From Pseudovibrio ascidiaceicola (GTDB taxonomy: Bacteria; Pseudomonadota; Alphaproteobacteria; Rhizobiales; Stappiaceae), in contig NZ_FOSK01000006.1 of the NCBI RefSeq assembly GCF_900114245.1, forward strand, positions 62,001-126,000: DNA of 64,000 nt, read 5' to 3'. Every line of letters begins with the position of its first letter. Position 1 is the first letter of the stretch. This document shows positions 1 to 64,000 of this stretch, in pieces. The position numbers were made by a program, and so were the translations under genes. A model generated the notes under the pieces. It was given only the letters and a program-made list of their open reading frames with translations. It had not been told where the DNA came from and made no database searches.

Positions 1-390
1 TTTCAACGCACCTTTAAAGAACTGGGCATCGCGCCTGAGGTTTATGAGGCAGCAAAGCCCAATACGATTACTCGGGCAATTGGCGCAACGCTGTTGTCGA
101 CAGCTGGCAAAGGTCACTACGTTGATGGCATGGCAACATTGCTGGCTTCTGAGTGGATCTATCGTGAATGGGGCCATCGGGAAGCTGCCAAGCCACGACC
201 TGAGCGGTTATACCTTGCTGAGTGGGTTGAGTTTCTGGCGACCGATGAGTTTGGTGAGTTCATTGAGTGGATCAAGCGGGAAGTGAACTCGATTGGCGAA
301 GAAGAACGTGTGAAGCGCCAAAGCGAGATCTCAGAGAGTTTTACTCATATGTGTGAGCTTGAAGCTGAGTTCTTCGACATGGTGAGCTGA
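1..390 (+). CDS. TenA-family (thiaminase II-like) protein, 3' end
   Basis: The reading frame is open from the first base to a TGA at 388-390, so only the last 129 codons are present. The visible part is helical and carries the TenA-type C-terminal signature: a Y-x-x-x-x-A-T-L-L-x-S-E-W-x-Y stretch around residues 41-56 and a glutamate-rich final helix. TenA proteins hydrolyse aminopyrimidine degradation products of thiamin for salvage; some members act on other substrates. The family assignment rests on this partial C-terminal pattern, so the exact substrate is open. A strong terminator follows 26 bases after the stop, so this gene ends its transcription unit. Confidence 0.75.
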   Translation, partial: FQRTFKELGIAPEVYEAAKPNTITRAIGATLLSTAGKGHYVDGMATLLASEWIYREWGHREAAKPRPERLYLAEWVEFLATDEFGEFIEWIKREVNSIGEEERVKRQSEISESFTHMCELEAEFFDMVS

Positions 391-416
391 CAAAAGGCTT
401 CAAATCTGAACCAGAA

Positions 417-448
417 ATGCTCTCTGTTTTGCGGGGAGCATTTTTTTT
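417..448 (+). terminator. Intrinsic terminator after the TenA-family gene
   Basis: An 8-9 bp stem (ATGCTCTC pairing with GGGGAGCAT, one wobble pair) is followed by eight T residues. It lies just behind the stop at 390. Confidence 0.85.
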
Positions 449-461
449 CAAAGGGGTAGGT

Positions 462-493
462 CCCTAGTTATACGTATTGGCTAAAAACTAGGG
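462..493. promoter_or_regulatory. Inverted repeat upstream of the ABC transporter operon
   Basis: A perfect 8 bp inverted repeat, CCCTAGTT and AACTAGGG, with a 16-base spacer lies in the 371-base gap between the TenA-family gene (ends 390) and the binding-protein gene (starts 762). It has no T-tract and sits about 270 bases ahead of the start codon, so it is a better operator candidate than a terminator. The regulator is unknown. Apart from this and the terminator at 417-448, I see nothing gene-like in the gap. Confidence 0.35.
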
Positions 494-761
494 GTAACTG
501 CACGTTTTACCTGTAACATCTCCGTGATATTGCTGGAAAATTGCAGGAAATGACAAGATGTTCTCAAATGAGATTTTGTCTCCGAGTGCCTTATAGGAAG
601 TATTTTTTATGCATGTGAGACTTTGTGGTAACTGGTTCTAATAAATTCCAGTATTGGTAGTTTATTTGATTTAAATAAGCTCACAGCTCCGCTAATTGTA
701 GAAAATTTTCCTCATTCTGATAGAACGAGCTCAACAAAATAATAGTAATCAGGAATAGATT

Positions 762-1508
762 ATGTTCTCTCGTTCTACTGTTGCTGCACTTGCCCTTCTC
801 GTGGCTGTTCCTGCTCAGGCTGAAACAATCCGTGTGGGCATGTCTGGTGGGTATTTCCCATTCACATTTGTCAAGCAGGACGTTCTGCAGGGCTTTGAAG
901 TTGACGTTGCTCGTGCGATTGCTAAGCAGACTGGTGATGAAGTTGAATTCGTTACCATGAGCTTCTCCGGCCTGATTGGCGCTCTGGAAGCTGGCCGCAT
1001 TGACACTATTGCGAACCAGATCACCATTACGCCTGAGCGTGAAGCCAAGTTCACCTTCTCCCAGCCATACGTTTATGACGGTGCGCAGGTTGTTGTGAAA
1101 GCTGGCAACGAAGAAATCGGCGGCGTTGAAGACCTTAAAGGCAAGAGCGTTGCTGTAAACCTCGGTTCCAATTTTGAAGAGCTTCTGCGCGGTTTGCCAT
1201 TTGCTGATGAAATCGACATCCGCACCTACGAAAGCAACCTGGCTCAGGATACTGCTCTTGGTCGTGTTGATGCGTTTATTCATGACCGCATCAGTGCAAC
1301 ACAGGTGATCAAAGAAACTCCGCTGCCGCTGGCGCTGGCTGGTGCTCCATTCTCTGAAATTCGCAACGCAATGCCGTTCCGTACTGATGAAGATGGTAAA
1401 GCTTTGGCTGCTAAGGTAGATGTTGCAATCGACGAACTGAAGGCTTCAGGCAAGCTGGCTGAGATCTCCGACAAATGGTTTGGAGCGGACATCACCAAAG
1501 CTGACTAA
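762..1508 (+). CDS. Amino-acid ABC transporter, periplasmic binding protein (family 3)
   Basis: This 248-residue protein begins with a typical Sec signal peptide (positive start, hydrophobic core, A-Q-A cleavage site near residue 20). It continues with the family 3 solute-binding fold: R-V-G-M-S-G-G-Y-F-P-F near the mature N-terminus, then G-F-E-V-D-V-A and the L-x-A-G-R-x-D domain-crossing region. It would capture a polar amino acid or cystine-like solute in the periplasm and deliver it to the permease encoded next. An SD-like CAGGA lies 9 bases ahead of the ATG. A stem-loop with T-rich tail separates it from the permease gene, which should give the binding protein more transcript than the membrane parts. 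The ligand cannot be fixed from sequence alone. Confidence 0.9.
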   Translation: MFSRSTVAALALLVAVPAQAETIRVGMSGGYFPFTFVKQDVLQGFEVDVARAIAKQTGDEVEFVTMSFSGLIGALEAGRIDTIANQITITPEREAKFTFSQPYVYDGAQVVVKAGNEEIGGVEDLKGKSVAVNLGSNFEELLRGLPFADEIDIRTYESNLAQDTALGRVDAFIHDRISATQVIKETPLPLALAGAPFSEIRNAMPFRTDEDGKALAAKVDVAIDELKASGKLAEISDKWFGADITKAD

Positions 1509-1529
1509 GCTGTCCGTTCAGAATTAGTA

Positions 1530-1576
1530 AAGCAGTTCACATCTAAGAATCTTTGGTGGAACTGCTTTTCCTTTTT
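1530..1576 (+). terminator. Partial terminator inside the ABC transporter operon
   Basis: A perfect 9 bp stem (AAGCAGTTC at 1530-1538 with GAACTGCTT at 1559-1567) is followed by a T-rich tail. It lies between the binding-protein and permease genes, and probably both attenuates read-through and protects the upstream message. Confidence 0.7.
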
Positions 1577-1615
1577 CATGCCTTCGGGAATTTACTCCCG
1601 TCGTTCGAGGGCATG
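1577..1615 (+). promoter_or_regulatory. Second hairpin in the leader of the permease gene
   Basis: CATGCCTTCG at 1577-1586 pairs with CGAGGGCATG at 1606-1615 (nine of ten positions, counting one C-T mismatch), with a small inner GGG/CCC pairing. It follows directly on the terminator-like stem and ends 21 bases before the permease start. It may affect read-through or mRNA stability; no known riboswitch class is recognisable. Confidence 0.45.
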
Positions 1616-1636
1616 CTCTAATAATAAGAACTGATT

Positions 1637-2311
1637 ATGCGCGCCTTAGATCTGGACTACATGCTCGGCCTTTTGCCGATCCTTTTAAAGTACTTACCCC
1701 TAACTTTGGGTATGGCAAGTGTGTCCATGATTTTGGCGCTTATACTTGCATCGCTGTTTGCAATTATCCGCGTGGTGCGCTTTCCTGTCTTGGATGCAAT
1801 CACGCGGCTCTTTATCAGCTTCTTTCGTGGAACGCCGCTGCTGGTGCAGCTGTTTTTGTTCTACTACGGTTTGCCGCAGCTCTTTTCGTTCCTCACAGCG
1901 ATTGATGGGGTTTCTGCTGCGATTATCGGTCTGACTCTGCATTTTTCCGCTTATATGGCAGAGAGTATTCGTGCGGCGATCCTGGGTGTTGACCGTAGCC
2001 AATGGGAAGCAGCAAAGTCGATTGGTATGTCTACTGGTCAGATGATGCGCCGGATTATTCTGCCGCAAGCAGCGCGTGTTGCTGCGCCAACGCTGATTAA
2101 CTACTTCATCGATCTGATCAAAAGCACCAGTCTGGCCTTTACGCTTGGTGTGACTGAATTGATGGGTGCTGCGCAGAAAGAAGCAGCAGGAAGCTTCCTG
2201 TACTTCGAGACGTTTATTGTCGTTGCCGTTATTTATTGGGCTGTGGTTGAGAGCCTTGCTTTCGTTCAGACCCAAATTGAAAACCGACTTTCAAAGGCTG
2301 TTTCCAGATGA
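1637..2311 (+). CDS. Amino-acid ABC transporter, permease (HisM/GlnP type)
   Basis: The 224-residue integral inner-membrane protein shows about five hydrophobic segments and the permease motif of the polar amino-acid family: R-G-T-P-L-L-V-Q near residue 66, and the E-A-A-K-S-I-G-M-S coupling region (EAA loop) around residue 120 that contacts the ATPase. It forms the translocation channel for the solute bound by the upstream periplasmic protein. Its stop overlaps the ATPase start by four bases (ATGA), indicating translational coupling. Confidence 0.9.
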   Translation: MRALDLDYMLGLLPILLKYLPLTLGMASVSMILALILASLFAIIRVVRFPVLDAITRLFISFFRGTPLLVQLFLFYYGLPQLFSFLTAIDGVSAAIIGLTLHFSAYMAESIRAAILGVDRSQWEAAKSIGMSTGQMMRRIILPQAARVAAPTLINYFIDLIKSTSLAFTLGVTELMGAAQKEAAGSFLYFETFIVVAVIYWAVVESLAFVQTQIENRLSKAVSR

Positions 2312-3039
2312 TCCAGATCCGCGGGCTCACAAAAATCTATAATGGTGTCCCTGTGTTGAACGGGATCGACCTGGATATCAAAAAAGGCGAACGTATCGCT
2401 ATTATTGGTCCGTCCGGGACTGGTAAATCTACTTTGCTGCGTTGTCTCAACTTTCTTGAGACGCCAGAAGAGGGCGAGTATGTTCTTGATGGCAAGAGCA
2501 TCGACGTTCGCAAAGCAAATGCCGCGCAGATTAAAGAGATGCGTCTGAGAACGGCCTTTGTGTTCCAGAATTACGCCTTGTTTGCCAACAAAACAGCGCG
2601 TGAGAATATTGCTGAAGGCTTGATCACCGTTCGTGGTGAAGCCAAAGAGACTGCGTTTGAGCGGGCCGATGAGATCCTACGGGATATCGGTTTGGCAGAT
2701 AAGACTGATGCCTATCCTGCGTCTCTTTCTGGTGGTCAGCAGCAGCGCGTTGGTATTGGCCGTGCGATGGCGAGCAACTCGGAGCTGATGCTGGTTGATG
2801 AGCCGACTTCTGCGCTTGATCCTGAATGGGTTGATGAGGTGCTGCAGCTGCTTACCCGCGTTGCGCAGGCTCATCAGACGATGTTGATCGTGACCCATGA
2901 GATGGCATTTGCAAAAGAGATTGCGGATCGCGTTCTGTTTATGGAAGGCGGGCGCATTGTTGAGCAAGGCCCACCTGAGAAGATCTTCACGAGCCCAGAT
3001 GATCCAAGAACGCGCAGTTTCTTGCGGAAAGTTCTTTAG
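2308..3039 (+). CDS. Amino-acid ABC transporter, ATP-binding protein
   Basis: The 243-residue cytoplasmic ATPase has a complete set of ABC motifs: Walker A GPSGTGKST near residue 35, a Q-loop (F-Q-N-Y-A-L-F), the signature SLSGGQQQRV near 140, Walker B L-M-L-V-D-E-P, and the switch histidine in V-T-H-E-M. The sequence is closest in style to the GlnQ/HisP/YecC group that powers uptake of polar amino acids. It is the last gene of the three-gene operon and is followed by a strong terminator. Confidence 0.92.
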   Translation: MIQIRGLTKIYNGVPVLNGIDLDIKKGERIAIIGPSGTGKSTLLRCLNFLETPEEGEYVLDGKSIDVRKANAAQIKEMRLRTAFVFQNYALFANKTARENIAEGLITVRGEAKETAFERADEILRDIGLADKTDAYPASLSGGQQQRVGIGRAMASNSELMLVDEPTSALDPEWVDEVLQLLTRVAQAHQTMLIVTHEMAFAKEIADRVLFMEGGRIVEQGPPEKIFTSPDDPRTRSFLRKVL

Positions 3040-3050
3040 AGAGTTTCGAG

Positions 3051-3084
3051 AGCGGTACCTTCTTATGGATGTACCGCTTTTCTT
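3051..3084 (+). terminator. Terminator of the ABC transporter operon
   Basis: AGCGGTAC (3051-3058) pairs perfectly with GTACCGCT (3071-3078) and is followed by a T-rich run. It separates the operon from the convergent dehydratase gene. Confidence 0.8.
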
Positions 3085-4035
3085 TTATCGACCGGACAGG
3101 GTGTTGTTGACCTGAATGAGTTCAGCGTTACCACCACACAATAAGACGCCGATGCGCTCGCCTTCTTCTGGCTTGTATGCACCGGAGATCAGAGCTGCCA
3201 GGGCTGTTGCGCCGCCTGGTTCGACGACGAGCTGCATTTCTCTCCAGAGCCGACGTTGCGCGGCGAGAATAGCGTCATCCTCGACAAGGATGGATTGCGC
3301 AATGTGGTTTCGTGCGACCTCAAACGGGAAGGTGCCGCATCGTTTTGCACCCAGTGCGTTGGCTGCGATGCTGTCCAGTTCGACATCAACTGGCTCACCG
3401 GCTTTAAGCGCTGCGTTCATGGAGCAGGAGCCAAATGGCTCTATGGCAATGACTTTGGTGGGGCTGTTTGCATAGTAGCTTGCAACACCTGCTGCGAGGC
3501 CGCCGCCACCGACAGCCACAAGGATGGTATCCAGATCAGGACTTTGTTCCGCCCATTCCAATGCTACGGTGCCCTGGCCGTTGATTGTATCTATGGCGTC
3601 GAATGGGTGAATATCAATTGCGCCGGTTTGCTTCTGGTATTCAGTGCACAGAGCTGCAGCATCCGCATAGGCGGAGCCTTCGACATGGACGTCTGCGCCG
3701 AAGCTGCGGATCTTATCGATCTTCGCTGGGTTGGAAATCTCAGGGACGAAGATCTTGGCTTTCTTGCCGAGAGCATGAGCTGCACAGGCAACGGCAGCAC
3801 CGTGATTGCCACCTGAGGCTGCTGCTATACCAGCTTCTGGAATTGAGTTGTTTAGTAATGAGTTGAATGCTCCACGCGCTTTGAAGGAACCTGAATGCTG
3901 CAGGTGTTCTAGTTTCAAAGAAATGGAGTACTTCAGGCCAAAAGTGCCGTTACCGCTCACAATAGATGGAGTTTTGCGAATGTATTTCTGAATTCGTTTG
4001 TGAGCAACTTCAATAGCTTGTTTAGATATTTGCAC
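3085..4035 (-). CDS. PLP-dependent serine/threonine dehydratase family protein
   Basis: This fold-type II PLP enzyme of about 316 residues would deaminate serine, threonine or a related hydroxy-amino acid to the 2-oxo acid. The Schiff-base lysine lies in S-G-S-F-K-A-R-G-A, the substrate/serine loop is A-S-G-G-N-H-G, and the phosphate-binding glycine loop is V-G-G-G-G-L-A-A-G. No ACT regulatory domain is present, so it belongs with catabolic or broad-specificity members. I chose the GTG at 4035, preceded by AGG: the frame also opens at a TTG at 4101, but that would place the upstream gene's terminator inside the coding region. It could equally be a EutB-type enzyme of (hydroxy)ectoine breakdown; the neighbours do not settle this. 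Confidence 0.85.
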   Translation of the reverse strand: MQISKQAIEVAHKRIQKYIRKTPSIVSGNGTFGLKYSISLKLEHLQHSGSFKARGAFNSLLNNSIPEAGIAAASGGNHGAAVACAAHALGKKAKIFVPEISNPAKIDKIRSFGADVHVEGSAYADAAALCTEYQKQTGAIDIHPFDAIDTINGQGTVALEWAEQSPDLDTILVAVGGGGLAAGVASYYANSPTKVIAIEPFGSCSMNAALKAGEPVDVELDSIAANALGAKRCGTFPFEVARNHIAQSILVEDDAILAAQRRLWREMQLVVEPGGATALAALISGAYKPEEGERIGVLLCGGNAELIQVNNTLSGR

Positions 4036-4056
4036 GGTAATGGCCTGAATATTTTT

Positions 4057-4090
4057 AATATAGAGAAGCCCCGGAAAAATCCGAGGCTTC
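4057..4090 (-). terminator. Hairpin between the amidohydrolase and dehydratase genes
   Basis: On the minus strand GAAGCCTCGG pairs with CCGGGGCTTC (one mismatch) around an A-T5 loop. The T-tract after it is poor (TCTATATT), so termination may be partial. Confidence 0.5.
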
Positions 4091-4109
4091 GAAAATTGCA
4101 ATGTGCATT

Positions 4110-5282
4110 TTAGGTTGCAGGCATCGCAGTTTCAACCAGTTTAATGAAATAGGAACAGCCATATGGAATAGCTTCGTCATTGAAGTCATATTTCGGATGG
4201 TGCAGTCCCGCAGACTCTCCGTTTCCAAGGAAGATGAAAGCACCCGGCTTTTCTTCGAGGTAATACGCAAAGTCCTCGCCGCCCATGGTTGGGTCGATGT
4301 TTTCGTCGACCTTGTCTGAGCTGCCTGCGATTTCGGCTGCAATTTGCGTCGCGAACTTAGTCTGGTCTGGATGGTTTGATGTAGATGGGTACCCATCTGC
4401 AAAGTCAAAGTCCACGCCAGCACCGTTTGCTGCGCAAACGCCTTCAACAACCTGCTTTACGCGTTGAGCAGCCTGCTTGCGAACATCCTGATCCAGCGTA
4501 CGGATGGTGCCACCCAGTTTTGCTGTGTCTGGGATGATGTTGTATGCAGTGCCAGCTTGGAAGAAGGTCACGGAAATTACGATAGACTGCAGTGGTCCAA
4601 CATTACGGGATGCGATGGACTGCAGAGCAGATACGATCTGTGAGCCAACAACAACCGGGTCGATTGTATTGTGTGGGTATGCTGCGTGGCCGCCGACGCC
4701 TTTCACGGTGATGGTGAACTCATCGGTTGATGCCATTAGTGGACCAGAGCGGGTCGCGAAGTGGTCGATTGGAGTGCCTGGCTGGTTGTGCAGGCCGTAT
4801 ATCTCGTCCACATTCCAACGGGTAAACAGGCCATCGTCCATCATTGCTTTTGCGCCGGCTCCGCCTTCTTCAGCTGGCTGGAACACGAGAATAACTGTGC
4901 CGTCGAAGTTGCGGGTTTCAGCAAGGTATTTTGCTGTGCCCAGCAGCATTGCGGTGTGGCCGTCGTGACCACATGCGTGCATGGCGCCTTCGTTTTTGGA
5001 TGCGTATTCCTTGCCGGTTTCTTCGGCCATTGGAAGAGCATCCATGTCAGCACGAAGAGCGATGGATTTACCTGCGCCGCCGTTGCGGCCTTTGATAACA
5101 CCAACGACGCCTGTGCGACCCACACCTGTGGTGATTTCATCAACGCCGATCTCTTTCAAGATTTCGGCTACTTTTGCTGATGTGCGGTGTGTCTCATAAA
5201 GAACTTCAGGATGTTCATGAAAATCACGGCGCCAAGCGGTGATTTCATCGTGCATTTCTGCAAGACGATTAATGGTTGGCAT
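4110..5282 (-). CDS. M20 family amidohydrolase (hippurate hydrolase-like)
   Basis: The 390-residue protein has the M20D layout: catalytic domain, inserted dimerisation domain and catalytic C-terminus. Visible metal ligands and catalytic residues are H-A-C-G-H-D-G-H near residue 102, P-A-E-E-G-G-A-G, G-L-H-N-Q-P-G, and G-G-E-D-F-A-Y near the C-terminus. Such enzymes release the acyl group from N-acyl amino acids (hippurate, N-acetyl-diaminopimelate, IAA conjugates). There is no signal peptide, so it acts in the cytoplasm. The substrate is not decided by sequence or by the dehydratase gene downstream. Confidence 0.88.
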   Translation of the reverse strand: MPTINRLAEMHDEITAWRRDFHEHPEVLYETHRTSAKVAEILKEIGVDEITTGVGRTGVVGVIKGRNGGAGKSIALRADMDALPMAEETGKEYASKNEGAMHACGHDGHTAMLLGTAKYLAETRNFDGTVILVFQPAEEGGAGAKAMMDDGLFTRWNVDEIYGLHNQPGTPIDHFATRSGPLMASTDEFTITVKGVGGHAAYPHNTIDPVVVGSQIVSALQSIASRNVGPLQSIVISVTFFQAGTAYNIIPDTAKLGGTIRTLDQDVRKQAAQRVKQVVEGVCAANGAGVDFDFADGYPSTSNHPDQTKFATQIAAEIAGSSDKVDENIDPTMGGEDFAYYLEEKPGAFIFLGNGESAGLHHPKYDFNDEAIPYGCSYFIKLVETAMPAT

Positions 5283-5521
5283 CGGAGTGCTCCCTCAAAT
5301 ACTTCGGATTCTTATTGAGATTAGAAAATGAACCTCACTTTGGCCCAGTGCAGTGAAATATTGCAAGAGCAAATCAATCGCAAAAGGGTCAGTTGAGTAA
5401 AATTAAATGAACTGCCAATGTGGCTCCTTAACTAACCCGAGGACCGCTTAATCACGCTAAGTTATTGCTGACGTCAGGTCACATATTGCAGTTTGTTCAA
5501 CTTCAGCAGCAGTGAGGCAGT

Positions 5522-5887
5522 ATGGCGATCTATCGGAGTGTTTTTCGGAATGTCACAGAGGAGAAACAGCAATGGATGTTTCTCAACAAAGCCAATCGAT
5601 ACACCAGCCTTTTACCTGCCAAAGCCGAGTTTGAAACTGGTCCTTTTGATTTTCGACGCAATGTCTCTATCAATCTTCTCGTAAATGGTGGTCTGTTTGG
5701 AACCTCTTTGCGCTACAACTCCTTGCGTGACAGTTGGAGCATGTGGCCGTTGACGAGTGATTTCTCGCTTCAGATCGATAAGCGCACTGTGACTGTCGAG
5801 TGTGCTTTGACGTCTCCCTATAAAGCGGATGCGAATGTGGAGTCGCTTGCACGGTTCTTTGAGGAAATGAGCAGGCCTAGTCGGTGA
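5522..5887 (+). CDS. Small protein of unknown function
   Basis: A 121-residue frame lies between two minus-strand genes. It has a good ribosome binding site (GTGAGG, five bases before the ATG) and a mixed polar/aromatic composition without signal peptide or membrane segment. I recognise no family. The alternating hydrophobic pattern in the middle (residues 45-100) suggests a small beta-rich domain. It is supported by its SD site and ordinary codon use rather than by homology. A perfect 10 bp palindrome, CTGACGTCAG, at 5468-5477 lies 45 bases upstream and could be its operator. Confidence 0.55.
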   Translation: MAIYRSVFRNVTEEKQQWMFLNKANRYTSLLPAKAEFETGPFDFRRNVSINLLVNGGLFGTSLRYNSLRDSWSMWPLTSDFSLQIDKRTVTVECALTSPYKADANVESLARFFEEMSRPSR

Positions 5888-5901
5888 TTGGCACTCTTGC
5901 T

Positions 5902-6555
5902 TCAGGCAAATGCGTAGACGGATGTCTTTTTAGTCTCGTTGTCTTCGAGCTCTCGTTGCACCGGAATTTCATAGGTTTTCAGGTGGGTGAGACGTGAAGT
6001 TGGAAAGTAGGAGCGTTGAGGATCTCCGACTAAAACCGGAATTGGTTTTTCCTTAGGATTGGTGTCTAGCCAACTAAGAACCCTTATGGTCATATCCGGG
6101 TCGTAAAAGACATCGCCGCAGCAAATCAGGTCGTAATTACCAAGAGAGCTTCCCAGAAGATCTTTAGTGCTGACTTGAATTGTAACCTGATTCAGGTTTG
6201 CGTTGATAAGTGCGGCATCTGCAGCGAAGAGATCTATGTCTGCTGCGATAGCTGAGGCTGCTCCGGCTTTCATTGCGGCGATGGCAACGAGGCCTGAGCC
6301 GCTGGCGAAATCGAGGATGTGTTTGTCTTTAACAGTCTCGGGATTGTCGAGAATGTAGCGGGCCAGTGCTTGTCCACCCGCCCATGCAAATGCCCAGAAC
6401 GGGGAAGGGACTCCCAGCTCTTCCAGCTCCTCTTCACCCATGCGCCAGAGATCGACGCTTTCGTCTGCCAGGTGAAGAAGTATGGACGGCGCATGAGGAA
6501 CAGGATGACTTCGTGTCTGCTCCAAAATAAATGCGCGCCGGTCCGTAATTGTCAT
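5902..6555 (-). CDS. Class I methyltransferase, ETF-beta lysine methyltransferase-like (METTL20 family)
   Basis: The 217-residue protein has the SAM-binding glycine motif D-F-A-S-G-S-G-L near residue 86 and the family-specific stretch P-F-W-A-F-A-W-A-G-G-Q-A-L around residue 52, which marks the group containing human ETFBKMT and its alphaproteobacterial homologue. Members methylate lysines of the electron-transfer flavoprotein beta subunit. The D-V-F-Y-D-P motif corresponds to the seven-beta-strand lysine methyltransferase post-II motif. Its start is six bases from the EVE gene's stop, so the two are cotranscribed. No ETF gene is in the window. Confidence 0.75.
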   Translation of the reverse strand: MTITDRRAFILEQTRSHPVPHAPSILLHLADESVDLWRMGEEELEELGVPSPFWAFAWAGGQALARYILDNPETVKDKHILDFASGSGLVAIAAMKAGAASAIAADIDLFAADAALINANLNQVTIQVSTKDLLGSSLGNYDLICCGDVFYDPDMTIRVLSWLDTNPKEKPIPVLVGDPQRSYFPTSRLTHLKTYEIPVQRELEDNETKKTSVYAFA

Positions 6556-6561
6556 CGGTAC

Positions 6562-6990
6562 TTAGACCTCTGATGGGTCCATGCCTGCCATTTCCAGAAC
6601 AACGGCCCATTCTTCCGGCTTTACCGGCTGAACAGAAAGACGCATGGACGTTACGAGAGCCATGTCGGAAAGACGTTCTTCGGCCTTCACTTGCGCCAGC
6701 GTTACTGTCTGCGGAAGGTCTTTGACGGCTTTGATGTCTACGCATTCCCAGCGTGGATCATCTGTCGTGGAATCTGGATGTGCGAGCGCGCAGACCTCTA
6801 CGATGCCGACAACTTCTTTGCCGATGTTGGAATGGTAGAAGAAGCCACGGTCACCGATTTTCATGTCGCGCATGAAGTTGCGGGCCTGATAGTTGCGTAC
6901 GCCGTCCCACTCTTCGCCTTCTTCACCCTTGGCTTTTTGATGATCCCAGGACCACTTGTTAGGTTCGGATTTGAACAGCCAGTATTGCAA
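6562..6990 (-). CDS. EVE domain protein
   Basis: A 142-residue EVE domain fills the protein: the opening Y-W-L-F-K-S-E-P-N-K-W-S-W is the family hallmark, followed by W-D-G-V-R-N-Y-Q-A-R-N and the F-Y-H-S-N strand. EVE domains are PUA-like folds thought to bind modified nucleobases. I chose a TTG at 6990 because GGAGG stands five bases ahead and the protein then begins as in relatives; an ATG lies four codons upstream at 7002 with a poorer site. It is paired with the downstream methyltransferase gene. Confidence 0.85.
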   Translation of the reverse strand: MQYWLFKSEPNKWSWDHQKAKGEEGEEWDGVRNYQARNFMRDMKIGDRGFFYHSNIGKEVVGIVEVCALAHPDSTTDDPRWECVDIKAVKDLPQTVTLAQVKAEERLSDMALVTSMRLSVQPVKPEEWAVVLEMAGMDPSEV

Positions 6991-7003
6991 CTTTGCCTCC
7001 ATT

Positions 7004-7040
7004 AAAAAGAGCACCTGCCTACAATGAGAGACTGGTGCTC
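7004..7040 (-). terminator. Terminator of the YciI-like gene
   Basis: On the minus strand GAGCACC (7040-7034) pairs with GGTGCTC (7015-7009) and is followed by five T residues. It sits between the YciI-like gene and the EVE gene. Confidence 0.65.
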
Positions 7041-7073
7041 CAAAATTGACGTGTTGTAATACTTACAACAAAA

Positions 7074-7364
7074 TTAGGCTTCCGGGTTCTTAATTACCCA
7101 GTTCCAAGGACGGATCTCAACAGATTCAAAGAGACCTGCCAGTGAATAAGGATCTTCATTAGCTACTGCCAATGCTTCGTCCCTGTTCGCGGCTTCAATC
7201 ATGACCAGCGAACCTGTCGGAGATACGAGGTCATCACACATGAAAGGTCCCGCTGCCTTCAAACGATCACCAAGACCTTTGAGGAAATCGAGATGATCTT
7301 GACGTGTTTTTTGGCGAAGGTCTTCAGAATGCGCCTTATCAGTGCAGATGAGAGCGTACAGCAT
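7074..7364 (-). CDS. YciI family protein
   Basis: The 96-residue single-domain protein has the YciI pattern: a first strand M-L-Y-A-L-I-C-T, the D-H-L-D-F-L segment with the conserved His near residue 25, and a closing P-W-N-W. The fold is a dimeric ferredoxin-like barrel. Most members have no established reaction, so only the family can be named. It lies downstream of gpsA on the same strand, 85 bases away, and has its own terminator. Confidence 0.85.
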   Translation of the reverse strand: MLYALICTDKAHSEDLRQKTRQDHLDFLKGLGDRLKAAGPFMCDDLVSPTGSLVMIEAANRDEALAVANEDPYSLAGLFESVEIRPWNWVIKNPEA

Positions 7365-7449
7365 ATTGGATACTCCAGTAGCAGGTTTTCAACCTAACCA
7401 TTTGATCCCTGATATACAACCAGGCAATTCCTAGCTTAAAAGGATTCTA

Positions 7450-8460
7450 CTAGGGGTGTGTCTCTCGTTTGAGGGGGCGCGTCATTAAGTCGCTCAATGC
7501 CTGTGCGACGTCGATTTTCCCAGCTACGATTTGTGACACGGTGTTTGCAATTGGCATGTCGACACCATGTTCGGTTGCCAAGGCGACCGCGATATTAGCG
7601 GAGTGAGCGCCTTCTGCAAGCTTTTGTCCCGGTGCAACCAATTCCTGCGGAGTTCTACCCTGTCCGATCTTTAAGCCGAAGGCAAAATTTCGTGATTGAG
7701 TTGAGGAACATGTGAGGACCAAGTCGCCAAGACCAGACAGACCTGTGAGCGTTTCGCTTCTGGCATTGAGTGCCATGCCGAGGCGGCTCAGTTCTGCGAA
7801 GCCGCGGGCTGTCAGTGCTGCCTGTGCGCTGGCACCGAGGCCGTAGCCGACGGCTGCGCCACAAGCGATTGCGAGCACGTTTTTGAGAGCGCCACCAATT
7901 TGTACGCCGATGAGGTCATCAGTTGCGTAAGGGCGGAAGCTTTTTGAGGCGAGTGCTGCGGAAAGCTGATCTGCTACTGCGCCGTCTTCAGCTGCAATTG
8001 TGACGGCTGTTGGCAAGCCCTTTGCCACGTCATGCGCGAAGCTTGGGCCAGACAGCGCTGCGGGAATGGCATCTGGCGCGACGGACTTGATCACCTCAGA
8101 AAGGAGCTGACCGGTTGATTGCTCGATGCCTTTTGCGCAGAGAACGATTGGTGTCGCTGGCTTTAGAAACGGCTTGATCGCTTCTGTCATCGCCCGGGTT
8201 GTCTGCGCTGGTGTTACAAGCAAGAGGGCATCGGCACCGCTGACAGCATGCTTGAGGATGCCGGTAGCGGTGATTTGCTCTGTCCACTCAATGCCGGGCA
8301 GGTATTTCGGGTTCTGTTTGTTGGCATTGATTGCGGCGATGGTTTCTGCATCGCGGGCCCATAAGGAGACTTCCCGACCTGCTCTTGCGGCTGCCAAGGC
8401 GAGCGCAGTTCCCCAAGATCCTCCGCCAATTACAGCGATCTTGTTTAGAGCAGTGGTCAT
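7450..8460 (-). CDS. gpsA: NAD(P)-dependent glycerol-3-phosphate dehydrogenase
   Basis: The 336-residue enzyme reduces dihydroxyacetone phosphate to sn-glycerol 3-phosphate, the first step of phospholipid synthesis. The Rossmann motif G-G-G-S-W-G-T-A-L is at residue 12, and the catalytic lysine lies in the family signature G-G-A-L-K-N-V-L-A-I-A-C-G in the second half. Length and motifs are normal for GpsA. The Nudix gene ends ten bases upstream, so the two form an operon. In many alphaproteobacteria gpsA sits close to tsaD, as here. Confidence 0.95.
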   Translation of the reverse strand: MTTALNKIAVIGGGSWGTALALAAARAGREVSLWARDAETIAAINANKQNPKYLPGIEWTEQITATGILKHAVSGADALLLVTPAQTTRAMTEAIKPFLKPATPIVLCAKGIEQSTGQLLSEVIKSVAPDAIPAALSGPSFAHDVAKGLPTAVTIAAEDGAVADQLSAALASKSFRPYATDDLIGVQIGGALKNVLAIACGAAVGYGLGASAQAALTARGFAELSRLGMALNARSETLTGLSGLGDLVLTCSSTQSRNFAFGLKIGQGRTPQELVAPGQKLAEGAHSANIAVALATEHGVDMPIANTVSQIVAGKIDVAQALSDLMTRPLKRETHP

Positions 8461-8470
8461 GTTGTTTTCC

Positions 8471-8953
8471 TTATTGGGTGATGTTCAGTCGTTCACACAG
8501 TTGCTCAAGAGGGATATCGAACCCTCCGTGCATTGTTAGCTTGGACTTAGTTTCGTTGTCTGCCAAATCAACCCAGAAGAAGCGAAAGAGGATAGGATCT
8601 CCACCGTCATTTGGGCTCATTTCGTAATGATCCCAAGTCTGCTTTGCTTTTTCCTGAATTTTGAGATGGAAAAATTTGCGGCGGTGTAGCTCTGGACCTG
8701 AAGTGAGGGCATCGTCATACAGGAAGTCATGGCCAGTGAATTGCTCAAGTGCGCCGGAAACACTGAGGCCTGTTTCTTCTTCAAACTCGCGTTTGGCAGC
8801 TTGCAGATAGCTTTCACCCGGATCCAGTGTTCCACCTGGCACCTGCAATGTGCCTGCGATGTCGGTTTCCGGTTCATCAAAAACGAGAAGGTGTGTGCCG
8901 CAGGTCATATAGACGTAGGCTTTGTGCCGAGGCTGCAATGTCGTTTCCACCAT
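8471..8953 (-). CDS. Nudix hydrolase
   Basis: The 160-residue protein carries a full Nudix box around residues 42-64 (G-G-T-L-D-P-G-E, then R-E-F-E-E-E-T-G-L), the Mg-binding helix that cleaves nucleoside diphosphate-X bonds. The rest is not informative about substrate. It is the first gene of a unit with gpsA, and its promoter should lie in the structured region upstream (8954-9534). Confidence 0.88.
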   Translation of the reverse strand: MVETTLQPRHKAYVYMTCGTHLLVFDEPETDIAGTLQVPGGTLDPGESYLQAAKREFEEETGLSVSGALEQFTGHDFLYDDALTSGPELHRRKFFHLKIQEKAKQTWDHYEMSPNDGGDPILFRFFWVDLADNETKSKLTMHGGFDIPLEQLCERLNITQ

Positions 8954-9534
8954 GAATCAATCAAATCGATGTTGTTTGAATTTGGCAGATGTTATTTGCA
9001 GGAGTTTGTTGCAAGCAAGGCGTTATAGCAGTTTGCACATAAATAGCAGTATGACACGCGCTTTAGCGCCGCATGGCTTTGCCTGCAGCGTGGAACTGAA
9101 TGCCCCGAAAGTTCGGGAGTGAGCAAGGCGAGCAGGCAGAGCCTGCGCATTGTGAGTAAATTAGTTTCTTCGGCATTGGCTGCTCGCCTTGCCCGGGCGT
9201 TTTTGTATGAAACAAGATCTCCTCCGAAAGGCATTGGGAGCAGGCACTGTCAACGATGCACACACTTGCCAGAGGCAAATGTGATTGTCGGTGAAAGCTA
9301 AACGCCTGCCAGTGTAGACGCCCATCGGGTGACCAGCTTCCGCTTGGTCCCTGCACTAAAGACTTTCAAGGGGTGTTTCAACGAACCCGCCGGGTGATGC
9401 GTTACTTCACCCGGTAGCCCCGCCCAGCCCACGCCGCACTGATGGACGGTCCACCAGCTGCCCGAATACGTGAGCACAACACTGAGAATAAGCGCGGTTG
9501 AGGGCAGGGGGATAAGTTTTCAATGTTCCAATCC
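8954..9534. other. Gene-free region rich in inverted repeats; candidate structured RNA(s)
   Basis: No credible protein gene lies here, but the stretch is full of stems: GCGC/GCGC at 9058-9069; CCCGAA/TTCGGG at 9104-9117; a perfect 12 bp pair at 9123-9134 and 9181-9192 enclosing GCAGGC/GCCTGC (9132-9146); a GCCCGGGC block then TTTTT at 9191-9204; CACA-TTGCC/GGCAA-TGTG at 9261-9283; a GGGTGACCA/TTGGTCCC stem at 9327-9351; CCGGGTGA/TCACCCGG at 9390-9414; and TGGAC/GTCCA at 9443-9453. It is bounded by the tsaD terminator. I looked for the conserved cores of RNase P RNA, SRP RNA and tmRNA and did not find them. The coding strand of any RNA is unclear. Confidence 0.5.
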
Positions 9535-9561
9535 TAAAAAATCCCGCAGTTACTGCGAGAT
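9535..9561 (-). terminator. Terminator of tsaD
   Basis: On the minus strand ATCTCGCAG and CTGCGGGAT form a 9 bp stem with a TAA loop (one wobble pair), followed by six T residues. It stands about 40 bases beyond the tsaD stop. Confidence 0.9.
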
Positions 9562-9599
9562 CCTGAGAGGTATGCATGCTGATTGCTTTCGTAGGTTGA

Positions 9600-10715
9600 T
9601 TAAACCTTCGCGCCTTTGCGACCGAAACCAACGACGCTTTCGGAGATTTTGTCTAGCGGCCAGCGTGGGCGTGGGGCTTCGTTCATGTCGTCGCCCTTGC
9701 CGTTTTGCTCCAGAATGGAAGGGTCTTCGGCAACGAGTTTTCTCAGACGCTCTGCTCCCGCCCATGCAATCATTGCGGCGTTGTCTGTGCACAGTTTGTG
9801 CGGCGGTGCGATTAATTCTGCACTATGTTCTGCGGCAACCTCGTTTAGACGAATCCTAATTGCTTCGTTTGCTGCAACACCGCCCGCGATAACCATTTTG
9901 ACAGGCGTATCCGGATAGCGCTCTTTGAATAACTCGAAGGCTCGTGCACTGCGTTTTCCGAGGACATCCGCGACAGCTTCCTGGAAGGAGGCGCACAGGT
10001 TGTTGACGGTTTGCTCGCTGACAGGCTCTTCTTTTAAGGCTGCGGTGCGCACTGCGGTCTTCAACCCGGCAAAAGACATGTCGAGGCCGGGGCGGTCCAA
10101 AAGTGGGCGTGGCAGTTTGTAGACGGTTGGATCACCAAGTTTTGCAGCTTTTTCTACAGCCGGACCACCGGGATAAGGCAGACCTAGCAGTTTGGCTGTT
10201 TTGTCAAACGCTTCACCAATCGCGTCATCAATGGTTGTGCCCAATCTTTCGTATTCCCCAAGAGCTTTTACGAGGAGATACTGGGTGTGACCACCGGAGA
10301 CGAGGAGCAACAGGAATGGGAACTCAACCTGATCCGTCATACGTGCGGTGAGAGCGTGACCTTCCAAATGATTCACTGCAATCAATGGTTTATCGATTGC
10401 CATGGCAATGGATTTTGCTGTCATCAAGCCTACGATGACGCCGCCAATGAGGCCGGGGCCAGCGGTTGCAGCAACTGCGGATAGATTAGAGTACTTCACA
10501 TTTGCTGTTTTCATCGCCTGATCTACGATACCATCCAGCAACTGAATGTGGGCGCGCGCCGCAATCTCTGGTACAACACCGCCGAACGGTGTGTGCTCAT
10601 CGATTTGAGAATGCACCACGTTGGACAAAATTACGCATTTGCCATCTTGATCAATCTCAAGGACAGCAGCGGCAGTTTCGTCACAACTCGTTTCTATGCC
10701 GAGGATGGTCAGCAC
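9600..10715 (-). CDS. tsaD: tRNA N6-adenosine threonylcarbamoyltransferase
   Basis: TsaD transfers the threonylcarbamoyl group to A37 of ANN-decoding tRNAs, together with TsaB and TsaE. The ASKHA-fold protein starts with [13 protein letters not shown] and has the metal-binding N-H-L-E-G-H, the S-G-G-H-T nucleotide loop, and [11 protein letters not shown] place the start at GTG 10715, where AAAGGAGA stands six bases ahead; the frame stays open for 30 further codons upstream but without this site. This gives 371 residues, slightly longer than the E. coli protein, as usual in alphaproteobacteria. It diverges from hemC. Confidence 0.95.
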
Positions 10716-10839
10716 GTTTGGTCTCCTTTGGCCGCTTGGTTTTTGTCGTTCTCTCATGCGCAAAGCATGGTTGATTTCGCGGGCCGATGATTTTATGTCG
10801 CTCATCTAACATGAGCCCCTAGCATTGGGAATGTGATCC

Positions 10840-11763
10840 TTGCAAACAAAACCTATAAGAATTGGTACACGTGGAAGCGCCCTGGCACTGGCCCAGGCGT
10901 ATGAAACACGCGCTCGTCTCGCGAAGGCACACGGGTTAACCGATGATGACTTCGAGATTGTTGTTATAAAAACAACGGGAGACCAAATTCAAGATAGGCC
11001 TCTTTCCGAAGCAGGCGGCAAAGGCTTGTTCACCAAGGAAATTGAGGAAGCTTTGCTGGATAAGTCCATTGATCTGGCAGTTCACTCTTCCAAGGATATG
11101 CCGACAGTTCTGCCGGATGGTCTGGGTATGACCGCTTACCTTCCACGTGAAGATGTGCGCGATGCTTTCATTTCTCCAAAGGTGGAAAAGCTGACAGATC
11201 TTCCACAGGGTGCTGTGGTTGGGTCTTCCAGTTTGCGTCGTCAGGCACAGATCAAGCGTCTGCGCCCTGATCTTGATGTAGTGATGTATCGCGGTAACCT
11301 TCAGACCCGTTTGCGCAAGCTGGGTGAAGGTGTGGTTGACGCAACCTTCCTTGCTTACGCTGGTCTGCGTCGTCTGGGACAAGGTGATCTGGTGACGTCT
11401 TTGATGGATGTAGAGCACTTCCTTCCTGCTGTCGGGCAGGGCGCGATTGGTATTGAGGCACGTCTTGGTGATGAAGAGACGGCACGCATTCTTGCGCCGA
11501 TCCATCACGCAGAGACTGAAAGCCGCCTATTGCTGGAGCGTGCTTATCTGGCTGAGATGGATGGCTCCTGCCGGACGCCGATTGCCGGTCTTTCCCATGT
11601 GGAAGGTGATCGCATCCGTTTCCGCGGTGAGGTGATCAAGCCCGATGGCAGCCAGACGCACACAGTTGAAGGCGAAGGCCCGTTAAGCGATGCTGAAGAG
11701 ATTGGCCGCGAGCTTGGCAAAGAACTGAAAGCGAAGTCTGGCCCGAACTTTTTGGAGCTCTAA
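10840..11763 (+). CDS. hemC: Hydroxymethylbilane synthase (porphobilinogen deaminase)
   Basis: The enzyme joins four porphobilinogens into hydroxymethylbilane in the haem pathway. Visible features in its 307 residues are [12 protein letters not shown] at the start, the K-G-L-F-T-K-E-I loop, [10 protein letters not shown] and the dipyrromethane-cofactor cysteine in M-D-G-S-C-R-T-P. The start is a TTG: the in-frame ATG at 10831 is followed at once by TGA. The stop overlaps the hemD start (TAATG). Divergence from tsaD is a common alphaproteobacterial arrangement. Confidence 0.96.
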
Positions 11764-12473
11764 TGAAAATACTCGTGACCCGTCCTCAGCCTCAAGCGGA
11801 TAAAACTGCACAGAAGCTGATTGCTATGGGACACGAGGTGATTGTTGAGCCGATGTTGAGTTTCCAGCCGCTGACCGTTCGCGGAGATGTGGCTGGGGAC
11901 GCCAAAGCGATTGCTGTGACGAGCGCGAATGCCATTGAAGCCCTTGTCTTCAATGGTCTTGTTGCACAGCTACAGCACCTTCCTCTCTATTCTGTGGGTG
12001 AGGCGACAGCCAAAGCTGCAGAGGCTTCCGGTTTCCAAGAGATCATATGTGCGGATGGGGATGTTGATTCCCTTGGCGGACTGATTGCGGATAGCAAACA
12101 GGCGGGGCCTGTCTTTTACCCTGCAGCGATTGACCGCAGTGGTGACCTGGCCGGACAACTGGAGCAACAGGGCATTGCCTGCCGTATGGTGGAGGTCTAC
12201 CAAATGGCTGCTGCGACTGGCTTTTCTGAGAAAACCCGAGGACTGATAGAAGCAAAAGCGTTGGATTGTGCGTTGTTTTATTCTCCACGAACAATTCAAG
12301 TTTTTCTCAGCCTTTCAAATCTTGAAAAAACCATAGTGTTTCTTAACTCTATGAAAGCATTATGTGTTTCAAAGCGGGTTGCAGAGCAGGCCGGGGCGTT
12401 TGGCGAGGTTTTTACTGCGAAAACGCCGCGTGAGGATAGCTTGTTTGAACTTCTCTCTGGTTCGATAAGTTGA
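11763..12473 (+). CDS. hemD: Uroporphyrinogen-III synthase
   Basis: The 236-residue protein opens with the HemD strand I-L-V-T-R-P-Q-P-Q-A and shows the weakly conserved two-domain pattern, including A-V-T-S-A-N-A near residue 44 and F-Y-S-P-R-T near residue 170. It closes and inverts ring D of hydroxymethylbilane. Its ATG overlaps the hemC stop, so the two are translationally coupled. HemD sequences diverge strongly; here position after hemC makes the call secure. About 200 bases with several short palindromes (ACTTCTC/GAGAAGT at 12489-12513, AGGCCTC/GAGGCCT near 12586-12603, GGCGCG/CGCGCC just before the next SD) separate it from the mitofilin gene. Confidence 0.92.
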   Translation: MKILVTRPQPQADKTAQKLIAMGHEVIVEPMLSFQPLTVRGDVAGDAKAIAVTSANAIEALVFNGLVAQLQHLPLYSVGEATAKAAEASGFQEIICADGDVDSLGGLIADSKQAGPVFYPAAIDRSGDLAGQLEQQGIACRMVEVYQMAAATGFSEKTRGLIEAKALDCALFYSPRTIQVFLSLSNLEKTIVFLNSMKALCVSKRVAEQAGAFGEVFTAKTPREDSLFELLSGSIS

Positions 12474-12675
12474 GAGGAAGTGATTTGAACTTCTCTGGGC
12501 CCTATGGAGAAGTCGTAGTTTGTTTGGCAAGGTGCTAATTCTCCCTGATAGCAGTTTGCTAAAGGGATGCTTATGTTAAGAAAGAGGCCTCTTAGGAGGC
12601 CTTGTTGAGATTGCGTGACTATGAAAATTGGCGCGGCTGGAAACTGCTTGAAACGCGCCATTCTAGGAGGTTTTG

Positions 12676-14595
12676 ATGGCTGCTGATGACAAAAAGGGTG
12701 GTGCGTCCACCGGGGCAGGCTCGGGTGGTGGAACATCATCACGGAAATCTCCGCTCTCCAGTGGATCCCGAAAGCCTGTCACGATTGACCTGCCCGCGAA
12801 AGACGTTTCCAAGACTGATAAACCTGCCGCGAGCGCTGGTCCTGCGGCCAAGCCTGCTGCGAGCAAAGCGACTTCTACCAAGGCAGGCTCTGTGCCGCCA
12901 ACCGGTAAACAACAATCACAATCTTCTGCGAAGACTGAAAATACTGAAGCGACCAAGGCAGCTGCTGCCAAGCCTGCGGCGGGCGCTAAACCAGCTGCGG
13001 GTGCTCAGTCTTCTTCAACACCAGCCAAGCCTACTGCTGCTGCAAGCGCAAAGGCCGCTGCAGACGCGACAAAAGCGGCAGCGGACGAGAAGAAGAGCGC
13101 TGCTGCATCCAGCGCTGCTAAGTCTTCTACTGCGAAGACGGCTGCTGCCAGCAAAACCTCAACCGCTTCTGCTGCAAAAGAGCCTGTGAAGAGTAAAGAC
13201 GAAAAGGCTGGCTCGGGCGGTAAGGATACGCCTCCACCACCGCCTCCGCCTTCCGGTAAAGGCCCCGGCGGGCCTGCTGATAAGCCTCCGCATCCGCCCA
13301 AGCAAGGCGCTGGATTTGGCGCGATGCTTGCCGCTGGCGTTATTGGTGCATTGATTGTTGCCGGTGCTGGGGTTGGTCTGCATCAGGTTGGCATGCTCCA
13401 GATGATTGGCGCTGGCTCTGGTCAGAATGCGACTGAAGTTCAGGCCCTGTTGGAAAGCTCCAAGAACCGCTATTCGCAGCTGAGCCAGGAAATTACGGCG
13501 CTGAAAGATCATGCGGCAGGTAGTTTCGCTGCCAAGGAAACCATTCAGAACCTGACTGATCAGCTGGACGCGATCCAGAAGGAAACCAGTACTAAGTTGA
13601 GTGATGCGACTGCTGGTGTAACTGCGAAGGTGCAAGAGCAGGTTTCTACGCTTGGTGCAGAAATTAAGGAACTGAACGAGCTCATTTCAAATGGGGCTGC
13701 TGGTGATGGTGCTGCTGTTGCGAGCATGAAGAAGACGCAGGATCAGCTGGCGAAGCAGGTTGCTGATCTGACCGCTGCGACCCGAAAGAATGCTGAGCAG
13801 GTTCTGAAAGGCATGCAAGGCAATCTGACAGATTTGCAGAAGCAGTTTCAAGCTTTGAAAGAGGCGCCGACACAGCTGAAGGACCTTGGTTCACAGTTGG
13901 CTGTGACAGGTTCCAAGGTGGATGAAGCGCTTGCGCAGATTGGTAAGTTGACGGCTGAGCAGAAAGTTCTTGAAGGCAAAATTGAAGCGCTGACGCAGGC
14001 GAATGCCGAGACAACACAGCAGATTACTGCACGTGTTGACCGGTTGGAGAAGGCCCTGGGCACTGCAAGTGCTCAGGAACGCGCCGCACGTGCCATCGCG
14101 ATTGCCTCTTTGCGCAATGCTGTGGACTCTGGTGAGACCTATGAAGCGGAACTGGCTGCTGTTGAAGCTGTGCTGCCAGGGGATGCTGCTGAGCTCGCGC
14201 CACTGAAGGCAAGCGCTGCGAGTGGTATTCCTTCCTCTGCGGCGTTGATTGCCGGATTTGGTAAGGTCGCGCGTGATATGAGTGCTGTGTCGTTGACGAG
14301 TGAGAATGATGATGTGGTTGATCGTCTGTTCTCAAGCGCCAAGTCTCTCGTTTCTGTCCGCACGCCGACTGACAGTGATGGGACGAGTTCCAGCGAGCTG
14401 CTTGGCACGATGGAATCCCGGGTTTCTGCGGGTGATCTTGCCGGAGCGATTAAGGCTTATGATGCTTTGCCAGAACCGATGCAACAGGTTGGTGCAGCGT
14501 GGGCTGAGCAGGTGAAAGCCCGTTTGGCAGCAGATGAATTGGTGAAAAAAATCACCGCTCAAGTTTTGAAGTCGCTTGTTTCTGAAAACAAGTAG
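12676..14595 (+). CDS. Alphaproteobacterial Mic60 (mitofilin) homologue
   Basis: The 639-residue protein has the layout of bacterial Mic60: a long low-complexity Ala/Lys/Ser/Pro-rich N-terminal part (residues 1-210) ending in a proline run, one transmembrane helix near residues 212-236, a long coiled coil (about 250-470), and a C-terminal mitofilin domain recognisable from A-A-R-A-I-A-I-A-S-L to the end. Mitochondrial Mic60 shapes cristae; alphaproteobacterial versions are linked to envelope and intracytoplasmic membrane shape and contact with outer-membrane proteins. The start is set by AGGAGG five bases before ATG 12676. It follows hemCD and precedes a HemY-type gene, the conserved neighbourhood of this family. 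Confidence 0.85.
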   Translation: MAADDKKGGASTGAGSGGGTSSRKSPLSSGSRKPVTIDLPAKDVSKTDKPAASAGPAAKPAASKATSTKAGSVPPTGKQQSQSSAKTENTEATKAAAAKPAAGAKPAAGAQSSSTPAKPTAAASAKAAADATKAAADEKKSAAASSAAKSSTAKTAAASKTSTASAAKEPVKSKDEKAGSGGKDTPPPPPPPSGKGPGGPADKPPHPPKQGAGFGAMLAAGVIGALIVAGAGVGLHQVGMLQMIGAGSGQNATEVQALLESSKNRYSQLSQEITALKDHAAGSFAAKETIQNLTDQLDAIQKETSTKLSDATAGVTAKVQEQVSTLGAEIKELNELISNGAAGDGAAVASMKKTQDQLAKQVADLTAATRKNAEQVLKGMQGNLTDLQKQFQALKEAPTQLKDLGSQLAVTGSKVDEALAQIGKLTAEQKVLEGKIEALTQANAETTQQITARVDRLEKALGTASAQERAARAIAIASLRNAVDSGETYEAELAAVEAVLPGDAAELAPLKASAASGIPSSAALIAGFGKVARDMSAVSLTSENDDVVDRLFSSAKSLVSVRTPTDSDGTSSSELLGTMESRVSAGDLAGAIKAYDALPEPMQQVGAAWAEQVKARLAADELVKKITAQVLKSLVSENK

Positions 14596-14616
14596 TATCG
14601 GAAAGGAGCGAAGGAC

Positions 14617-16425
14617 ATGGTCCGCGTTCTCATCTTTTTCGCGTTTGTATTTTTACTGGCTCTTGGCGGAGCCTGGATGGCAGATCGTCCGGGCGTCGTT
14701 ACGCTTGAATGGCAAGGGTATGTTGTTCAGGCAAGCTTGCTGACAGCTGTTGTTGCGTTTGGTGCTTCCATTGTGGCGTCGATTGTGGCTTGGGGGTTCT
14801 TCCGGTTGATCTGGAAATCACCGACGCTGGTCTCCCATTTCATGCAGAGCCGCCGCAAAGACAAAGGCTATGATGCCTTGTCTCAGGGACTGTTGGCTCT
14901 TGGTTCTGGCGATACGCTGCATGCGCGCAAGTTTGGTCTGAAGGCAGACAAACTGCTGGACGGTAACGAGCCTGCTGCACGTCTTCTCTTGGCGCAGACT
15001 TCGCAACTGGATGGTGATCATGCAGAAAGCCGTCGCCGGTTTGAGGCGATGTTGGAAGATGATCGCTCCATGGCTGTGGGCTTGCACGGCCTTTACATTG
15101 AAGCGGAGCGGGAAAGTGAGCCTGCAGCAGCGCGCCACTTTGCTGAGGAAGCCTTTAATCTGGTTCCGGGTCTGCGTTGGGCAGGCAATGCGGTACTTGG
15201 GTATCAGGCCGTTTCCGGTGATTGGGAAGAAGCCATTGCAACGCTTGAGCGCAACTATGCTGCTCGCATGCTGGATAAGAAAACCCTTCGTCGCCAGAAA
15301 GCTGTTCTGCTGACTGCGCGTGCTCTTGAGCTGGAGAACGAAAATCCGGATCGTGCGCGTACGCTTGCTGTTGAAGCGCATGGCCTTGCGCCCTCGCTGG
15401 TGCCTGCCGCGATTGTTGCGGCCCGTCTGCGGACGCGGACAGGTGATGTTCGCAAAGCAAGTAAGATCCTTGAGGCGACGTGGAAGTTGAGCCCGCACCC
15501 AGATCTTGCTGATGCTTACGCCCATGTTCGTCCTGGTGATTCCGTCACTGATCGACTGAGCCGCGTCAGAACACTGGCAAGCATGCGTGCTTACTCTTCT
15601 GAGGGGGCGATTGCGATTGCTGTTGCTGCGATTGAAGCCAAGAAGTTTGATGAAGCGCGCGATCAACTCAAGCGCGTTCTGCGCTCTGAGCCAACGCAAC
15701 GTGCGTTCTTGCTGATGGCTGATCTTGAAGAGCGTGAGCATGGTGATCAGGGCCGCATTCGTGAGTGGTTGTCCCGCGCTGTGCGTGCGCCAAGCGATAA
15801 GGTCTGGACCGCGGACGGTGTTGTTTCCGCCAACTGGGCGCCTGTTTCTCCAAAAACAGGCCGTGTGGATGCCTATGAGTGGGCAGCACCGGAAGGTGCC
15901 GTGGATCAGGAACCGTTGATTGAGGTTATCGATGACAAGCTGTTTGAGCCGCCTGAACTGGCTGCCCCTGTACAGGTTCTGAAGGAACCGGTGGAGGCGG
16001 ATATCGTTGTGCCTAAACCGCGGGAGGCAGAAAAACCCACTGCAGTGAAGGACGAGCCTGTGGCAGCCCCAGCCGCAATGCCTGACGCCGCAGAGCCTGT
16101 TGTTGTGACAGAAACGGCGAAAGAGACATCCGCTGAGAAAAAGCCGGATGAGAAAGCCAAGGCTGAAGAGCCACGTGCCACTGTCGTACCTGTGGAATCT
16201 TCAAGCTGGGCGCCGACCAAAGCCAATGAAAAGGCCGAGGAAAAGGTCGAGGAGCCTTCCAAGACTGAGGAGGAAGGCGCGAGCTCATCCTATGAAAAGC
16301 CTGAGAAGAAAGATGAGAAGCTGGTGGAGTTCCCGCTTTCTCAGCTTCCTGATGACCCAGGGCCTGAACCAGACGATGAAGATCCGAAAACGCCAAAAGA
16401 TCAGAGTTTTAGGTTCTTCCGCTAA
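14617..16425 (+). CDS. HemY N-terminal domain / TPR membrane protein (Orf52-type)
   Basis: The 602-residue protein has two hydrophobic segments near residues 3-22 and 37-62 (HemY_N domain), then TPR-like helical repeats to about residue 370. The last ~190 residues are Glu/Lys/Pro/Ala-rich and likely disordered. It lies 21 bases behind the Mic60 homologue and is surely cotranscribed. Despite its name, this HemY is not protoporphyrinogen oxidase; in alphaproteobacteria the gene beside Mic60 is thought to act with it at the envelope. A SD-like GGAGCGAAGG precedes the ATG. Confidence 0.85.
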   Translation: MVRVLIFFAFVFLLALGGAWMADRPGVVTLEWQGYVVQASLLTAVVAFGASIVASIVAWGFFRLIWKSPTLVSHFMQSRRKDKGYDALSQGLLALGSGDTLHARKFGLKADKLLDGNEPAARLLLAQTSQLDGDHAESRRRFEAMLEDDRSMAVGLHGLYIEAERESEPAAARHFAEEAFNLVPGLRWAGNAVLGYQAVSGDWEEAIATLERNYAARMLDKKTLRRQKAVLLTARALELENENPDRARTLAVEAHGLAPSLVPAAIVAARLRTRTGDVRKASKILEATWKLSPHPDLADAYAHVRPGDSVTDRLSRVRTLASMRAYSSEGAIAIAVAAIEAKKFDEARDQLKRVLRSEPTQRAFLLMADLEEREHGDQGRIREWLSRAVRAPSDKVWTADGVVSANWAPVSPKTGRVDAYEWAAPEGAVDQEPLIEVIDDKLFEPPELAAPVQVLKEPVEADIVVPKPREAEKPTAVKDEPVAAPAAMPDAAEPVVVTETAKETSAEKKPDEKAKAEEPRATVVPVESSSWAPTKANEKAEEKVEEPSKTEEEGASSSYEKPEKKDEKLVEFPLSQLPDDPGPEPDDEDPKTPKDQSFRFFR

Positions 16426-16436
16426 GAAAAATGCAT

Positions 16437-16474
16437 AGGCAAGGCGCGCGTCTCTTTTCGCGTCTCTTGCCTTT
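16437..16474 (+). terminator. Terminator of the hemC-hemD-mic60-hemY unit
   Basis: AGGCAAG pairs with CTTGCCT around an inner GCGCG/CGCG stem, followed by a short T-run. Confidence 0.65.
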
Positions 16475-16585
16475 GTAGATTGTTGGTGGATGCATTCTCT
16501 GCCAATGCAAATCATACTTGCATCTTATTGGGAGCTTGGGTATCAAACTTCCACTTTCCGGCACACCCCTTGTGCCAGTTGGAAC

Positions 16586-16661
16586 GCCGCTGTAGCTCAG
16601 ATGGTAGAGCACGTCATTCGTAATGATGGGGTCGAAGGTTCGAGTCCTTTCAGCGGCACCA
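16586..16661 (+). tRNA. tRNA-Thr (CGT anticodon)
   Basis: The 76-base gene folds into a complete cloverleaf: acceptor GCCGCTG with CAGCGGC, D-arm GCTC/GAGC, anticodon loop holding CGT between TCATT and AATGA, T-arm with GGTTCGAGTCC, discriminator A and an encoded CCA. Confidence 0.97.
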
Positions 16662-16854
16662 CTAACTCTCTGATACTTCATAATCCCCCAAAAACTTGCT
16701 CGTTTGGCTTTGTCTTATCGCCTACTCGTCGTAGGTTCGGATTTGTGTTTTTTGGTCCTTTAGTCGAACCTTTCAGCACGATGATTTCATTTGCATATAT
16801 GGAGGCCATCTGGGTTTCGTGGGAGCGGGCTGCGGATGGTGTGGAGTACCGGAA

Positions 16855-18054
16855 GTGATTGTCGATCACCTGAATAAGTTGCGCGCGTGGTTGTTTGAAG
16901 ATGCATTGCCGCTTTGGTTGAAGGCTGGCGAAGACGCTGCAAATGGTGGTTTTGCTGAGACCATCACACTGGATTGTGAAGGCAGCGCGGATAACAGACG
17001 TGGTCGCGTCAACCCTCGTATGGTGTTTGTGTATTGTGAAGCCGGACGTCTGGGCTGGGACGGCCCCTGGATGGATGTTGCGCTGCGCACGCAAGCCTAT
17101 GTGGAGCGGGTATACGGTACTGCTGATGGATATATCGGTGCGCTTGCGACACCCGATGGTGAGCTGCTCGACACTTCGTTTGATCTTTACAATCAGGCCT
17201 TTGCGCTACTGGCTCTTTCCAGCATTGCTGATGTGAACAGTGAACAGCGTGAGGAAGCGTGTGCGAAAGCTGGCGCTTTGCTTGATGTGTTGAAGAACCG
17301 CTTCAAGCACCCTGTTGCTGGTTTTCAGGAAGCTGAGCCTGCGCGTGCACCACTGGGTGCCAACCCGCATATGCATCTGTTTGAAATGTGCCTTGAGTGG
17401 GAGCGCTCTGAGAATCTGAGCGCTGAACAGAAAGCTGTCTGGTCCGCGCTGGCAGATGAGCTGGGCGAGCTTTGCCTCAAACACTTCATCTGCGAGAAAA
17501 CGGGCGGTTTGCGGGAGTTTTTTGCGCTGGACTGGTCTCCGATGCCGGGTGATGAGGGCAGGGCGCTTGAGCCGGGGCACCACTTTGAGTGGGCTTGGTT
17601 GCTGAGCCGATGGAACAAGCTGCGTGGTGATGGGCGTGCCAAAGCTGCTGCTGCACGTCTCTTTGAGATTGCGGAGGTCTACGGTGTGGACCGTGAGCGC
17701 GGTGTGGCGGTGATGGGCATCAATGATGACTTCTCCATGCGTGATCCACTGGCGCGTCTGTGGTCTCAGGCTGAGTGGCTTAAAGGCTCTATCGCCATGC
17801 TGGAGAGTACTCCTGAGAGTGAGTGGCCTCGGTATCGCCAATCCATGCAGGATGCGCTGAAGGCGTTGGAGCTGTTCTTTGAGGATGTGCCAGCAGGTCT
17901 CTGGAAAGACAAGTTTTTGCCGGATGGTAGCTTTGTGAAGGAAGCGGCGCCGGCCAGCTCACTCTATCACATCATCTCGGCTATTTCTGAACTCGACCGT
18001 TTTTCAAAAACTGAGGTTGGGCAGAAAGTGGTTGTTTGTGAGAGCACTAAATAG
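16855..18054 (+). CDS. AGE family epimerase/isomerase
   Basis: About 399 residues with the (alpha/alpha)6-barrel pattern of the N-acylglucosamine 2-epimerase / mannose isomerase group: the L-P-L-W-L-K-A-G start, N-P-R-M-V-F-V-Y-C-E-A-G-R, the N-P-H-M-H-L-F-E motif with active-site histidine near residue 166, and P-G-H-H-F-E-W-A-W near residue 240. The reaction is probably interconversion of aldose and ketose, for example mannose and fructose (or the 6-phosphate). GTG 16855 is preferred since the protein then starts as in relatives; a GTG 12 codons upstream is possible. The oxidoreductase gene follows 29 bases later, so the two may act in one sugar pathway. Confidence 0.85.
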   Translation: MIVDHLNKLRAWLFEDALPLWLKAGEDAANGGFAETITLDCEGSADNRRGRVNPRMVFVYCEAGRLGWDGPWMDVALRTQAYVERVYGTADGYIGALATPDGELLDTSFDLYNQAFALLALSSIADVNSEQREEACAKAGALLDVLKNRFKHPVAGFQEAEPARAPLGANPHMHLFEMCLEWERSENLSAEQKAVWSALADELGELCLKHFICEKTGGLREFFALDWSPMPGDEGRALEPGHHFEWAWLLSRWNKLRGDGRAKAAAARLFEIAEVYGVDRERGVAVMGINDDFSMRDPLARLWSQAEWLKGSIAMLESTPESEWPRYRQSMQDALKALELFFEDVPAGLWKDKFLPDGSFVKEAAPASSLYHIISAISELDRFSKTEVGQKVVVCESTK

Positions 18055-18083
18055 CGGTTCCTGCAGTATAGATTGGGAGAATT

Positions 18084-19091
18084 ATGATGGTTAAATGGGG
18101 CGTGCTCTCGACTGCACGGATTGGCCGCGACAAGGTTATTCCTGCACTTCAAAAAGCCAAGGGCGTTGAGGTTGTCGCGATTGCTTCTCGTAATGAGGAG
18201 AATGCGAAGAAGGTTGCTGCTGAATTAGGTATTGAGAAAGCCTACGGCTCTTACGAGGCTTTACTGGCTGATCCTGATATTGATGTGATCTACAATCCAC
18301 TGCCAAACCACATGCATGTGCCAATGACGATTGAGGCTGTGAAGGCCGGAAAGCACGTGCTTTGCGAAAAGCCGATTGCGCTTGATGCAGATGAAGCGCG
18401 TCTTCTACTGGAAATGCCGGACAACCGCTTCGTTATGGAAGCCTTTATGGTGCGCGCGCACCCGCAATGGCAGCGAGCGCTTGAGATTGTTGAATCCGGT
18501 GAGCTGGGCAAGCTGCAGAGCATTCAGGCGTTCTTTGGTTACAGCAATCAGGATCCGCAGAACATTCGCAATAAAGCAGAGCTTGGCGGTGGTGGGCTGA
18601 TGGATATTGGCTGCTACCCGATTGTGGCGTCGCGCTATTTCTTTGATGCTGAACCAGAGCGTGTTGTGAGCCTTGTTGATCGTGACAAGAACTTTGGCAC
18701 GGACCGTTTGACGTCTGTGATGATGGATTTTGGTGAGGGGCGTCAGGCTCAGTTTACGGTCTCAACCCAGTCTGCACCGTATCAGCGTATCAATCTGGTG
18801 GGGACAGCCAAGCGTCTGGAAATCCTCATCCCGTTCAATGCACCTGCTGGTGAAGAGACGATCTTACGTCTCGATTCTGGCAGTTTGCCGGGGGATGGTG
18901 CGATTGAAGTGGAGCGCGTTGCTGCCTGCGATCAGTATACACTGCAGGGAGAGCTGTTCTCTCGTGTGGTCAAAGGTGAAGAAGAGTTGCCTTATGGCGT
19001 TGCTGACGCGATCCAGAACATGGAAATCATTGATGCGATTGTTCGTTCTGAACGCAATGACAGCTGGGAGACTGTTGGGTCTCCCGACTGA
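18084..19091 (+). CDS. Gfo/Idh/MocA family oxidoreductase
   Basis: The 335-residue protein has an N-terminal NAD(P)-binding Rossmann domain (K-W-G-V-L-S-T-A-R-I-G), the E-K-P sugar-dehydrogenase motif in H-V-L-C-E-K-P-I-A near residue 95, and a G-G-G-G-L-M-D-I-G-C-Y-P segment with active-site residues near 173. These enzymes oxidise or reduce sugars and cyclitols. Two ATG codons stand in tandem at 18084 and 18087. It is coupled to the AGE-family isomerase upstream; substrate not determinable here. Confidence 0.88.
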   Translation: MMVKWGVLSTARIGRDKVIPALQKAKGVEVVAIASRNEENAKKVAAELGIEKAYGSYEALLADPDIDVIYNPLPNHMHVPMTIEAVKAGKHVLCEKPIALDADEARLLLEMPDNRFVMEAFMVRAHPQWQRALEIVESGELGKLQSIQAFFGYSNQDPQNIRNKAELGGGGLMDIGCYPIVASRYFFDAEPERVVSLVDRDKNFGTDRLTSVMMDFGEGRQAQFTVSTQSAPYQRINLVGTAKRLEILIPFNAPAGEETILRLDSGSLPGDGAIEVERVAACDQYTLQGELFSRVVKGEEELPYGVADAIQNMEIIDAIVRSERNDSWETVGSPD

Positions 19092-19104
19092 ATGTCTTGC
19101 GGGT

Positions 19105-19212
19105 GTTAGGGCATGTTGCGCTCATTTGCATTCACGCCTCATGCCCTAACTTCTTTATTTTGAGCGAATTCTTGTCGCTTGATTGGATACAATCAAACGG
19201 AACGCGCTCTAG
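19105..19212. repeat. Dispersed palindromic repeat, copy 1
   Basis: About 107 bases nearly identical to 25781-25888. It has two stems: GTTAGGGCATG (19105-19115) with CATGCCCTAAC (19140-19150), and a hairpin around CTTGATTG/CAATCAAA closed by GAGCG/CGCTC. Its terminal CTAG supplies the TAG stop of the hydroxy-acid dehydrogenase gene on the minus strand. It lies between two convergent genes and may act as a bidirectional terminator. Confidence 0.85.
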
Positions 19213-20363
19213 ACTTTTTCACCTCTGATGGAATACAGGTTGTCGCGATTGAGTGTATTGAGATCGCGACGGCCACACAGCGCCATGGTGGTATCCAGTT
19301 CCTTCTGGATGATTTCCAATGACTGTGTCACGCCTTGCTTTCCGCCTGCGCCCAGACCGTACAGGAATGGTCTGCCGATGTAGGTGCCCTTTGCGCCAAG
19401 ACAGATGGCTTTCAGTACATCCTGACCTGAGCGAATGCCGCCATCGATATGGATTTCCACCTTATCACCGACCTCGTCCACGATTTCCGGTAGGATCTCG
19501 ATGGAGGACGGTGCGCCGTCGAGCTGACGTCCGCCGTGGTTAGAGACGATAATCGCATCACAGCCAGAGTCGACTGCGTGGCGTGCATCCTCTTTGTCCA
19601 GAATGCCTTTGAGGATCAGCGGGCCGCCCCACTGTTTCTTGATCCACTCAATGTCATCCCAGCTCAGACGCGGGTCAAACTGCTCAGCTGTCCATGAGGA
19701 CAGGGAGGAGAGATCGCCAACCCCTTTTGCATGGCCAACAATGTTGCCGAAGGTGCGGTTTGGCGTTGTGAGCATTTTCATGCACCACATTGGGCGTGTT
19801 GCCATCTGCCAGATGTGTTTTGGTGTAAACTTTGGCGGGGCAGACAGGCCGTTGCGCAAATCTTTATGGCGTTGACCCAGGATTTGCAGGTCAAATGTGA
19901 GAACCAGTGCAGAACAGCCCGCGTTCTTTGCGCGGTCGATCAGGGCATTGATGAAGTCTCGATCCTTCATCACGTAAAGCTGGAACCAGAATGGCTTCGT
20001 GGTTTTTGCCGCAACAGCTTCAATAGAGCAGATGCTCATGGTTGAAAGCGTGAAAGGTACGCCGAATTCTTCAGCTGCCTGTGCGGCGAGAATTTCGCCA
20101 TTGGCGTGCTGCATTCCGGTTAGACCGGTTGGTGCCAGCGCGACCGGCATGGAGACATCCTGCCCGACCATCTTGGTGGCAAGTGTGCGGTCTGTCATGT
20201 CGACCGCGATGCGCTGACGCAGCTTGATCTTCGCGAAGTCACTCTCGTTTGCCTGATAAGTGCTCTCGGTCCAAGAACCAGAGTCGGCATAGTCGAAGAA
20301 CATCTTTGGAACGCGTCTGCGAGCACGCTCTTTGAGGTCACTGATTTCTAGTATTGGTGCCAT
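19209..20363 (-). CDS. FMN-dependent alpha-hydroxy-acid dehydrogenase (LldD-like)
   Basis: The 384-residue TIM-barrel flavoprotein would oxidise L-lactate or a similar 2-hydroxy acid to the 2-oxo acid. FMN and active-site features visible are the F-D-Y-A-D-S-G start region, V-A-L-A-P-T-G, F-Q-L-Y-V, L-T-F-D, the lysine in L-I-L-K-G-I, the catalytic histidine in S-N-H-G-G-R-Q-L-D, and D-G-G-I-R-S-G. Start at 20363: a GGGGGGAGG site lies upstream with normal spacing; the frame opens 42 codons earlier but without a matching start. The TAG stop lies inside repeat copy 1. Confidence 0.88.
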   Translation of the reverse strand: MAPILEISDLKERARRRVPKMFFDYADSGSWTESTYQANESDFAKIKLRQRIAVDMTDRTLATKMVGQDVSMPVALAPTGLTGMQHANGEILAAQAAEEFGVPFTLSTMSICSIEAVAAKTTKPFWFQLYVMKDRDFINALIDRAKNAGCSALVLTFDLQILGQRHKDLRNGLSAPPKFTPKHIWQMATRPMWCMKMLTTPNRTFGNIVGHAKGVGDLSSLSSWTAEQFDPRLSWDDIEWIKKQWGGPLILKGILDKEDARHAVDSGCDAIIVSNHGGRQLDGAPSSIEILPEIVDEVGDKVEIHIDGGIRSGQDVLKAICLGAKGTYIGRPFLYGLGAGGKQGVTQSLEIIQKELDTTMALCGRRDLNTLNRDNLYSIRGEKV

Positions 20364-20799
20364 GTACGGGCCTCCCCCCGAAACATTAGTTTTTATGTAT
20401 AGAGGGATTGCACGTATCGGTGATATGTCAACATTACATGTATACGACTTCAGTCTACCAGTATTGGGAAAAACGTTATTCGCATTCATCTATGAATGCC
20501 GTAAGTACTCTGAAATATCTTTGAATTGTCAGTCCTGACTAAAGCGTAACGGTCAAATAACTATCTGAATTTGCTTGTTTTGTTTGTTTGCATAAACGTT
20601 TGGCGAGTGTCTGGTCGAGACTTCATCTTGCCTAGGTACTATTTGTGATATGTAACTGAAATATATCTCAAAAAAGCGACATAGGCTCACTTTGCTGATG
20701 CCTAAAAAATAGATTCGGTGAGTGAAAATACGTAGCTTGTCGATGCGTGTTGGTGGGGTGGGGACCTGAAATTTCATGTAAGAGCGAATGTAGATAAGA
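20364..20799. other. Intergenic region upstream of the hydroxy-acid dehydrogenase
   Basis: This AT-rich stretch holds no credible gene. It should contain the promoter of the dehydrogenase gene (minus strand) and that of the candidate small RNA starting further right (plus strand). I see no clear operator. Confidence 0.5.
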
Positions 20800-20935
20800 G
20801 AGGCGATGCAATAAAAGAGGGGCGTTGGCAGTGAGTGCTGGCCTTGCCGTCTCGTTGAGCAATCCGGGCGATGGGTCTTCTGATTTTGCGCAGCTGAGAC
20901 GGTGGGAAGCAGAGGTGCAGCTTCCCATTTTTAGT
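20800..20935 (+). ncRNA. Candidate small RNA with intrinsic terminator
   Basis: CCGTCTC (20847-20853) pairs perfectly with GAGACGG (20896-20902), enclosing about 42 bases. Immediately next, TGGGAAGC (20903-20910) pairs with GCTTCCCA (20920-20927), followed by TTTTTA. Two abutting stems ending in a T-tract, in a 0.8 kb gap without a gene, look like the 3' half of a small RNA. The 5' end is a guess. No known family was recognised. Confidence 0.45.
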
Positions 20936-21158
20936 ATATGTATGGGAGGATCAGGGAGGCTTTGTGCTCTTATTTCTTCTGCCGACTGATCCAGGCCATC
21001 CAATTGTAAAACCAGTTCCGAAGGTTATCTCCGCACCGTTTGAGCACATTGGATATATAGTTCATGGCTTACCTTCCATGTGCAATTTGGGATGCCTCAA
21101 TGGTGGGCTCAATTAGCTAAATGCAAATGAAAGAACTGCTTCAAGCTTTAAGTTTGGA
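20936..21158. other. Gene-free stretch before tRNA-Arg
   Basis: About 220 bases between the terminator of the candidate small RNA and the tRNA-Arg 3' end. It contains no frame with a plausible start and SD site. Confidence 0.4.
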
Positions 21159-21235
21159 TGGTGACCCCGAGTGGATTCGAACCACTGACCTGCCGCTTAG
21201 GAGGCGGCCGCTCTATCCAGCTGAGCTACGGGGCC
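21159..21235 (-). tRNA. tRNA-Arg (CCT anticodon)
   Basis: On the minus strand the 77-base gene forms a full cloverleaf: acceptor GGCCCCG with CGGGGTC, D-arm GCTC/GAGC, anticodon stem CCGCC-TCCTAA-GCGG with CCT at positions 34-36, T-arm with GGTTCGAATCC, discriminator A and an encoded CCA. Confidence 0.97.
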
Positions 21236-21495
21236 TTAGGCGTGTGTTATCCGGAAACCGGATCTATACGCATAAGATGTTGTCATCCGTTGAAGATGCA
21301 GCGGGTTCTCAAATATCATGAAACTTGGCTGTAGGCGAGATAGATTGCTTCTCTGTGAACAAGCTAGGTATCAGTTCAAACAAGAGAATTTACTCACTGG
21401 GTGTCTTCTGTGTTTGCTCTCTGAGAGTTCTCGGGGGCGTTCTGGCTACGTCGACCTGATATAATTCCCAATTATGACTTTGCGGGTGGGTTGTT

Positions 21496-22248
21496 GTGTT
21501 TAGGCGATCTGTTGCACTTTTCTACTTCTTGTTGGGCCATATGGGAGCCGTGTTAGCGGCGCCGTGTGATGAGGGTTTGTTTCTTGATGAGAGCTTGCCG
21601 ACTATCAGGATGAGTGAGGTTCTCGCAAATCCTTTGAGATTTGCCGCGAGTGATGGTGAGTTTTATTATCTCGCAGATTTAACAGTGCCAGAGCAGGGCC
21701 TGTTGTTGATTGATGACTTTTTTGAGGAACGGGAGGTCAGGATAAAAGCGTTGAAGGCGCAAAAGGATCGGTGGGGACGCCGCCCTGCGATTCTGCTTGA
21801 TCCTGAATTGGGCGACTTGTCGGTCAGGCTGGTCAAAGCCGGAATGGCCATTGTTAGGCCACAATTAAGAGCTTTCAATTGCTTGAAATTCCTTATTAAT
21901 TTGGAGAGTGTGGCTCGCGAGAAAAATGTTGGATTATGGGTCATTAAAAATGTAATTAATGATTATAAGTCAATTAGCTACGAGCAAATCGGTCATTACG
22001 GAATTGTGGAAGCCAAGCTGATTTCTGTTGGGCAAACACGATCCAAAACATACTTGAATTTTGGTGGGCGCTGGACAGAGGATTTAACCGGGATTATTCA
22101 AAGGGGAACGCTGGCGGATTTTTCGGAGTTCGGGCATGATCTTTCAGTGATGAAAGGTAAGCGAGTTCGCCTCAGGGGCGTTATGCAACTGAACCAAGGA
22201 CCATTAATAGAGCTAAAGCACCCAGCGCAGTTGGAGCTTCTGGACTAA
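21496..22248 (+). CDS. Secreted nuclease-like protein (degenerate SNase domain plus OB-like domain)
   Basis: The 250-residue protein starts with a signal peptide (cleavage after V-L-A-A-P region, about residue 22). A thermonuclease-like domain follows: Y-Y-L-A-D-L-T-V-P-E, R-W-G-R-R-P-A-I-L and the helix E-x-V-A-R-E-K-N-V-G-L-W typical of its end. The arginine expected before the T-V-P-E strand (Arg35 of staphylococcal nuclease) is not seen, and an expected Ca-binding Asp is replaced, so activity is doubtful. The C-terminal ~90 residues (G-I-V-E-A-K-L, Y-L-N-F-G-G-R-W) look like an OB-fold. It is 21 bases ahead of an M48 protease gene, so both are envelope proteins of one operon. Confidence 0.7.
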   Translation: MFRRSVALFYFLLGHMGAVLAAPCDEGLFLDESLPTIRMSEVLANPLRFAASDGEFYYLADLTVPEQGLLLIDDFFEEREVRIKALKAQKDRWGRRPAILLDPELGDLSVRLVKAGMAIVRPQLRAFNCLKFLINLESVAREKNVGLWVIKNVINDYKSISYEQIGHYGIVEAKLISVGQTRSKTYLNFGGRWTEDLTGIIQRGTLADFSEFGHDLSVMKGKRVRLRGVMQLNQGPLIELKHPAQLELLD

Positions 22249-22269
22249 GGCAAAGAGCCGGAAACGCGA

Positions 22270-23739
22270 ATGACTTTGAGTAGTGCATTGTCTGGACTTC
22301 AGACAAGCCTGAGAATGCTAGTGATATCTGCAGTGACCGTAGCTCTTGTTGCGTGTCAGCTGACCGGCTCTGCCAATCAAGGCGCTCAAAAACCAGGTAG
22401 CTTGCGAACTGGGCTTGGAAGCGACGTTGGGGCGAGAGAGCATCCGCGTGTCGTCGCGACTTATGGCGGTGTCTATAAGGATGGTAAGGCTGAAGCAGCT
22501 ATTGCGCGTGTTGTTGGTGGTCTTGTTGCAGCTTCGGAAGACCCAGAAGCGCACTACCGTATCACTTTGCTCAACAGCCCTGCAGTCAATGCCTTTGCTC
22601 TTCCTGGAGGTTATCTTTATGTGACGCGCGGTTTGTTGGCGCTTGCCAATGATACGTCAGAGCTTGCTGCTGTGCTTGCTCACGAAATGGCACATGTGAC
22701 AGCACGCCATGCGATCAAGCGCCAACGTCAGGCTGAAGAGGCTGAGTTCGTCACCAAAGTGATGACCAATATCGGCAAAGATCAGCAGACCATTGATGCC
22801 GCAGTCAAGGAAAAGCAGGTTCAGTTCGCGCGCTTTTCTCAGGAGCAAGAGCTTGAAGCCGATGATGTGGGTGTGAGAACACTTGCTGGTGCTGGGTATG
22901 ACCCTTACGCCGCAGCGCGCTTCCTGAACACGATGGGGCAATTTGCGCGCTATCAGCAGCTTGGTGGGCAAAGTAGTTCTGCGCCAGACTTTCTTTCTTC
23001 TCATCCGAACACGCCTGATCGTATTCAACGCGCTGTTCGTAGTGCGCGACAGATTGGTGCGCCGGGGATTGGTCTGAGTGGCCGTGAGGATTATCTGACC
23101 AGCTTGGATGGCATGCTGTTTGGTGATGATCCGCTGGAAGGATACGTTCGTGCGCGGCAGTTCCTTCACAAAGGTCTTGGCATTTCCTTCAGCGTTCCAA
23201 AGGGGTTTGTGCTTGAGAACTCTGCCGAGGCTGTGTTGGCGAGTAATAACTCCGGTACAGCGATGCGTTTTGATGGCGCTGATTTGACGGGATATGCGAG
23301 CTTAACCGATTATATGTTATCTGGCTGGATCAACGGTCTGATTGATAACAGTGTACGTCCGACCACGATCAATGGTCTGCCAGCTGTTATTGGCTCTGCA
23401 ATTACAGATGGTTGGTCATTCCGCATTGGTGTTGTTCGTATTGGTTTAACCGGATATCGGTTCATTTTTGCAAATCGTTCTCCAACCGCTGTTTTTACTC
23501 GCGATTTTGAAAAATCTCTGGGTAGCTTCCGACAGTTGAGCCCAACGGAACAAGCTCGCCTTAACCCGCTTCGAGTTAAGATCATTCAGGCTAAGGGTGG
23601 CGAGACAGCTCGTAAGCTTGCTGTTGGTATGAGCGGTATTGAGCCGTCGCGTCGTTTGGAGCTGTTCACGATCCTCAACCAGGTTAAGGCGAACCAACGC
23701 TTCAAGCCAGGTGAGTTGCTCAAAGTCATCACTGATTGA
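22270..23739 (+). CDS. M48 family metalloprotease, putative lipoprotein
   Basis: The 489-residue protein has an N-terminal signal with lipobox L-V-A-C near residue 28, so it is probably membrane-anchored in the periplasm. The zinc site is H-E-M-A-H (near residue 138) with the third ligand in Q-E-L-E-A-D-D-V-G. An extra ~230-residue C-terminal part holds an uncharacterised domain ending in a LysM-like K-P-G-E-L-L segment. BepA/Oma1-type M48 proteases handle misassembled envelope proteins. It shares an operon with the nuclease-like gene and faces rpoH convergently. Confidence 0.88.
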   Translation: MTLSSALSGLQTSLRMLVISAVTVALVACQLTGSANQGAQKPGSLRTGLGSDVGAREHPRVVATYGGVYKDGKAEAAIARVVGGLVAASEDPEAHYRITLLNSPAVNAFALPGGYLYVTRGLLALANDTSELAAVLAHEMAHVTARHAIKRQRQAEEAEFVTKVMTNIGKDQQTIDAAVKEKQVQFARFSQEQELEADDVGVRTLAGAGYDPYAAARFLNTMGQFARYQQLGGQSSSAPDFLSSHPNTPDRIQRAVRSARQIGAPGIGLSGREDYLTSLDGMLFGDDPLEGYVRARQFLHKGLGISFSVPKGFVLENSAEAVLASNNSGTAMRFDGADLTGYASLTDYMLSGWINGLIDNSVRPTTINGLPAVIGSAITDGWSFRIGVVRIGLTGYRFIFANRSPTAVFTRDFEKSLGSFRQLSPTEQARLNPLRVKIIQAKGGETARKLAVGMSGIEPSRRLELFTILNQVKANQRFKPGELLKVITD

Positions 23740-23795
23740 AGTAGCCCGTTTTTAAGCAGGGCTAGCTAATTCACTTTAGTTTTTGACGATGTATT

Positions 23796-24665
23796 TTATG
23801 AGCTGCTGGCGTCATAACCATCCGAGTGCACAAGGGCGTCTTTCAATTTTTGCATTGCGCGCGATTCAATTTGTCGAACGCGCTCTTTTGAGACGCCGAG
23901 TTTCTTACCAAGTGCTTCCAACGTAACGCTTTCATCTGCAAGTTTACGGTCTTTAATGACCCGTTGCTCACGTGGCAGCAGTGTTTTGATTGCATTGGAT
24001 AGGCGGTGCTTTGCGCGCTCCTGGTCTAAATGCATCTCGACAAGTTCATCTGGAAGAGGCTCGTCAGCTGCAAGGGTATCTTGTAGCTGAAGGTTTGTTT
24101 CGCTGCCTTTCAGGCTGGCGTTGAGGGATGTATCACTCCGGCTTAGTCTGGAAGACATCATTCTGATGTCTCGCAGTTTTGCTCCTGTCTTTTCAGAGAT
24201 ACGCTGATGCAGCTGTTCTTCATTCAGATCTGGATTCTTGCTTGAGAGTTCTGCTCGCAAGCGCTTGAAGCCGAAAAACAACATTTTCTGACGAGATGAG
24301 GTTCCTCCGCGAACAATTGATTGGTTGCGGAGCACGTAGTCCTGAATGAATGACTTGATCCACCAGGATGCATAGGTGGCGAAACGGACGTCTTTAGAGA
24401 GCTGAAACCTGTTGGCCGCTTCCATGAGGCCGATGTGGCCTTCCTGAATTAAATCAGAGAGCGGGACACCGTATGACTTGAAGCGGAGTGCTTGAGCTAT
24501 GACCAAGCGGGAGTGAGATAGGGACAACTTATCGAGTGATCTGTGGTCGCCTTTTACAATCCAGCCTTCCAAAAGCTTGTATTCTTCTTCTTTTGACAGA
24601 TACGGGGCTTTTCTTGCTAAACGGGCAAGAGGGCCGACACTCTGATCTCTTTCATAATATGCCAC
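23796..24665 (-). CDS. rpoH: Heat-shock/stress sigma factor, sigma-32 family (RpoH2-type)
   Basis: The 289-residue sigma-70 family protein has region 2 (L-I-Q-E-G-H-I-G-L-M-E-A, F-A-T-Y-A-S-W-W-I), an RpoH-box-like segment Q-K-M-L-F-F-G-F-K-R-L-R, and region 4 (L-P-R-E-Q-R-V-I, L-G-V-S-K-E-R-V-R-Q-I-E). Many alphaproteobacteria carry a second RpoH with roles in photo-oxidative and other stresses, and the divergence of the RpoH box plus the CarD neighbour suggest this is that paralogue. The assignment as number two is inference. It lies downstream of carD, but a strong terminator separates them. Confidence 0.88.
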   Translation of the reverse strand: MAYYERDQSVGPLARLARKAPYLSKEEEYKLLEGWIVKGDHRSLDKLSLSHSRLVIAQALRFKSYGVPLSDLIQEGHIGLMEAANRFQLSKDVRFATYASWWIKSFIQDYVLRNQSIVRGGTSSRQKMLFFGFKRLRAELSSKNPDLNEEQLHQRISEKTGAKLRDIRMMSSRLSRSDTSLNASLKGSETNLQLQDTLAADEPLPDELVEMHLDQERAKHRLSNAIKTLLPREQRVIKDRKLADESVTLEALGKKLGVSKERVRQIESRAMQKLKDALVHSDGYDASSS

Positions 24666-24726
24666 TTACGCCTCCCTCGATTTAACTGAGATACGGCGCT
24701 GAAGCTCATTTGGATCTTTGACAAAA

Positions 24727-24760
24727 AAAGAAAGCCCCGCTTGGAGCAGGGCTTTCTTTT
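24727..24760 (-). terminator. Terminator of carD
   Basis: On the minus strand AAAGCCCTGCT pairs with AGCGGGGCTTT and is followed by a T-run of seven after a C. It lies between the carD stop and the rpoH start, so rpoH must have its own promoter within 24666-24726. Confidence 0.88.
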
Positions 24761-24785
24761 AATCAGTTAGATTAGGAGAGGTTGA

Positions 24786-25370
24786 TTAAGCTGCCTCTTC
24801 CTGACCTCCGCCTTCACCATCAGTTGCTGGAGCAACTTTGGCAGCACGACCTGGAGACGTGGAAAGAACGCCTTCGATCTGTCTGATTGCTTCTGTGTCA
24901 GTCTGTTTCTGAACAGCTGCGATTTCACGTGCCATACGGTCTAATGCGGCTTCGTAAAGCTGACGTTCGGAGTAAGACTGTTCAGGCTGAGAATCAGAGC
25001 GATAAAGGTCACGAACAACTTCAGCGGTTGAAATGAGATCGCCAGAGTTGATCTTTGCTTCGTATTCCTGTGCGCGGCGACTCCACATGGTACGCTTCAC
25101 GCGAGGTTTACCTGCGATGGTCTCAAGAGATTTCTTTACGGTAGATGCGTCAGACAGTTTACGCATTCCAACAGAAGCAATTTTTGCAACTGGAACACGG
25201 AGCGTCATCTTATCCTGTTCGAAGTCAATTACGAGGAGTTCAAGAGAGTATCCAGCTACGGTCTGCTCTTCAATTGCAGTAATCAATCCAACGCCGTGAG
25301 ATGGATAAATGATGTGCTCACCTGTTTTAAACCCCTGACGCTGCGCGGTCTTTTTTGCGGGTGTGGCCAT
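24786..25370 (-). CDS. CarD family transcriptional regulator
   Basis: The 194-residue protein has an N-terminal RNA-polymerase-interacting domain (F-K-T-G-E-H-I-I-Y-P-S-H-G-V-G near residue 15, then R-V-P-V-A-K) and a helical C-terminal part with the W-S-R-R-A-Q-E-Y-E DNA-binding region. CarD/CdnL proteins bind RNAP beta and stabilise open complexes at rRNA and other housekeeping promoters. A charged tail closes the protein. It is located between fdxA and rpoH on the same strand, as in many relatives. Confidence 0.92.
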   Translation of the reverse strand: MATPAKKTAQRQGFKTGEHIIYPSHGVGLITAIEEQTVAGYSLELLVIDFEQDKMTLRVPVAKIASVGMRKLSDASTVKKSLETIAGKPRVKRTMWSRRAQEYEAKINSGDLISTAEVVRDLYRSDSQPEQSYSERQLYEAALDRMAREIAAVQKQTDTEAIRQIEGVLSTSPGRAAKVAPATDGEGGGQEEAA

Positions 25371-25609
25371 ACGCTATACTTCTCCTGCGCAGTGGTTGTT
25401 TGCTGTCTGGGAGACGCAACCAACCTAGATGCAGCGCGTTCGCCGCATCTTTCTCTTTGGAAAAACGTGAAAAGTCCAATGTATGCGGAAAGCTACTTCT
25501 CGCATCAATTGGTTCCGCGTTCAAATGTGATCAGTCGAATTCTATGTTGTGGCTACTTCGGCGAATGCTGGAGTAAATTATTGTGCGCACTTCAGTGGAA
25601 CTGCGACCA

Positions 25610-25634
25610 TAAAAAAACCTCCGAATGGGGAGGG
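25610..25634 (-). terminator. Terminator-like hairpin downstream of fdxA
   Basis: On the minus strand CCTCC pairs with GGAGG and is followed by seven T residues. It lies 250 bases beyond the fdxA stop, on the far side of repeat copy 2. The 514-base gap 25371-25884 otherwise holds the carD promoter and a small CCTCTC/GAGAGG hairpin near 25697-25716. Confidence 0.65.
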
Positions 25635-25780
25635 TGCAACCAGACTGCCAAATGACTGTAAAAAACTGTATAGCACATTATCCACGGATTTCCAACCTCT
25701 CTCAAGCAAGAGAGGAATTAAGACATCCGCGGATACTGTCTGGCAAATAATAAATATTTGGTAGCTCTAAACTTTTGGGA

Positions 25781-25888
25781 CTCTAGAACACGCTGCGCTC
25801 ATTTACATTCACGCATCGTAATCTAATATCTTTCGTTGAGCGAATTCTTGTCGTTTGATTGAAGCCAATCAAACGGAACGCGCTCTAG
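25781..25888. repeat. Dispersed palindromic repeat, copy 2
   Basis: Nearly identical to 19105-19212 over its whole length. The right hairpin has a perfect 10 bp stem CGTTTGATTG/CAATCAAACG closed by GAGCG/CGCTC. The left stem is weaker than in copy 1. Its CTAG end provides the TAG stop of fdxA on the minus strand. Confidence 0.85.
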
Positions 25889-26223
25889 TCACCAGTGCCT
25901 GGCTTATCAGAGAAATACTTTTCGAGTTTTTCTGCAACACCGTCAAATTCAGCAGCTTCTGGAAGCTGATCTTTCTTAACGGTTAGATTCGGCCACTTCT
26001 CTGCATACTCAGCATTAAGCTCAACCCATTTTTCCAAGCCTGGCTCAGTATCTGGGAGAATTGCATCTGCTGGACATTCCGGTTCACATACACCGCAATC
26101 GATACATTCGTCTGGATGAATGACGAGCATATTCTCGCCTTCGTAAAAGCAATCGACCGGGCAAACTTCAACACAGTCGGTGTATTTGCATTTGATGCAA
26201 TTGTCTGTGACGACGTATGTCAT
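25885..26223 (-). CDS. fdxA: Ferredoxin FdxA (7Fe type)
   Basis: The 112-residue ferredoxin carries [14 protein letters not shown] near residue 9 and [12 protein letters not shown] near residue 40, the pattern for one 3Fe-4S and one 4Fe-4S cluster. The C-terminal helix E-K-W-x-E-L-N is also typical. Start at ATG 26223, with AAGAGGA upstream; the frame remains open further but the extra residues are unlike any ferredoxin. The TAG stop comes from repeat copy 2. It acts as a low-potential electron carrier; its partner is not evident here. Confidence 0.95.
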
Positions 26224-26409
26224 CGCAATCCTCTTAGTCTCTGGCGCTGCAAATTTGTCTGAAGACAAATGGCACGGGCTCTCGTGGCCCTGACGATTTT
26301 CTCGTCCTTTAAACTTGTGCTCTTTGCTACCGGTTTTCAGTGGGTAGTGCAAGCGCTGTCATAGGCGAAGAGATTGCAATATTGGGGCAAAATTTGCCTA
26401 AAGTGGTCG

Positions 26410-26811
26410 CTAAAAAGGATCAATTTCGTTGAAGCCCCGAATCCGGGCGATTTGGCGTCGATCTCGTTTAGTTGGACGTCCTGCACCGGCCTCGCGCTTG
26501 GCAACCTGGACCTGTGTTTCCTTGGGCGGTGGAGGGGGAGACATGTCCTCATAAAGCAACTGTGCTTCAGGGGCAGGACCTCGCCGGGTGCCTAGTTTTA
26601 ACACTTTAAGGATCAAAAGACGTCGCGGCATTGTGATGGTCAGTACATCACCGGGCTTTACAGCTATTTTGGCTGCCGCAATCTTATCTTTGTTCAATCT
26701 AACATGCCCGGACACTGCCAGCTTTTGTGCCAGTGTCCGAGATTTTGTTATGCGGGCATACCAGAGCCATTTGTCGACGCGAAGAGACTCTTGTGCTTCT
26801 GGTGTTGCCAT
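26410..26811 (-). CDS. S4 RNA-binding domain protein (Hsp15-like)
   Basis: The 133-residue protein contains one S4 domain (L-R-V-D-K-W-L-W-Y-A-R-I-T-K-S-R, G-H-V-R-L-N-K, V-K-P-G-D-V-L-T-I) followed by a basic tail rich in Arg and Lys. Hsp15 of E. coli rescues stalled 50S-peptidyl-tRNA complexes, and this is the closest known relative. It lies 22 bases from the helicase gene upstream, which suggests a shared RNA-related role. Confidence 0.88.
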   Translation of the reverse strand: MATPEAQESLRVDKWLWYARITKSRTLAQKLAVSGHVRLNKDKIAAAKIAVKPGDVLTITMPRRLLILKVLKLGTRRGPAPEAQLLYEDMSPPPPPKETQVQVAKREAGAGRPTKRDRRQIARIRGFNEIDPF

Positions 26812-26833
26812 ATCAGTTAGCCCGAAGGGGCGA

Positions 26834-29779
26834 CTATTTGTCGCCCTTTTCCAAGTTCTGTTTTAAGGACATCAGCGCTGCAAACGGGGAATCCGGATCC
26901 AACGGCTTGTCTTTGCGTGGAGCAGGCTTACCTTGCTGGCCGCGGTTCTGGTCTTTGTTAAAGCCACGGCCTTTACCACCAGGCTTACCAGGATTGCGAC
27001 GCTGCTGAGCGTTGTTGCTGCGAGGACCGCCACGACGTTCGTTGCCACCGCGTGTATTGCGCTGACGTTCGTTGTTGTTGCGGCGTCCACCGAAACGACC
27101 CGGGCGCCAGATTTCAACAGTAACTGTTTCCATCTCTGGTTCGGCAGCTTCTTCTTCAGAAGCTTCAGCTGGTGCTGCTTCTTCTACTGGTTCAGCTGGG
27201 GTCTCTTCGGCTGCAGTTTCTTCTGCTACCGGTGCTACAGTTTCGCCTTCACTCTGCTCAACTTCTGCACTTTCTGGTGCTTCAACTGGAGCTTCAGGTT
27301 TCTTGGCGACAGGGCGCTGTTCTTCGCGTGTTTCCAAACGGTAACCGAGAGACTTCAGGATGTTTGTGAAGTCTTCGCCTGCACAACCGAGCAGGGAGGT
27401 CATGGAAACAGTGACAGTGAATGCGCCGCCTTCTGCCAAAGCACCTTCTGGTGGCTCAACGCCTTCTTCCAGAGGTTTCCAGGCGACCAGTGGACGGATA
27501 ATGTCTGCCAGGCGCTCCAGAATATCGACGCGTACAGCACGTGGACCACAAACGCGGAAGCCTACGACGCGATACAGTGCGCCTTCGATCTCCGGATCTA
27601 CAGGAACGGATGTACGGCCAGATGCGGACAGCTGAGGGAGTTCAGTTAGGCCCTTGATCTCGCCTTTGCCTTCTTTCAGCGCCCAGAGCTGCGCGAGCAA
27701 CTGGCTTGGTGCTGGTTTCAAAAGAGCAGGGACATAGATGTGATAGGCGCCAAAGCGAACACCAAGCTTGCGGAGTGAACCGCGCATCTGCTGGTCAAGC
27801 TGACGAATGTCATCAGAAATTTCCTGACGCTCAAGGATGCCAAGGCTCTCGGTCAGGCGGTATGCCACGCCACGAGCGATGCCTTCAATCTCTTCGCCCT
27901 GTTCCAGGTCGAAAAGTGGCTTCAGGAGTGTTTCGATGTGTGTCTTGATCCATAGATCAAGGCGCTCCTGCACCATATCGCGTGCAGGTCCCGTCAACTG
28001 CTCATCAGCAAGAATGATCAGGGATGGGCGCAGGGTCTGTTCACCAGCTATCAGGCGGGCGATAGATTCACCCTGCCATCTTAATGTGCCGTCTGCGGAG
28101 AGGATGAACTCTTCGTTGGGCGCGCGGGATAACCGTTCTGCACGGTTTTCAATCTCGCTAGCTAGTGCTTTTTGGGCCGCAGCACGGACAGCTTTTTCTT
28201 CCTGTCCTTCTGCCGTTGCATCCGGAGCAAAGCGGAAGCCGTGAAGCTGGCCAATGTGCTGTCCTTCTACAAGGACATCTCCGGTTGCGGTGATCTCCGC
28301 TTCGAGCATTTTGTTCTCTCTCAGACGTCGCATCAATACGCTGGTTCGCCGATCCACAAACCGCTGTGTAAGCCGTTCGTGAAGGGCATCTGATAATCGA
28401 TCTTCTATGCCGCGCGTCACTTCCTGCCAATGAGCAGGGTCGTTCAGCCAGTCGGCACGGTTTGCCACAAAGGTCCACGTACGGATATGTGCTATCCGGT
28501 TCGCCAGTGTGTCGATATCCCCATCGGTTTTGTCTGCCAGTTTTATCTGACTGTTAAACCAATCATCCGGAATGGCTCCATCCCGGATCAGATGGGAATA
28601 AATCCCTGTTACGAGATCTGCATGGTTTGCCGGAGCTATCTTGCGATAGTCTGGAACCTGACAGGTATCCCACAGTAATGAAACTCTTTCTTGCGTCGTC
28701 GCGAGGGAAAGAATGTCCCTGTCACGATTAGCAAGTTCGAGAACACCGATATCCTCCGCCGGAGGGGCTTTGGTCAAGCCCTCTTCTCGCGGAGAATGCT
28801 CCAAACTGCGCAAAAGTGCGCGAATCGAGGAAAAATCGAGATTTGGGTTGCGCCATTGCAGCACTTTGAGGGGCTCAAACTCGTGAGATTCGAGCTGATA
28901 GACAAGTTCATCGTCAAAACCGGGTACCCGGCCCGTTACACCAAAAGTACCATCTCGCAAGTGTCGGCCTGCTCGTCCGGCGATCTGGCCAGTCTCTGAC
29001 GGAGTCAATTGACGGTACTGATAGCCATCAAACTTGCGGTGTCCAGCAAACGCGATGTGGTCCACATCCAGATTGAGACCCATGCCTACAGCGTCGGTGG
29101 CAATGAGCCAGTCAACGTCGCCGTTTTGGAACAGGTCAACTTGTGCGTTGCGCGTTCGTGGAGAAAGGGAGCCGAGGACAACTGCTGCACCGCCGCGTTG
29201 ACGGCGAACCAGTTCTGCGATGGCGTACACTTCATCAGAAGAGAATGCGACGATTGCAGAGCGACGCGGGAGGCGGGTGATCTTCTTGGATCCTGCGTAT
29301 GTCAAAATGGACATGCGCGGACGAGTGATCACATTCAAGCCCGGCATCAGCTTTTCGAGCAGGGGGCGGATTGTCGAAGAGCCAAGCAGCAGAGTTTCTT
29401 CTCTGCCGCGCAAATTCAGGATGCGGTCTGTGAAGACATGACCACGTTCCAGATCACCAGCCAGCTGCACTTCATCTATGGCGACGAAATCCACGTCGAG
29501 ATCTTTTGGCATTGCCTCGACTGTAGAGACCCAGAAGCGTGGGTTCTTCGGGATGATCTTTTCTTCGCCTGTAATCAGCGCGACAAGATCGGGTCCCTTC
29601 TTCTCTACAAGGCGACCGTAGACTTCTCTGGCCAACAGACGGAGTGGTAATCCGATGAGGCCAGACGAGTACGCGCTCATCCGCTCGATAGCCAGATGGG
29701 TCTTACCAGTGTTCGTTGGCCCCAAAATCGCAGTGACAGACCGTGATCTTGTTGTTCGGTGCATCGTGTTCTTGTTCAT
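26834..29779 (-). CDS. Suv3-like DExH RNA helicase with RG/N-rich tail
   Basis: The 981-residue protein has a superfamily 2 helicase core: Walker A G-P-T-N-T-G-K-T at residue 20, D-E-V-Q near 100, and the Suv3-type T-D-A-V-G-M-G-L-N-L and G-Q-I-A-G-R-A-G-R-H motifs near 230-270. The middle 500 residues are unassigned. The end is low complexity: an Ala/Glu-rich stretch (about 830-890), then an Arg/Gly/Asn-rich, probably RNA-binding tail. Mitochondrial Suv3 works in the RNA degradosome; alphaproteobacterial homologues are the nearest bacterial relatives. Cotranscribed with the S4 protein. Confidence 0.85.
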   Translation of the reverse strand: MNKNTMHRTTRSRSVTAILGPTNTGKTHLAIERMSAYSSGLIGLPLRLLAREVYGRLVEKKGPDLVALITGEEKIIPKNPRFWVSTVEAMPKDLDVDFVAIDEVQLAGDLERGHVFTDRILNLRGREETLLLGSSTIRPLLEKLMPGLNVITRPRMSILTYAGSKKITRLPRRSAIVAFSSDEVYAIAELVRRQRGGAAVVLGSLSPRTRNAQVDLFQNGDVDWLIATDAVGMGLNLDVDHIAFAGHRKFDGYQYRQLTPSETGQIAGRAGRHLRDGTFGVTGRVPGFDDELVYQLESHEFEPLKVLQWRNPNLDFSSIRALLRSLEHSPREEGLTKAPPAEDIGVLELANRDRDILSLATTQERVSLLWDTCQVPDYRKIAPANHADLVTGIYSHLIRDGAIPDDWFNSQIKLADKTDGDIDTLANRIAHIRTWTFVANRADWLNDPAHWQEVTRGIEDRLSDALHERLTQRFVDRRTSVLMRRLRENKMLEAEITATGDVLVEGQHIGQLHGFRFAPDATAEGQEEKAVRAAAQKALASEIENRAERLSRAPNEEFILSADGTLRWQGESIARLIAGEQTLRPSLIILADEQLTGPARDMVQERLDLWIKTHIETLLKPLFDLEQGEEIEGIARGVAYRLTESLGILERQEISDDIRQLDQQMRGSLRKLGVRFGAYHIYVPALLKPAPSQLLAQLWALKEGKGEIKGLTELPQLSASGRTSVPVDPEIEGALYRVVGFRVCGPRAVRVDILERLADIIRPLVAWKPLEEGVEPPEGALAEGGAFTVTVSMTSLLGCAGEDFTNILKSLGYRLETREEQRPVAKKPEAPVEAPESAEVEQSEGETVAPVAEETAAEETPAEPVEEAAPAEASEEEAAEPEMETVTVEIWRPGRFGGRRNNNERQRNTRGGNERRGGPRSNNAQQRRNPGKPGGKGRGFNKDQNRGQQGKPAPRKDKPLDPDSPFAALMSLKQNLEKGDK

Positions 29780-30738
29780 CTAGAAGTGCAATTCCGTAGT
29801 CTGTGGCCAAACGTATCTCGGTACCCAATTCTTTGGCTGGGATACTGAAAATGCCCGTGCGGTGCCTCACCCAATGAAGTGGCATTTATATGGCAGAGAA
29901 AATCGCTGTAAAGCTCTGGAATGAATAAAGACGAAAAATGCTGACGATGAGCGCTGGAATGAAGTTTCAGTTTCATACCGGCATAAAAGGGTTTTTTGCG
30001 TATACGTTATCGTCCGCGTGTTGCTTTCGCTGAATAAGATGCATGACTATAACGTGCAGCATATGCCGTTTTGGGTAGGTTACATCGTGTTAAATGGTTA
30101 CAAGAAGCCTGAGGTTGTGCGAGTTATGTGTAACACATTCGCCGTTGTTACTAGCCGATTTCATTAGTAAATGTCTTGTATTAGCATAAATTTTGCCAGT
30201 TCTAATTGCCCCCAGACATGCTGCGGATAAGTGTTAGATAAGGCTTGTTGCCACTTCTGTTTTAACCAGTGAGTTTCATCGGGGAGGAGTTATCCCCGCT
30301 TTCCCCTCAGCTGTATCGTTAAGTTTTTTGCATCTATGCAGAATGAAAAGAAACACGGAATCTAACTGCGATACCTAGCTAATTGCTGGAATATTTTTCC
30401 TATATTACATACGCATCCGTATTGGTGAGTGCACAATCTAAGGTTAACGTTTTATTAACCTGCTCCTAACAATAGCTTTTTTCAAAGAAATACTAATTCG
30501 ATCTTTAAGTTTAAAGTTTTTCCGTCAGAGCTTTTCGAAAAAGACATAGTGCAATTTAACAATGTCAATATATATGGACGTAATTCTATTGGTATAGAAG
30601 TTAAATTGAATAGATTTCTTTCCCAATATGAAAACAATGAGCCTCGAATAGAAGATGGGTGATAGATACACCTTCTATATTGAGTGGATATTGCGTAGAG
30701 TAAGGTTGTTGGAGGCATAATATGTAGGGGTGTATAAA
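29780..30738. other. Long AT-rich intergenic region upstream of the LuxR-type gene
   Basis: This 0.96 kb gap has no gene with a start and SD site. It contains the helicase promoter (minus strand), a small CGGGG/CCCCG hairpin at 30280-30298, and an open frame without ATG at 30459-30662 that reads like a protein remnant. At 30711-30727 a GGAGG site is followed by an ATG-TAG start-stop pair just before the LuxR start. Confidence 0.5.
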
Positions 30739-31458
30739 ATGAATCCGTTGACTGCTGCACTAGAATTTGTTGAATCTATTAATAATGAAGAAACATCCGA
30801 AGGTGTTTCTAAGCGCATTGCTGAACTTGGCCAGTCTTTTGGCTTTACAAGCTTCTGTCTCGCTGCGATCCCCGAAGCTGGCGCATCCTTTGATGGGTCA
30901 ATTATGTTGAGTGGTTGGCGCCCTGAGTGGCAACAACGTTATCTCGACCGTGATTACGTACAAAACGATCCGATTGTTGCGAAGGCGCGCACTGCAAGTC
31001 GTCCATTCTTATGGTCAAGCGTTGCTCGTGATCGCAATATTACTGCTGCTGCACAGCAAGTTCTGTCCGAAGCGCGTGACTATGGAATGTATGACGGCGT
31101 CTGCGTGCCAGTACATGGCCTTCAAGGCTATCAAGGCATGTTGATTTTTGGTGGGCCGGAAGTCCGTCTGAATGAACGCGAAATCAGTGTTCTTCATCTG
31201 GTTGGCATTTATGCGAGCAATAAGATCCGCGAGTTGGTTGGGGCTAACACCAATCGTCCTCGTCACCGTCTTACTCCTCGTGAACTTGAATGCCTGAAAT
31301 GGTCTGCTGCTGGTAAGACAAGTTGGGAGATTAGTCAGATTCTGAACATCTCTCAGCATACGGCAGATTGGTACCTGGCTTCCGCTGCCAGAAAACTACA
31401 TGCTGCAAATAGAACACATGCGGTGGCCGAGGGTTTCCGGCTAGGCCTAATTCGTTAA
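30739..31458 (+). CDS. LuxR-family regulator with autoinducer-binding domain (solo)
   Basis: The 239-residue protein has an N-terminal autoinducer-binding domain with the conserved residues in order: W and Y of W-Q-Q-R-Y near residue 60, D-P in Q-N-D-P, W in P-F-L-W near 95, and G in D-G-V-C-V-P-V-H-G. The C-terminus is a LuxR helix-turn-helix (L-T-P-R-E-L-E-C-L-K-W-S-A-A-G-K-T-S, then I-S-Q-H-T). No luxI-type synthase is in the window, so it is a solo that may sense own or foreign acyl-homoserine lactones or other signals. ATG 30739 has AGGGG eight bases ahead; GTG 30730 is an alternative. Confidence 0.88.
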   Translation: MNPLTAALEFVESINNEETSEGVSKRIAELGQSFGFTSFCLAAIPEAGASFDGSIMLSGWRPEWQQRYLDRDYVQNDPIVAKARTASRPFLWSSVARDRNITAAAQQVLSEARDYGMYDGVCVPVHGLQGYQGMLIFGGPEVRLNEREISVLHLVGIYASNKIRELVGANTNRPRHRLTPRELECLKWSAAGKTSWEISQILNISQHTADWYLASAARKLHAANRTHAVAEGFRLGLIR

Positions 31459-31798
31459 GCCAAAATGACACCGACCTATGCTCTCGGCAGGGTTCGCATC
31501 GCGAATCCTGCTGTTTGCACATGAGCGATCGGATAAAAGTTGCACCTTTAGTCGTAAAAGTAGAAAATTTTCTCTGAGATATATTAGAGAAGTCAAAATT
31601 TACGGTGTTTGTGTATATATTTTTACGTGTTTAGTTTTTCTCAATTGTACGATAAATTCCTTAGAATTTCCCCGTTTTCTTAATGTTTTGTGACCCGCTA
31701 AATATAGTAATGGCTCAAGTGACTATAAATTAATCTTTCCATGGAGGGATTTGCTCGACTATAAAGCCCCAAAATACATAGAGACTGGGGGACCTACT
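31459..31798. other. Intergenic region between the LuxR-type gene and pyruvate carboxylase
   Basis: No gene. A terminator-like hairpin, GCAGGGTTCGC/GCGAATCCTGC, lies at 31487-31511 with a weak T-tail and probably ends the LuxR transcript. The AT-rich remainder should hold the promoter of the carboxylase gene. Confidence 0.5.
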
Positions 31799-34700
31799 TT
31801 GGCTATTCAACGAATATTGGTTGCTAACCGCTCAGAGATTGCAATTCGAGTTTTTCGAGCTGCGAACGAACTTGGTCTCCAGACAGTTGCTGTCTTTGCC
31901 GAAGAAGACAAGCTAGCTCTGCATCGCTTTAAGGCTGATGAAGCATATCAGGTTGGTAAAGGCCTGGGCCCAATTGAGGCCTACTTGTCTATCGACGAGA
32001 TTATCCGCGTAGCGAAAGAGCAACGCGTTGATGCAATCCACCCAGGTTATGGCTTCCTTTCCGAGAGTCCAGAGTTTGCTGAAGCATGCGCTGAAAACGG
32101 AATTATTTTTATCGGCCCATCGCCGGACACTATGCGCCGCTTGGGTAACAAAGTAGCAGCACGTGAACTGGCGATTAAAGCTGGTGTTCCCGTTATGCCT
32201 GCGACTGATCCACTTCCTGAAGACATGGAAGAAGTGAAGCGTCTTGCTTTGGAGATCGGCTATCCGGTGATGCTCAAGGCATCATGGGGCGGTGGTGGCC
32301 GCGGCATGCGCGTTATTCGAGATGAAGAGACGCTTCTTCGCGAAGTTGTTGAAGCGAAACGTGAAGCGAGAGCTGCGTTTGGCAAGGATGAGGTTTACCT
32401 CGAGAAGCTTGTTGAGCGCGCCCGTCACGTTGAAGTTCAGATCCTTGGTGATCAGCATGGCAATCTCGTACATCTGTTTGAACGCGATTGTTCTATTCAG
32501 CGCCGTCACCAGAAAGTGGTTGAGCGTGCACCTGCGCCTTACCTTGATAAAGAAAAGCGCCGTGAGCTTTGTGAGAATGGACTGAAGATTGGCCGCGAAG
32601 TGGATTACTGCGGTGCGGGCACCGTTGAGTTCCTCATGGATGCAGATACCGGCAAGGTTTACTTCATTGAAGTAAACCCACGCATTCAGGTAGAGCATAC
32701 TGTTACTGAAGAAGTCACTGGCATTGATGTTGTTCGGGCACAGATCCGCATTGCGGAAGGTGGTCGCATTGGTGATAAAACGGTTACCGGTGTTCCGGAG
32801 CAGAATGCGATTGAGCTGAATGGTCACGCGCTTCAGTGTCGTATTACGACTGAAGATCCTGAGCACAACTTCATTCCGGATTATGGCCGCCTGAGTGCTT
32901 ATCGTGGTGCGACAGGGTTTGGTATTCGTCTTGATGGTGGCACGGCTTATGCCGGTGCGGTAATCACACGCTTCTACGATCCACTGCTTGAGAAAGTGAC
33001 CGCCTGGGCGCCAACGCCTGAGGAAGTATGCGCTCGAATGGATCGTGCACTGCGCGAATTCCGTATTCGCGGCGTTGCGACCAACCTTATTTTCCTTGAG
33101 CGGATCATTGGACATGCGTCCTTCCAGGACAATTCTTATACAACGCGCTTTATTGATGACACGCCTGAGCTGTTTGAGAACATTAAAACAGCAGACCGCG
33201 CGACGAAACTGCTGAACTACATTGCTGATGTCACTGTAAACGGCCACCCTGAAACAAAGGGACGTCCGAAACCACCAGCTGATGCACCGGCACCTGTGGC
33301 GCCGAAGTTCAAGCTGCCAGTAATGGATGGGACGCGTCAGAAGCTGGAGCAGCTTGGACCTAAAGAGTTTGCCAAGTGGGTAAAAGCTCAGCCGCAAGTG
33401 CTTGTTACCGACACAACGATGCGTGATGCGCACCAATCTTTGCTTGCTACACGCATGCGTACCTACGATTTGGCACAGGTTGCTGATAGCTATGCGCAGG
33501 GTTTGCCTGAGCTGTTCTCTCTGGAATGTTGGGGTGGTGCGACCTTTGATGTGTCCATGCGCTTCCTGACTGAAGATCCGTGGGAGCGTCTGTGTCTTGT
33601 CCGTGAGAAAGCACCTAACCTGCTGATGCAGATGTTGCTTCGCGGATCCAACGGTGTGGGTTACGCAAACTATCCAGATAACGTTGTTCAGCATTTCGTG
33701 CGTCAGGCAGCAGAGTCTGGTGTTGATGTTTTCCGTGTGTTTGATTGCCTCAACTGGGTTGAGAACATGCGTGTGTCTCTGGATGCGGTTCAGGAACAAG
33801 GCAAGCTGTGTGAAGCAGCGCTTTGCTATACTGGCGACATTTTGAACAGTGCACGTCCGAAGTATGATCTGAAGTACTACGTCAATCTGGCGAAAGAGCT
33901 TGAAACTGCAGGTGCGCATATTCTTGGTATTAAGGATATGGGCGGTGTGTTGAAGCCGCAGGCTGCGAAGGTTCTCATCAAGGCGCTGAAAGATGAGATC
34001 GATATTCCGATTCACTTCCACACCCACGACACCTCCGGCATTGCAGCCTCTACAGTTTTGGCAGCTGTTGAGAGCGGTGCCGACATTGTTGATCTGGCGA
34101 TGGATTCCCTATCAGGTCTGACATCTCAGCCATGTATGGGCTCTGTTGTTGAAGCTTTGAAGGGAACTTCTCGCGACAGTGGTTTGGACACCGACCGTAT
34201 CCAGCAGATTTCCTTCTATTGGGAAGCTGTTCGTACTCAGTATCGTGCATTTGAGAGTGATCTGCGCTTTGGGGCTTCTGAGGTTTATCTGCACGAGATG
34301 CCAGGTGGCCAGTTCACCAACCTGAAAGAACAGGCGCGTTCGCTTGGCCTTGAAATGCGTTGGCACGAAGTGGCGAAGGCTTATGCGGACGTGAACATGA
34401 TGTTTGGTGACATCGTGAAAGTGACGCCAAGTTCCAAGGTTGTTGGTGACATGGCGGTGATGATGGTGTCTCAGGGCATCACACCGGAAGATGTTATTGA
34501 TCCGAACAAGGAAGTTTCCTTCCCAGAATCCGTCGTCAACATGATGCATGGTGATCTTGGTATTCCTCCGGGTGGCTGGCCTGTTGAACTGCAGAAGAAA
34601 GTTCTGAAGGGACAAGAGCCAATCACGGTTCGTCCGGGGTCTTTGCTTGAAGCTGAGGACATGGATGCGAAGCGTAATGAGCTGACAGGCATTCTTGGCC

Positions 34701-35245
34701 GCAAAGGCTCAGAGCAAGAACTGTCCTCTATGCTCATGTACCCGAAGGTTTATACTGAATTTGCCAAAGCTCAGGACAAGTATGGTCCGACCAGTGTGCT
34801 TCCAACGCCGACCTATTTCTACGGTTTGAAGGTCGGCGATGAGATCATGGCTGAGCTAGAGCCAGGTAAGACAATGGTTATCTCTTGTCTTGCGATTGGT
34901 GAAACTGATGAGCACGGTGAAAAGCGTGTGTTCTTTGAGCTGAACGGTCAGCCGCGGAACATCCGTATTATCGACCGTACACACAGTGCGGCAAACACGC
35001 CTGCACGCCGTAAAGTTGATGATGATAATGAGCTTCAGGTGGGTGCGCCGGTACCAGGTGTTATCTCCACGCTAGCTGTAAAGGCTGGTCAGGCTGTGAA
35101 AGCTGGCGATCTGCTTGTCTCTATTGAAGCAATGAAGATGGAAACATCTGTTCATGCCGAGCGTGATGGCGAGATCAGCGAAGTCTGTGTGGCTCCGGGT
35201 GATCAGCTTGATGCGAAAGATCTGATTGTTACCTTTAAGGGATAA
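31799..35245 (+). CDS. pyc: Pyruvate carboxylase
   Basis: The single-chain enzyme of about 1148 residues converts pyruvate, bicarbonate and ATP to oxaloacetate to refill the TCA cycle. Domains in order: biotin carboxylase with ATP-grasp loop (W-G-G-G-G-R-G-M near 160), a carboxyltransferase with D-T-T-M-R-D-A-H-Q-S near 540, an allosteric linker, and a C-terminal biotin carrier with the biotinyl lysine in E-A-M-K-M-E-T (about residue 1113). I chose TTG 31799, with GGGGGA six bases ahead; a TTG 16 codons upstream is possible but its SD is too close. Length matches rhizobial Pyc. Confidence 0.95.
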   Translation: MAIQRILVANRSEIAIRVFRAANELGLQTVAVFAEEDKLALHRFKADEAYQVGKGLGPIEAYLSIDEIIRVAKEQRVDAIHPGYGFLSESPEFAEACAENGIIFIGPSPDTMRRLGNKVAARELAIKAGVPVMPATDPLPEDMEEVKRLALEIGYPVMLKASWGGGGRGMRVIRDEETLLREVVEAKREARAAFGKDEVYLEKLVERARHVEVQILGDQHGNLVHLFERDCSIQRRHQKVVERAPAPYLDKEKRRELCENGLKIGREVDYCGAGTVEFLMDADTGKVYFIEVNPRIQVEHTVTEEVTGIDVVRAQIRIAEGGRIGDKTVTGVPEQNAIELNGHALQCRITTEDPEHNFIPDYGRLSAYRGATGFGIRLDGGTAYAGAVITRFYDPLLEKVTAWAPTPEEVCARMDRALREFRIRGVATNLIFLERIIGHASFQDNSYTTRFIDDTPELFENIKTADRATKLLNYIADVTVNGHPETKGRPKPPADAPAPVAPKFKLPVMDGTRQKLEQLGPKEFAKWVKAQPQVLVTDTTMRDAHQSLLATRMRTYDLAQVADSYAQGLPELFSLECWGGATFDVSMRFLTEDPWERLCLVREKAPNLLMQMLLRGSNGVGYANYPDNVVQHFVRQAAESGVDVFRVFDCLNWVENMRVSLDAVQEQGKLCEAALCYTGDILNSARPKYDLKYYVNLAKELETAGAHILGIKDMGGVLKPQAAKVLIKALKDEIDIPIHFHTHDTSGIAASTVLAAVESGADIVDLAMDSLSGLTSQPCMGSVVEALKGTSRDSGLDTDRIQQISFYWEAVRTQYRAFESDLRFGASEVYLHEMPGGQFTNLKEQARSLGLEMRWHEVAKAYADVNMMFGDIVKVTPSSKVVGDMAVMMVSQGITPEDVIDPNKEVSFPESVVNMMHGDLGIPPGGWPVELQKKVLKGQEPITVRPGSLLEAEDMDAKRNELTGILGRKGSEQELSSMLMYPKVYTEFAKAQDKYGPTSVLPTPTYFYGLKVGDEIMAELEPGKTMVISCLAIGETDEHGEKRVFFELNGQPRNIRIIDRTHSAANTPARRKVDDDNELQVGAPVPGVISTLAVKAGQAVKAGDLLVSIEAMKMETSVHAERDGEISEVCVAPGDQLDAKDLIVTFKG

Positions 35246-35273
35246 GCCCTGAAGGTATTTGCTAGTCTGGATT

Positions 35274-35322
35274 AACCAGCAATGCGTTTGGTGCATGAGC
35301 ACTATGCATTGCTGGTTTTTTT
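35274..35322 (+). terminator. Terminator of pyc
   Basis: AACCAGCAATGC (35274-35285) pairs perfectly over 12 bp with GCATTGCTGGTT (35306-35317), followed by a T-run. Confidence 0.9.
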
Positions 35323-35397
35323 GTTTTTGAGCGTAAAATATATATAAGTATCAATGTTTTATGTGTTCGTTTGGGTGGCGCATGACGTTAGGTATTG

Positions 35398-35410
35398 CTA
35401 CGTTCCGTAG
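35398..35410. promoter_or_regulatory. Inverted repeat upstream of the acetate transporter gene
   Basis: CTACG-TTC-CGTAG stands about 135 bases before the transporter start, in an otherwise gene-free 223 bases. It could be a regulator site; I cannot name the regulator. Confidence 0.25.
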
Positions 35411-35545
35411 TAGTGCGGTTGTTCCTGTCCAAGCCCTTCTGTATTCAGCGCTCCAATTAATTCAACAGTGTGTTTCCCAATTTCTGATCTTTAGGAACTG
35501 CCTTCCTACCGGGCCAGAGTTGGGTTTTTTATTGAGGGTGCAACC

Positions 35546-36151
35546 GTGCAAACTAAAACAGGAAACCCAGCAGTTATCGGCCTTGCTGGATTTGGTATGA
35601 CGACCTTTGTTCTGCAAATGGTGAACATTGGTCTTCTGGAAAACATGGGCCCAGTGCTTTGGCTTGGTGTTTTTGTTGGCGGTCTTGCGCAGTTGGTAGC
35701 AGGTTTCCAGACAGGTAAGACTGGCAATAATTTCGGCTACAGCGCTTTCACCATTTACGGTGCATTCTGGCTGGCGTTTGCAGGCATTCTTGTTGGCAAC
35801 AAACTGGGCTTTTATACATCTTCCCATTCTGACATCGGCTTCTTCCTTCTGCCATTCACCATCTACACTGGCATTATGTTCTACGGCGCTCTGCACATTC
35901 ACACTGCAGAAGCTTCCATCTTTGGCAGCCTGCTGCTCGGTTTCATTCTGTTGGTTCTGGGTCATTTCGGTCCGGCGTTCTTCAACGTGATTGCTGGTTA
36001 CGTGCTGATCCTGTGTTCATTCTGCGCTTGGTACGTTATGGCGCACATCATCTACAAAGATGTTTGTGGTCGTGATGTTCTGCCAGTTGGTTCTCCAATC
36101 CTGCAGCCGGGCGAAAAGATGTCTGGCGCAGAGGCTGTTGCAGCTGAGTAA
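35546..36151 (+). CDS. Acetate uptake transporter (AceTr, SatP/YaaH family)
   Basis: The 201-residue protein has six hydrophobic segments and the family signature N-P-A-V-I-G-L-A-G-F-G at residue 7, followed by N-x-G near the end of the first helix. SatP/YaaH proteins import acetate or succinate with protons. Start is GTG 35546 with GAGGG in front. It is flanked by terminators on both sides, so it is transcribed alone. The C-terminal helix pattern with a Y-V-M-A segment is normal for the family. Confidence 0.9.
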   Translation: MQTKTGNPAVIGLAGFGMTTFVLQMVNIGLLENMGPVLWLGVFVGGLAQLVAGFQTGKTGNNFGYSAFTIYGAFWLAFAGILVGNKLGFYTSSHSDIGFFLLPFTIYTGIMFYGALHIHTAEASIFGSLLLGFILLVLGHFGPAFFNVIAGYVLILCSFCAWYVMAHIIYKDVCGRDVLPVGSPILQPGEKMSGAEAVAAE

Positions 36152-36171
36152 TCAAAGTGCGAACCTATATG

Positions 36172-36199
36172 AAAAGGCCCGGCAATGACCGGGCCTTTT
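36172..36199. terminator. Bidirectional terminator
   Basis: AAAGGCCCGG and CCGGGCCTTT form a perfect 10 bp stem with a 6-base loop. T-runs appear on both strands, so it serves the acetate transporter gene and the convergent amidotransferase gene. Confidence 0.9.
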
Positions 36200-36201
36200 T
36201 G

Positions 36202-36951
36202 TTATTTAGCTGAATGGGATGACCAATGACTGGCGGGTTCAGATGCGTAGCCGATCCAGTTGTCCATAAAGTTGTCTAGCCAATGCAGAACTGCCGGATC
36301 GTACACAAAACGCTCGCGGAAGTGTTCGCCGCGCTTTTTGGCTCCAGGCAATACAAGACGACTTGCTGCGCGAGTGGTCCAGCGGCTCATCATGGCGTAG
36401 GTGAGTTCCGGGTGAAACTGGATGCCGAATGCATTATCTCCCACGCGGATAGCCTGATTTTTGTAGGTCGGGCTTGAAGCCAGAAGCTCAGCGCCGGTGG
36501 GAAGAGAGAAGCCTTCCCGGTGCCATTGATAGACCTGCTGTGGCCATTTCATAAGGTCAGTGCCGGACTGAGTTGCTTCCAGCGGATAATAGCCTATTTC
36601 AACCAATCCATCATCATGGCCTGTGACTTGGCCACCAAGGTTTTTGGAGAGCATTTGTGCACCAAGGCAGATGCCCAAGAAGGGTTTGTTTTCTTTGAGA
36701 GGAACGCTGATCCAGTCGATCTCTTGCTTCACGAAATCATCAGTATCATTGGCGCTCATCGGGCCACCAAAAATGACAGAGCCCGCGTGGTCAGCAAGTG
36801 TGCCCGGTAGTGGGTCGCCAAAACGAGGGCGGCGAATATCCAACTCGAACCCGCGTTTGACCAATTGCTGCCCGACGCGGCCGGGATTTGATGTTTCCTG
36901 ATGCAGCACCACCAAAACTTTGGCTGGGTGCTGATTATTCCGCTCTAACAT
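36202..36951 (-). CDS. Class I glutamine amidotransferase-like protein
   Basis: The 249-residue protein has a stand-alone GATase1 fold: nucleophile cysteine in F-L-G-I-C-L-G-A-Q near residue 96 and the His-Glu pair in Q-F-H-P-E-L near residue 178, so the triad is intact. It resembles GMP-synthase-type amidotransferases and gamma-glutamyl hydrolases such as PuuD relatives; an acceptor domain is missing, and the substrate cannot be told. A TerB-like gene lies 15 bases upstream on the same strand. Confidence 0.85.
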   Translation of the reverse strand: MLERNNQHPAKVLVVLHQETSNPGRVGQQLVKRGFELDIRRPRFGDPLPGTLADHAGSVIFGGPMSANDTDDFVKQEIDWISVPLKENKPFLGICLGAQMLSKNLGGQVTGHDDGLVEIGYYPLEATQSGTDLMKWPQQVYQWHREGFSLPTGAELLASSPTYKNQAIRVGDNAFGIQFHPELTYAMMSRWTTRAASRLVLPGAKKRGEHFRERFVYDPAVLHWLDNFMDNWIGYASEPASHWSSHSAK

Positions 36952-36966
36952 TGTAAATCAAAACCT

Positions 36967-37446
36967 TCAGGTCGAAGACGGGCTATTGCCACTCTGTCGC
37001 TTGGCTACTTTTTGCTTAAGCTGCATGCGGTCTCTGGAGGACACGCCTAATAGCTCGGCAACGCGCCAAATTGTGTTGTCTTCAAATTCATGGACGGACC
37101 CATCAGCGTAGACCATTTCCCAGAGAGCCTCGATGACTGTCAGACGCTGCTCCGGCTCTAGCTTGCGCTTGAGGACTGATGTGAAGCCGTAGAGATCGAC
37201 TGCATCTTCATCCCGCACTTTGGCGAGGTCCATCAGCTCTTTTGTGTCTTCCTCATTCAGCTCATACTGCTGCTGTAAGACGCGTTTTAACTGGTCCAGC
37301 TCCTGCTGTTCAATCTCGCCATCTACAGCGATGATATGGAACATGAGCGCTGCGACCGCCAGCCGTTCATCGTCTTCAGAAAAGCGGTCAGCTTCTTCCT
37401 GCTCGTTTGACAGGTCTTTGAAGAACTTTTTCAGGGCGTCCAGCAT
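36967..37446 (-). CDS. TerB family protein
   Basis: The 159-residue all-helical protein shows the TerB pattern of paired acidic loops: V-D-G-E-I-E-x-x-E near residue 40 and A-D-G-S-V-H-x-F-E near residue 113, likely metal-binding. TerB domains occur in tellurite resistance clusters and in many stress or envelope contexts; no other ter gene is present, so a role in tellurite resistance is not implied. It is cotranscribed with the amidotransferase gene. Confidence 0.85.
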   Translation of the reverse strand: MLDALKKFFKDLSNEQEEADRFSEDDERLAVAALMFHIIAVDGEIEQQELDQLKRVLQQQYELNEEDTKELMDLAKVRDEDAVDLYGFTSVLKRKLEPEQRLTVIEALWEMVYADGSVHEFEDNTIWRVAELLGVSSRDRMQLKQKVAKRQSGNSPSST

Positions 37447-37812
37447 TCATGTGCTCCGTGCAACTATTGGTTTTCTTGCACTTTTAAATAGTGCTTTTCT
37501 GTTGTGCTTAAAGATGATTCAGATCCGAATGGATTACTATTGATACGCAAAAACAATTACAAATGCCAAGGAAAAGGACAGAAATACGCCAATTTGAAGC
37601 CACGTGATACTGCGACAATTGGGAGCAAATATGATAGAACGCAATGGTTGAGGATAGGTTGTGCTTTTGTTCTGGGTCTTGAAAGGCTTTAACCAATCAT
37701 AATTTAGACGTTTTCTACGGGCTTTTTGCCCTGTATTTGTTGAGTACAAGCTGCTTACATGAGAGTCCTTTTTCGGGCCTCACGAAATCGTCCACTAGGA
37801 TACTAAGACTAA
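37447..37812. other. Intergenic region with divergent promoters
   Basis: This 366-base AT-rich stretch lies between the TerB gene (minus) and the AsmA gene (plus). I see no gene, repeat or convincing operator in it. Confidence 0.5.
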
Positions 37813-40797
37813 ATGAAACGCTCTCTTCTTATTTTTGGAGCTCTTGCCGCTCTTGTGGTTTGTGGTCTGGTGCTTGCACCGCTTCTCGTTCCGCAGAAAC
37901 AGCTGAAAGCCCAAATTGCAGAGTCTTTTGAGACAGCAACCGGATGGAAGTTGCGTCTTGACGGGCGCACGAGTGTGGATCTGTTTCCGACACTGGCGAT
38001 TGAAGTCGATAATGTTGGCGTTGCAGGTGTTGCGCGAGCTGACGGGATTGAGTTTGCACGGATTGAGAAAGCCCGGTTCGAGTTGAACTCTCTGCGTTTG
38101 CTGACTGGTGGCAATATCATCCGCAACATTGAGCTTGTTCAGCCAAAGTGGACGCTAGAATTTGATCAGAAAGGCGGCGCCTCCTGGCAGCCACAGCTTT
38201 CTGAGGGTGCAAAAGGGGAGCCCTCTCTGGTTGCTGCAAATATTGCTGGCCGCGTTGCTTCCTTTATGCAGCAGCTGGATCTGGATTCTGTTAGCATTCA
38301 AAAAGGTGTGGTTTCCTACAGCGAGCCTGAGCAAGAAGCACCATTAGTTCTTTCTGAGATTGATCTCGTACTTAACTTTGAGCATGGCGGTGATGGCCTG
38401 ACGGCGGAAGGTGCGTTTAATCAGAGTGACGAGCGTTACATTGTTGGTGGACGCGTTGGATCAGTTACAGCGCTGAGCGAGGCTCGTGCGACGTCTATTG
38501 AGGCTCATGTAACTGGACCTGCTCAAGAGAAAGTTGGTTTTAATGGCCAGCTTGCCTTTGGTGCGCGGCCTGTTGGCACCCTGCAAGTTTCTGTTGAGCT
38601 GCCAAGTCTAGCTGCTGTTGCTGCACAACAGGATGCGAACTTGCCAGAAGGTGTTGGCAGCGGTGCTCTGACAAGTGAGCTGCAGTTCCGTCAACGTGGT
38701 GTTCGTACAAAAGGCCTTTCCATCACAGCAGGTTCTGTTGGCTTTGGCGGCAACATTGCGCTGAACTACCTTGAAGACGGTTATGAGTTGAAGGGGCAGG
38801 TCAGCGGACAGTCATTGAATTTTGAGCAGCTTCTGCGCTTGGTTGGGCTGGATGTTCCTGCATCCGGTTTTGCTAATGTAGATGCTTCGTTCTACGGCGT
38901 TGGCCAATCCTACGATGAGTTGATTGCTGCACTGGAAGTTGATGGTGGCGCAATCCTACGGAAGGGGCGTGTCGCGGATATTCGACTGCCAAATATGCTG
39001 GCGGTTGAAGGGCGTGATGAAGCTCTCGATGACATGGATCTTACGTTTGTCTTCTCCGGCCTATCACAACCGTTGCAGCTGCAAAGCACCGCGCGCTGGC
39101 ATGGTGAGCCGATTGTTTTGCAAGGTGGCCTCCGTTCTGATGCGAATATCGATCTTGCGTTCTCCAGTGAGATGTTCTCCGGGAGTTTGACTGGTCCGTA
39201 TTCTTTGCGTGATGGTTTTGACGGGATCTTTGCTTTCCAAACGGATGACTTCAGTAATTTTGCCCGTTGGTATGGCCGACCTCTGCCTCGCTATCTGCGT
39301 GGTCAGAAGCTGGAGCTTTCTGGCCAGTTTGAAGCAGATGACAGTGGTGTTGCCTTTAAAAATGCGCGGTTTGTACTGGATGATACAAGCCTCAAAGGAA
39401 CCGGTCGTCTGGATACAGGCGAAGTTCCTAAGCTGAGCGGAGAGCTGGAAGTTGCGCACGCGTCTTTCGACAAGATGTTCTCTCGCAGTGATGAAAAGAA
39501 TGCCAAGGGCGAAGGCGCTTATGATTTCTCCGTCCTGCGCAGCTTTGATCTGGACCTGGCGCTTTCCATTCAGGACCTGAAGCTTGGTGCGCTTCGTGGG
39601 CAGAATGCAGAGCTGAAAGCTGCGCTGTCTGATGGCCGACTGGCTTTGGATGTTGCCCGTGTTGGTCTTTATCAGGGTGAGGGCGCTGGCAAGCTTCTTT
39701 TAAACGGTGCAACAGTTAAACCGGGCGTTGCTGCTGAGTTTTCGCTGAAAGGTATTGATGCAGCTCCATTCCTTGCTTCACTTGGAGATATGCCGCGTGT
39801 TGATGGCAATCTGTATGCAGAAATGGATGTGAGCACCTCCGGCAAGACGCCTAGTGATCTCTGGGTCAATATGGGCGGTGCACTCAGCTTCCAGCTTGGC
39901 AATGGTATGTTGCATGAACTGGATGTGGATCGGTTGGTTGCTTCTGTCGAAGGCAAAGGCATTACAGGTTGGCCGTTTACAGACAGTGATCAGACTGAGT
40001 TTTCCAGCTGGGGTGCAGATGTGATCTTTGATCAGGGCACCGCAGAGTTTCAAGCACTGACGTTGCAGAGCAAAACCGCGCTGATTGAAGGGCGTGGTGC
40101 GATCAACATCAAAGATGGTGAGGTGCTCTGGTATTTGCAGCCAAGCCTGCTGGACCAATCTAAGTTGGATGATGAGGCAGCTGCAACAACGCAGACCGCG
40201 GATATGGCGCCGTTGAAGATCCGTGGATCGATCAACCTGCCGAGCTTTGAACCTGTCGGCATTCAGGAATATGCGAGTGCTTCCTTTGGTGATGTGAAGC
40301 AGACACAAAAGCTTTCTGAGAAATTGGCGAAGGACCTTGAAACTGCAAAGACAGTTGAAGAGGCACAGCGTTTGAGAGCTGCTGCTGCAAAAGATGCGGC
40401 TGTTGCTTCACCTTCAACTACCGCGAATGCAGTAGTGGAGCCAACCGTTCTTGCTCAGCCGACTGCGAAAGATGGTGATGTGACTACAGCTTCGGTTGGA
40501 GGCGGCGATCTGCCTCCTCTTGCTGAAGGTGCTGTCGCGAACACTGATACCTCCAAGATTGTCATGCCTGTGGCTAAGCCGGGTGAAGCATCAGCGCCTG
40601 CGGTTGCGGCTACAACACCGAAGAAGTCACGGGTGATCGCGGCACCCAAGCGTGATCTGAAGCGACGTGATGTGGTGCCGCGTGGGCCGGGGAATGTGAA
40701 TGTGGAAGCTGTTGCAGATGGAACAGCGGATACGGATGCAACGTTGACCTCTCTGGAGGAGGCATTTGGGATGCCAGCTGGTTTCCTGACTGACTAA
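37813..40797 (+). CDS. AsmA family protein
   Basis: The 994-residue protein has an N-terminal membrane anchor (residues 4-27) followed by the AsmA N-terminal domain with V-D-L-F-P-T-L-A-I-E-V-D-N-V and a long repetitive beta-rich periplasmic part, then an AsmA C-terminal domain (about 640-830). A final ~170 residues rich in Ala, Pro, Lys are probably disordered. AsmA-like proteins bridge the periplasm and are implicated in phospholipid transfer to the outer membrane. Alone between terminators, so monocistronic. Confidence 0.88.
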   Translation: MKRSLLIFGALAALVVCGLVLAPLLVPQKQLKAQIAESFETATGWKLRLDGRTSVDLFPTLAIEVDNVGVAGVARADGIEFARIEKARFELNSLRLLTGGNIIRNIELVQPKWTLEFDQKGGASWQPQLSEGAKGEPSLVAANIAGRVASFMQQLDLDSVSIQKGVVSYSEPEQEAPLVLSEIDLVLNFEHGGDGLTAEGAFNQSDERYIVGGRVGSVTALSEARATSIEAHVTGPAQEKVGFNGQLAFGARPVGTLQVSVELPSLAAVAAQQDANLPEGVGSGALTSELQFRQRGVRTKGLSITAGSVGFGGNIALNYLEDGYELKGQVSGQSLNFEQLLRLVGLDVPASGFANVDASFYGVGQSYDELIAALEVDGGAILRKGRVADIRLPNMLAVEGRDEALDDMDLTFVFSGLSQPLQLQSTARWHGEPIVLQGGLRSDANIDLAFSSEMFSGSLTGPYSLRDGFDGIFAFQTDDFSNFARWYGRPLPRYLRGQKLELSGQFEADDSGVAFKNARFVLDDTSLKGTGRLDTGEVPKLSGELEVAHASFDKMFSRSDEKNAKGEGAYDFSVLRSFDLDLALSIQDLKLGALRGQNAELKAALSDGRLALDVARVGLYQGEGAGKLLLNGATVKPGVAAEFSLKGIDAAPFLASLGDMPRVDGNLYAEMDVSTSGKTPSDLWVNMGGALSFQLGNGMLHELDVDRLVASVEGKGITGWPFTDSDQTEFSSWGADVIFDQGTAEFQALTLQSKTALIEGRGAINIKDGEVLWYLQPSLLDQSKLDDEAAATTQTADMAPLKIRGSINLPSFEPVGIQEYASASFGDVKQTQKLSEKLAKDLETAKTVEEAQRLRAAAAKDAAVASPSTTANAVVEPTVLAQPTAKDGDVTTASVGGGDLPPLAEGAVANTDTSKIVMPVAKPGEASAPAVAATTPKKSRVIAAPKRDLKRRDVVPRGPGNVNVEAVADGTADTDATLTSLEEAFGMPAGFLTD

Positions 40798-40816
40798 CCG
40801 GCGTACAAGCAAATTA

Positions 40817-40852
40817 AAAAGCCCGGAGCAGGGAATGCTCCGGGCTTTTTTG
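40817..40852. terminator. Bidirectional terminator
   Basis: AAAAGCCCGGAGC pairs with GCTCCGGGCTTTT over 13 bp and has T-runs on both strands. It ends both the AsmA gene and the convergent molybdenum hydroxylase operon. Confidence 0.9.
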
Positions 40853-40855
40853 TTG

Positions 40856-43138
40856 TTAGATGAAGTCGATCTCGTTGCTGAGTGGCATCTGTCTGATGCG
40901 CTTGCCCGTTGCTGCGAAGATCGCATTTGCCAATGCTGGCGTTGATGGTGGTGTGCCGGGTTCGCCTGCGCCGCCCATGCGTGGAGAGTTCTCCAGCAGC
41001 TCGATGGTGATCTTGGGGGCTTGATACATGCGCATGGCATCGAAGGTGTCGAAGTTGGCTTGCTCGACCTTGCCATCAGCCCATGTGATTTCCTGTCCCA
41101 GTGCCTGACTGAGCCCGAAGTTGATGCCAGACATGATTTGATCTTTGAACATACCCGGATCAAGAACGATACCTGGATCGGCAACAGCCCAAACTTCCTC
41201 TATGGTGACGGTGTTATCTGTGACGTCCACCTGAACCACCTGCGCGGTCCATGTTCCGAAGGAGAGAACGTGGGCAATGCCACGACCTTTGCCAGCGGGC
41301 AGCGGTGTACCCCAACCTGACATTTCGGCCACACGCTTTAAGGCTTCCCGTGCTGGTCGGAACTCATCGCTGGTCAGATGTGCCAAGCGGAACTCAAGGG
41401 GATCTTTACCAGCTTTATGTGCTGCTTCATCCATAAAGCTCTCATGGAAGAAGCCGTTGACGGAGTTGCCGACTGAACGCCAGAAGCCAATAGGCACCTG
41501 AAGATCTGCCACGTGGGCCTGACAACGGATGTTTTCAACGTCCAGCGGTTGATTAAAGGCACCATCGAGCACGGTGTTATCTGGGCCCATAGGGCTGATA
41601 CCCGGGAAGATCCTTGGCATTACGCTCTGGATGATGGATGGGGACGCCACCTGCATGTCCATGGTCTTCAAAGTGCCGTCCGGTGTCACCTGACCTTTGA
41701 ATTCACCAATCGCCATAGGGCGGTAAGTGTCGTGCTGGGTGTCTTCTTCGCGTGTCCAAGTCACTTTTACAGGATTTGGCGCAGTTGCTTTGGCAATGAC
41801 GGCAGCATAGAGCGCAAAGTCGACTTCCAGACGACGGCCGAACCCCCCACCGAGACGAGTGGTGGTGACGTTGATGTCCGCGCTGTCCATGTCGAAATGA
41901 CTGGAGACAACAGACTGAATGAGGCCGGGAGCCTGTGTTCCGGTCCAGACACGGATTGTGCTTCCGTCGTGCTGGGCAGTTGCATTCATCGGCTCCATGG
42001 TGGCATGGGCCAGAAATGGGGCACGGTATTGTGCTGATACAGCTTCGCTTTCCGGAATGGATGTGAACACCTCTGCATCAGATCCGGTACCGCCTAACTC
42101 GAATGTGGCTTCTTGCGTCAGTGCGTTTTCAAGGACGGACCACATCTGATCGGAGTTTTGAAGTGAGAGTGGATCATCCCACTCGACCTCCAAGGCTTCA
42201 GCACCTTTGAACGCTGCCCAGGTGTTGTCAGCAATAACGCCAAGACCTTCGCCAGTGATTGTTCTGATTTCGACTACATCTTTGACGCCAGGAATGGCGA
42301 GTGTTGCAGTCTTGTCGTAGTTCTTGAGGCTGACACCTTTGCGCGGGGCCATTCTTACAGTGCCGTAGAGCATGTCCGGTAGTTGTACGTCGATGCCGAA
42401 AATTCGGCCTCCGGTGACTTTGTCTTTCAGCTCAACACGCTTTTGGGTTTTGCCAAGGATCTTCCAGTCACTGGCCTTCTTAAGCTTCATTTCGCTTGGT
42501 GGCGAGACCGCGGCTGCTTTGCTTGCCAGCTCTCCATAAGTGACGGACTTGCCGGAAGCTTTGTCTGTGATGGTGCCATCTGCAAGTGTGAGATTGTCTT
42601 CTGAGGTGCCGAAGTGTTCTGCTGCTGCTTTCAGTAGGACGAACTTTGCGGCATATCCAGCTTCGCGCATCTTCACGAAGGCATCCGTCGTGGAGGAGGA
42701 GCCGCCCGTCATGTTCAGGCCGAGGAACTTGGCGACGATTTTCATAGAGCCGCGCGCAAGTTCAGCCAAGACACTTTCATCATAGAACGGGAAGGGCGTA
42801 GATTCTTCCAGCATTGCTGCATTGAAGTAAGCGGGGCTGGATGGGCCGTGCTCGACAACTACCTGTTCCAGAGGGACTTCCAGCTCTTCGGCGACCAGAG
42901 CTGCCAGTGTTGTGTGGACGCCCTGACCCATCTCAGCACGTGGCGCGATGATAGTGATGGTGTTGTCTTCATCAATCATCACATAAGGATTGAACGGTGT
43001 TTCCCCCTCAGCCTTCTTGGCATCCAGCGGGTTTGCGTAGGGCTTCTGGTAGAAATAGAAGCCCACGGCAAGGCCACCGGCGGCTGCAACGCCAAGGCCG
43101 AGAAAGGCACGGCGGGTGTATTTTCCCAATCGGCTCAT
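40856..43138 (-). CDS. Molybdenum hydroxylase, molybdopterin-binding subunit (IorB-like), Tat-exported
   Basis: The 760-residue large subunit belongs to the xanthine oxidase family, closest in build to isoquinoline 1-oxidoreductase IorB. It begins with a twin-arginine signal (R-R-A-F-L-G-L-G, then a hydrophobic helix), so the folded enzyme is exported or membrane-bound. Moco-binding regions G-T-Q-A-P and G-G-G-F-G-R-R near 400-440 and the likely catalytic Glu in G-G-A-G-E-P near the C-terminus are visible. Start at 43138, two bases behind the small-subunit stop (TGA-AG-ATG). The oxidised substrate (aldehyde or N-heterocycle) is unknown. There is no FAD subunit, so a cytochrome or quinone acceptor is likely. 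Confidence 0.88.
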   Translation of the reverse strand: MSRLGKYTRRAFLGLGVAAAGGLAVGFYFYQKPYANPLDAKKAEGETPFNPYVMIDEDNTITIIAPRAEMGQGVHTTLAALVAEELEVPLEQVVVEHGPSSPAYFNAAMLEESTPFPFYDESVLAELARGSMKIVAKFLGLNMTGGSSSTTDAFVKMREAGYAAKFVLLKAAAEHFGTSEDNLTLADGTITDKASGKSVTYGELASKAAAVSPPSEMKLKKASDWKILGKTQKRVELKDKVTGGRIFGIDVQLPDMLYGTVRMAPRKGVSLKNYDKTATLAIPGVKDVVEIRTITGEGLGVIADNTWAAFKGAEALEVEWDDPLSLQNSDQMWSVLENALTQEATFELGGTGSDAEVFTSIPESEAVSAQYRAPFLAHATMEPMNATAQHDGSTIRVWTGTQAPGLIQSVVSSHFDMDSADINVTTTRLGGGFGRRLEVDFALYAAVIAKATAPNPVKVTWTREEDTQHDTYRPMAIGEFKGQVTPDGTLKTMDMQVASPSIIQSVMPRIFPGISPMGPDNTVLDGAFNQPLDVENIRCQAHVADLQVPIGFWRSVGNSVNGFFHESFMDEAAHKAGKDPLEFRLAHLTSDEFRPAREALKRVAEMSGWGTPLPAGKGRGIAHVLSFGTWTAQVVQVDVTDNTVTIEEVWAVADPGIVLDPGMFKDQIMSGINFGLSQALGQEITWADGKVEQANFDTFDAMRMYQAPKITIELLENSPRMGGAGEPGTPPSTPALANAIFAATGKRIRQMPLSNEIDFI

Positions 43139-43140
43139 CT

Positions 43141-43605
43141 TCAAGCTCCCAGCGTTTGTGCTGCGTCTTTGATCGCGGCTTTGATTTTCGGATAGGTGCC
43201 ACAGCGACATAGGTTGGTCATAGCATCGCTGATATCTTCATCTGTCGGGTCCGGATTTTCTTCCAACAGAGCGACAGCAGCCATGATCTGACCCGATTGG
43301 CAGTAACCACATTGAGGGACGGAGTGTTTCATCCATGCTTGCTGAACAGCATGCAGCTCATCGCCTTGGGAAATGCCTTCGATGGTGGTGATCTCACCTT
43401 CGACTTCTCCAACAGGCTGAGAGCAAGAGCGCACGGCCTCCCCATCAATCAAAACAGTGCATGCGCCGCAAGCTGCGATGCCGCATCCGAATTTAGGGCC
43501 TTTGATATCCATTATGTCCCGAAGCGCCCACAGAAGTGGCATTTCCGGGTCGGCTTCAATCTCTTGTTTTTGACCATTCACGGTCAGAGGTATTTTCGGG
43601 TACAT
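43141..43605 (-). CDS. Molybdenum hydroxylase, (2Fe-2S) subunit (IorA-like)
   Basis: The 154-residue subunit holds two [2Fe-2S] clusters: a plant-type site C-G-x-x-x-C-G-A-C with a fourth cysteine in V-R-S-C, and the helical site C-G-Y-C ... C-R-C-G. It passes electrons from the Moco subunit encoded immediately downstream. Length is normal for IorA/CoxS-type partners. It has no signal of its own, consistent with piggyback export by the Tat leader of the large subunit. Confidence 0.92.
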   Translation of the reverse strand: MYPKIPLTVNGQKQEIEADPEMPLLWALRDIMDIKGPKFGCGIAACGACTVLIDGEAVRSCSQPVGEVEGEITTIEGISQGDELHAVQQAWMKHSVPQCGYCQSGQIMAAVALLEENPDPTDEDISDAMTNLCRCGTYPKIKAAIKDAAQTLGA

Positions 43606-43631
43606 TTGTCTGGCGATCCCGTAAATTTATA

Positions 43632-43656
43632 GTTAGGAGACTTTTGTTCTCTTAAC
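43632..43656. promoter_or_regulatory. Candidate TetR-type operator
   Basis: GTTAGGAGAC and GTTCTCTTAAC form an imperfect inverted repeat (8 of 10 positions) in the 100-base gap between the hydroxylase operon and the divergent TetR gene. The position suits a repressor controlling both. Confidence 0.45.
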
Positions 43657-43705
43657 TTATGGTCTGACGGATGTTTGTCAATGGACCCTGCCAAGTTTAA
43701 TTGAC

Positions 43706-44398
43706 ATGGATTGGAATGAGACCTATCACCAAACTATGACCAACCAGAGTTTTCAGCGCGCCAGATCTGCCGAAGCGAAGGCACAGCGCCATAATGATCT
43801 TATACGTGCCGCAACTTGCGTGCTTGAGCAGGACGGCGTAGATGGACTGACCTTGCAGGCGATTGCCAGCCGTGCAGGTATCGTGAAATCCAACATTTAC
43901 CGGTATTTTGAAACGCGGGAAGCCATTCTGGTTGAGTTGCTGCTGCGTGATTTTGTGAAGCTGATTGAAGATCTGGAGCAGGAAGTTCCGGGTGAGATGG
44001 CTCCTGCTGATATGGCGAAGCTTCTGGCTGAGATGTTTGCCTCTCGTCAGGTGTTATGTGAGCTGATGAGTGAAATTGCTCCGACAATGGAGAAGAATAT
44101 CTCCATTGATTGTGTGCGTGATTTCAAACGCGCATTGCTGGCTGAGGCTGCCCGGGCAACGAGTGCTTTGCAAAAAGGGTTGCCGTGGCTTGAGGCTGAA
44201 GAGGCGATGAGTGTCTTCTTCAGCATTCATGTGTTCGTTGCCGGACTATGGCCAGTGACTAATCCACCGCCAGTTCTGGTGACACTCTACGAAGAGCCTG
44301 AGTTTGCTCCACTCAAGTACGAATTTGCTCCGGCTTTGTTCGGCATGATCACCGCGCACCTGCTGGGCTTAGAGGCAATGAAAAAGCTCAGCGCATAA
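43706..44398 (+). CDS. TetR/AcrR family regulator
   Basis: The 230-residue protein has an N-terminal TetR helix-turn-helix (G-L-T-L-Q-A-I-A-S-R-A-G-I-V-K-S-N-I-Y-R, then Y-F-E-T-R-E near residue 70) and a helical ligand domain. It diverges from the molybdenum hydroxylase operon and probably represses it until the substrate appears. ATG 43736, ten codons on, is another possible start. Its 3' end overlaps the convergent phnN by 11 bases. Confidence 0.88.
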   Translation: MDWNETYHQTMTNQSFQRARSAEAKAQRHNDLIRAATCVLEQDGVDGLTLQAIASRAGIVKSNIYRYFETREAILVELLLRDFVKLIEDLEQEVPGEMAPADMAKLLAEMFASRQVLCELMSEIAPTMEKNISIDCVRDFKRALLAEAARATSALQKGLPWLEAEEAMSVFFSIHVFVAGLWPVTNPPPVLVTLYEEPEFAPLKYEFAPALFGMITAHLLGLEAMKKLSA

Positions 44399-44981
44399 AT
44401 GCCGTGATTGCTTGTTCCAGTTGCTTGATGCCGTCCTGAGGGTCGTTTGTGTTTTGTATTTCCACCAGATGCGGTAGTTCCGGTAGCGAAAGATCTGCGC
44501 GCCTCAGACGTTGCTCGATATCCTCTGTGGTTTCGCGGCCTCTCATGGACAGGCGTTGCGCGAGCACGTGGATTGGTGCTGTGATATGTACGACCAGCAG
44601 TTTCTCATACTTGCCAACGGCTTCTGCCAAGGCTTTTCGTGAGCCATTTGCAATGGCAATCCCGCCCTTGGCGATGTGGTGATCGACGCATTCCGGCAGA
44701 GCGTAGGTCAATCCATGAGCAGGCCACGATAATGCTACTCGTCCCTGATCTATGAGCTCCGACATGTCTTCGTGGCAGACTGCTTCGTGCGGTTCGGAAC
44801 CAGCATCCGCAGGGCGGGTGATCAGGCGACGGGCGAACATGATGTTTGCATCGCCTTCACACTGCTCTTTATAGCCGTAAATCAGTGTATCTTTGCCTGC
44901 GCCACTTGGCCCAACGACCATGATCAGTGCGCCAGGGCCAAGTTTTTTTGCTTGCTCCTGAGCTGTATCTAAAACCGTCAC
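44388..44981 (-). CDS. phnN: Ribose 1,5-bisphosphate phosphokinase
   Basis: The 197-residue kinase has a guanylate-kinase-like fold with Walker A V-V-G-P-S-G-A-G-K-D near residue 19 and the R-x-x-x-R-P / E-P-H-E region after it. PhnN makes PRPP from ribose 1,5-bisphosphate, the last step of C-P lyase ribose recovery. Start is GTG 44981, with GAGGGGGA six bases before it. It is the last gene of the phn operon. Confidence 0.92.
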   Translation of the reverse strand: MTVLDTAQEQAKKLGPGALIMVVGPSGAGKDTLIYGYKEQCEGDANIMFARRLITRPADAGSEPHEAVCHEDMSELIDQGRVALSWPAHGLTYALPECVDHHIAKGGIAIANGSRKALAEAVGKYEKLLVVHITAPIHVLAQRLSMRGRETTEDIEQRLRRADLSLPELPHLVEIQNTNDPQDGIKQLEQAITAFMR

Positions 44982-45007
44982 GATAGATCCCCCTCTCATC
45001 AGCTGTG

Positions 45008-46201
45008 CTATGCGACGCGATATCCTTCGCGCCAGACACCACGGACGATTGGCACGTCGCCAACCATTCGCACTTGCACAAGGTCCGCGCGGCGACCAAC
45101 TTCCAGTGCGCCGCGATCTGTAAGGCCGACAGCCTCTGACGGGATCTTGGTTACCTTTTGTACGGCTTCGGGAATGGAGATGCGCTCAATTTGCTGGGCC
45201 AGCAAGAAGGCTGCTTGCAGAAGGGAGACTGGCACGTAGTCAGAAGACAGAACGTCCAGATAGCCTGCCTCAGCCAGCTCTCGTGCAGAGATGTTACCGG
45301 AATGAGATTTGCCGCGTACCACGTTTGGAGCACCCATCAGCACAGCCATACCAGCTTCGTGTGAGGCCTTTGCCGCTTCCATGGTGGTTGGGAACTCAGC
45401 GACGTTGATGCCAAACTTGTTTGCTTCCTCAACGTGGGCAAGGGTCGCGTCGTCATGGCTGGCCAGCATCATGCCTGCAGCTTTGGCGCGGTCTGCGATC
45501 GCAAGGCGGTTCTTATCGGAGTTGCGATCTGCACGGGCCTGCATTTGCAGCATGAACTCCTGCATTTGCTCGTCCGAGAAACCCTTCTTGGTTTTGTAGT
45601 AAAGCTCGAACTGATCCAGAGAGGTGAACTGGCGTTGTCCTGGCGTGTGGTCCATAAGTGAGGCTAATCGAACGCGTGGATCGTCGTTGAACAGTTCAAA
45701 GCCTTCCACACAATTGTCGGCGGAAACTTCGCAGCGTAGATGGATGTAGTGGTCAGCGCGCAGGCGGCCTTCCTGCTGGCCGATCTCGATTGCATCGGCC
45801 ATGGCTCGCATGTCTTGTGCTGTCAGGTCTGCATCATCTTCCATTCCAACGCGCAGGGCATCGAACACGGTGGTGATGCCGGAGCAGGCAATCTGTGCGT
45901 CGTGGGCCTGCACGGCAGAGACTGCATTCCATGTGACGCCAGGGCGTGGCTTGTAGTGGTTTTCGAGATGATCGGTATGCAGTTCGACGAGACCGGGGAT
46001 GAGGTAGTCGCCTTCACAGTCCAATGCGTTGGATGTGGTGCCGTCGCTTAAATCGCTGATCATGCCATTTTCGACTGCCAGTGTGCCTTCCAACATCTGA
46101 TCAGGCAGGATCAGTTTTGCGTTGGTGAAGGTCATTGGTGTATGCGGCTCGACCATTGTTGATGTCTGATGTGGCGCTTCGCCGACTAATACATCGCTCA
46201 T
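45008..46201 (-). CDS. phnM: RPnTP hydrolase (alpha-D-ribose 1-methylphosphonate 5-triphosphate diphosphatase)
   Basis: The 397-residue amidohydrolase-fold enzyme removes diphosphate from ribose 1-alkylphosphonate 5-triphosphate in the C-P lyase pathway. Metal ligands are visible in P-G-L-V-E-L-H-T-D-H-L-E near residue 75, and S-H-D-D-A-T near 250. Its ATG overlaps the stop of the DUF1045 gene (ATGA), supporting the start with a short N-terminal extension relative to E. coli PhnM (378 residues). Confidence 0.94.
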   Translation of the reverse strand: MSDVLVGEAPHQTSTMVEPHTPMTFTNAKLILPDQMLEGTLAVENGMISDLSDGTTSNALDCEGDYLIPGLVELHTDHLENHYKPRPGVTWNAVSAVQAHDAQIACSGITTVFDALRVGMEDDADLTAQDMRAMADAIEIGQQEGRLRADHYIHLRCEVSADNCVEGFELFNDDPRVRLASLMDHTPGQRQFTSLDQFELYYKTKKGFSDEQMQEFMLQMQARADRNSDKNRLAIADRAKAAGMMLASHDDATLAHVEEANKFGINVAEFPTTMEAAKASHEAGMAVLMGAPNVVRGKSHSGNISARELAEAGYLDVLSSDYVPVSLLQAAFLLAQQIERISIPEAVQKVTKIPSEAVGLTDRGALEVGRRADLVQVRMVGDVPIVRGVWREGYRVA

Positions 46202-46896
46202 GCTACTTGTCCTTCCAATGGTCTTATTTCAATGACTTGAAATGGCGCGCCAGCCTCTGGTTCTACGCAGAGGGCGAGGTGCGAAATGGAGATTGGTTGA
46301 TGAATGACAGGCTTGAAGTGGTCTTCTGCGGCAGCTTGGAGCGCTTTGCGTTCCGCTTCTTCTTCCAGCCGTTTTGACAGGGTCATGTGGAAATGGAAAT
46401 GCTTGAAAATGTAGGGGTAACCCCACTCCAGCATATAGGCATCCTGCTGTGGTGTCAGGTTTGCCTTGCGGCGTCGTTCAATGTCTTGTTCGCTTAAAGG
46501 TGCGCGAAGATGATCGAACTGTTTGATACATTGCGCTGCCAGCCCGTTGAGCTGGTCTGATGGCTGTGTCGGTGTCAGAGCCAGAAATTTGCCGAGGAAG
46601 TTTGGCGCCAATCCTTCGATGGTGAAGGCAGATGTTTGTTTGGCGAACGCACTGAAAGCCGCTTTCGCATCTTCCTGTGATTTGCCTTCGGCCAAATGAA
46701 ATGGCGGTTTCATAGTGGCGTGGAAGCCATAGCGACGTGCATCTTCGGTAATTGAGTGCAAGTGCGCAGGCTCAAACTCGTTCAAGTGCGGGTGCGCGAG
46801 GCTGTCATTGGAAAACGCCGAGCGCCCGAGCCATTGGCTCCCTAATTCTGTGAGTTTGGCTGATTGTGGGTGTGTGAAATAGATTGAGTAACGCAT
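46198..46896 (-). CDS. DUF1045 phosphonate-operon protein, 2H phosphoesterase-like
   Basis: The 232-residue protein belongs to the family of phosphonate-operon proteins annotated DUF1045. It has two H-x-T motifs, H-A-T-M (near residue 52) and H-M-T-L (near residue 170), the catalytic pair of the 2H phosphoesterase superfamily that opens cyclic phosphodiesters. The window has no phnP, whose product hydrolyses 5-phosphoribosyl 1,2-cyclic phosphate, while phnN, the enzyme acting just after PhnP, is present. I infer that this protein does the PhnP step. Start at ATG 46896; coupled to phnM by ATGA. Confidence 0.82.
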   Translation of the reverse strand: MRYSIYFTHPQSAKLTELGSQWLGRSAFSNDSLAHPHLNEFEPAHLHSITEDARRYGFHATMKPPFHLAEGKSQEDAKAAFSAFAKQTSAFTIEGLAPNFLGKFLALTPTQPSDQLNGLAAQCIKQFDHLRAPLSEQDIERRRKANLTPQQDAYMLEWGYPYIFKHFHFHMTLSKRLEEEAERKALQAAAEDHFKPVIHQPISISHLALCVEPEAGAPFQVIEIRPLEGQVA

Positions 46897-46954
46897 ATCC
46901 AGAATATCCTTAGGCTTCGAATTACCGGGCAAACGGTGTCAGTCCTATGACACC

Positions 46955-47578
46955 TCAGGCTGGTTCGAAGTGTTCCAGAAACCTTTCCACAGCCATCGAT
47001 TGAAACAGAGGGAGGCGCTCGAAGATTTTATCCTCTGGCCAATCCCACCATTTGAGTTTGATCAGTCGATCAGCAGCTTCCTTGGAGAATCTTCGTTTGA
47101 TCGGTTTAGCCGGAACTCCGCCCACGATGGTGTAGGGTTCCACGTTTTTTGCAACCACTGCGCCTGCTGCGAGGATCGCGCCGTCGCCAATTTTTACGCC
47201 GGGTAGCACGGTTACGCCGTGTCCGATCCAAACATCATTGCCGATAGTGACACGCGCAGCTCTGCGGTCAGCAAAGAACTGGTGATCCCGTTCTTTATCT
47301 TCCCGGTAGTATTCTGGTGTGTAGGTAAAGCGATGTTGGGAAACCCGCTCCAAGGGATGATTGGGAGGACCAAGGCGAACATTGGATGCAATGGCCGTGA
47401 ACTTGCCGATTGTGGTGTCCGCAACCGTCGAGTTCGGGCCAATGTAGGAGTAGTCGCCGATCTCACAATATTCCAGATAGGTTGGACCAAGCACTTCGCA
47501 TTGCTTGCCAATCGCAGCCTCTCGATGGGTGACGGTTGACTCGATGACCGTCTCCGCAATTTTGGGGGGCTTTGTCAT
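46955..47578 (-). CDS. Phosphonate-operon hexapeptide-repeat acyltransferase
   Basis: The 207-residue left-handed beta-helix protein shows many hexapeptide turns (G-P-T-Y-L-E, G-D-Y-S-Y-I-G, I-G-N-D-V-W-I-G-H-G) and the G-P-P-N-H-P catalytic histidine region of the xenobiotic/chloramphenicol acetyltransferase group. Such proteins are common in alphaproteobacterial phn operons. It may N-acetylate aminophosphonates, the job of PhnO in E. coli, which is absent here. That function is inference. Confidence 0.85.
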   Translation of the reverse strand: MTKPPKIAETVIESTVTHREAAIGKQCEVLGPTYLEYCEIGDYSYIGPNSTVADTTIGKFTAIASNVRLGPPNHPLERVSQHRFTYTPEYYREDKERDHQFFADRRAARVTIGNDVWIGHGVTVLPGVKIGDGAILAAGAVVAKNVEPYTIVGGVPAKPIKRRFSKEAADRLIKLKWWDWPEDKIFERLPLFQSMAVERFLEHFEPA

Positions 47579-47620
47579 GGAGCGAGTTTCCCTTCTCTGC
47601 ATATCGCTTTCGGATATGCT

Positions 47621-48331
47621 TTATGCAGCCGACGCGAATGAAGTTACGTCGATGATCCGGTCCGCAATGGCATCACGAACGTCATGATCGTGAAGAATGC
47701 CGACCATTGCTACACCTTGCGTTTTCTTCTCTTCCACCAGCTCAACGACAACGGCTCGGTTTGCTGCATCAAGTGAGGCGGTTGGTTCGTCGAGAAGAAG
47801 GATCGGGTAGTGCGCGATGAAACCGCGGGCGATGTTGACGCGTTGCTGTTCTCCGCCCGAGAAAGTTGCTGGTGGTAACTGCCAGAGGCGCTCTGGCACA
47901 TTGAGGCGGGAAAGCAAGTTGCCAGCGCGCTCAAACGCTTCGTCTTCTGCAACGCCTTGCGCCATGAGAGGTTCGGCAACCAGCGTGAGTGCTGGGACGC
48001 GTGGGATTGCGCGGAGGAACTGTGAGACGTAACCGATTGTGGTTTCGCGCAGGCGGATAATGCGGCGCGGAGTTGCGTCGGCTACGTTGACAATCTCATC
48101 ACCATCCGTGATCAGGATCTGCCCTTTTTGGCAACGGTAGTTGGCGTAGATCATTTTCAGAATTGAGCTTTTACCCGAACCTGACGGACCGCCAAGAACC
48201 ACACATTCTCCTGCTGAAACGGAGAAGTTTACACCGGAGACGACCGGGATTTCCAAGCCATCTCGCAAGTGCATCTTGAAGGACTTGGCAAGGTCAGAAA
48301 CAAGCACCTTGGTTTTAGGAGTGTTTGTCAT
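47621..48331 (-). CDS. phnL: C-P lyase subunit PhnL (ABC-type ATPase)
   Basis: This 236-residue ABC ATPase has Walker A G-G-P-S-G-S-G-K-S-S, signature F-S-G-G-E-Q-Q-R-V and Walker B L-L-L-D-E-P-T-A-S-L-D. It is not a transporter part: PhnL works with PhnK and the PhnGHIJ core of carbon-phosphorus lyase. Start at ATG 48331; a longer frame overlapping phnK lacks family support. Confidence 0.93.
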   Translation of the reverse strand: MTNTPKTKVLVSDLAKSFKMHLRDGLEIPVVSGVNFSVSAGECVVLGGPSGSGKSSILKMIYANYRCQKGQILITDGDEIVNVADATPRRIIRLRETTIGYVSQFLRAIPRVPALTLVAEPLMAQGVAEDEAFERAGNLLSRLNVPERLWQLPPATFSGGEQQRVNIARGFIAHYPILLLDEPTASLDAANRAVVVELVEEKKTQGVAMVGILHDHDVRDAIADRIIDVTSFASAA

Positions 48332-48341
48332 TGTCTTGTCC

Positions 48342-49139
48342 TTATGGCTGCAAGATGGAGGAGACGAGGAGCTGGGTGTAGCTCTCTTGCGGGTCATCCA
48401 GCACTTGGTCTGTCAATCCGCTTTCGATCACGTGACCGTGGCGCATCACCAGAATACGGTGAGAGAGCAGGCGGGCTACTGCGAGATCATGAGTTACGAT
48501 GATCACGGAGAGACCGAGGTCGGCGACAAGACCGCGCAGGAGGTCCAGCAAGCGTGCCTGAACAGACACATCCAAGCCGCCAGTTGGTTCGTCCATGAAG
48601 ACCAGCTGTGGGGCGGTGACGAGGTTGCGGGCGATCTGGAGACGTTGGCGCATTCCGCCGGAGAATGCGCGTGGGTCATCGTCAATGCGGTCTTCTGCAA
48701 TCTCAACGCGGCCGAGCCAATCGGTTGCAGTGTCGCGGATGTTACCGTAGTGCCGAGCACCAACTGCCATCAGGCGTTCACCCACATTGGCCCCTGCAGA
48801 GACAGTCATGCGCAATCCGTCTGCTGGATGCTGGTGGACAAAACCCCAATCGGTGCGCATGAGCATGCGTCTCTCGGCTTCGCTCATTTCATAAAGGTTG
48901 CGCATCTGGCCCATGCGGTTGCGATAGTTGACCGAACCTGAGGTCGGGGTGAGGCGCGTTGCAAGGCTGTTGAGCAGCGTTGTTTTGCCCGAGCCACTCT
49001 CGCCTACAATTGCAAGCACCTCACCCGGATAGAGATCGAAACTGACGTCTTTACAGCCGATGCGACCGCCATAGAGCTTTGTCGTGTTACTGACCTGAAG
49101 CAGTGGAAGGTCTTCAGAACTTTGAATATCCATGGACAT
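48342..49139 (-). CDS. phnK: C-P lyase subunit PhnK (ABC-type ATPase)
   Basis: The 265-residue ABC ATPase has Walker A V-G-E-S-G-S-G-K-T-T, the PhnK-typical T-D-W-G-F-V-H-Q-H-P-A-D-G-L Q-loop region, signature F-S-G-G-M-R-Q-R, and Walker B F-M-D-E-P-T-G-G. PhnK dimers bind the PhnJ face of the C-P lyase core. Its start overlaps the phnJ stop (TAATG). Confidence 0.94.
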   Translation of the reverse strand: MSMDIQSSEDLPLLQVSNTTKLYGGRIGCKDVSFDLYPGEVLAIVGESGSGKTTLLNSLATRLTPTSGSVNYRNRMGQMRNLYEMSEAERRMLMRTDWGFVHQHPADGLRMTVSAGANVGERLMAVGARHYGNIRDTATDWLGRVEIAEDRIDDDPRAFSGGMRQRLQIARNLVTAPQLVFMDEPTGGLDVSVQARLLDLLRGLVADLGLSVIIVTHDLAVARLLSHRILVMRHGHVIESGLTDQVLDDPQESYTQLLVSSILQP

Positions 49140-50050
49140 TAGTCGTTTCCTTCTGCTTCCAGAGGATTGGTTCCAAGGTGGCCGACATGACCGGCATCGC
49201 GGCGTTCCTCGCAGAAATCACTGTCGGAGCACACGAACATGCGGTTGCCATCGTCATCCAGAATGACTTCATCCAGATAGACCTCTTCTGCGCCACAGAT
49301 TGCGCAGGGTTGTTCGAACTTAGTCACTTCAAATGGATGGTCCTCAAAATCGAGGCTCACCACTTTGGTGTGTGGCGGGATGGCGTAGATGCGCTTTTCG
49401 CGGCCTGCTCCGAACAGTTGAAGTGCTTCCATCTGGTCCATCTTCGGATTGTCGAACTTTGGTGTTGGAGAAGGGTCCATCACATAGCGGTCCTGCACCA
49501 TGACCGGGTAGGCGTAAGCCGTTGCGATGTGACCGAACTTTGCGATGTCCTCGTAGAGCTTCACATGCATAAGGCCGTATTCTTCCAGCGCGTGCATCTT
49601 GCGGGTCTCGGTTTCACGTGGTTCCAGAAAGCGGAGTGGTTCAGGGATTGGAACCTGATAGACGAGCACTTGATCCTTTGTGAGAGTTTCTTCCGGGATG
49701 CGGTGGCGAGTCTGGATGATGCTGGCGTCTTTTGTCTTTGTGGTGGTGTCTACGCCAGTTGTTTCGACAAAGAAGTTGCGCAGGGCGACCGCGTTTGTCG
49801 TGTCGTCTGAGCCTTGATCGATCATCTTCAGGCAATCGTTCTTGCCGATGACTGCGGCAGTCACTTGTACACCGCCGGTTCCCCAGCCGTACGGCATTGG
49901 CATTTCGCGGGCAGCGAAAGGAACCTGATAGCCAGGGACCGCAATGCCTTTGAGGATTGTGCGGCGGATCATGCGTTTGGTTTGCTCATCCAGATAAGCG
50001 AAGTTGTAATGCTCGCCGGAGATGCCTTGTGTTTCAACGCGCTCGGTCAT
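49139..50050 (-). CDS. phnJ: C-P lyase catalytic subunit PhnJ (radical SAM)
   Basis: The 303-residue enzyme cleaves the carbon-phosphorus bond of 5-phosphoribosyl 1-alkylphosphonate, giving an alkane and ribose 1,2-cyclic phosphate 5-phosphate. The unusual cluster motif is intact: C-A-I-C near residue 255, then cysteines in F-V-C-S and D-F-C-E, spaced C-x2-C-x21-C-x5-C. The N-terminal Y-N-F-A-Y-L-D-E-Q-T-K-R segment is strongly conserved. Start overlaps the phnI stop. Confidence 0.96.
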   Translation of the reverse strand: MTERVETQGISGEHYNFAYLDEQTKRMIRRTILKGIAVPGYQVPFAAREMPMPYGWGTGGVQVTAAVIGKNDCLKMIDQGSDDTTNAVALRNFFVETTGVDTTTKTKDASIIQTRHRIPEETLTKDQVLVYQVPIPEPLRFLEPRETETRKMHALEEYGLMHVKLYEDIAKFGHIATAYAYPVMVQDRYVMDPSPTPKFDNPKMDQMEALQLFGAGREKRIYAIPPHTKVVSLDFEDHPFEVTKFEQPCAICGAEEVYLDEVILDDDGNRMFVCSDSDFCEERRDAGHVGHLGTNPLEAEGND

Positions 50051-51162
50051 TGTGCTGCCTCCGCTACGAGTTCCTGTTCAGCTGCTTCGCGTTTCTCTTG
50101 CCACTCTTTTCGCACCTTGCGGATCAGCTCCAGTTCTGACTGGAAGTCGACGTAGTGCGGGAGCTTGAGGTGTTCTACGAAGCCAGTGGCCTGCACGTTG
50201 TCTGAGTGAGACAGGACGAACTCCTGATCTTGTGTCGGGGAGTCGATTTCTTCGCCCAGCTCTTCAGCTCGCAAAGATCGATCCACCAGAGCCATTGCCA
50301 TGACTTTGCGTTCTCCCTGACCGGGGACCAGACCGTAACCGCGAGTGAACTGCGGTGGTGCGGAAGCGGAGCCCTGGAACTGGTTGATCATCTGGCATTC
50401 GGTGACTGTCATTGTGCCAAGAGGAACTTCGAAACCCAGCTCTTCCATGAAGAAGTCAACTTCGACTTCCCCAAGACGGATTTCGCCTGCGAACGGGTGC
50501 GTTCTGCCAAAACCGCGCTGGGTGGAGTAACCAAGTGCCAACAGAAAGCCTTCGTCGCCGCGAGCGAGGTTCTGCAAGCGTAGGTCACGATCAGCTGGGA
50601 AGGTGAGCGGTTCGCGGGTGATGTCTCCTACTGGAGTATCGGGTGCGATTGGCTCATCCGGCTCGATCAGACCTTCATCATTGAGAAGGTCAGTGACACG
50701 GGGAACCACCTCTTCCTTCTCGAACTCCTGTGTTTCTGGTGCTGGTGCTTCCCCATCAGCAGCCAGCTTAAAATCGAGAAGGCGCTGGGTGTAATCGAAG
50801 GTTGGGCCAAGCAACTGTCCGCCGGGGAGGTCCTTATAAGTCGCGGAAATTCGGCGGCGGATCAGCATCTTGGCAGTGTCGATTGGTTTGGAGTATCCGA
50901 AGCGTGGCAGCGTAGTCCTATAAGCGCGCATCAGGAAAGCAGCTTCGATGAGATCGCCGCGAGATTGCTTGATACCGAGTGCTGCCAGTTCTGCGTCAAA
51001 GAGAGATCCTTCTGCCATCACACGGGAGACAGAGAGGTAAAGCTGTTCGGAGATTTGCTTAAGCCCGAGTGATGGTACACTGGTGTCGCCGCGACGATCC
51101 CGTGCCATGAGCTTGTGAGCGTTACGGATGGCTTTCTCGCCACCTTTCACAGCAACATACAT
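50047..51162 (-). CDS. phnI: C-P lyase subunit PhnI
   Basis: PhnI (371 residues) attaches the phosphonate to ribose of ATP, displacing adenine, with help of PhnG, PhnH and PhnL. The opening M-Y-V-A-V-K-G-G-E-K-A-I and the R-G-F-G-R-T-H-P-F segment near 225 are family hallmarks. The end overlaps phnJ by four bases and the start lies three bases from phnH, so the whole row is one operon. Confidence 0.95.
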   Translation of the reverse strand: MYVAVKGGEKAIRNAHKLMARDRRGDTSVPSLGLKQISEQLYLSVSRVMAEGSLFDAELAALGIKQSRGDLIEAAFLMRAYRTTLPRFGYSKPIDTAKMLIRRRISATYKDLPGGQLLGPTFDYTQRLLDFKLAADGEAPAPETQEFEKEEVVPRVTDLLNDEGLIEPDEPIAPDTPVGDITREPLTFPADRDLRLQNLARGDEGFLLALGYSTQRGFGRTHPFAGEIRLGEVEVDFFMEELGFEVPLGTMTVTECQMINQFQGSASAPPQFTRGYGLVPGQGERKVMAMALVDRSLRAEELGEEIDSPTQDQEFVLSHSDNVQATGFVEHLKLPHYVDFQSELELIRKVRKEWQEKREAAEQELVAEAAQ

Positions 51163-51165
51163 GAG

Positions 51166-51798
51166 TTAAGCCTCCAAACCGGTGATTTTAATGGAGCGGG
51201 GCAGGCCTGCGACCTGATTGGCTCCGGCGAAAATGACGTCGATGCCGAGGGGATAGAGCGCGCTGTTGTCTTGCATCTGCTGCCAGAACATTGCAGGTGT
51301 GGGAGCGACGTTGAACTGCTGCTCTGTTTTGATACCCGGGCCTTTTAACGTGATGCCGTCGTCCTCAGTGAGCTCATCGACCATTAGGATAATTGTGGTT
51401 GAACGGTCTGGATATTCGGCAGTGCCAGCGGAAAAACTTGCGACCGCTGGGAGTAGTTTTGCGTCCGAGACCAGCGCAAAAGCAGCTTCTGCCGGGCTTT
51501 CAACGAAGGGTGCTGCAGTGTGGAAACGGATGTAATTCTTGACAGTTTCGCTCGCTGCCAGCGCAGGATCCAGCCAGAGTGGCGTGTCATAATCGCAAAG
51601 TGTCAATACGAGCGCAGTTGCAGCTATAGACAGCGGAGCCGGTGGGTTCAGCTTGAGATCGTCCAGTTGCTGCACAGTGCCTGGTTGAGCCAGTGCGTTC
51701 ATAGCGGAGCGGAATACGGACTGTGCGTCGTGGACTGGATCTGCCAGGCCCGGAGCGGGCGCTTTAGCAAAGATTGAGGAGGCTGTTTGCGTGCTCAT
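51166..51798 (-). CDS. phnH: C-P lyase subunit PhnH
   Basis: PhnH is a PLP-transferase-like fold without PLP that completes the PhnGHIJ core. The 210-residue protein has the F-R-S-A-M-N-A-L-A-Q-P-G-T motif near residue 30 and T-L-C-D-Y-D-T-P-L-W-L near 70. ATG 51798 has GGGGAGAG in front, and overlaps the phnG stop region (TAATATG). Confidence 0.93.
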   Translation of the reverse strand: MSTQTASSIFAKAPAPGLADPVHDAQSVFRSAMNALAQPGTVQQLDDLKLNPPAPLSIAATALVLTLCDYDTPLWLDPALAASETVKNYIRFHTAAPFVESPAEAAFALVSDAKLLPAVASFSAGTAEYPDRSTTIILMVDELTEDDGITLKGPGIKTEQQFNVAPTPAMFWQQMQDNSALYPLGIDVIFAGANQVAGLPRSIKITGLEA

Positions 51799-51799
51799 A

Positions 51800-52270
51800 T
51801 TACTCTCCCCGTACCATGGTGAAGAAATCAACTTTGGTGGCAGCGACTTCAGCGCGTGTTTCGTTTTCCGCTTGTTCCTGAGTGCTGGCCAGAGGCTGCA
51901 GAACCTTCGTCTCAATGAGATCACGGTGTTCTGATTGCTGCCAGAGCGCGTCTACCAAGGCGGCCTGTAGAACCTTTTGCTTGTCGCGACCAAGAGCCTG
52001 ACCAAATCCGGTGGTGCCATCGTCCAGAGCGATGACGCATCGTGTGACGGTTGCCTCGCACATGTTGAAGGGGGCACCTGTGCCACCGGCGCGGCCACGA
52101 ACCATCACAAGTCCGATTTCCGCCGGGCGGATAACGGTATAGTTCGGTTCTAAGCTGAGGTTTTTCCACGTTTCTGCAAGGTCTTGCGCTGAGGCCTTTG
52201 CCAGAATGCCCATGGCACTCTGCCTAGCTGCAATTTCCGGTGATTGCTCTTTGAGCGAACTTGCCGTCAT
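51800..52270 (-). CDS. phnG: C-P lyase subunit PhnG
   Basis: The 156-residue first subunit of the C-P lyase core. Visible family features are the Q-S-A-M-G-I-L-A-K-A start, the G-L-V-M-V-R-G-R-A-G-G-T-G-A-P-F-N-M-C-E-A block and V-A-A-T-K-V-D-F-F-T-M-V-R-G at the end. ATG 52270 follows AAAGGGG. It opens the operon that runs to phnN; divergent from phnF. Confidence 0.94.
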   Translation of the reverse strand: MTASSLKEQSPEIAARQSAMGILAKASAQDLAETWKNLSLEPNYTVIRPAEIGLVMVRGRAGGTGAPFNMCEATVTRCVIALDDGTTGFGQALGRDKQKVLQAALVDALWQQSEHRDLIETKVLQPLASTQEQAENETRAEVAATKVDFFTMVRGE

Positions 52271-52389
52271 TTCAGCCCCTTTAACTTTCAGGAACACACT
52301 GGTTCTCTGGCATTGTGTGGTGACGCCCTGTGGTTTCACGGAGAACTGTGTCTGGGCGCCTGAATTTGGTTGCTAAGCTAGAACTAATG

Positions 52390-52409
52390 TTGTCTAGTTG
52401 TATAGACAA
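52390..52409. promoter_or_regulatory. Candidate PhnF operator
   Basis: A perfect inverted repeat, TTGTCTA-N6-TAGACAA, lies between phnG and phnF. Its right part, GTATAGAC, fits the GT-N-TA-N-AC core recognised by HutC-subfamily GntR proteins, to which PhnF belongs. I saw no clear Pho box in the gap. Confidence 0.6.
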
Positions 52410-52453
52410 ATATTTTGCTCGCCAACTGATTAGTGTTGTTTCATGACGAAGGC

Positions 52454-53206
52454 ATGACGAATGCGATGAAATTTGATTTTTCTCCTGTTGAGCGACGTGC
52501 GGGCGTTGCCATGTGGAAGCAGATTGCTGAAGTACTGCGCTCTGAGCTTTCTCGAGCTGAGGTTTCTGAGGGGGAGAAAATCCCAACAGAACAAGAGCTT
52601 GCTCATAGTTTCGAGGTCAACCGCCATACTGTTAGACGTGCGATTTCCACTCTGATTGAAGAAGGTTTTTTGCGCTCAGATCAAGGACGTGGAACATTTG
52701 TCGCAAAGGCGCCATTGGTCTATCCAATCGGGCCGCGTACGCGGTTTTCGGAGAACTTGTCTGGTCAGGCGCAGGAGGTTTATGGGGATATCTTCCGCAT
52801 AACCGAAGTGGCTGCAGATGCGTACACATCGGAGTTGTTGGAGGTTGAACCGGGCACTGCGTTGTTTAAATGCGAATCCGTAAGTTATGCAGATGGCACG
52901 CCGGTTATTGCAGGAACGCGCTGGTTTGAGGTCTCTCGTTTTCCCAATCTGCCTTCAGATTTGAATGAGACCAACTCGATCACCAAGATCATGGAGAAGT
53001 ATGGTTTTGGCGATTATCGGCGTCAGGAAACCCGGATTACGGCAGCGCTTTGTAGTGCGCAGAATGCTGAATTGCTTAAGATTTCCGAGGGGGCGCCTGT
53101 GCTTGTGATGGAATCTATCAATGTGACTGCCAGTGGTGAGCCTATACAAATTGGTCGTGCCTATGTGGCTGCTGACCGGATGCATTTAACAGTCAGAAAT
53201 GACTAG
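52454..53206 (+). CDS. phnF: Phosphonate utilisation repressor PhnF (GntR, HutC subfamily)
   Basis: The ~250-residue regulator has an N-terminal winged helix (I-P-T-E-Q-E-L-A, then V-N-R-H-T-V-R-R-A-I) and a UTRA effector domain (about 95-245). It diverges from phnG and very likely represses the operon through the inverted repeat at 52390-52409. The start is uncertain: ATG 52454, TTG 52433 and ATG 52469 are all in frame, none with a well-placed SD. Confidence 0.88.
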   Translation: MTNAMKFDFSPVERRAGVAMWKQIAEVLRSELSRAEVSEGEKIPTEQELAHSFEVNRHTVRRAISTLIEEGFLRSDQGRGTFVAKAPLVYPIGPRTRFSENLSGQAQEVYGDIFRITEVAADAYTSELLEVEPGTALFKCESVSYADGTPVIAGTRWFEVSRFPNLPSDLNETNSITKIMEKYGFGDYRRQETRITAALCSAQNAELLKISEGAPVLVMESINVTASGEPIQIGRAYVAADRMHLTVRND

Positions 53207-53214
53207 GCTTTTGC

Positions 53215-54768
53215 TTAGAGCCAGTACTTGGGTGCTTCTACGGCGGCGTTCCAACGTTCTTGAGCTTCCAGCCATGCGTTGTCGGTGCGGGCCTGATGCC
53301 AGCCAGCGACAAAGCCGATGACCGTTGAAACCTCGTTGTTTTGCAAGGATTGCGGAAGTTTCATCGCGACCAGACGATCTGCCATGGCAACATCGTTCAG
53401 GTAGCCGAAGGTATTTTGCAGGCGTTTCAGGCACTTGAGGAAGATGCGCAGGTCTTCTGGTTCATAGAGAGAGCGGAAGAATTCAACCGTATAACGCAGT
53501 TTTTTGAGCGCTTTGCGGAGATCGTGTCGTTGCTCAATGGTGAGGTCCTGCAAGTTCTCTGCGCGCTTTTCGCAGGCCTTCCAGCGCTTGGATAATGCGT
53601 GCTGGGCGAAAACTTCGATTGGTAAGTCCAATTTCTTGAACTCACTTAGTCCCAGGTTCTCTTTCCAGGCTGGGCTGTGTGCGAGCTCTCCCAATTGGAG
53701 TAGGAAGTTGTTGAGTTTTGGATCGATCAGTTCTTGTCTCAGTTCGACTTGTGCTTCCACATGCGCCAATTGAATGGCCTCAAAGAGAGGCTCTACAGAA
53801 TGTGTGTCTGGCAATAACGGAATGACGGGTGTGATGATATCTTCCACCAGCACATCGATATCCCTTTGATTTCCTGCAGTTGTTGCCAGTTGCTTTGCGG
53901 AGGCATCGAGTTCAGCGATGGTGTTATTGTTCGGAAACGCCGCTTTGTAGATGTTGAACGCACTTCTTAATCTGCGCAGTCCGACACGTAACTGATGTGG
54001 GCCTTCAGAGATATTTTGTTGAAGGACGCAAGAGCGGTTGGCGACGATTTGGTTGAGGCATTCGTTGAGGATTTTTTGGAAGGCTGAGCCTGCGTTATCT
54101 TCTGGCTCTAACTCTATGTAGTTGGAGTGGAGCGCTTCTGATGGGAGCTCAGGTGGTTCACCACTTGCCAGTCGGTAGCCAATGCCTGCTTTGTTGCTGT
54201 TGGAAAACAGAATTGGTCGATCTTTCATGAGGGCGCTTGCCAGCTTGTACAAGCTTTCGACCGGGCCTTCCATGAGTTCCAGCTCTACTTCATGGATCGG
54301 ATGTTCTTCGGAGGTTGTTTTGGCTATGCCGGAATCCAACGCCACTTCAATCTTCGCACCTGCTTTGTCCGTATAATAGGCCAAAGTGCGCGTGATGGCG
54401 GTTTCGAACAGAACTCCCCATTCTTTACCTTCCAGCAGAGATATGAGCTGTTGCTTGATTTCATTATCAGAAATCACGCTGAAGTCTGGCTCAATTCCTT
54501 CAATTGGCAGTTCCAGCTCGATCCTTTTGGAGAGCCCGGACTGCATGCCACCACCTTGTTTGATGGTTTGCAGCCAATTGGTGCCGTTATGGCGTGTTCG
54601 TAGTGAGATACGGGCTTTCTTGAGCGTGTGATCTGGCGTGTCATAATACACGGAACGGAGACGTTTTACGGATTGCTCACTGACTGCAAAGCCTTTTGGC
54701 GGTTTTGCTTTAGCCAGTTGCTCCAGAGTTGTTTCGTCTACAGAAAGCTTAAGCTCAATCTCGTGCAT
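53215..54768 (-). CDS. CYTH-CHAD domain protein
   Basis: The 517-residue protein joins a CYTH triphosphate-tunnel domain (E-I-E-L-K at residue 3, R-L-R-S-V-Y-Y-D-T near 38, S-L-R-T-R near 55) to a CHAD domain from about 230 (L-R-V-G-L-R-R-L-R-S-A-F, later L-R-K-A-L-K-K-L-R-Y) whose basic helices bind polyphosphate. Members hydrolyse inorganic triphosphate. It lies convergent to phnF, nine bases apart, so the link to phosphorus metabolism is suggestive only. Confidence 0.92.
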   Translation of the reverse strand: MHEIELKLSVDETTLEQLAKAKPPKGFAVSEQSVKRLRSVYYDTPDHTLKKARISLRTRHNGTNWLQTIKQGGGMQSGLSKRIELELPIEGIEPDFSVISDNEIKQQLISLLEGKEWGVLFETAITRTLAYYTDKAGAKIEVALDSGIAKTTSEEHPIHEVELELMEGPVESLYKLASALMKDRPILFSNSNKAGIGYRLASGEPPELPSEALHSNYIELEPEDNAGSAFQKILNECLNQIVANRSCVLQQNISEGPHQLRVGLRRLRSAFNIYKAAFPNNNTIAELDASAKQLATTAGNQRDIDVLVEDIITPVIPLLPDTHSVEPLFEAIQLAHVEAQVELRQELIDPKLNNFLLQLGELAHSPAWKENLGLSEFKKLDLPIEVFAQHALSKRWKACEKRAENLQDLTIEQRHDLRKALKKLRYTVEFFRSLYEPEDLRIFLKCLKRLQNTFGYLNDVAMADRLVAMKLPQSLQNNEVSTVIGFVAGWHQARTDNAWLEAQERWNAAVEAPKYWL

Positions 54769-54965
54769 GATTGCCGGGCCACCCTATGCACAGCGTGCGA
54801 AGTGGAAGCTTGTTCCATCCCACTCTTGTTGATTTTACGTAGTAAACATCTCGCGAACGCACCCCCCTGTAAAGGGTGCAAAACGTCTATGGGAATTTAT
54901 CAAAGATATAATCCCTATTTGGCAATGGTATTATGAAATGTGCCAGATTAATGCCCGTTGGTGGG

Positions 54966-55721
54966 TTATGCGGGCGTGAGTGGATCCTGCTGGAACAGGT
55001 AGGCATCAAAAGCAGGATCATCGACGTCTGATAAATCCATCAGGCGTTTCTTGACGTTCTCAAGGTGTTGCCACATCGCTTGTTTTGCTGCTTGCGGGTC
55101 TCTTCGCTGCAGGGCGTCAAGGATGTCTTGATGGTCGTTGAGCCATTCTTCGCGATAGGTATTGTCAAAGATGCGTTCGTGCAACTTATCCCACATTCTG
55201 GAGCGGGTGCGTTGTTGCCAGAGGTTTCTGACCATGTCGACCAGCACAGAGTTCTGCGTGGCCTCTGCTATGAGCAGGTGGAACTCTTCGTCCGCTTCAT
55301 ACCCGCCGGAGCCTTTTGCAAGGTCTTCGCGTTCACGTTCCAGAGCATCACGCATACGCAAGATATCTGCTTTGGTGACCATGGAGGCTGCGAAGGCGGC
55401 GATGTTGCTCTCCATAAGCTGGCGTGCCTGAAGGAGCTCAAATGGGCCAATGTCTTCCAGATTTGAAGTGGGAGTAACTTGCTCCGCATCCGGTAGGCGC
55501 ACAACGTAAGTGCCTGATCCTTTGCGTACATCAATCAAGCCCTCAATCTCAAGCATGATCATAGCTTCGCGCAGGAGTGAGCGGCTAACGTTCATTTCTT
55601 CAGCAATCTGGCGCTCCGGGCGCAAGCGATCCCCAACCTTGAACGTTCCGTTGCCTAACTCTTTGCGCAAGACCTCAGCTACTTCCTGATAGCGGCGACG
55701 CTGACCATCCATTTCGCTCAT
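54966..55721 (-). CDS. FadR-subfamily GntR regulator
   Basis: The 251-residue protein has a GntR winged helix (L-R-P-E-R-Q-I-A, then V-S-R-S-L-L-R-E-A) and an all-helical FCD domain with E-F-H-L-L-I-A near 150. FCD regulators usually sense sugar acids or organic acids. It lies downstream of an orphan TRAP binding-protein gene on the same strand, so it may control uptake of that protein's ligand. The terminator between the two limits cotranscription. Confidence 0.88.
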   Translation of the reverse strand: MSEMDGQRRRYQEVAEVLRKELGNGTFKVGDRLRPERQIAEEMNVSRSLLREAMIMLEIEGLIDVRKGSGTYVVRLPDAEQVTPTSNLEDIGPFELLQARQLMESNIAAFAASMVTKADILRMRDALEREREDLAKGSGGYEADEEFHLLIAEATQNSVLVDMVRNLWQQRTRSRMWDKLHERIFDNTYREEWLNDHQDILDALQRRDPQAAKQAMWQHLENVKKRLMDLSDVDDPAFDAYLFQQDPLTPA

Positions 55722-55804
55722 TCTCCCATGCCTGCGCGGTTTGGCGGATTTTTAGTGATTGCTGCACGCTTAAGATACTAAATAAAGCAGATTTGCAAGC
55801 GAGA

Positions 55805-55842
55805 CAAAAGGCCAGAGATTTGCCTTGGTACTCTGACCTTTC
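55805..55842 (-). terminator. Terminator of the TRAP binding-protein gene
   Basis: On the minus strand AAGGTCAGAG pairs with CTCTGGCCTT (one wobble), followed by TTGTCTC. It lies between the binding-protein and regulator genes. Confidence 0.65.
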
Positions 55843-55859
55843 TTATTCCATTAGAAGGC

Positions 55860-56843
55860 TTATTGGGTCAATGCTTTGATGCGTGTGATCAGAGAGCCAA
55901 CTCTTTCAGACTTTTCCGCTGCTTCTGCATGCATCGGTAGAACAGCTTCAATGAATGGTGCTTTATCCACCTCAATAAACTTCACATTAAGCTCGGACTT
56001 TGCCTGCTCTATATGCTTCTTGGTCATCTCGTTCCATTGCGCACGATGGAAGTGCATGGAGGACTTGGCAGCAGCACGAATTGCTGTTTGCTCATCGGAG
56101 TTTAATGAATTCCAGACAGTAGTTGAAATGACCACGATGGACGGGATCATTGTGTGGCCGTCATCGGAGTAAACCTTGGAGACTTCACCATGACGGGCCG
56201 TGGTCAGCGCCAGTGGGTTATTCTCTGCACCATCAACCACGCCCTGCTGAAGTGCGCTGTACAATTCGCCCCAGGATATCGGCGTTGGGCTGCCGCCGAG
56301 CAGTTCTACCATGCGGATTGCGGAGGGTGACGGCTGGACGCGGATCTTCATGCCTTTGAGATCAGCTGGTGAGTGGATTTCCTTGTTGGCGTAGAAGGAG
56401 CGGGCGCCTTCCACGTAAAAGGTCAGACCAATGAAGCCTTTGTCTGCCGATGCTGCAAGGATGTCATCACCGATTGGGCCGCTGAGAACATCGAAATAAT
56501 GGTTCTCGTCTACAAAGATGTAAGGCAGGTTCAGTGCTGAGTAGGACTCTTCAAAGGCTTCTAGTTCGCTGGCATTGGTTTTGGCCATTGCGAGGGTGCC
56601 TTCTTGCACTAACTCCATGGATTCCCTTTGCGTTCCCAGTGCGCCGTTGCCGTAGATGCGGATTTTGAGAGAGCCATCAGTGGCTTCTGCAACTTTGTCT
56701 GCCATGTGCTGCATGGAGATGTGCAGAGGATGCTCTGGTCCCTGATTATGGCTGAGTTTCAATGTCTTCGCGTAGCCGAATGAAGTTGTTGCAAGCAGAG
56801 CTGCACACAGAACTGTGGCTTTGGCAATCTTTCTCGTAAACAT
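55860..56843 (-). CDS. TRAP transporter binding protein (DctP family), no membrane partners nearby
   Basis: The 327-residue periplasmic protein has a signal peptide (cleavage near residue 25, G-Y-A-K) and the DctP fold, including G-M-K-I-R-V-Q-P-S near residue 168, where the arginine binds the ligand carboxylate, and N-N-P-L-A near 208. Ligands are typically C4-dicarboxylates or sugar acids. DctQ and DctM genes are not adjacent: upstream is a copper ATPase, downstream a FadR-like regulator. Confidence 0.9.
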   Translation of the reverse strand: MFTRKIAKATVLCAALLATTSFGYAKTLKLSHNQGPEHPLHISMQHMADKVAEATDGSLKIRIYGNGALGTQRESMELVQEGTLAMAKTNASELEAFEESYSALNLPYIFVDENHYFDVLSGPIGDDILAASADKGFIGLTFYVEGARSFYANKEIHSPADLKGMKIRVQPSPSAIRMVELLGGSPTPISWGELYSALQQGVVDGAENNPLALTTARHGEVSKVYSDDGHTMIPSIVVISTTVWNSLNSDEQTAIRAAAKSSMHFHRAQWNEMTKKHIEQAKSELNVKFIEVDKAPFIEAVLPMHAEAAEKSERVGSLITRIKALTQ

Positions 56844-56939
56844 ACACTTCCCCCCGAGTGATCGCAGCGAATGTATTCGTGAGATGAAACTATAGAATGC
56901 TGAGGCTGCGATATGTAATGGAAAGAATTGGATGGATTT

Positions 56940-57119
56940 GAGGAGTTGTCAAACCATTTTATATATTGGTTGACCTTATAAAGAGCTTATTTGTTTTCCG
57001 TCTAACCGAATTATTTGTAATGGATCAGCTTGATAGGAGAATAGAAGCATTATTTTTCACTTTTGCTCTCGTATGATTGGTCGGAGTTCTTCTAAGAAAT
57101 GGTTGTATTGGTCAACCAT
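56940..57119. promoter_or_regulatory. Cluster of TGGTnnACC-like motifs upstream of the TRAP gene
   Basis: The gap holds GTTGTCAAACCA near 56946-56957, TTGGTTGACC at 56966-56975, TTGGTCGG near 57077-57084 and a perfect inverted repeat ATGGTTG-N7-CAACCAT at 57099-57119. The TGGT/ACC core resembles operators of FadR-family repressors, so the regulator encoded at 54966-55721 is the obvious candidate. Confidence 0.45.
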
Positions 57120-57133
57120 AAGACCAGAAGGTA

Positions 57134-57166
57134 CAAAAAAGCCCCTGAACTTGTCATTCAGGGGCT
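57134..57166 (-). terminator. Terminator of the copper ATPase gene
   Basis: On the minus strand AGCCCCTGAA pairs perfectly with TTCAGGGGCT and is followed by six T residues. Confidence 0.92.
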
Positions 57167-57178
57167 GGATTGGTGATA

Positions 57179-59404
57179 TCAGCTCATGTTTTTCGGTTTC
57201 CAGCGCCGCAGCAGCATGGCGTTGGTAACCACGGAGACAGAACTCATGGCCATGGCAGCTCCTGCGATGACAGGGGAGAGCAATCCCAGTGCTGCCAGCG
57301 GAATGCCGATGATGTTGTAGATGAAGGCCCAGAACAGGTTTTGTCTGATTTTTCTGAGGGTTGCCTTGGAGATGTCCAGCGCTGCCGGGATCATCTTCGG
57401 CTCGGAACGCATGAGTGTGACGCCTGCGGTTTCCAATGCAACATCAGCGCCGGAGCCCATTGCGATGCCAAGGTCTGCAGCTGCCAGAGCAGGGGCGTCG
57501 TTGATGCCGTCGCCGACCATGGCAACTCTATAGCCTTGTTCTTTCAAGTCATTTACGACTTCGTTCTTACCTTCTGGCTGAACGCGTGCCTGGAATTCGT
57601 CAACGCCGACCTGATCTGCGATGTTCTTTGCCGCGAGTTCGGTGTCGCCGGTGATCATCACTGTGCGAATGCCTTGTTTCTTAAGGGATTCTACAGCCTC
57701 ACGAGCGGAGTCCCGTGCTTGATCAACAAAGGCGAGAACACCGATTGCACGATCACCAAGAGCGACTGTGACTGCGGTTTTACCTGAGGATTCATAAGTC
57801 TTTACAAGGCCGTCACCCATCATGGATGGGGCGACATTCAGGTCTTTCATCAGGGCTGTGTTGCCGATGGAGACCTGCTGACCAGTAAGCTCCGCAATCA
57901 GGCCTTTGCCGGGGATAGCTTTGATGGAGCGTGGGCGGGTGAGCTTAAGGTTGCGCTCTTCCGCAGCGCGGATAAGTGCGCTTGCAAGGGGATGCTCACT
58001 GCCCAGCTGGATGCTGGCTGCGATTGTGAGCAGGCGGTCGTCATTGCGATCAAACGCCTGAGCATCCGTCAGAACTGGCTTGCCGATGGTCAGCGTGCCG
58101 GTCTTATCGAAGAGGATGGTATCGACCTTATGGGCGCGTTCCAGCGCTTCGATATCGCGGATAAGTATGCCCGCCTTCGCAGCAGCGCCGGTGCCCGCGA
58201 CCAGTGCTGTTGGGGTAGCAAGTCCCAGTGCGCATGGGCAGGCGATGACGAGGACGGCGACCGATGCGCTGACGGCTGTTGTGACATCGCCGGAGTAAAG
58301 CATCCAGCCAGCGAAGGTTGCGAGGGCGATCAGCACGATAACGGGAACAAAAATAGCTGCGACTTTGTCGACTAATTTTTGCAGCGGTGCCTTGGAGGCC
58401 TGTGCGCCTTCTACAAGGCGGATAATTTGAGCTAAGCGTGTTGATTCACCAAGGGCAGTGGTGCGGACAAAAATTGCACCTGCTCCGTTGATTGTTCCAC
58501 CGGTTACCTGATCACCCTTGTTTTTGTGTACGGGCAGGTTCTCACCGGTGAGCATAGATTCATCCAGCTCGCTCTCGCCCTCTTCAATCAGGCCATCGGT
58601 TGGAACGCACTCGCCGGGTTTGATAACAATGTAATCGCCGAGGCGCAGATCTGAGATGCTGACGGGGATAATCTTATCGCCAACGATTTTGTTGGCTGTG
58701 GTTGGGCGCAGAGCAATCAGAGAACGAACAGCCGCGGAAGTGGAACGTTTCGCCCGTATTTCCAGATACTTACCCATCAAGATGAGGGTGAGGATGACGG
58801 CGGATGCTTCAAAATAGAGGTCTGTCGCCTGAGCCTGCGCTGCGAAGAAGACGTTATAAACGCTGTATAGATAAGCGGCAGATGTGCCTAGCGAGACGAG
58901 GACATCCATGTTGGCGCCGCCATGGCGCAGCGCTGCAAATGCCCCTTTGTAGAATCGCGCACCGACGAAAAGTTGGATTGGCGTTGCTAATGCAAACTGC
59001 AGTACGCCAGAGAGCTCGAACTGCACGCCAAACGCCATCAAAACCATTGGAATGACTAGTGGAATCGCAAGAAGCGTTGAAAGCGCGAAAAGTTGAAAGG
59101 TTTTGCGTTCTTCTGCGTCGCTATGTGCTTCGCGCTCTTCAAAAGCCTTCTTTGCTGCCTCTGCCTCGTCCCGGCGCTCCTTTGCCTCAAAACCAGCTGT
59201 TGAGACCACGTCCACCAGATCATTTGCGGCGACCTGAGGCAGGTGTTCCACCTCTGCCATTTCAAGTGCGAAATTGACCGTGGCTTTGACTACACCCTCG
59301 GTTGCCTGGAGGGTCTTCTCCAAGCGAGATGCGCAACCTGCACATGTCATTCCGGTGATGTCGAGTTTGACGGTTTGGGCTGCAGAGGCTGAGGGTGCGT
59401 TCAT
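57179..59404 (-). CDS. copA: Copper-exporting P-type ATPase (P1B)
   Basis: The 741-residue pump has one N-terminal heavy-metal domain (G-M-T-C-A-G-C at residue 18), eight membrane segments, the T-G-E loop, the Cu(I)-binding C-P-C in A-C-P-C-A-L-G-L-A-T-P near 395, the phosphorylation site D-K-T-G-T, and the M-V-G-D-G-I-N-D-A-P-A-L hinge. It exports Cu(I) from the cytoplasm. The gene stands alone; no cueR-like gene is adjacent. A TTGACC-like -35 box lies about 70 bases upstream; no clear CueR operator is recognised. Confidence 0.95.
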   Translation of the reverse strand: MNAPSASAAQTVKLDITGMTCAGCASRLEKTLQATEGVVKATVNFALEMAEVEHLPQVAANDLVDVVSTAGFEAKERRDEAEAAKKAFEEREAHSDAEERKTFQLFALSTLLAIPLVIPMVLMAFGVQFELSGVLQFALATPIQLFVGARFYKGAFAALRHGGANMDVLVSLGTSAAYLYSVYNVFFAAQAQATDLYFEASAVILTLILMGKYLEIRAKRSTSAAVRSLIALRPTTANKIVGDKIIPVSISDLRLGDYIVIKPGECVPTDGLIEEGESELDESMLTGENLPVHKNKGDQVTGGTINGAGAIFVRTTALGESTRLAQIIRLVEGAQASKAPLQKLVDKVAAIFVPVIVLIALATFAGWMLYSGDVTTAVSASVAVLVIACPCALGLATPTALVAGTGAAAKAGILIRDIEALERAHKVDTILFDKTGTLTIGKPVLTDAQAFDRNDDRLLTIAASIQLGSEHPLASALIRAAEERNLKLTRPRSIKAIPGKGLIAELTGQQVSIGNTALMKDLNVAPSMMGDGLVKTYESSGKTAVTVALGDRAIGVLAFVDQARDSAREAVESLKKQGIRTVMITGDTELAAKNIADQVGVDEFQARVQPEGKNEVVNDLKEQGYRVAMVGDGINDAPALAAADLGIAMGSGADVALETAGVTLMRSEPKMIPAALDISKATLRKIRQNLFWAFIYNIIGIPLAALGLLSPVIAGAAMAMSSVSVVTNAMLLRRWKPKNMS

Positions 59405-59674
59405 CAGAGCTATCTTCGGTTGCCGAGTTCAGACCCTCAGGACTTATTACCATTGGTGAGGGCGGGTCAAGAGGTTGTAGAGAGGGTAAATACGCAAGCT
59501 CTCCTATGTGATGTAGTCGTGTTGTGATCCTGATCGCAGCCAAGACCTCAGCCTGATCATTTTTGCAGAGAACACATAGGGTTTTGCGCTGTTTGACCAC
59601 TCCTTGCTCCTTTGGTGCGGAAAGACGCTCTGTGGATAGTCACGTAATGGGAACGAGCGGCGTCTGATCGAAGG

Positions 59675-60553
59675 CTATGCCAGCAGGAGTGAGATGATCT
59701 GGGTGATCTCTTTTGATGGGGTTGGCAGGCTGGCGCATTCCAGGATGAGGGATTTTTCGGTTGGTTGCCATTGGGTGAAAGGGGCTTTGATGTCGCCTTT
59801 GTTCAAAGACGGTTCGACAAGGACTTTGTGGCCCATGAGGATTCCTGCGCCGTTCTTCGCTTCTTCCAATGCTATGGCGTAGAGGGAATAACTTGGGCCA
59901 TCGCTCAAGCCGTCCAGACTTGGTGCATTTGTGCTGGCCCAGATCTGCCAGTCCTCTGCCCAGATCACATCGTGGAGGAAGGTTTTTGTCTCAAGGTCCT
60001 GTGGTTCTTTCAAACTCACTGCTGTTGCAGGAGAACAGACCGGGGTGATGAGATCTTCTGAGATGATGCGTTCGTGAGCTGTGCCTTTGGGCTTACCGAT
60101 GAAGATGGAAAGGTCGTAGATCTCACGGTCCAGATTGGGCGGCGTTTCCAGTGCGATGACGGAGATGTTGGTCTCTGGCAAAGCCTCTCTGATTTTGGGC
60201 AGGCGAGGGGAAAGCCAGAGTTGGGCGACGCTTGGCAGGGCGGCGATGTGAATGGTTTTGCGGCTGGTTTTGGCGCGTATTTGCCGGACTGCGTTGCCCA
60301 GTTCATCGAAGGCCTTAGAGAAATGCGGAGCAACTTCCAATCCCAGTTCCGTTAGGTGGACACCTTGAGAGCGGCGCTCAAACAGGTCTGCGCCAACCCA
60401 TTCTTCCAGTGCTTTGATATGCTGCGAGACGGCGCCGGGTGTGACGCTCAGTTCTTCTGCTGCATTAGCAAAACCACCGAGGCGGGCGGCTGCTTCGAAC
60501 GCGCGGAGAGCGTTGAGAGGCGGCCCTTTAGGACGGGAAGGAGAGACTGACAT
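59675..60553 (-). CDS. LysR family regulator (GcvA-like)
   Basis: The 292-residue LysR protein has the GcvA-type HTH (P-L-N-A-L-R-A-F-E-A-A-A-R-L-G-G-F, then T-P-G-A-V-S-Q-H-I) and an effector domain of normal length. It diverges from the SHMT-like gene, and a near-palindrome GCCTTAG/CTAGGC at about 60560-60577 in the short gap is a plausible binding site. GcvA itself regulates glycine cleavage, which fits one-carbon or hydroxy-amino-acid metabolism for the target. Confidence 0.9.
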   Translation of the reverse strand: MSVSPSRPKGPPLNALRAFEAAARLGGFANAAEELSVTPGAVSQHIKALEEWVGADLFERRSQGVHLTELGLEVAPHFSKAFDELGNAVRQIRAKTSRKTIHIAALPSVAQLWLSPRLPKIREALPETNISVIALETPPNLDREIYDLSIFIGKPKGTAHERIISEDLITPVCSPATAVSLKEPQDLETKTFLHDVIWAEDWQIWASTNAPSLDGLSDGPSYSLYAIALEEAKNGAGILMGHKVLVEPSLNKGDIKAPFTQWQPTEKSLILECASLPTPSKEITQIISLLLA

Positions 60554-60651
60554 GACTTAGCCTTAGTTTTTCTAGGCCAATAATTACATATTCTGGTTTG
60601 CGCTCTCAAGCGTTCTGTCCGCACACTCCTCTCAGCAATTGGGAGGTTGTG

Positions 60652-61989
60652 ATGGTTTTAGCGAAACGAAATTGGGTTCCGGCTGAATGTGAAGGGCTGG
60701 TGCAGGAGGTTGCGCAGCGGACGCAGGCTCAGAGTTCTGCAGTTCTTTTGGGTCGGTTGGATGCGTTGGCATCTCAGAACAGGGAAATTCATGAGGATCA
60801 GTGCTTCAACCTAAACCCGGCTACGAATGTGATGAACCCAAGGGCTGAAGCGCTTCTGGCTTCTGGCATCGGTTCTCGCCCATCTCTCGGCTACCCCGGT
60901 GATAAATACGAGATGGGGCTGGAAGCTATTGAAGAGATTGAGGTGATCGCGGCTGAGCTGAGCGCGGAAGTGTTTGATGCGCAGTATGCTGAGATCCGGG
61001 TTCCTTCCGGTGCTATCGCCAATCTTTATGGGTTTATGGCGACTTGTCAGCCAGGGGACACCATTATTGCGCCTCCAGCCTCGATTGGAGGGCATGTGAC
61101 CCACCACATTGCGGGATGTGCCGGGCTTTATGGTTTGCGTACTGTGCCTGCGCCCGTGAATGCGGATGGCTACACCATTGATGTGGAGGGGCTGCGTGAG
61201 CTTGCTAAAGCAGAAAAGCCGAAACTGATCACGGTTGGGTCCAGTCTCAACCTCTTTGAACATCCTGTGCGGGCTATTCGCGAGATCGCCGATGAAGTGG
61301 GTGCGAAGGTGATGTTTGATGCGGCGCATCAATGCGGGATCATTGCTGGCAAAGCCTGGTCGAACCCATTGGATGAAGGCGCTCATTTTATGACCATGAG
61401 CACCTACAAGAGCCTTGGTGGGCCTGCGGGTGGATTGATCGTCTCCAATGACGCTGCGTTGGTTGAACGTATGGATGCTATCGCGTTTCCGGGGATGACT
61501 GCCAACTTTGATGCAGCGAAGTCTGCCGCGCTGGCGGTGACCATGCTGGATTGGCGAGATTACGGGCAAGTGTATGCTGCTGAGATGATTGCTCTTTCAA
61601 AAGCTCTGGCACAGGCGCTTGATGAGGAGGGTATTCCTGTGTTTGCCAAGGCACAGGGCTTTACGCAGTCACATCAGTTTGCTGTTGAAGCAGCTTCGTT
61701 TGGGGGAGGGCAGGCGGCTTCCAAGAAACTCCGTAAGGCTGGATTCCTTGCCTGTGGCATTGGCTTGCCGATTGCTGAGGTTGAGGGAGACATGAACGGG
61801 CTGCGTATCGGGACGCCTGAGCTAGTGCGCTGGGGTATTGGTACCAACCATGCGAATGAGATGGCGCGATTGATTGCAGCTGCTCTGCGCTCGGACCAGC
61901 CCGCGCAGTATCTGCCTCAGGTTTCTGCATGGCGTCAGCAGTTCAAGAAACTGCATTATGTGATAGCCGAAGAGCCGGTGTCAGCCTAG
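60652..61989 (+). CDS. SHMT-like PLP-dependent enzyme
   Basis: The 445-residue fold-type I enzyme aligns by eye with serine hydroxymethyltransferase: G-Y-P-G-D-K-Y near residue 77, D-A-A-H-Q-C-G near 222, and the Schiff-base lysine in S-T-Y-K-S-L-G-G-P-A-G-G near 248 (SHMT has T-H-K-T-L-R-G-P-R-G-G). It departs from GlyA at several key places, including the lack of the E-N-x-x-S start motif, so it is a paralogue, perhaps acting on alpha-methylserine or another beta-hydroxy-amino acid. Start set by GGGAGG before ATG 60652. Confidence 0.85.
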   Translation: MVLAKRNWVPAECEGLVQEVAQRTQAQSSAVLLGRLDALASQNREIHEDQCFNLNPATNVMNPRAEALLASGIGSRPSLGYPGDKYEMGLEAIEEIEVIAAELSAEVFDAQYAEIRVPSGAIANLYGFMATCQPGDTIIAPPASIGGHVTHHIAGCAGLYGLRTVPAPVNADGYTIDVEGLRELAKAEKPKLITVGSSLNLFEHPVRAIREIADEVGAKVMFDAAHQCGIIAGKAWSNPLDEGAHFMTMSTYKSLGGPAGGLIVSNDAALVERMDAIAFPGMTANFDAAKSAALAVTMLDWRDYGQVYAAEMIALSKALAQALDEEGIPVFAKAQGFTQSHQFAVEAASFGGGQAASKKLRKAGFLACGIGLPIAEVEGDMNGLRIGTPELVRWGIGTNHANEMARLIAAALRSDQPAQYLPQVSAWRQQFKKLHYVIAEEPVSA

Positions 61990-62883
61990 CAGTTGTTTGC
62001 TTGAGAGTGTGTCCGCTAGGAGGTCGAAGACCAGGCGGATGCGTTTTGAGGTGTGCAGTTCGCGGTGGGTTGCCAGCCAGAAGGGCACGACGAATGGCTC
62101 AAAGCTTGGCAGTACCTGTTCCATTTCCGGGAACATTTCTGCAATCTCTTTGATCATGACGATGATGCCGAGATCGTTTCTGACCAGTTGCCACCCCACC
62201 AGCCCGCTTGCGGTTGTTAGTTTGAAATTGCTTTCTGTGAGTGGCAGGCCTGAATCTGTGAAGTACTTGAGGAACTTGTCTGGCCTATCGAAGGCGATGA
62301 ATTCGTGGTTTGCCATGTCATTGGCCGATTGTGGACGGCCCTTGCGGTTCAGATAGGTTTTGCTGGCGTAGAAGTGTGCGGTGGTTTCTCTTACCAGCCT
62401 TGCTGTCAGGTCTGGCTGCTCCGGGCGGACATGGCGGATGGCGATGTCTGCTTCGCGTTGCTGCAAATCACTGACGGAGTTGGTGGCGATAATCTCCATG
62501 TGAATGCCGGGTGCGATCTCGCGCAATTGCTTTAAGATTGGCGTGAGGAGGAAGGCAGAAGCGGTGTCACTTGCGCTGATGCAGACGGTTCCGTCGATCT
62601 CCTGAGACTGGCCGGAAGCTGCCAGTGAGATGCGGTTGGCGGCCTCTCCCATGGATTTCACATGCTCCAGCAGTTCAAAGCCTGCCTGTGTGAGGGTGAG
62701 AGAGCGGCCAACACGCTCAAACAGTGTTACGCCAAGGGCTTCTTCCAGTGCGGAGACCTGTCTGCCCAACGTGGGCTGTGTGAGGCCGAGGGCTCTTGCC
62801 GCAGCCGAAAGGGAGCCTTCCTCTGCTGTGACGAGGAAAGCGCGGGCCTGATTCCAGTCGAATGAGACGCTCTGCCAATTCAT
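61981..62883 (-). CDS. LysR family regulator
   Basis: The 300-residue protein has a canonical LysR HTH (A-R-A-F-L-V-T-A-E-E-G-S-L-S-A-A-A-R-A-L-G-L-T) and an effector-binding domain. Its 3' end overlaps the convergent SHMT-like gene by nine bases. It diverges from a methyltransferase gene; its start codon lies within the left arm of a 10 bp inverted repeat. Confidence 0.9.
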   Translation of the reverse strand: MNWQSVSFDWNQARAFLVTAEEGSLSAAARALGLTQPTLGRQVSALEEALGVTLFERVGRSLTLTQAGFELLEHVKSMGEAANRISLAASGQSQEIDGTVCISASDTASAFLLTPILKQLREIAPGIHMEIIATNSVSDLQQREADIAIRHVRPEQPDLTARLVRETTAHFYASKTYLNRKGRPQSANDMANHEFIAFDRPDKFLKYFTDSGLPLTESNFKLTTASGLVGWQLVRNDLGIIVMIKEIAEMFPEMEQVLPSFEPFVVPFWLATHRELHTSKRIRLVFDLLADTLSSKQLLG

Positions 62884-62939
62884 GCATATTTGTATAACTC
62901 AACTGCGAATTTTGGCAATTTGTTTTGAGAATATGCATG
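62881..62939. promoter_or_regulatory. Perfect inverted repeat spanning the lysR/methyltransferase gap
   Basis: CATGCATATT at 62881-62890 and AATATGCATG at 62930-62939 are exact reverse complements 39 bases apart. The left arm covers the LysR start codon. A symmetrical site between divergent genes suggests LysR autoregulation plus control of the target gene. Confidence 0.6.
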
Positions 62940-62968
62940 GATACACTGCAGGAAATGGAGGGTTTCCA

Positions 62969-63592
62969 ATGGCGAATTCCGCAGGATTTTGGGACAAACA
63001 TGCGCCGGGTTATGTGGCGCGACCAATGAAAGATGTTGCTTCCTATGAGAAGGCAATGGACCGTGTGCGTTCTTATCTCACCCCGGAGCAAGAGGTGTTG
63101 GAGCTGGGGTGTGGCAGTGGCGCGACGGCGATGCTTTTAGCCAAGCATGTCAAGCATGTGACCGCCAGCGATATTTCCGGAAAGATGATTGAGTTCGGGC
63201 GTGAAAAAGCGTGGGACGATGGCATTGAGAATGTAAGTTTTGTACATTCCTCAGCAGATGGTCCTGCTCTTGATGGCAAGACCTATGATGTGGTGATGGC
63301 GTATAATGTGATCCATCTGATCAAAGGTCCGGTGGAGGCAATCAATCAGGTCCAGCGACTTGTGAAGCCCGGCGGGCTGCTCATTTCCAAAACGCCATGT
63401 CTGGGTGATTCCGCCTTCTATTGGCGCTGGCTGATCAATGTGATGCGTTTTGTGGGGTATGCGCCTTACGTGACCTACTTCAAGCAGCTGGACTTGGGGC
63501 GCCGGATTGAGCAGGCAGGTTTCAAGATTGTTGAGATTGGCAATTATCCCGCATCCCCAATGGGGCGTTTCATCGTCGCACGCAAGCAGTGA
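62969..63592 (+). CDS. Class I SAM-dependent methyltransferase
   Basis: The 207-residue protein has the SAM motif V-L-E-L-G-C-G-S-G near residue 44, D-I-S near 67, and P-G-G-L-L-I-S at about 137. The C-terminal part (F-Y-W-R-W-L-I-N) resembles small-molecule methyltransferases; the acceptor is unknown. Start at ATG 62969 with GGAGGG seven bases ahead; an in-frame ATG at 62933 lies in the inverted repeat. Probably the target of the divergent LysR. Confidence 0.88.
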   Translation: MANSAGFWDKHAPGYVARPMKDVASYEKAMDRVRSYLTPEQEVLELGCGSGATAMLLAKHVKHVTASDISGKMIEFGREKAWDDGIENVSFVHSSADGPALDGKTYDVVMAYNVIHLIKGPVEAINQVQRLVKPGGLLISKTPCLGDSAFYWRWLINVMRFVGYAPYVTYFKQLDLGRRIEQAGFKIVEIGNYPASPMGRFIVARKQ

Positions 63593-63598
63593 GGCCGC

Positions 63599-64000
63599 CT
63601 ATAGGTCTACTCGTGCAAATAACCCGTGGTGGTCGGAGCCATAGTAGGGGCGGAGAAAGGTCTTTCCGCCCTTTGGAGCAAGGACGTGGTCAATGCGCAT
63701 GGCATAGGTGCCTTTGAACAGGAAGCTTGCTTTGAAAGGGCCGGCCAGTTGGGTGTTTGTGGCGGCGGCGTATTCATCCAGATTATGTGACCACGGGACC
63801 ATGTTAAAATCTCCCGCAATCAACTTCAGTCCATCCAGATCAGCGAGCAGTGGAATGATCTGTTCGGCCTGATCATCCTGCTGAAATGGCCAGGGCCAGT
63901 GCTGGTGGATGGAAACGACCCAGAGCGGCCCTTCCGGGCTTTGGACGTGTAGCGCCGCTATACCCAACCCGATCTCACAGCGATACGCATCAGAGGCAAG
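63599..64000 (-). CDS. Endonuclease/exonuclease/phosphatase family protein, 3' end
   Basis: The frame is open to the window edge, so only the last 133 codons are seen. They hold the C-terminal half of the EEP fold: A-G-D-F-N near residue 63 and S-D-H-H-G close to the end, both metal/catalytic motifs, with I-D-H-V-L-A before the latter. Members act on DNA, inositol phosphates or other phosphodiesters. Six bases separate it from the convergent methyltransferase gene. Confidence 0.85.
   Translation of the reverse strand, partial: LASDAYRCEIGLGIAALHVQSPEGPLWVVSIHQHWPWPFQQDDQAEQIIPLLADLDGLKLIAGDFNMVPWSHNLDEYAAATNTQLAGPFKASFLFKGTYAMRIDHVLAPKGGKTFLRPYYGSDHHGLFARVDL

Follow-up and report, generated by a model that had tools for sequence, protein, structure and literature searches.

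Among the ways in which bacteria exploit phosphonates, the carbon-phosphorus (C-P) lyase pathway is an important one, and methane is set free when methylphosphonate is its substrate. In Escherichia coli, the subunit PhnJ releases 5-phosphoribosyl 1,2-cyclic phosphate (PRcP), which is then opened by PhnP (TIGR03307, phosphoribosyl cyclic phosphodiesterase), an enzyme we take to be of the metallo-beta-lactamase type. The pathway described in PMC3463581 leads from PhnJ through PRcP to ribose 1,5-bisphosphate and on to PhnN. A different arrangement appears in PMC3840354 (2013), where E. coli deleted for phnHIJKLMNOP could grow on methylphosphonate when given a rhodobacteral fosmid that lacks phnP and carries a 2H gene, "sometimes referred to as RcsF"; that paper considers the 2H protein likely to play the PhnP role, and the fosmid result is not gene-specific. 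The same role was proposed for DUF1045 in PMC8235418 (2021), which cites a 2014 review by Hove-Jensen and others, and the proposal is repeated in PMC5649143. A survey of 54 operons in PMC10574752 (2023) counted phnP in 27 and rcsF in 16 without phnP, while PMC10132767 names a "Putative C-P lyase DUF1045" among the proteins raised under phosphorus limitation. The idea that DUF1045 stands in for PhnP is therefore already published (2013, 2021, 2023), the 2H protein "RcsF" of these papers being taken here to belong to the TIGR03223/DUF1045 family. Our searches of open-access literature listed no enzyme assay of a DUF1045 protein. What we add to the cited papers is a larger census, qualified by phylogeny, together with a high-confidence fold prediction, a clade whose active sites have mutated naturally, and loci where the enzyme is kept although the lyase is gone.

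We analyzed a 64,000-nucleotide stretch of the Pseudovibrio ascidiaceicola genome (hereafter the window), and focused on a gene of the DUF1045 family at 46198-46896, which very probably encodes a 2H phosphoesterase that does the job of PhnP, judging from its predicted fold, the gap in the pathway and the pattern across genomes. A first-pass annotation of this DNA had placed the gene at these positions without giving a strand; it lies on the minus strand, and the plus strand has stops. The gene order of the operon is phnG, H, I, J, K, L, a hexapeptide transferase gene, DUF1045, phnM and phnN, all on the minus strand. Profile matches identified phnG (51800-52339; TIGR03293, 159.8 bits, covering ORF residues 37-179), phnH (51166-51924; TIGR03292, 192.8 bits, covering ORF residues 60-245), phnI (50047-51162; PF05861, 538.2 bits), the C-P lyase subunit gene phnJ (49139-50050; PF06007, 488.9 bits), phnK (48342-49139; TIGR02323, 398.9 bits), phnL (47621-48397; TIGR02324, 335.1 bits, the ORF extending upstream of the matched domain), phnM (45008-46201; TIGR02318, 488.5 bits, and NF011983, 589.5 bits, both over cut-off) and phnN, the ribose 1,5-bisphosphokinase gene (44388-44999; TIGR02322, 188.8 bits, cut-off 156). 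The annotated content, phnG-H-I-J-K-L-M-N without phnP, was thus borne out, with the addition of the phosphonate-operon hexapeptide transferase (46955-47602; TIGR03308, 249.4 bits, cut-off 201.65), which had gone unmentioned. The ATGA coupling of DUF1045 to phnM was likewise found, as an overlap of the DUF1045 stop with the phnM start at 46198-46201 (minus strand). Divergent from the operon is a phnF-type GntR/UTRA regulator gene (52433-53206, plus strand; TIGR02325, 240.4 bits, cut-off 156.8), which is adjoined by a CYTH-CHAD protein gene (53215-54768, minus strand).

The 232-residue product matched TIGR03223 as its sole NCBIfam family (264.6 bits, cut-off 248.95, residues 1-228) and Pfam PF06299 (DUF1045; 193.8 bits, cut-off 24.3, residues 61-220), whereas its match to the 2H family PF13563 was weaker, yet over cut-off (31.8 bits, cut-off 27). 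It is an unstudied member that shares with this family its phosphonate operon setting and its proposed role, nothing notable sets it apart, and it is 48-49% identical to its best named relatives among the matches listed (Roseibium, Stappia). Both H-x-T motifs typical of 2H phosphoesterases are present; the second is where the first-pass annotation had put it (H170-M-T172), but the first is H59-A-T61 and not near residue 52. Among 91 aligned rows, the window included and one divergent clade described below left out, H59 and T61 are conserved in 91, H170 in 90 and T172 in 88.

An AlphaFold2 model of the protein, built with 58 aligned sequences, reached a mean pLDDT of 95.7 and a pTM of 0.89 and has the 2H fold. 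Its best fold matches in the PDB were YjcG, the Arabidopsis cyclic phosphodiesterase and LigT (Z 13.1-15.3), namely Bacillus subtilis YjcG (Z 15.3, rmsd 3.2 over 165 residues), the Arabidopsis enzyme (PDB 1fsi, 1jh6 and 1jh7; Z 13.4-14.9, with rmsd 3.3 over 167 residues at Z 14.9 and Z 13.4 for 1fsi) and E. coli LigT (Z 13.5). Searching the PDB by sequence returned no match at E <= 1 with the single protein, and only 2d4g (E 0.52) with an alignment as query. We know of no phosphonate link for YjcG or LigT. The Arabidopsis enzyme is 15-16% identical to the window protein and acts on ADP-ribose and nucleoside cyclic phosphates; it has a substrate with a ribose 1,2-cyclic phosphate, the ring also present in PRcP. 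The window protein would share with PhnP its reaction and its place in the pathway, although it matches no PhnP model and its own model has the unrelated 2H fold.

We then counted DUF1045 and PhnP across genomes; the first-pass annotation had proposed such a count across phn operons. Of 397 genomes in one even sampling of the window's phylum, 103 had PhnJ over cut-off, 87 had DUF1045 well above chance and 25 had PhnP over cut-off. DUF1045 was present in 76 of the 103 PhnJ genomes and PhnP in 25, with none having both and two having neither. In a second sample of 57 relatives, all 40 genomes with PhnJ had DUF1045, and PhnP was found in 0 of the 57. Together, the 143 PhnJ-bearing genomes divide into 116 with DUF1045, 25 with PhnP, 0 with both and 2 with neither, a strict either-or. 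In the phylum sample PhnN was kept almost throughout, in 74 of the 76 genomes with PhnJ and DUF1045, in 25/25 with PhnJ and PhnP and in 2/2 with neither, and it occurred in 13 of the 294 phylum-sample genomes without PhnJ (all counts at >= 100 bits; G443 and G262, of the PhnJ plus DUF1045 class, fall under the curated cut-off). Three genomes (G000, G021 and G059) were counted in the phylum sample and not among the relatives, and G037, without PhnJ and DUF1045, sits in both. PhnP was counted over its cut-off, in searches that reported matches down to E 1e-25 only. Dropped before counting were PhnJ in G100 (18.9 bits, below cut-off), DUF1045 in G238, G291 and G405 (21-33 bits), and PhnP in G122, G427, G353 and G363 (94-108 bits, below cut-off; all four without PhnJ). 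G006 and G030 were scored as having PhnJ although their copies are broken. PhnJ is in pieces in both genomes (locus L281 in G006), and the DUF1045 frame of G030 also has a TGA, which may reflect decay or sequencing error.

On a PhnJ tree of 73 sequences, the change between DUF1045 and PhnP was needed about twice. This was a quick tree with several long branches, comprising all 25 PhnP-type sequences, both with neither enzyme and part of the DUF1045 type (46 rows). The genomes are therefore far from independent, and the raw Fisher value of 6.2e-22 was rejected as a measure of the strength of the exclusion, which it overstates. The two genomes with neither enzyme (G376 and G379; loci L090 and L091) have phn operons with phnN, and neither PhnP nor DUF1045 was found in their genomes; they group with a PhnP-bearing relative on the PhnJ tree and may be recent losses. 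The earlier wording that a cyclic phosphodiesterase "must fill the step" is accordingly too strong, as two genomes out of the 143 with PhnJ retain PhnN while having neither DUF1045 nor PhnP.

The DUF1045 genes also tend to lie among phn genes. We read 98 DUF1045 loci with flanks of up to about 7 kb, dropping weak neighbour matches to phnK, phnL, phnF, phnM and the transferase by set bit limits, and found phnG-L neighbours in 59, phnM or phnN only (with or without phnF) in 13, phnF or the transferase only in 2, an MnmC-like pair in 8 and none of these in 16. In the phylum sample, 68 of the 76 genomes that carry both PhnJ and DUF1045 had a phn-linked copy; the other 8 showed no phn neighbour within 7 kb, and the stretches of G322 and G324 end at a contig end. 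Similarly, 75 of 80 named loci, taken from at least 593 relatives and filtered for weak neighbour matches in the same manner, had phn genes within 8 kb (phnG-L in 42, phnM or phnN in 33, none in 5). Across the surveyed loci, phnN often adjoins DUF1045. DUF1045 matches also occurred in 146 of 72,556 records of a plasmid collection, 83 of them from Sinorhizobium. None of seven viral-contig stretches that matched the patterns encodes a relative.

In the proposed mechanism, PRcP would be held by the DUF1045 protein in the space between the two H-x-T motifs; as in a model for LigT, H170 would activate water and H59 would protonate the leaving 2-oxygen. The plant-type 2H cyclic phosphodiesterase reaction keeps the 1''-phosphate (PMC5283653). 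If the 1-phosphate is likewise kept when the ribose 1,2 ring of PRcP is opened, the product would be ribose 1,5-bisphosphate, the substrate of PhnN, which is encoded two genes downstream and would convert it to PRPP. These results support the replacement of PhnP by DUF1045 that the first-pass annotation had put forward, given the lack of PhnP over cut-off, the 2H fold and motifs, the either-or with PhnP and the retention of PhnN. If so, the 116 genomes with PhnJ and DUF1045 rely on an enzyme non-homologous to PhnP for this step, and anyone looking just for phnP would overlook a pathway that is in fact complete.

Another enzyme of the cell might instead open the cyclic phosphate and leave DUF1045 with some different task in the operon, and the genome does hold two genes that could be considered. 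The whole-genome search that had been proposed for phnP found none over cut-off in 5.85 Mb (99.82% complete); the best match reached 57.7 bits against a cut-off of 272.25, and the only match at E <= 0.001, separate from the window protein, is a metallo-beta-lactamase gene (G000:C23:196191-196964). A PhnP elsewhere in the genome was rejected on this ground, since the gene lies beside tatD-like and metG-like genes (named from their translations) and fits the generic NF038231 better than PhnP (254.4 versus 60.4 bits, both under their cut-offs). The PhnP search gave matches in 11 of 14 control genomes, of which only the true one in E. coli was over cut-off, and weak matches also in genomes without PhnJ, which argues that weak matches of this kind belong to a widespread family. 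The second gene encodes a further 2H protein, a separate LigT/ThpR-like protein of 183 residues (G000:C31; PF13563, 51.7 bits), and PF13563 matches are likewise present in 11 of the 14 controls. Neither gene explains why DUF1045 travels with phn genes, and we regard this alternative as quite improbable. Less probable still is that DUF1045 is a phosphodiesterase of the pathway but opens the ring so as to leave a 2-phosphate, or that its substrate is a related compound, for example ribose 1,2-cyclic phosphate lacking the 5-phosphate. Substrates and products do vary across the 2H superfamily (PMC5283653), and ribose 1,2-cyclic phosphate built up in an E. coli phnP strain (PMC3463581); against this, PhnN depends on the 1-phosphate, is retained in almost all PhnJ plus DUF1045 genomes and is often the immediate neighbour, and the plant-type reaction retains the phosphate at that position. 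Opening of PRcP to ribose 1,5-bisphosphate by DUF1045 remains the reading we prefer.

The C-P lyase pathway is probably not the sole use of the DUF1045 family, because 13 of the 129 DUF1045-bearing genomes lack PhnJ. Four of these have phnM, DUF1045 and phnN together (G411, L083; G325, L085; G449, L117; G015, L279), and PhnI was sought in the first three and found absent; two more have phnM beside DUF1045 (G154, L076; G057, L280). A wider or older role, in which DUF1045 salvages PRcP from any source and the C-P lyase pathway makes use of it, is compatible with the preferred reading; one such source could be the non-enzymatic breakdown of PRPP. We consider this unlikely but well short of negligible. 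The four trios speak for it, among them the one in G015, from the window's own genus. This locus (5224-8704) is syntenic with the window and has open phnF, DUF1045, phnM and phnN, but the stretch from phnF to DUF1045 lacks phnG-L and the hexapeptide transferase gene; a protein similar to the CYTH-CHAD protein of the window is the same neighbour there (8712-10268). Pairwise dN/dS against the window was 0.067 for DUF1045, 0.067 for phnM, 0.124 for phnN and 0.089 for phnF, with dS near saturation. For comparison, L281, an operon with lyase genes that itself has broken phnJ, phnN and phnG, gave 0.062 for DUF1045, 0.044 for phnM and 0.040 for phnF. G015 is thus slightly less constrained than L281, and since the ratios are taken against an intact operon, they are not datable to after the loss of the lyase and a recent deletion would look alike. 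The G015 locus reflects either a recent loss of the lyase core or a trio with its own use. Counts across the PhnJ-less DUF1045 genomes weigh against salvage, as 7 of the 13 have no phn neighbour within 7 kb and 8 of 11 tested lack a strong PhnN. We also read the central 6 kb of nine stretches around phnN-like genes from genomes without PhnJ (L258-L266); phnN was recognised in seven, and further phn genes in none. Our search for literature on the repair of cyclised PRPP returned only the phosphonate review. A locus without the lyase core in the same genus makes a lyase-free role testable.

The divergent clade consists of eight DUF1045 copies (L078, L087, L088, L089, L092, L164, L166 and L171), all belonging to a single family in the window's order (survey label f24), which we take to be Rhizobiaceae. 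Next to each copy are genes for an MnmC2-type methyltransferase and for an FAD oxidoreductase. In L089, the methyltransferase is over the NF033855 cut-off (254.9 bits), and the oxidoreductase is DAO-type, with ThiO (112.6 bits) as its best NCBIfam match and the MnmC C-terminal model at 62.4 bits, both below cut-off; the neighbours of the other seven copies were named by similarity to L089, and the L087 methyltransferase also by Pfam. In the tree, these eight copies form one clade (100/100) nested among phn-linked copies from that family. All eight differ at R142 and Y160, whereas outside the clade R142 is kept in 88 of 91 rows and Y160 in 91 of 91. Both H-x-T motifs are altered, by at least one residue each, in six of the eight, and the two copies with intact motifs have also lost R142 and Y160, which suggests from the alignment that these two residues bind substrate and were the first to go. 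R142 and Y160 are probably part of the substrate-binding pocket, and the clade is in effect a natural mutant series pointing to candidate substrate-binding residues. More speculatively, phnM-DUF1045-phnN might form a separable salvage module that returns PRcP from other sources, such as PRPP that has cyclised spontaneously, to PRPP and so outlives phnG-L, with the mnmC-linked branch having been recruited beside tRNA-modification genes, having lost its substrate-binding and most of its catalytic residues, and having become a binding or regulatory protein, a picture to which we attach a low probability.

Divergent or extra C-P lyase operons were also encountered at L130, L140, L175 and L282 (PhnJ 379-457 bits). 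The extra operon in G028 has neither DUF1045 nor phnN within the stretch read, while the operons of G130 and G228 each come with DUF1045 and phnN matches; these matches are broken in G228, and phnN is in pieces in L140.
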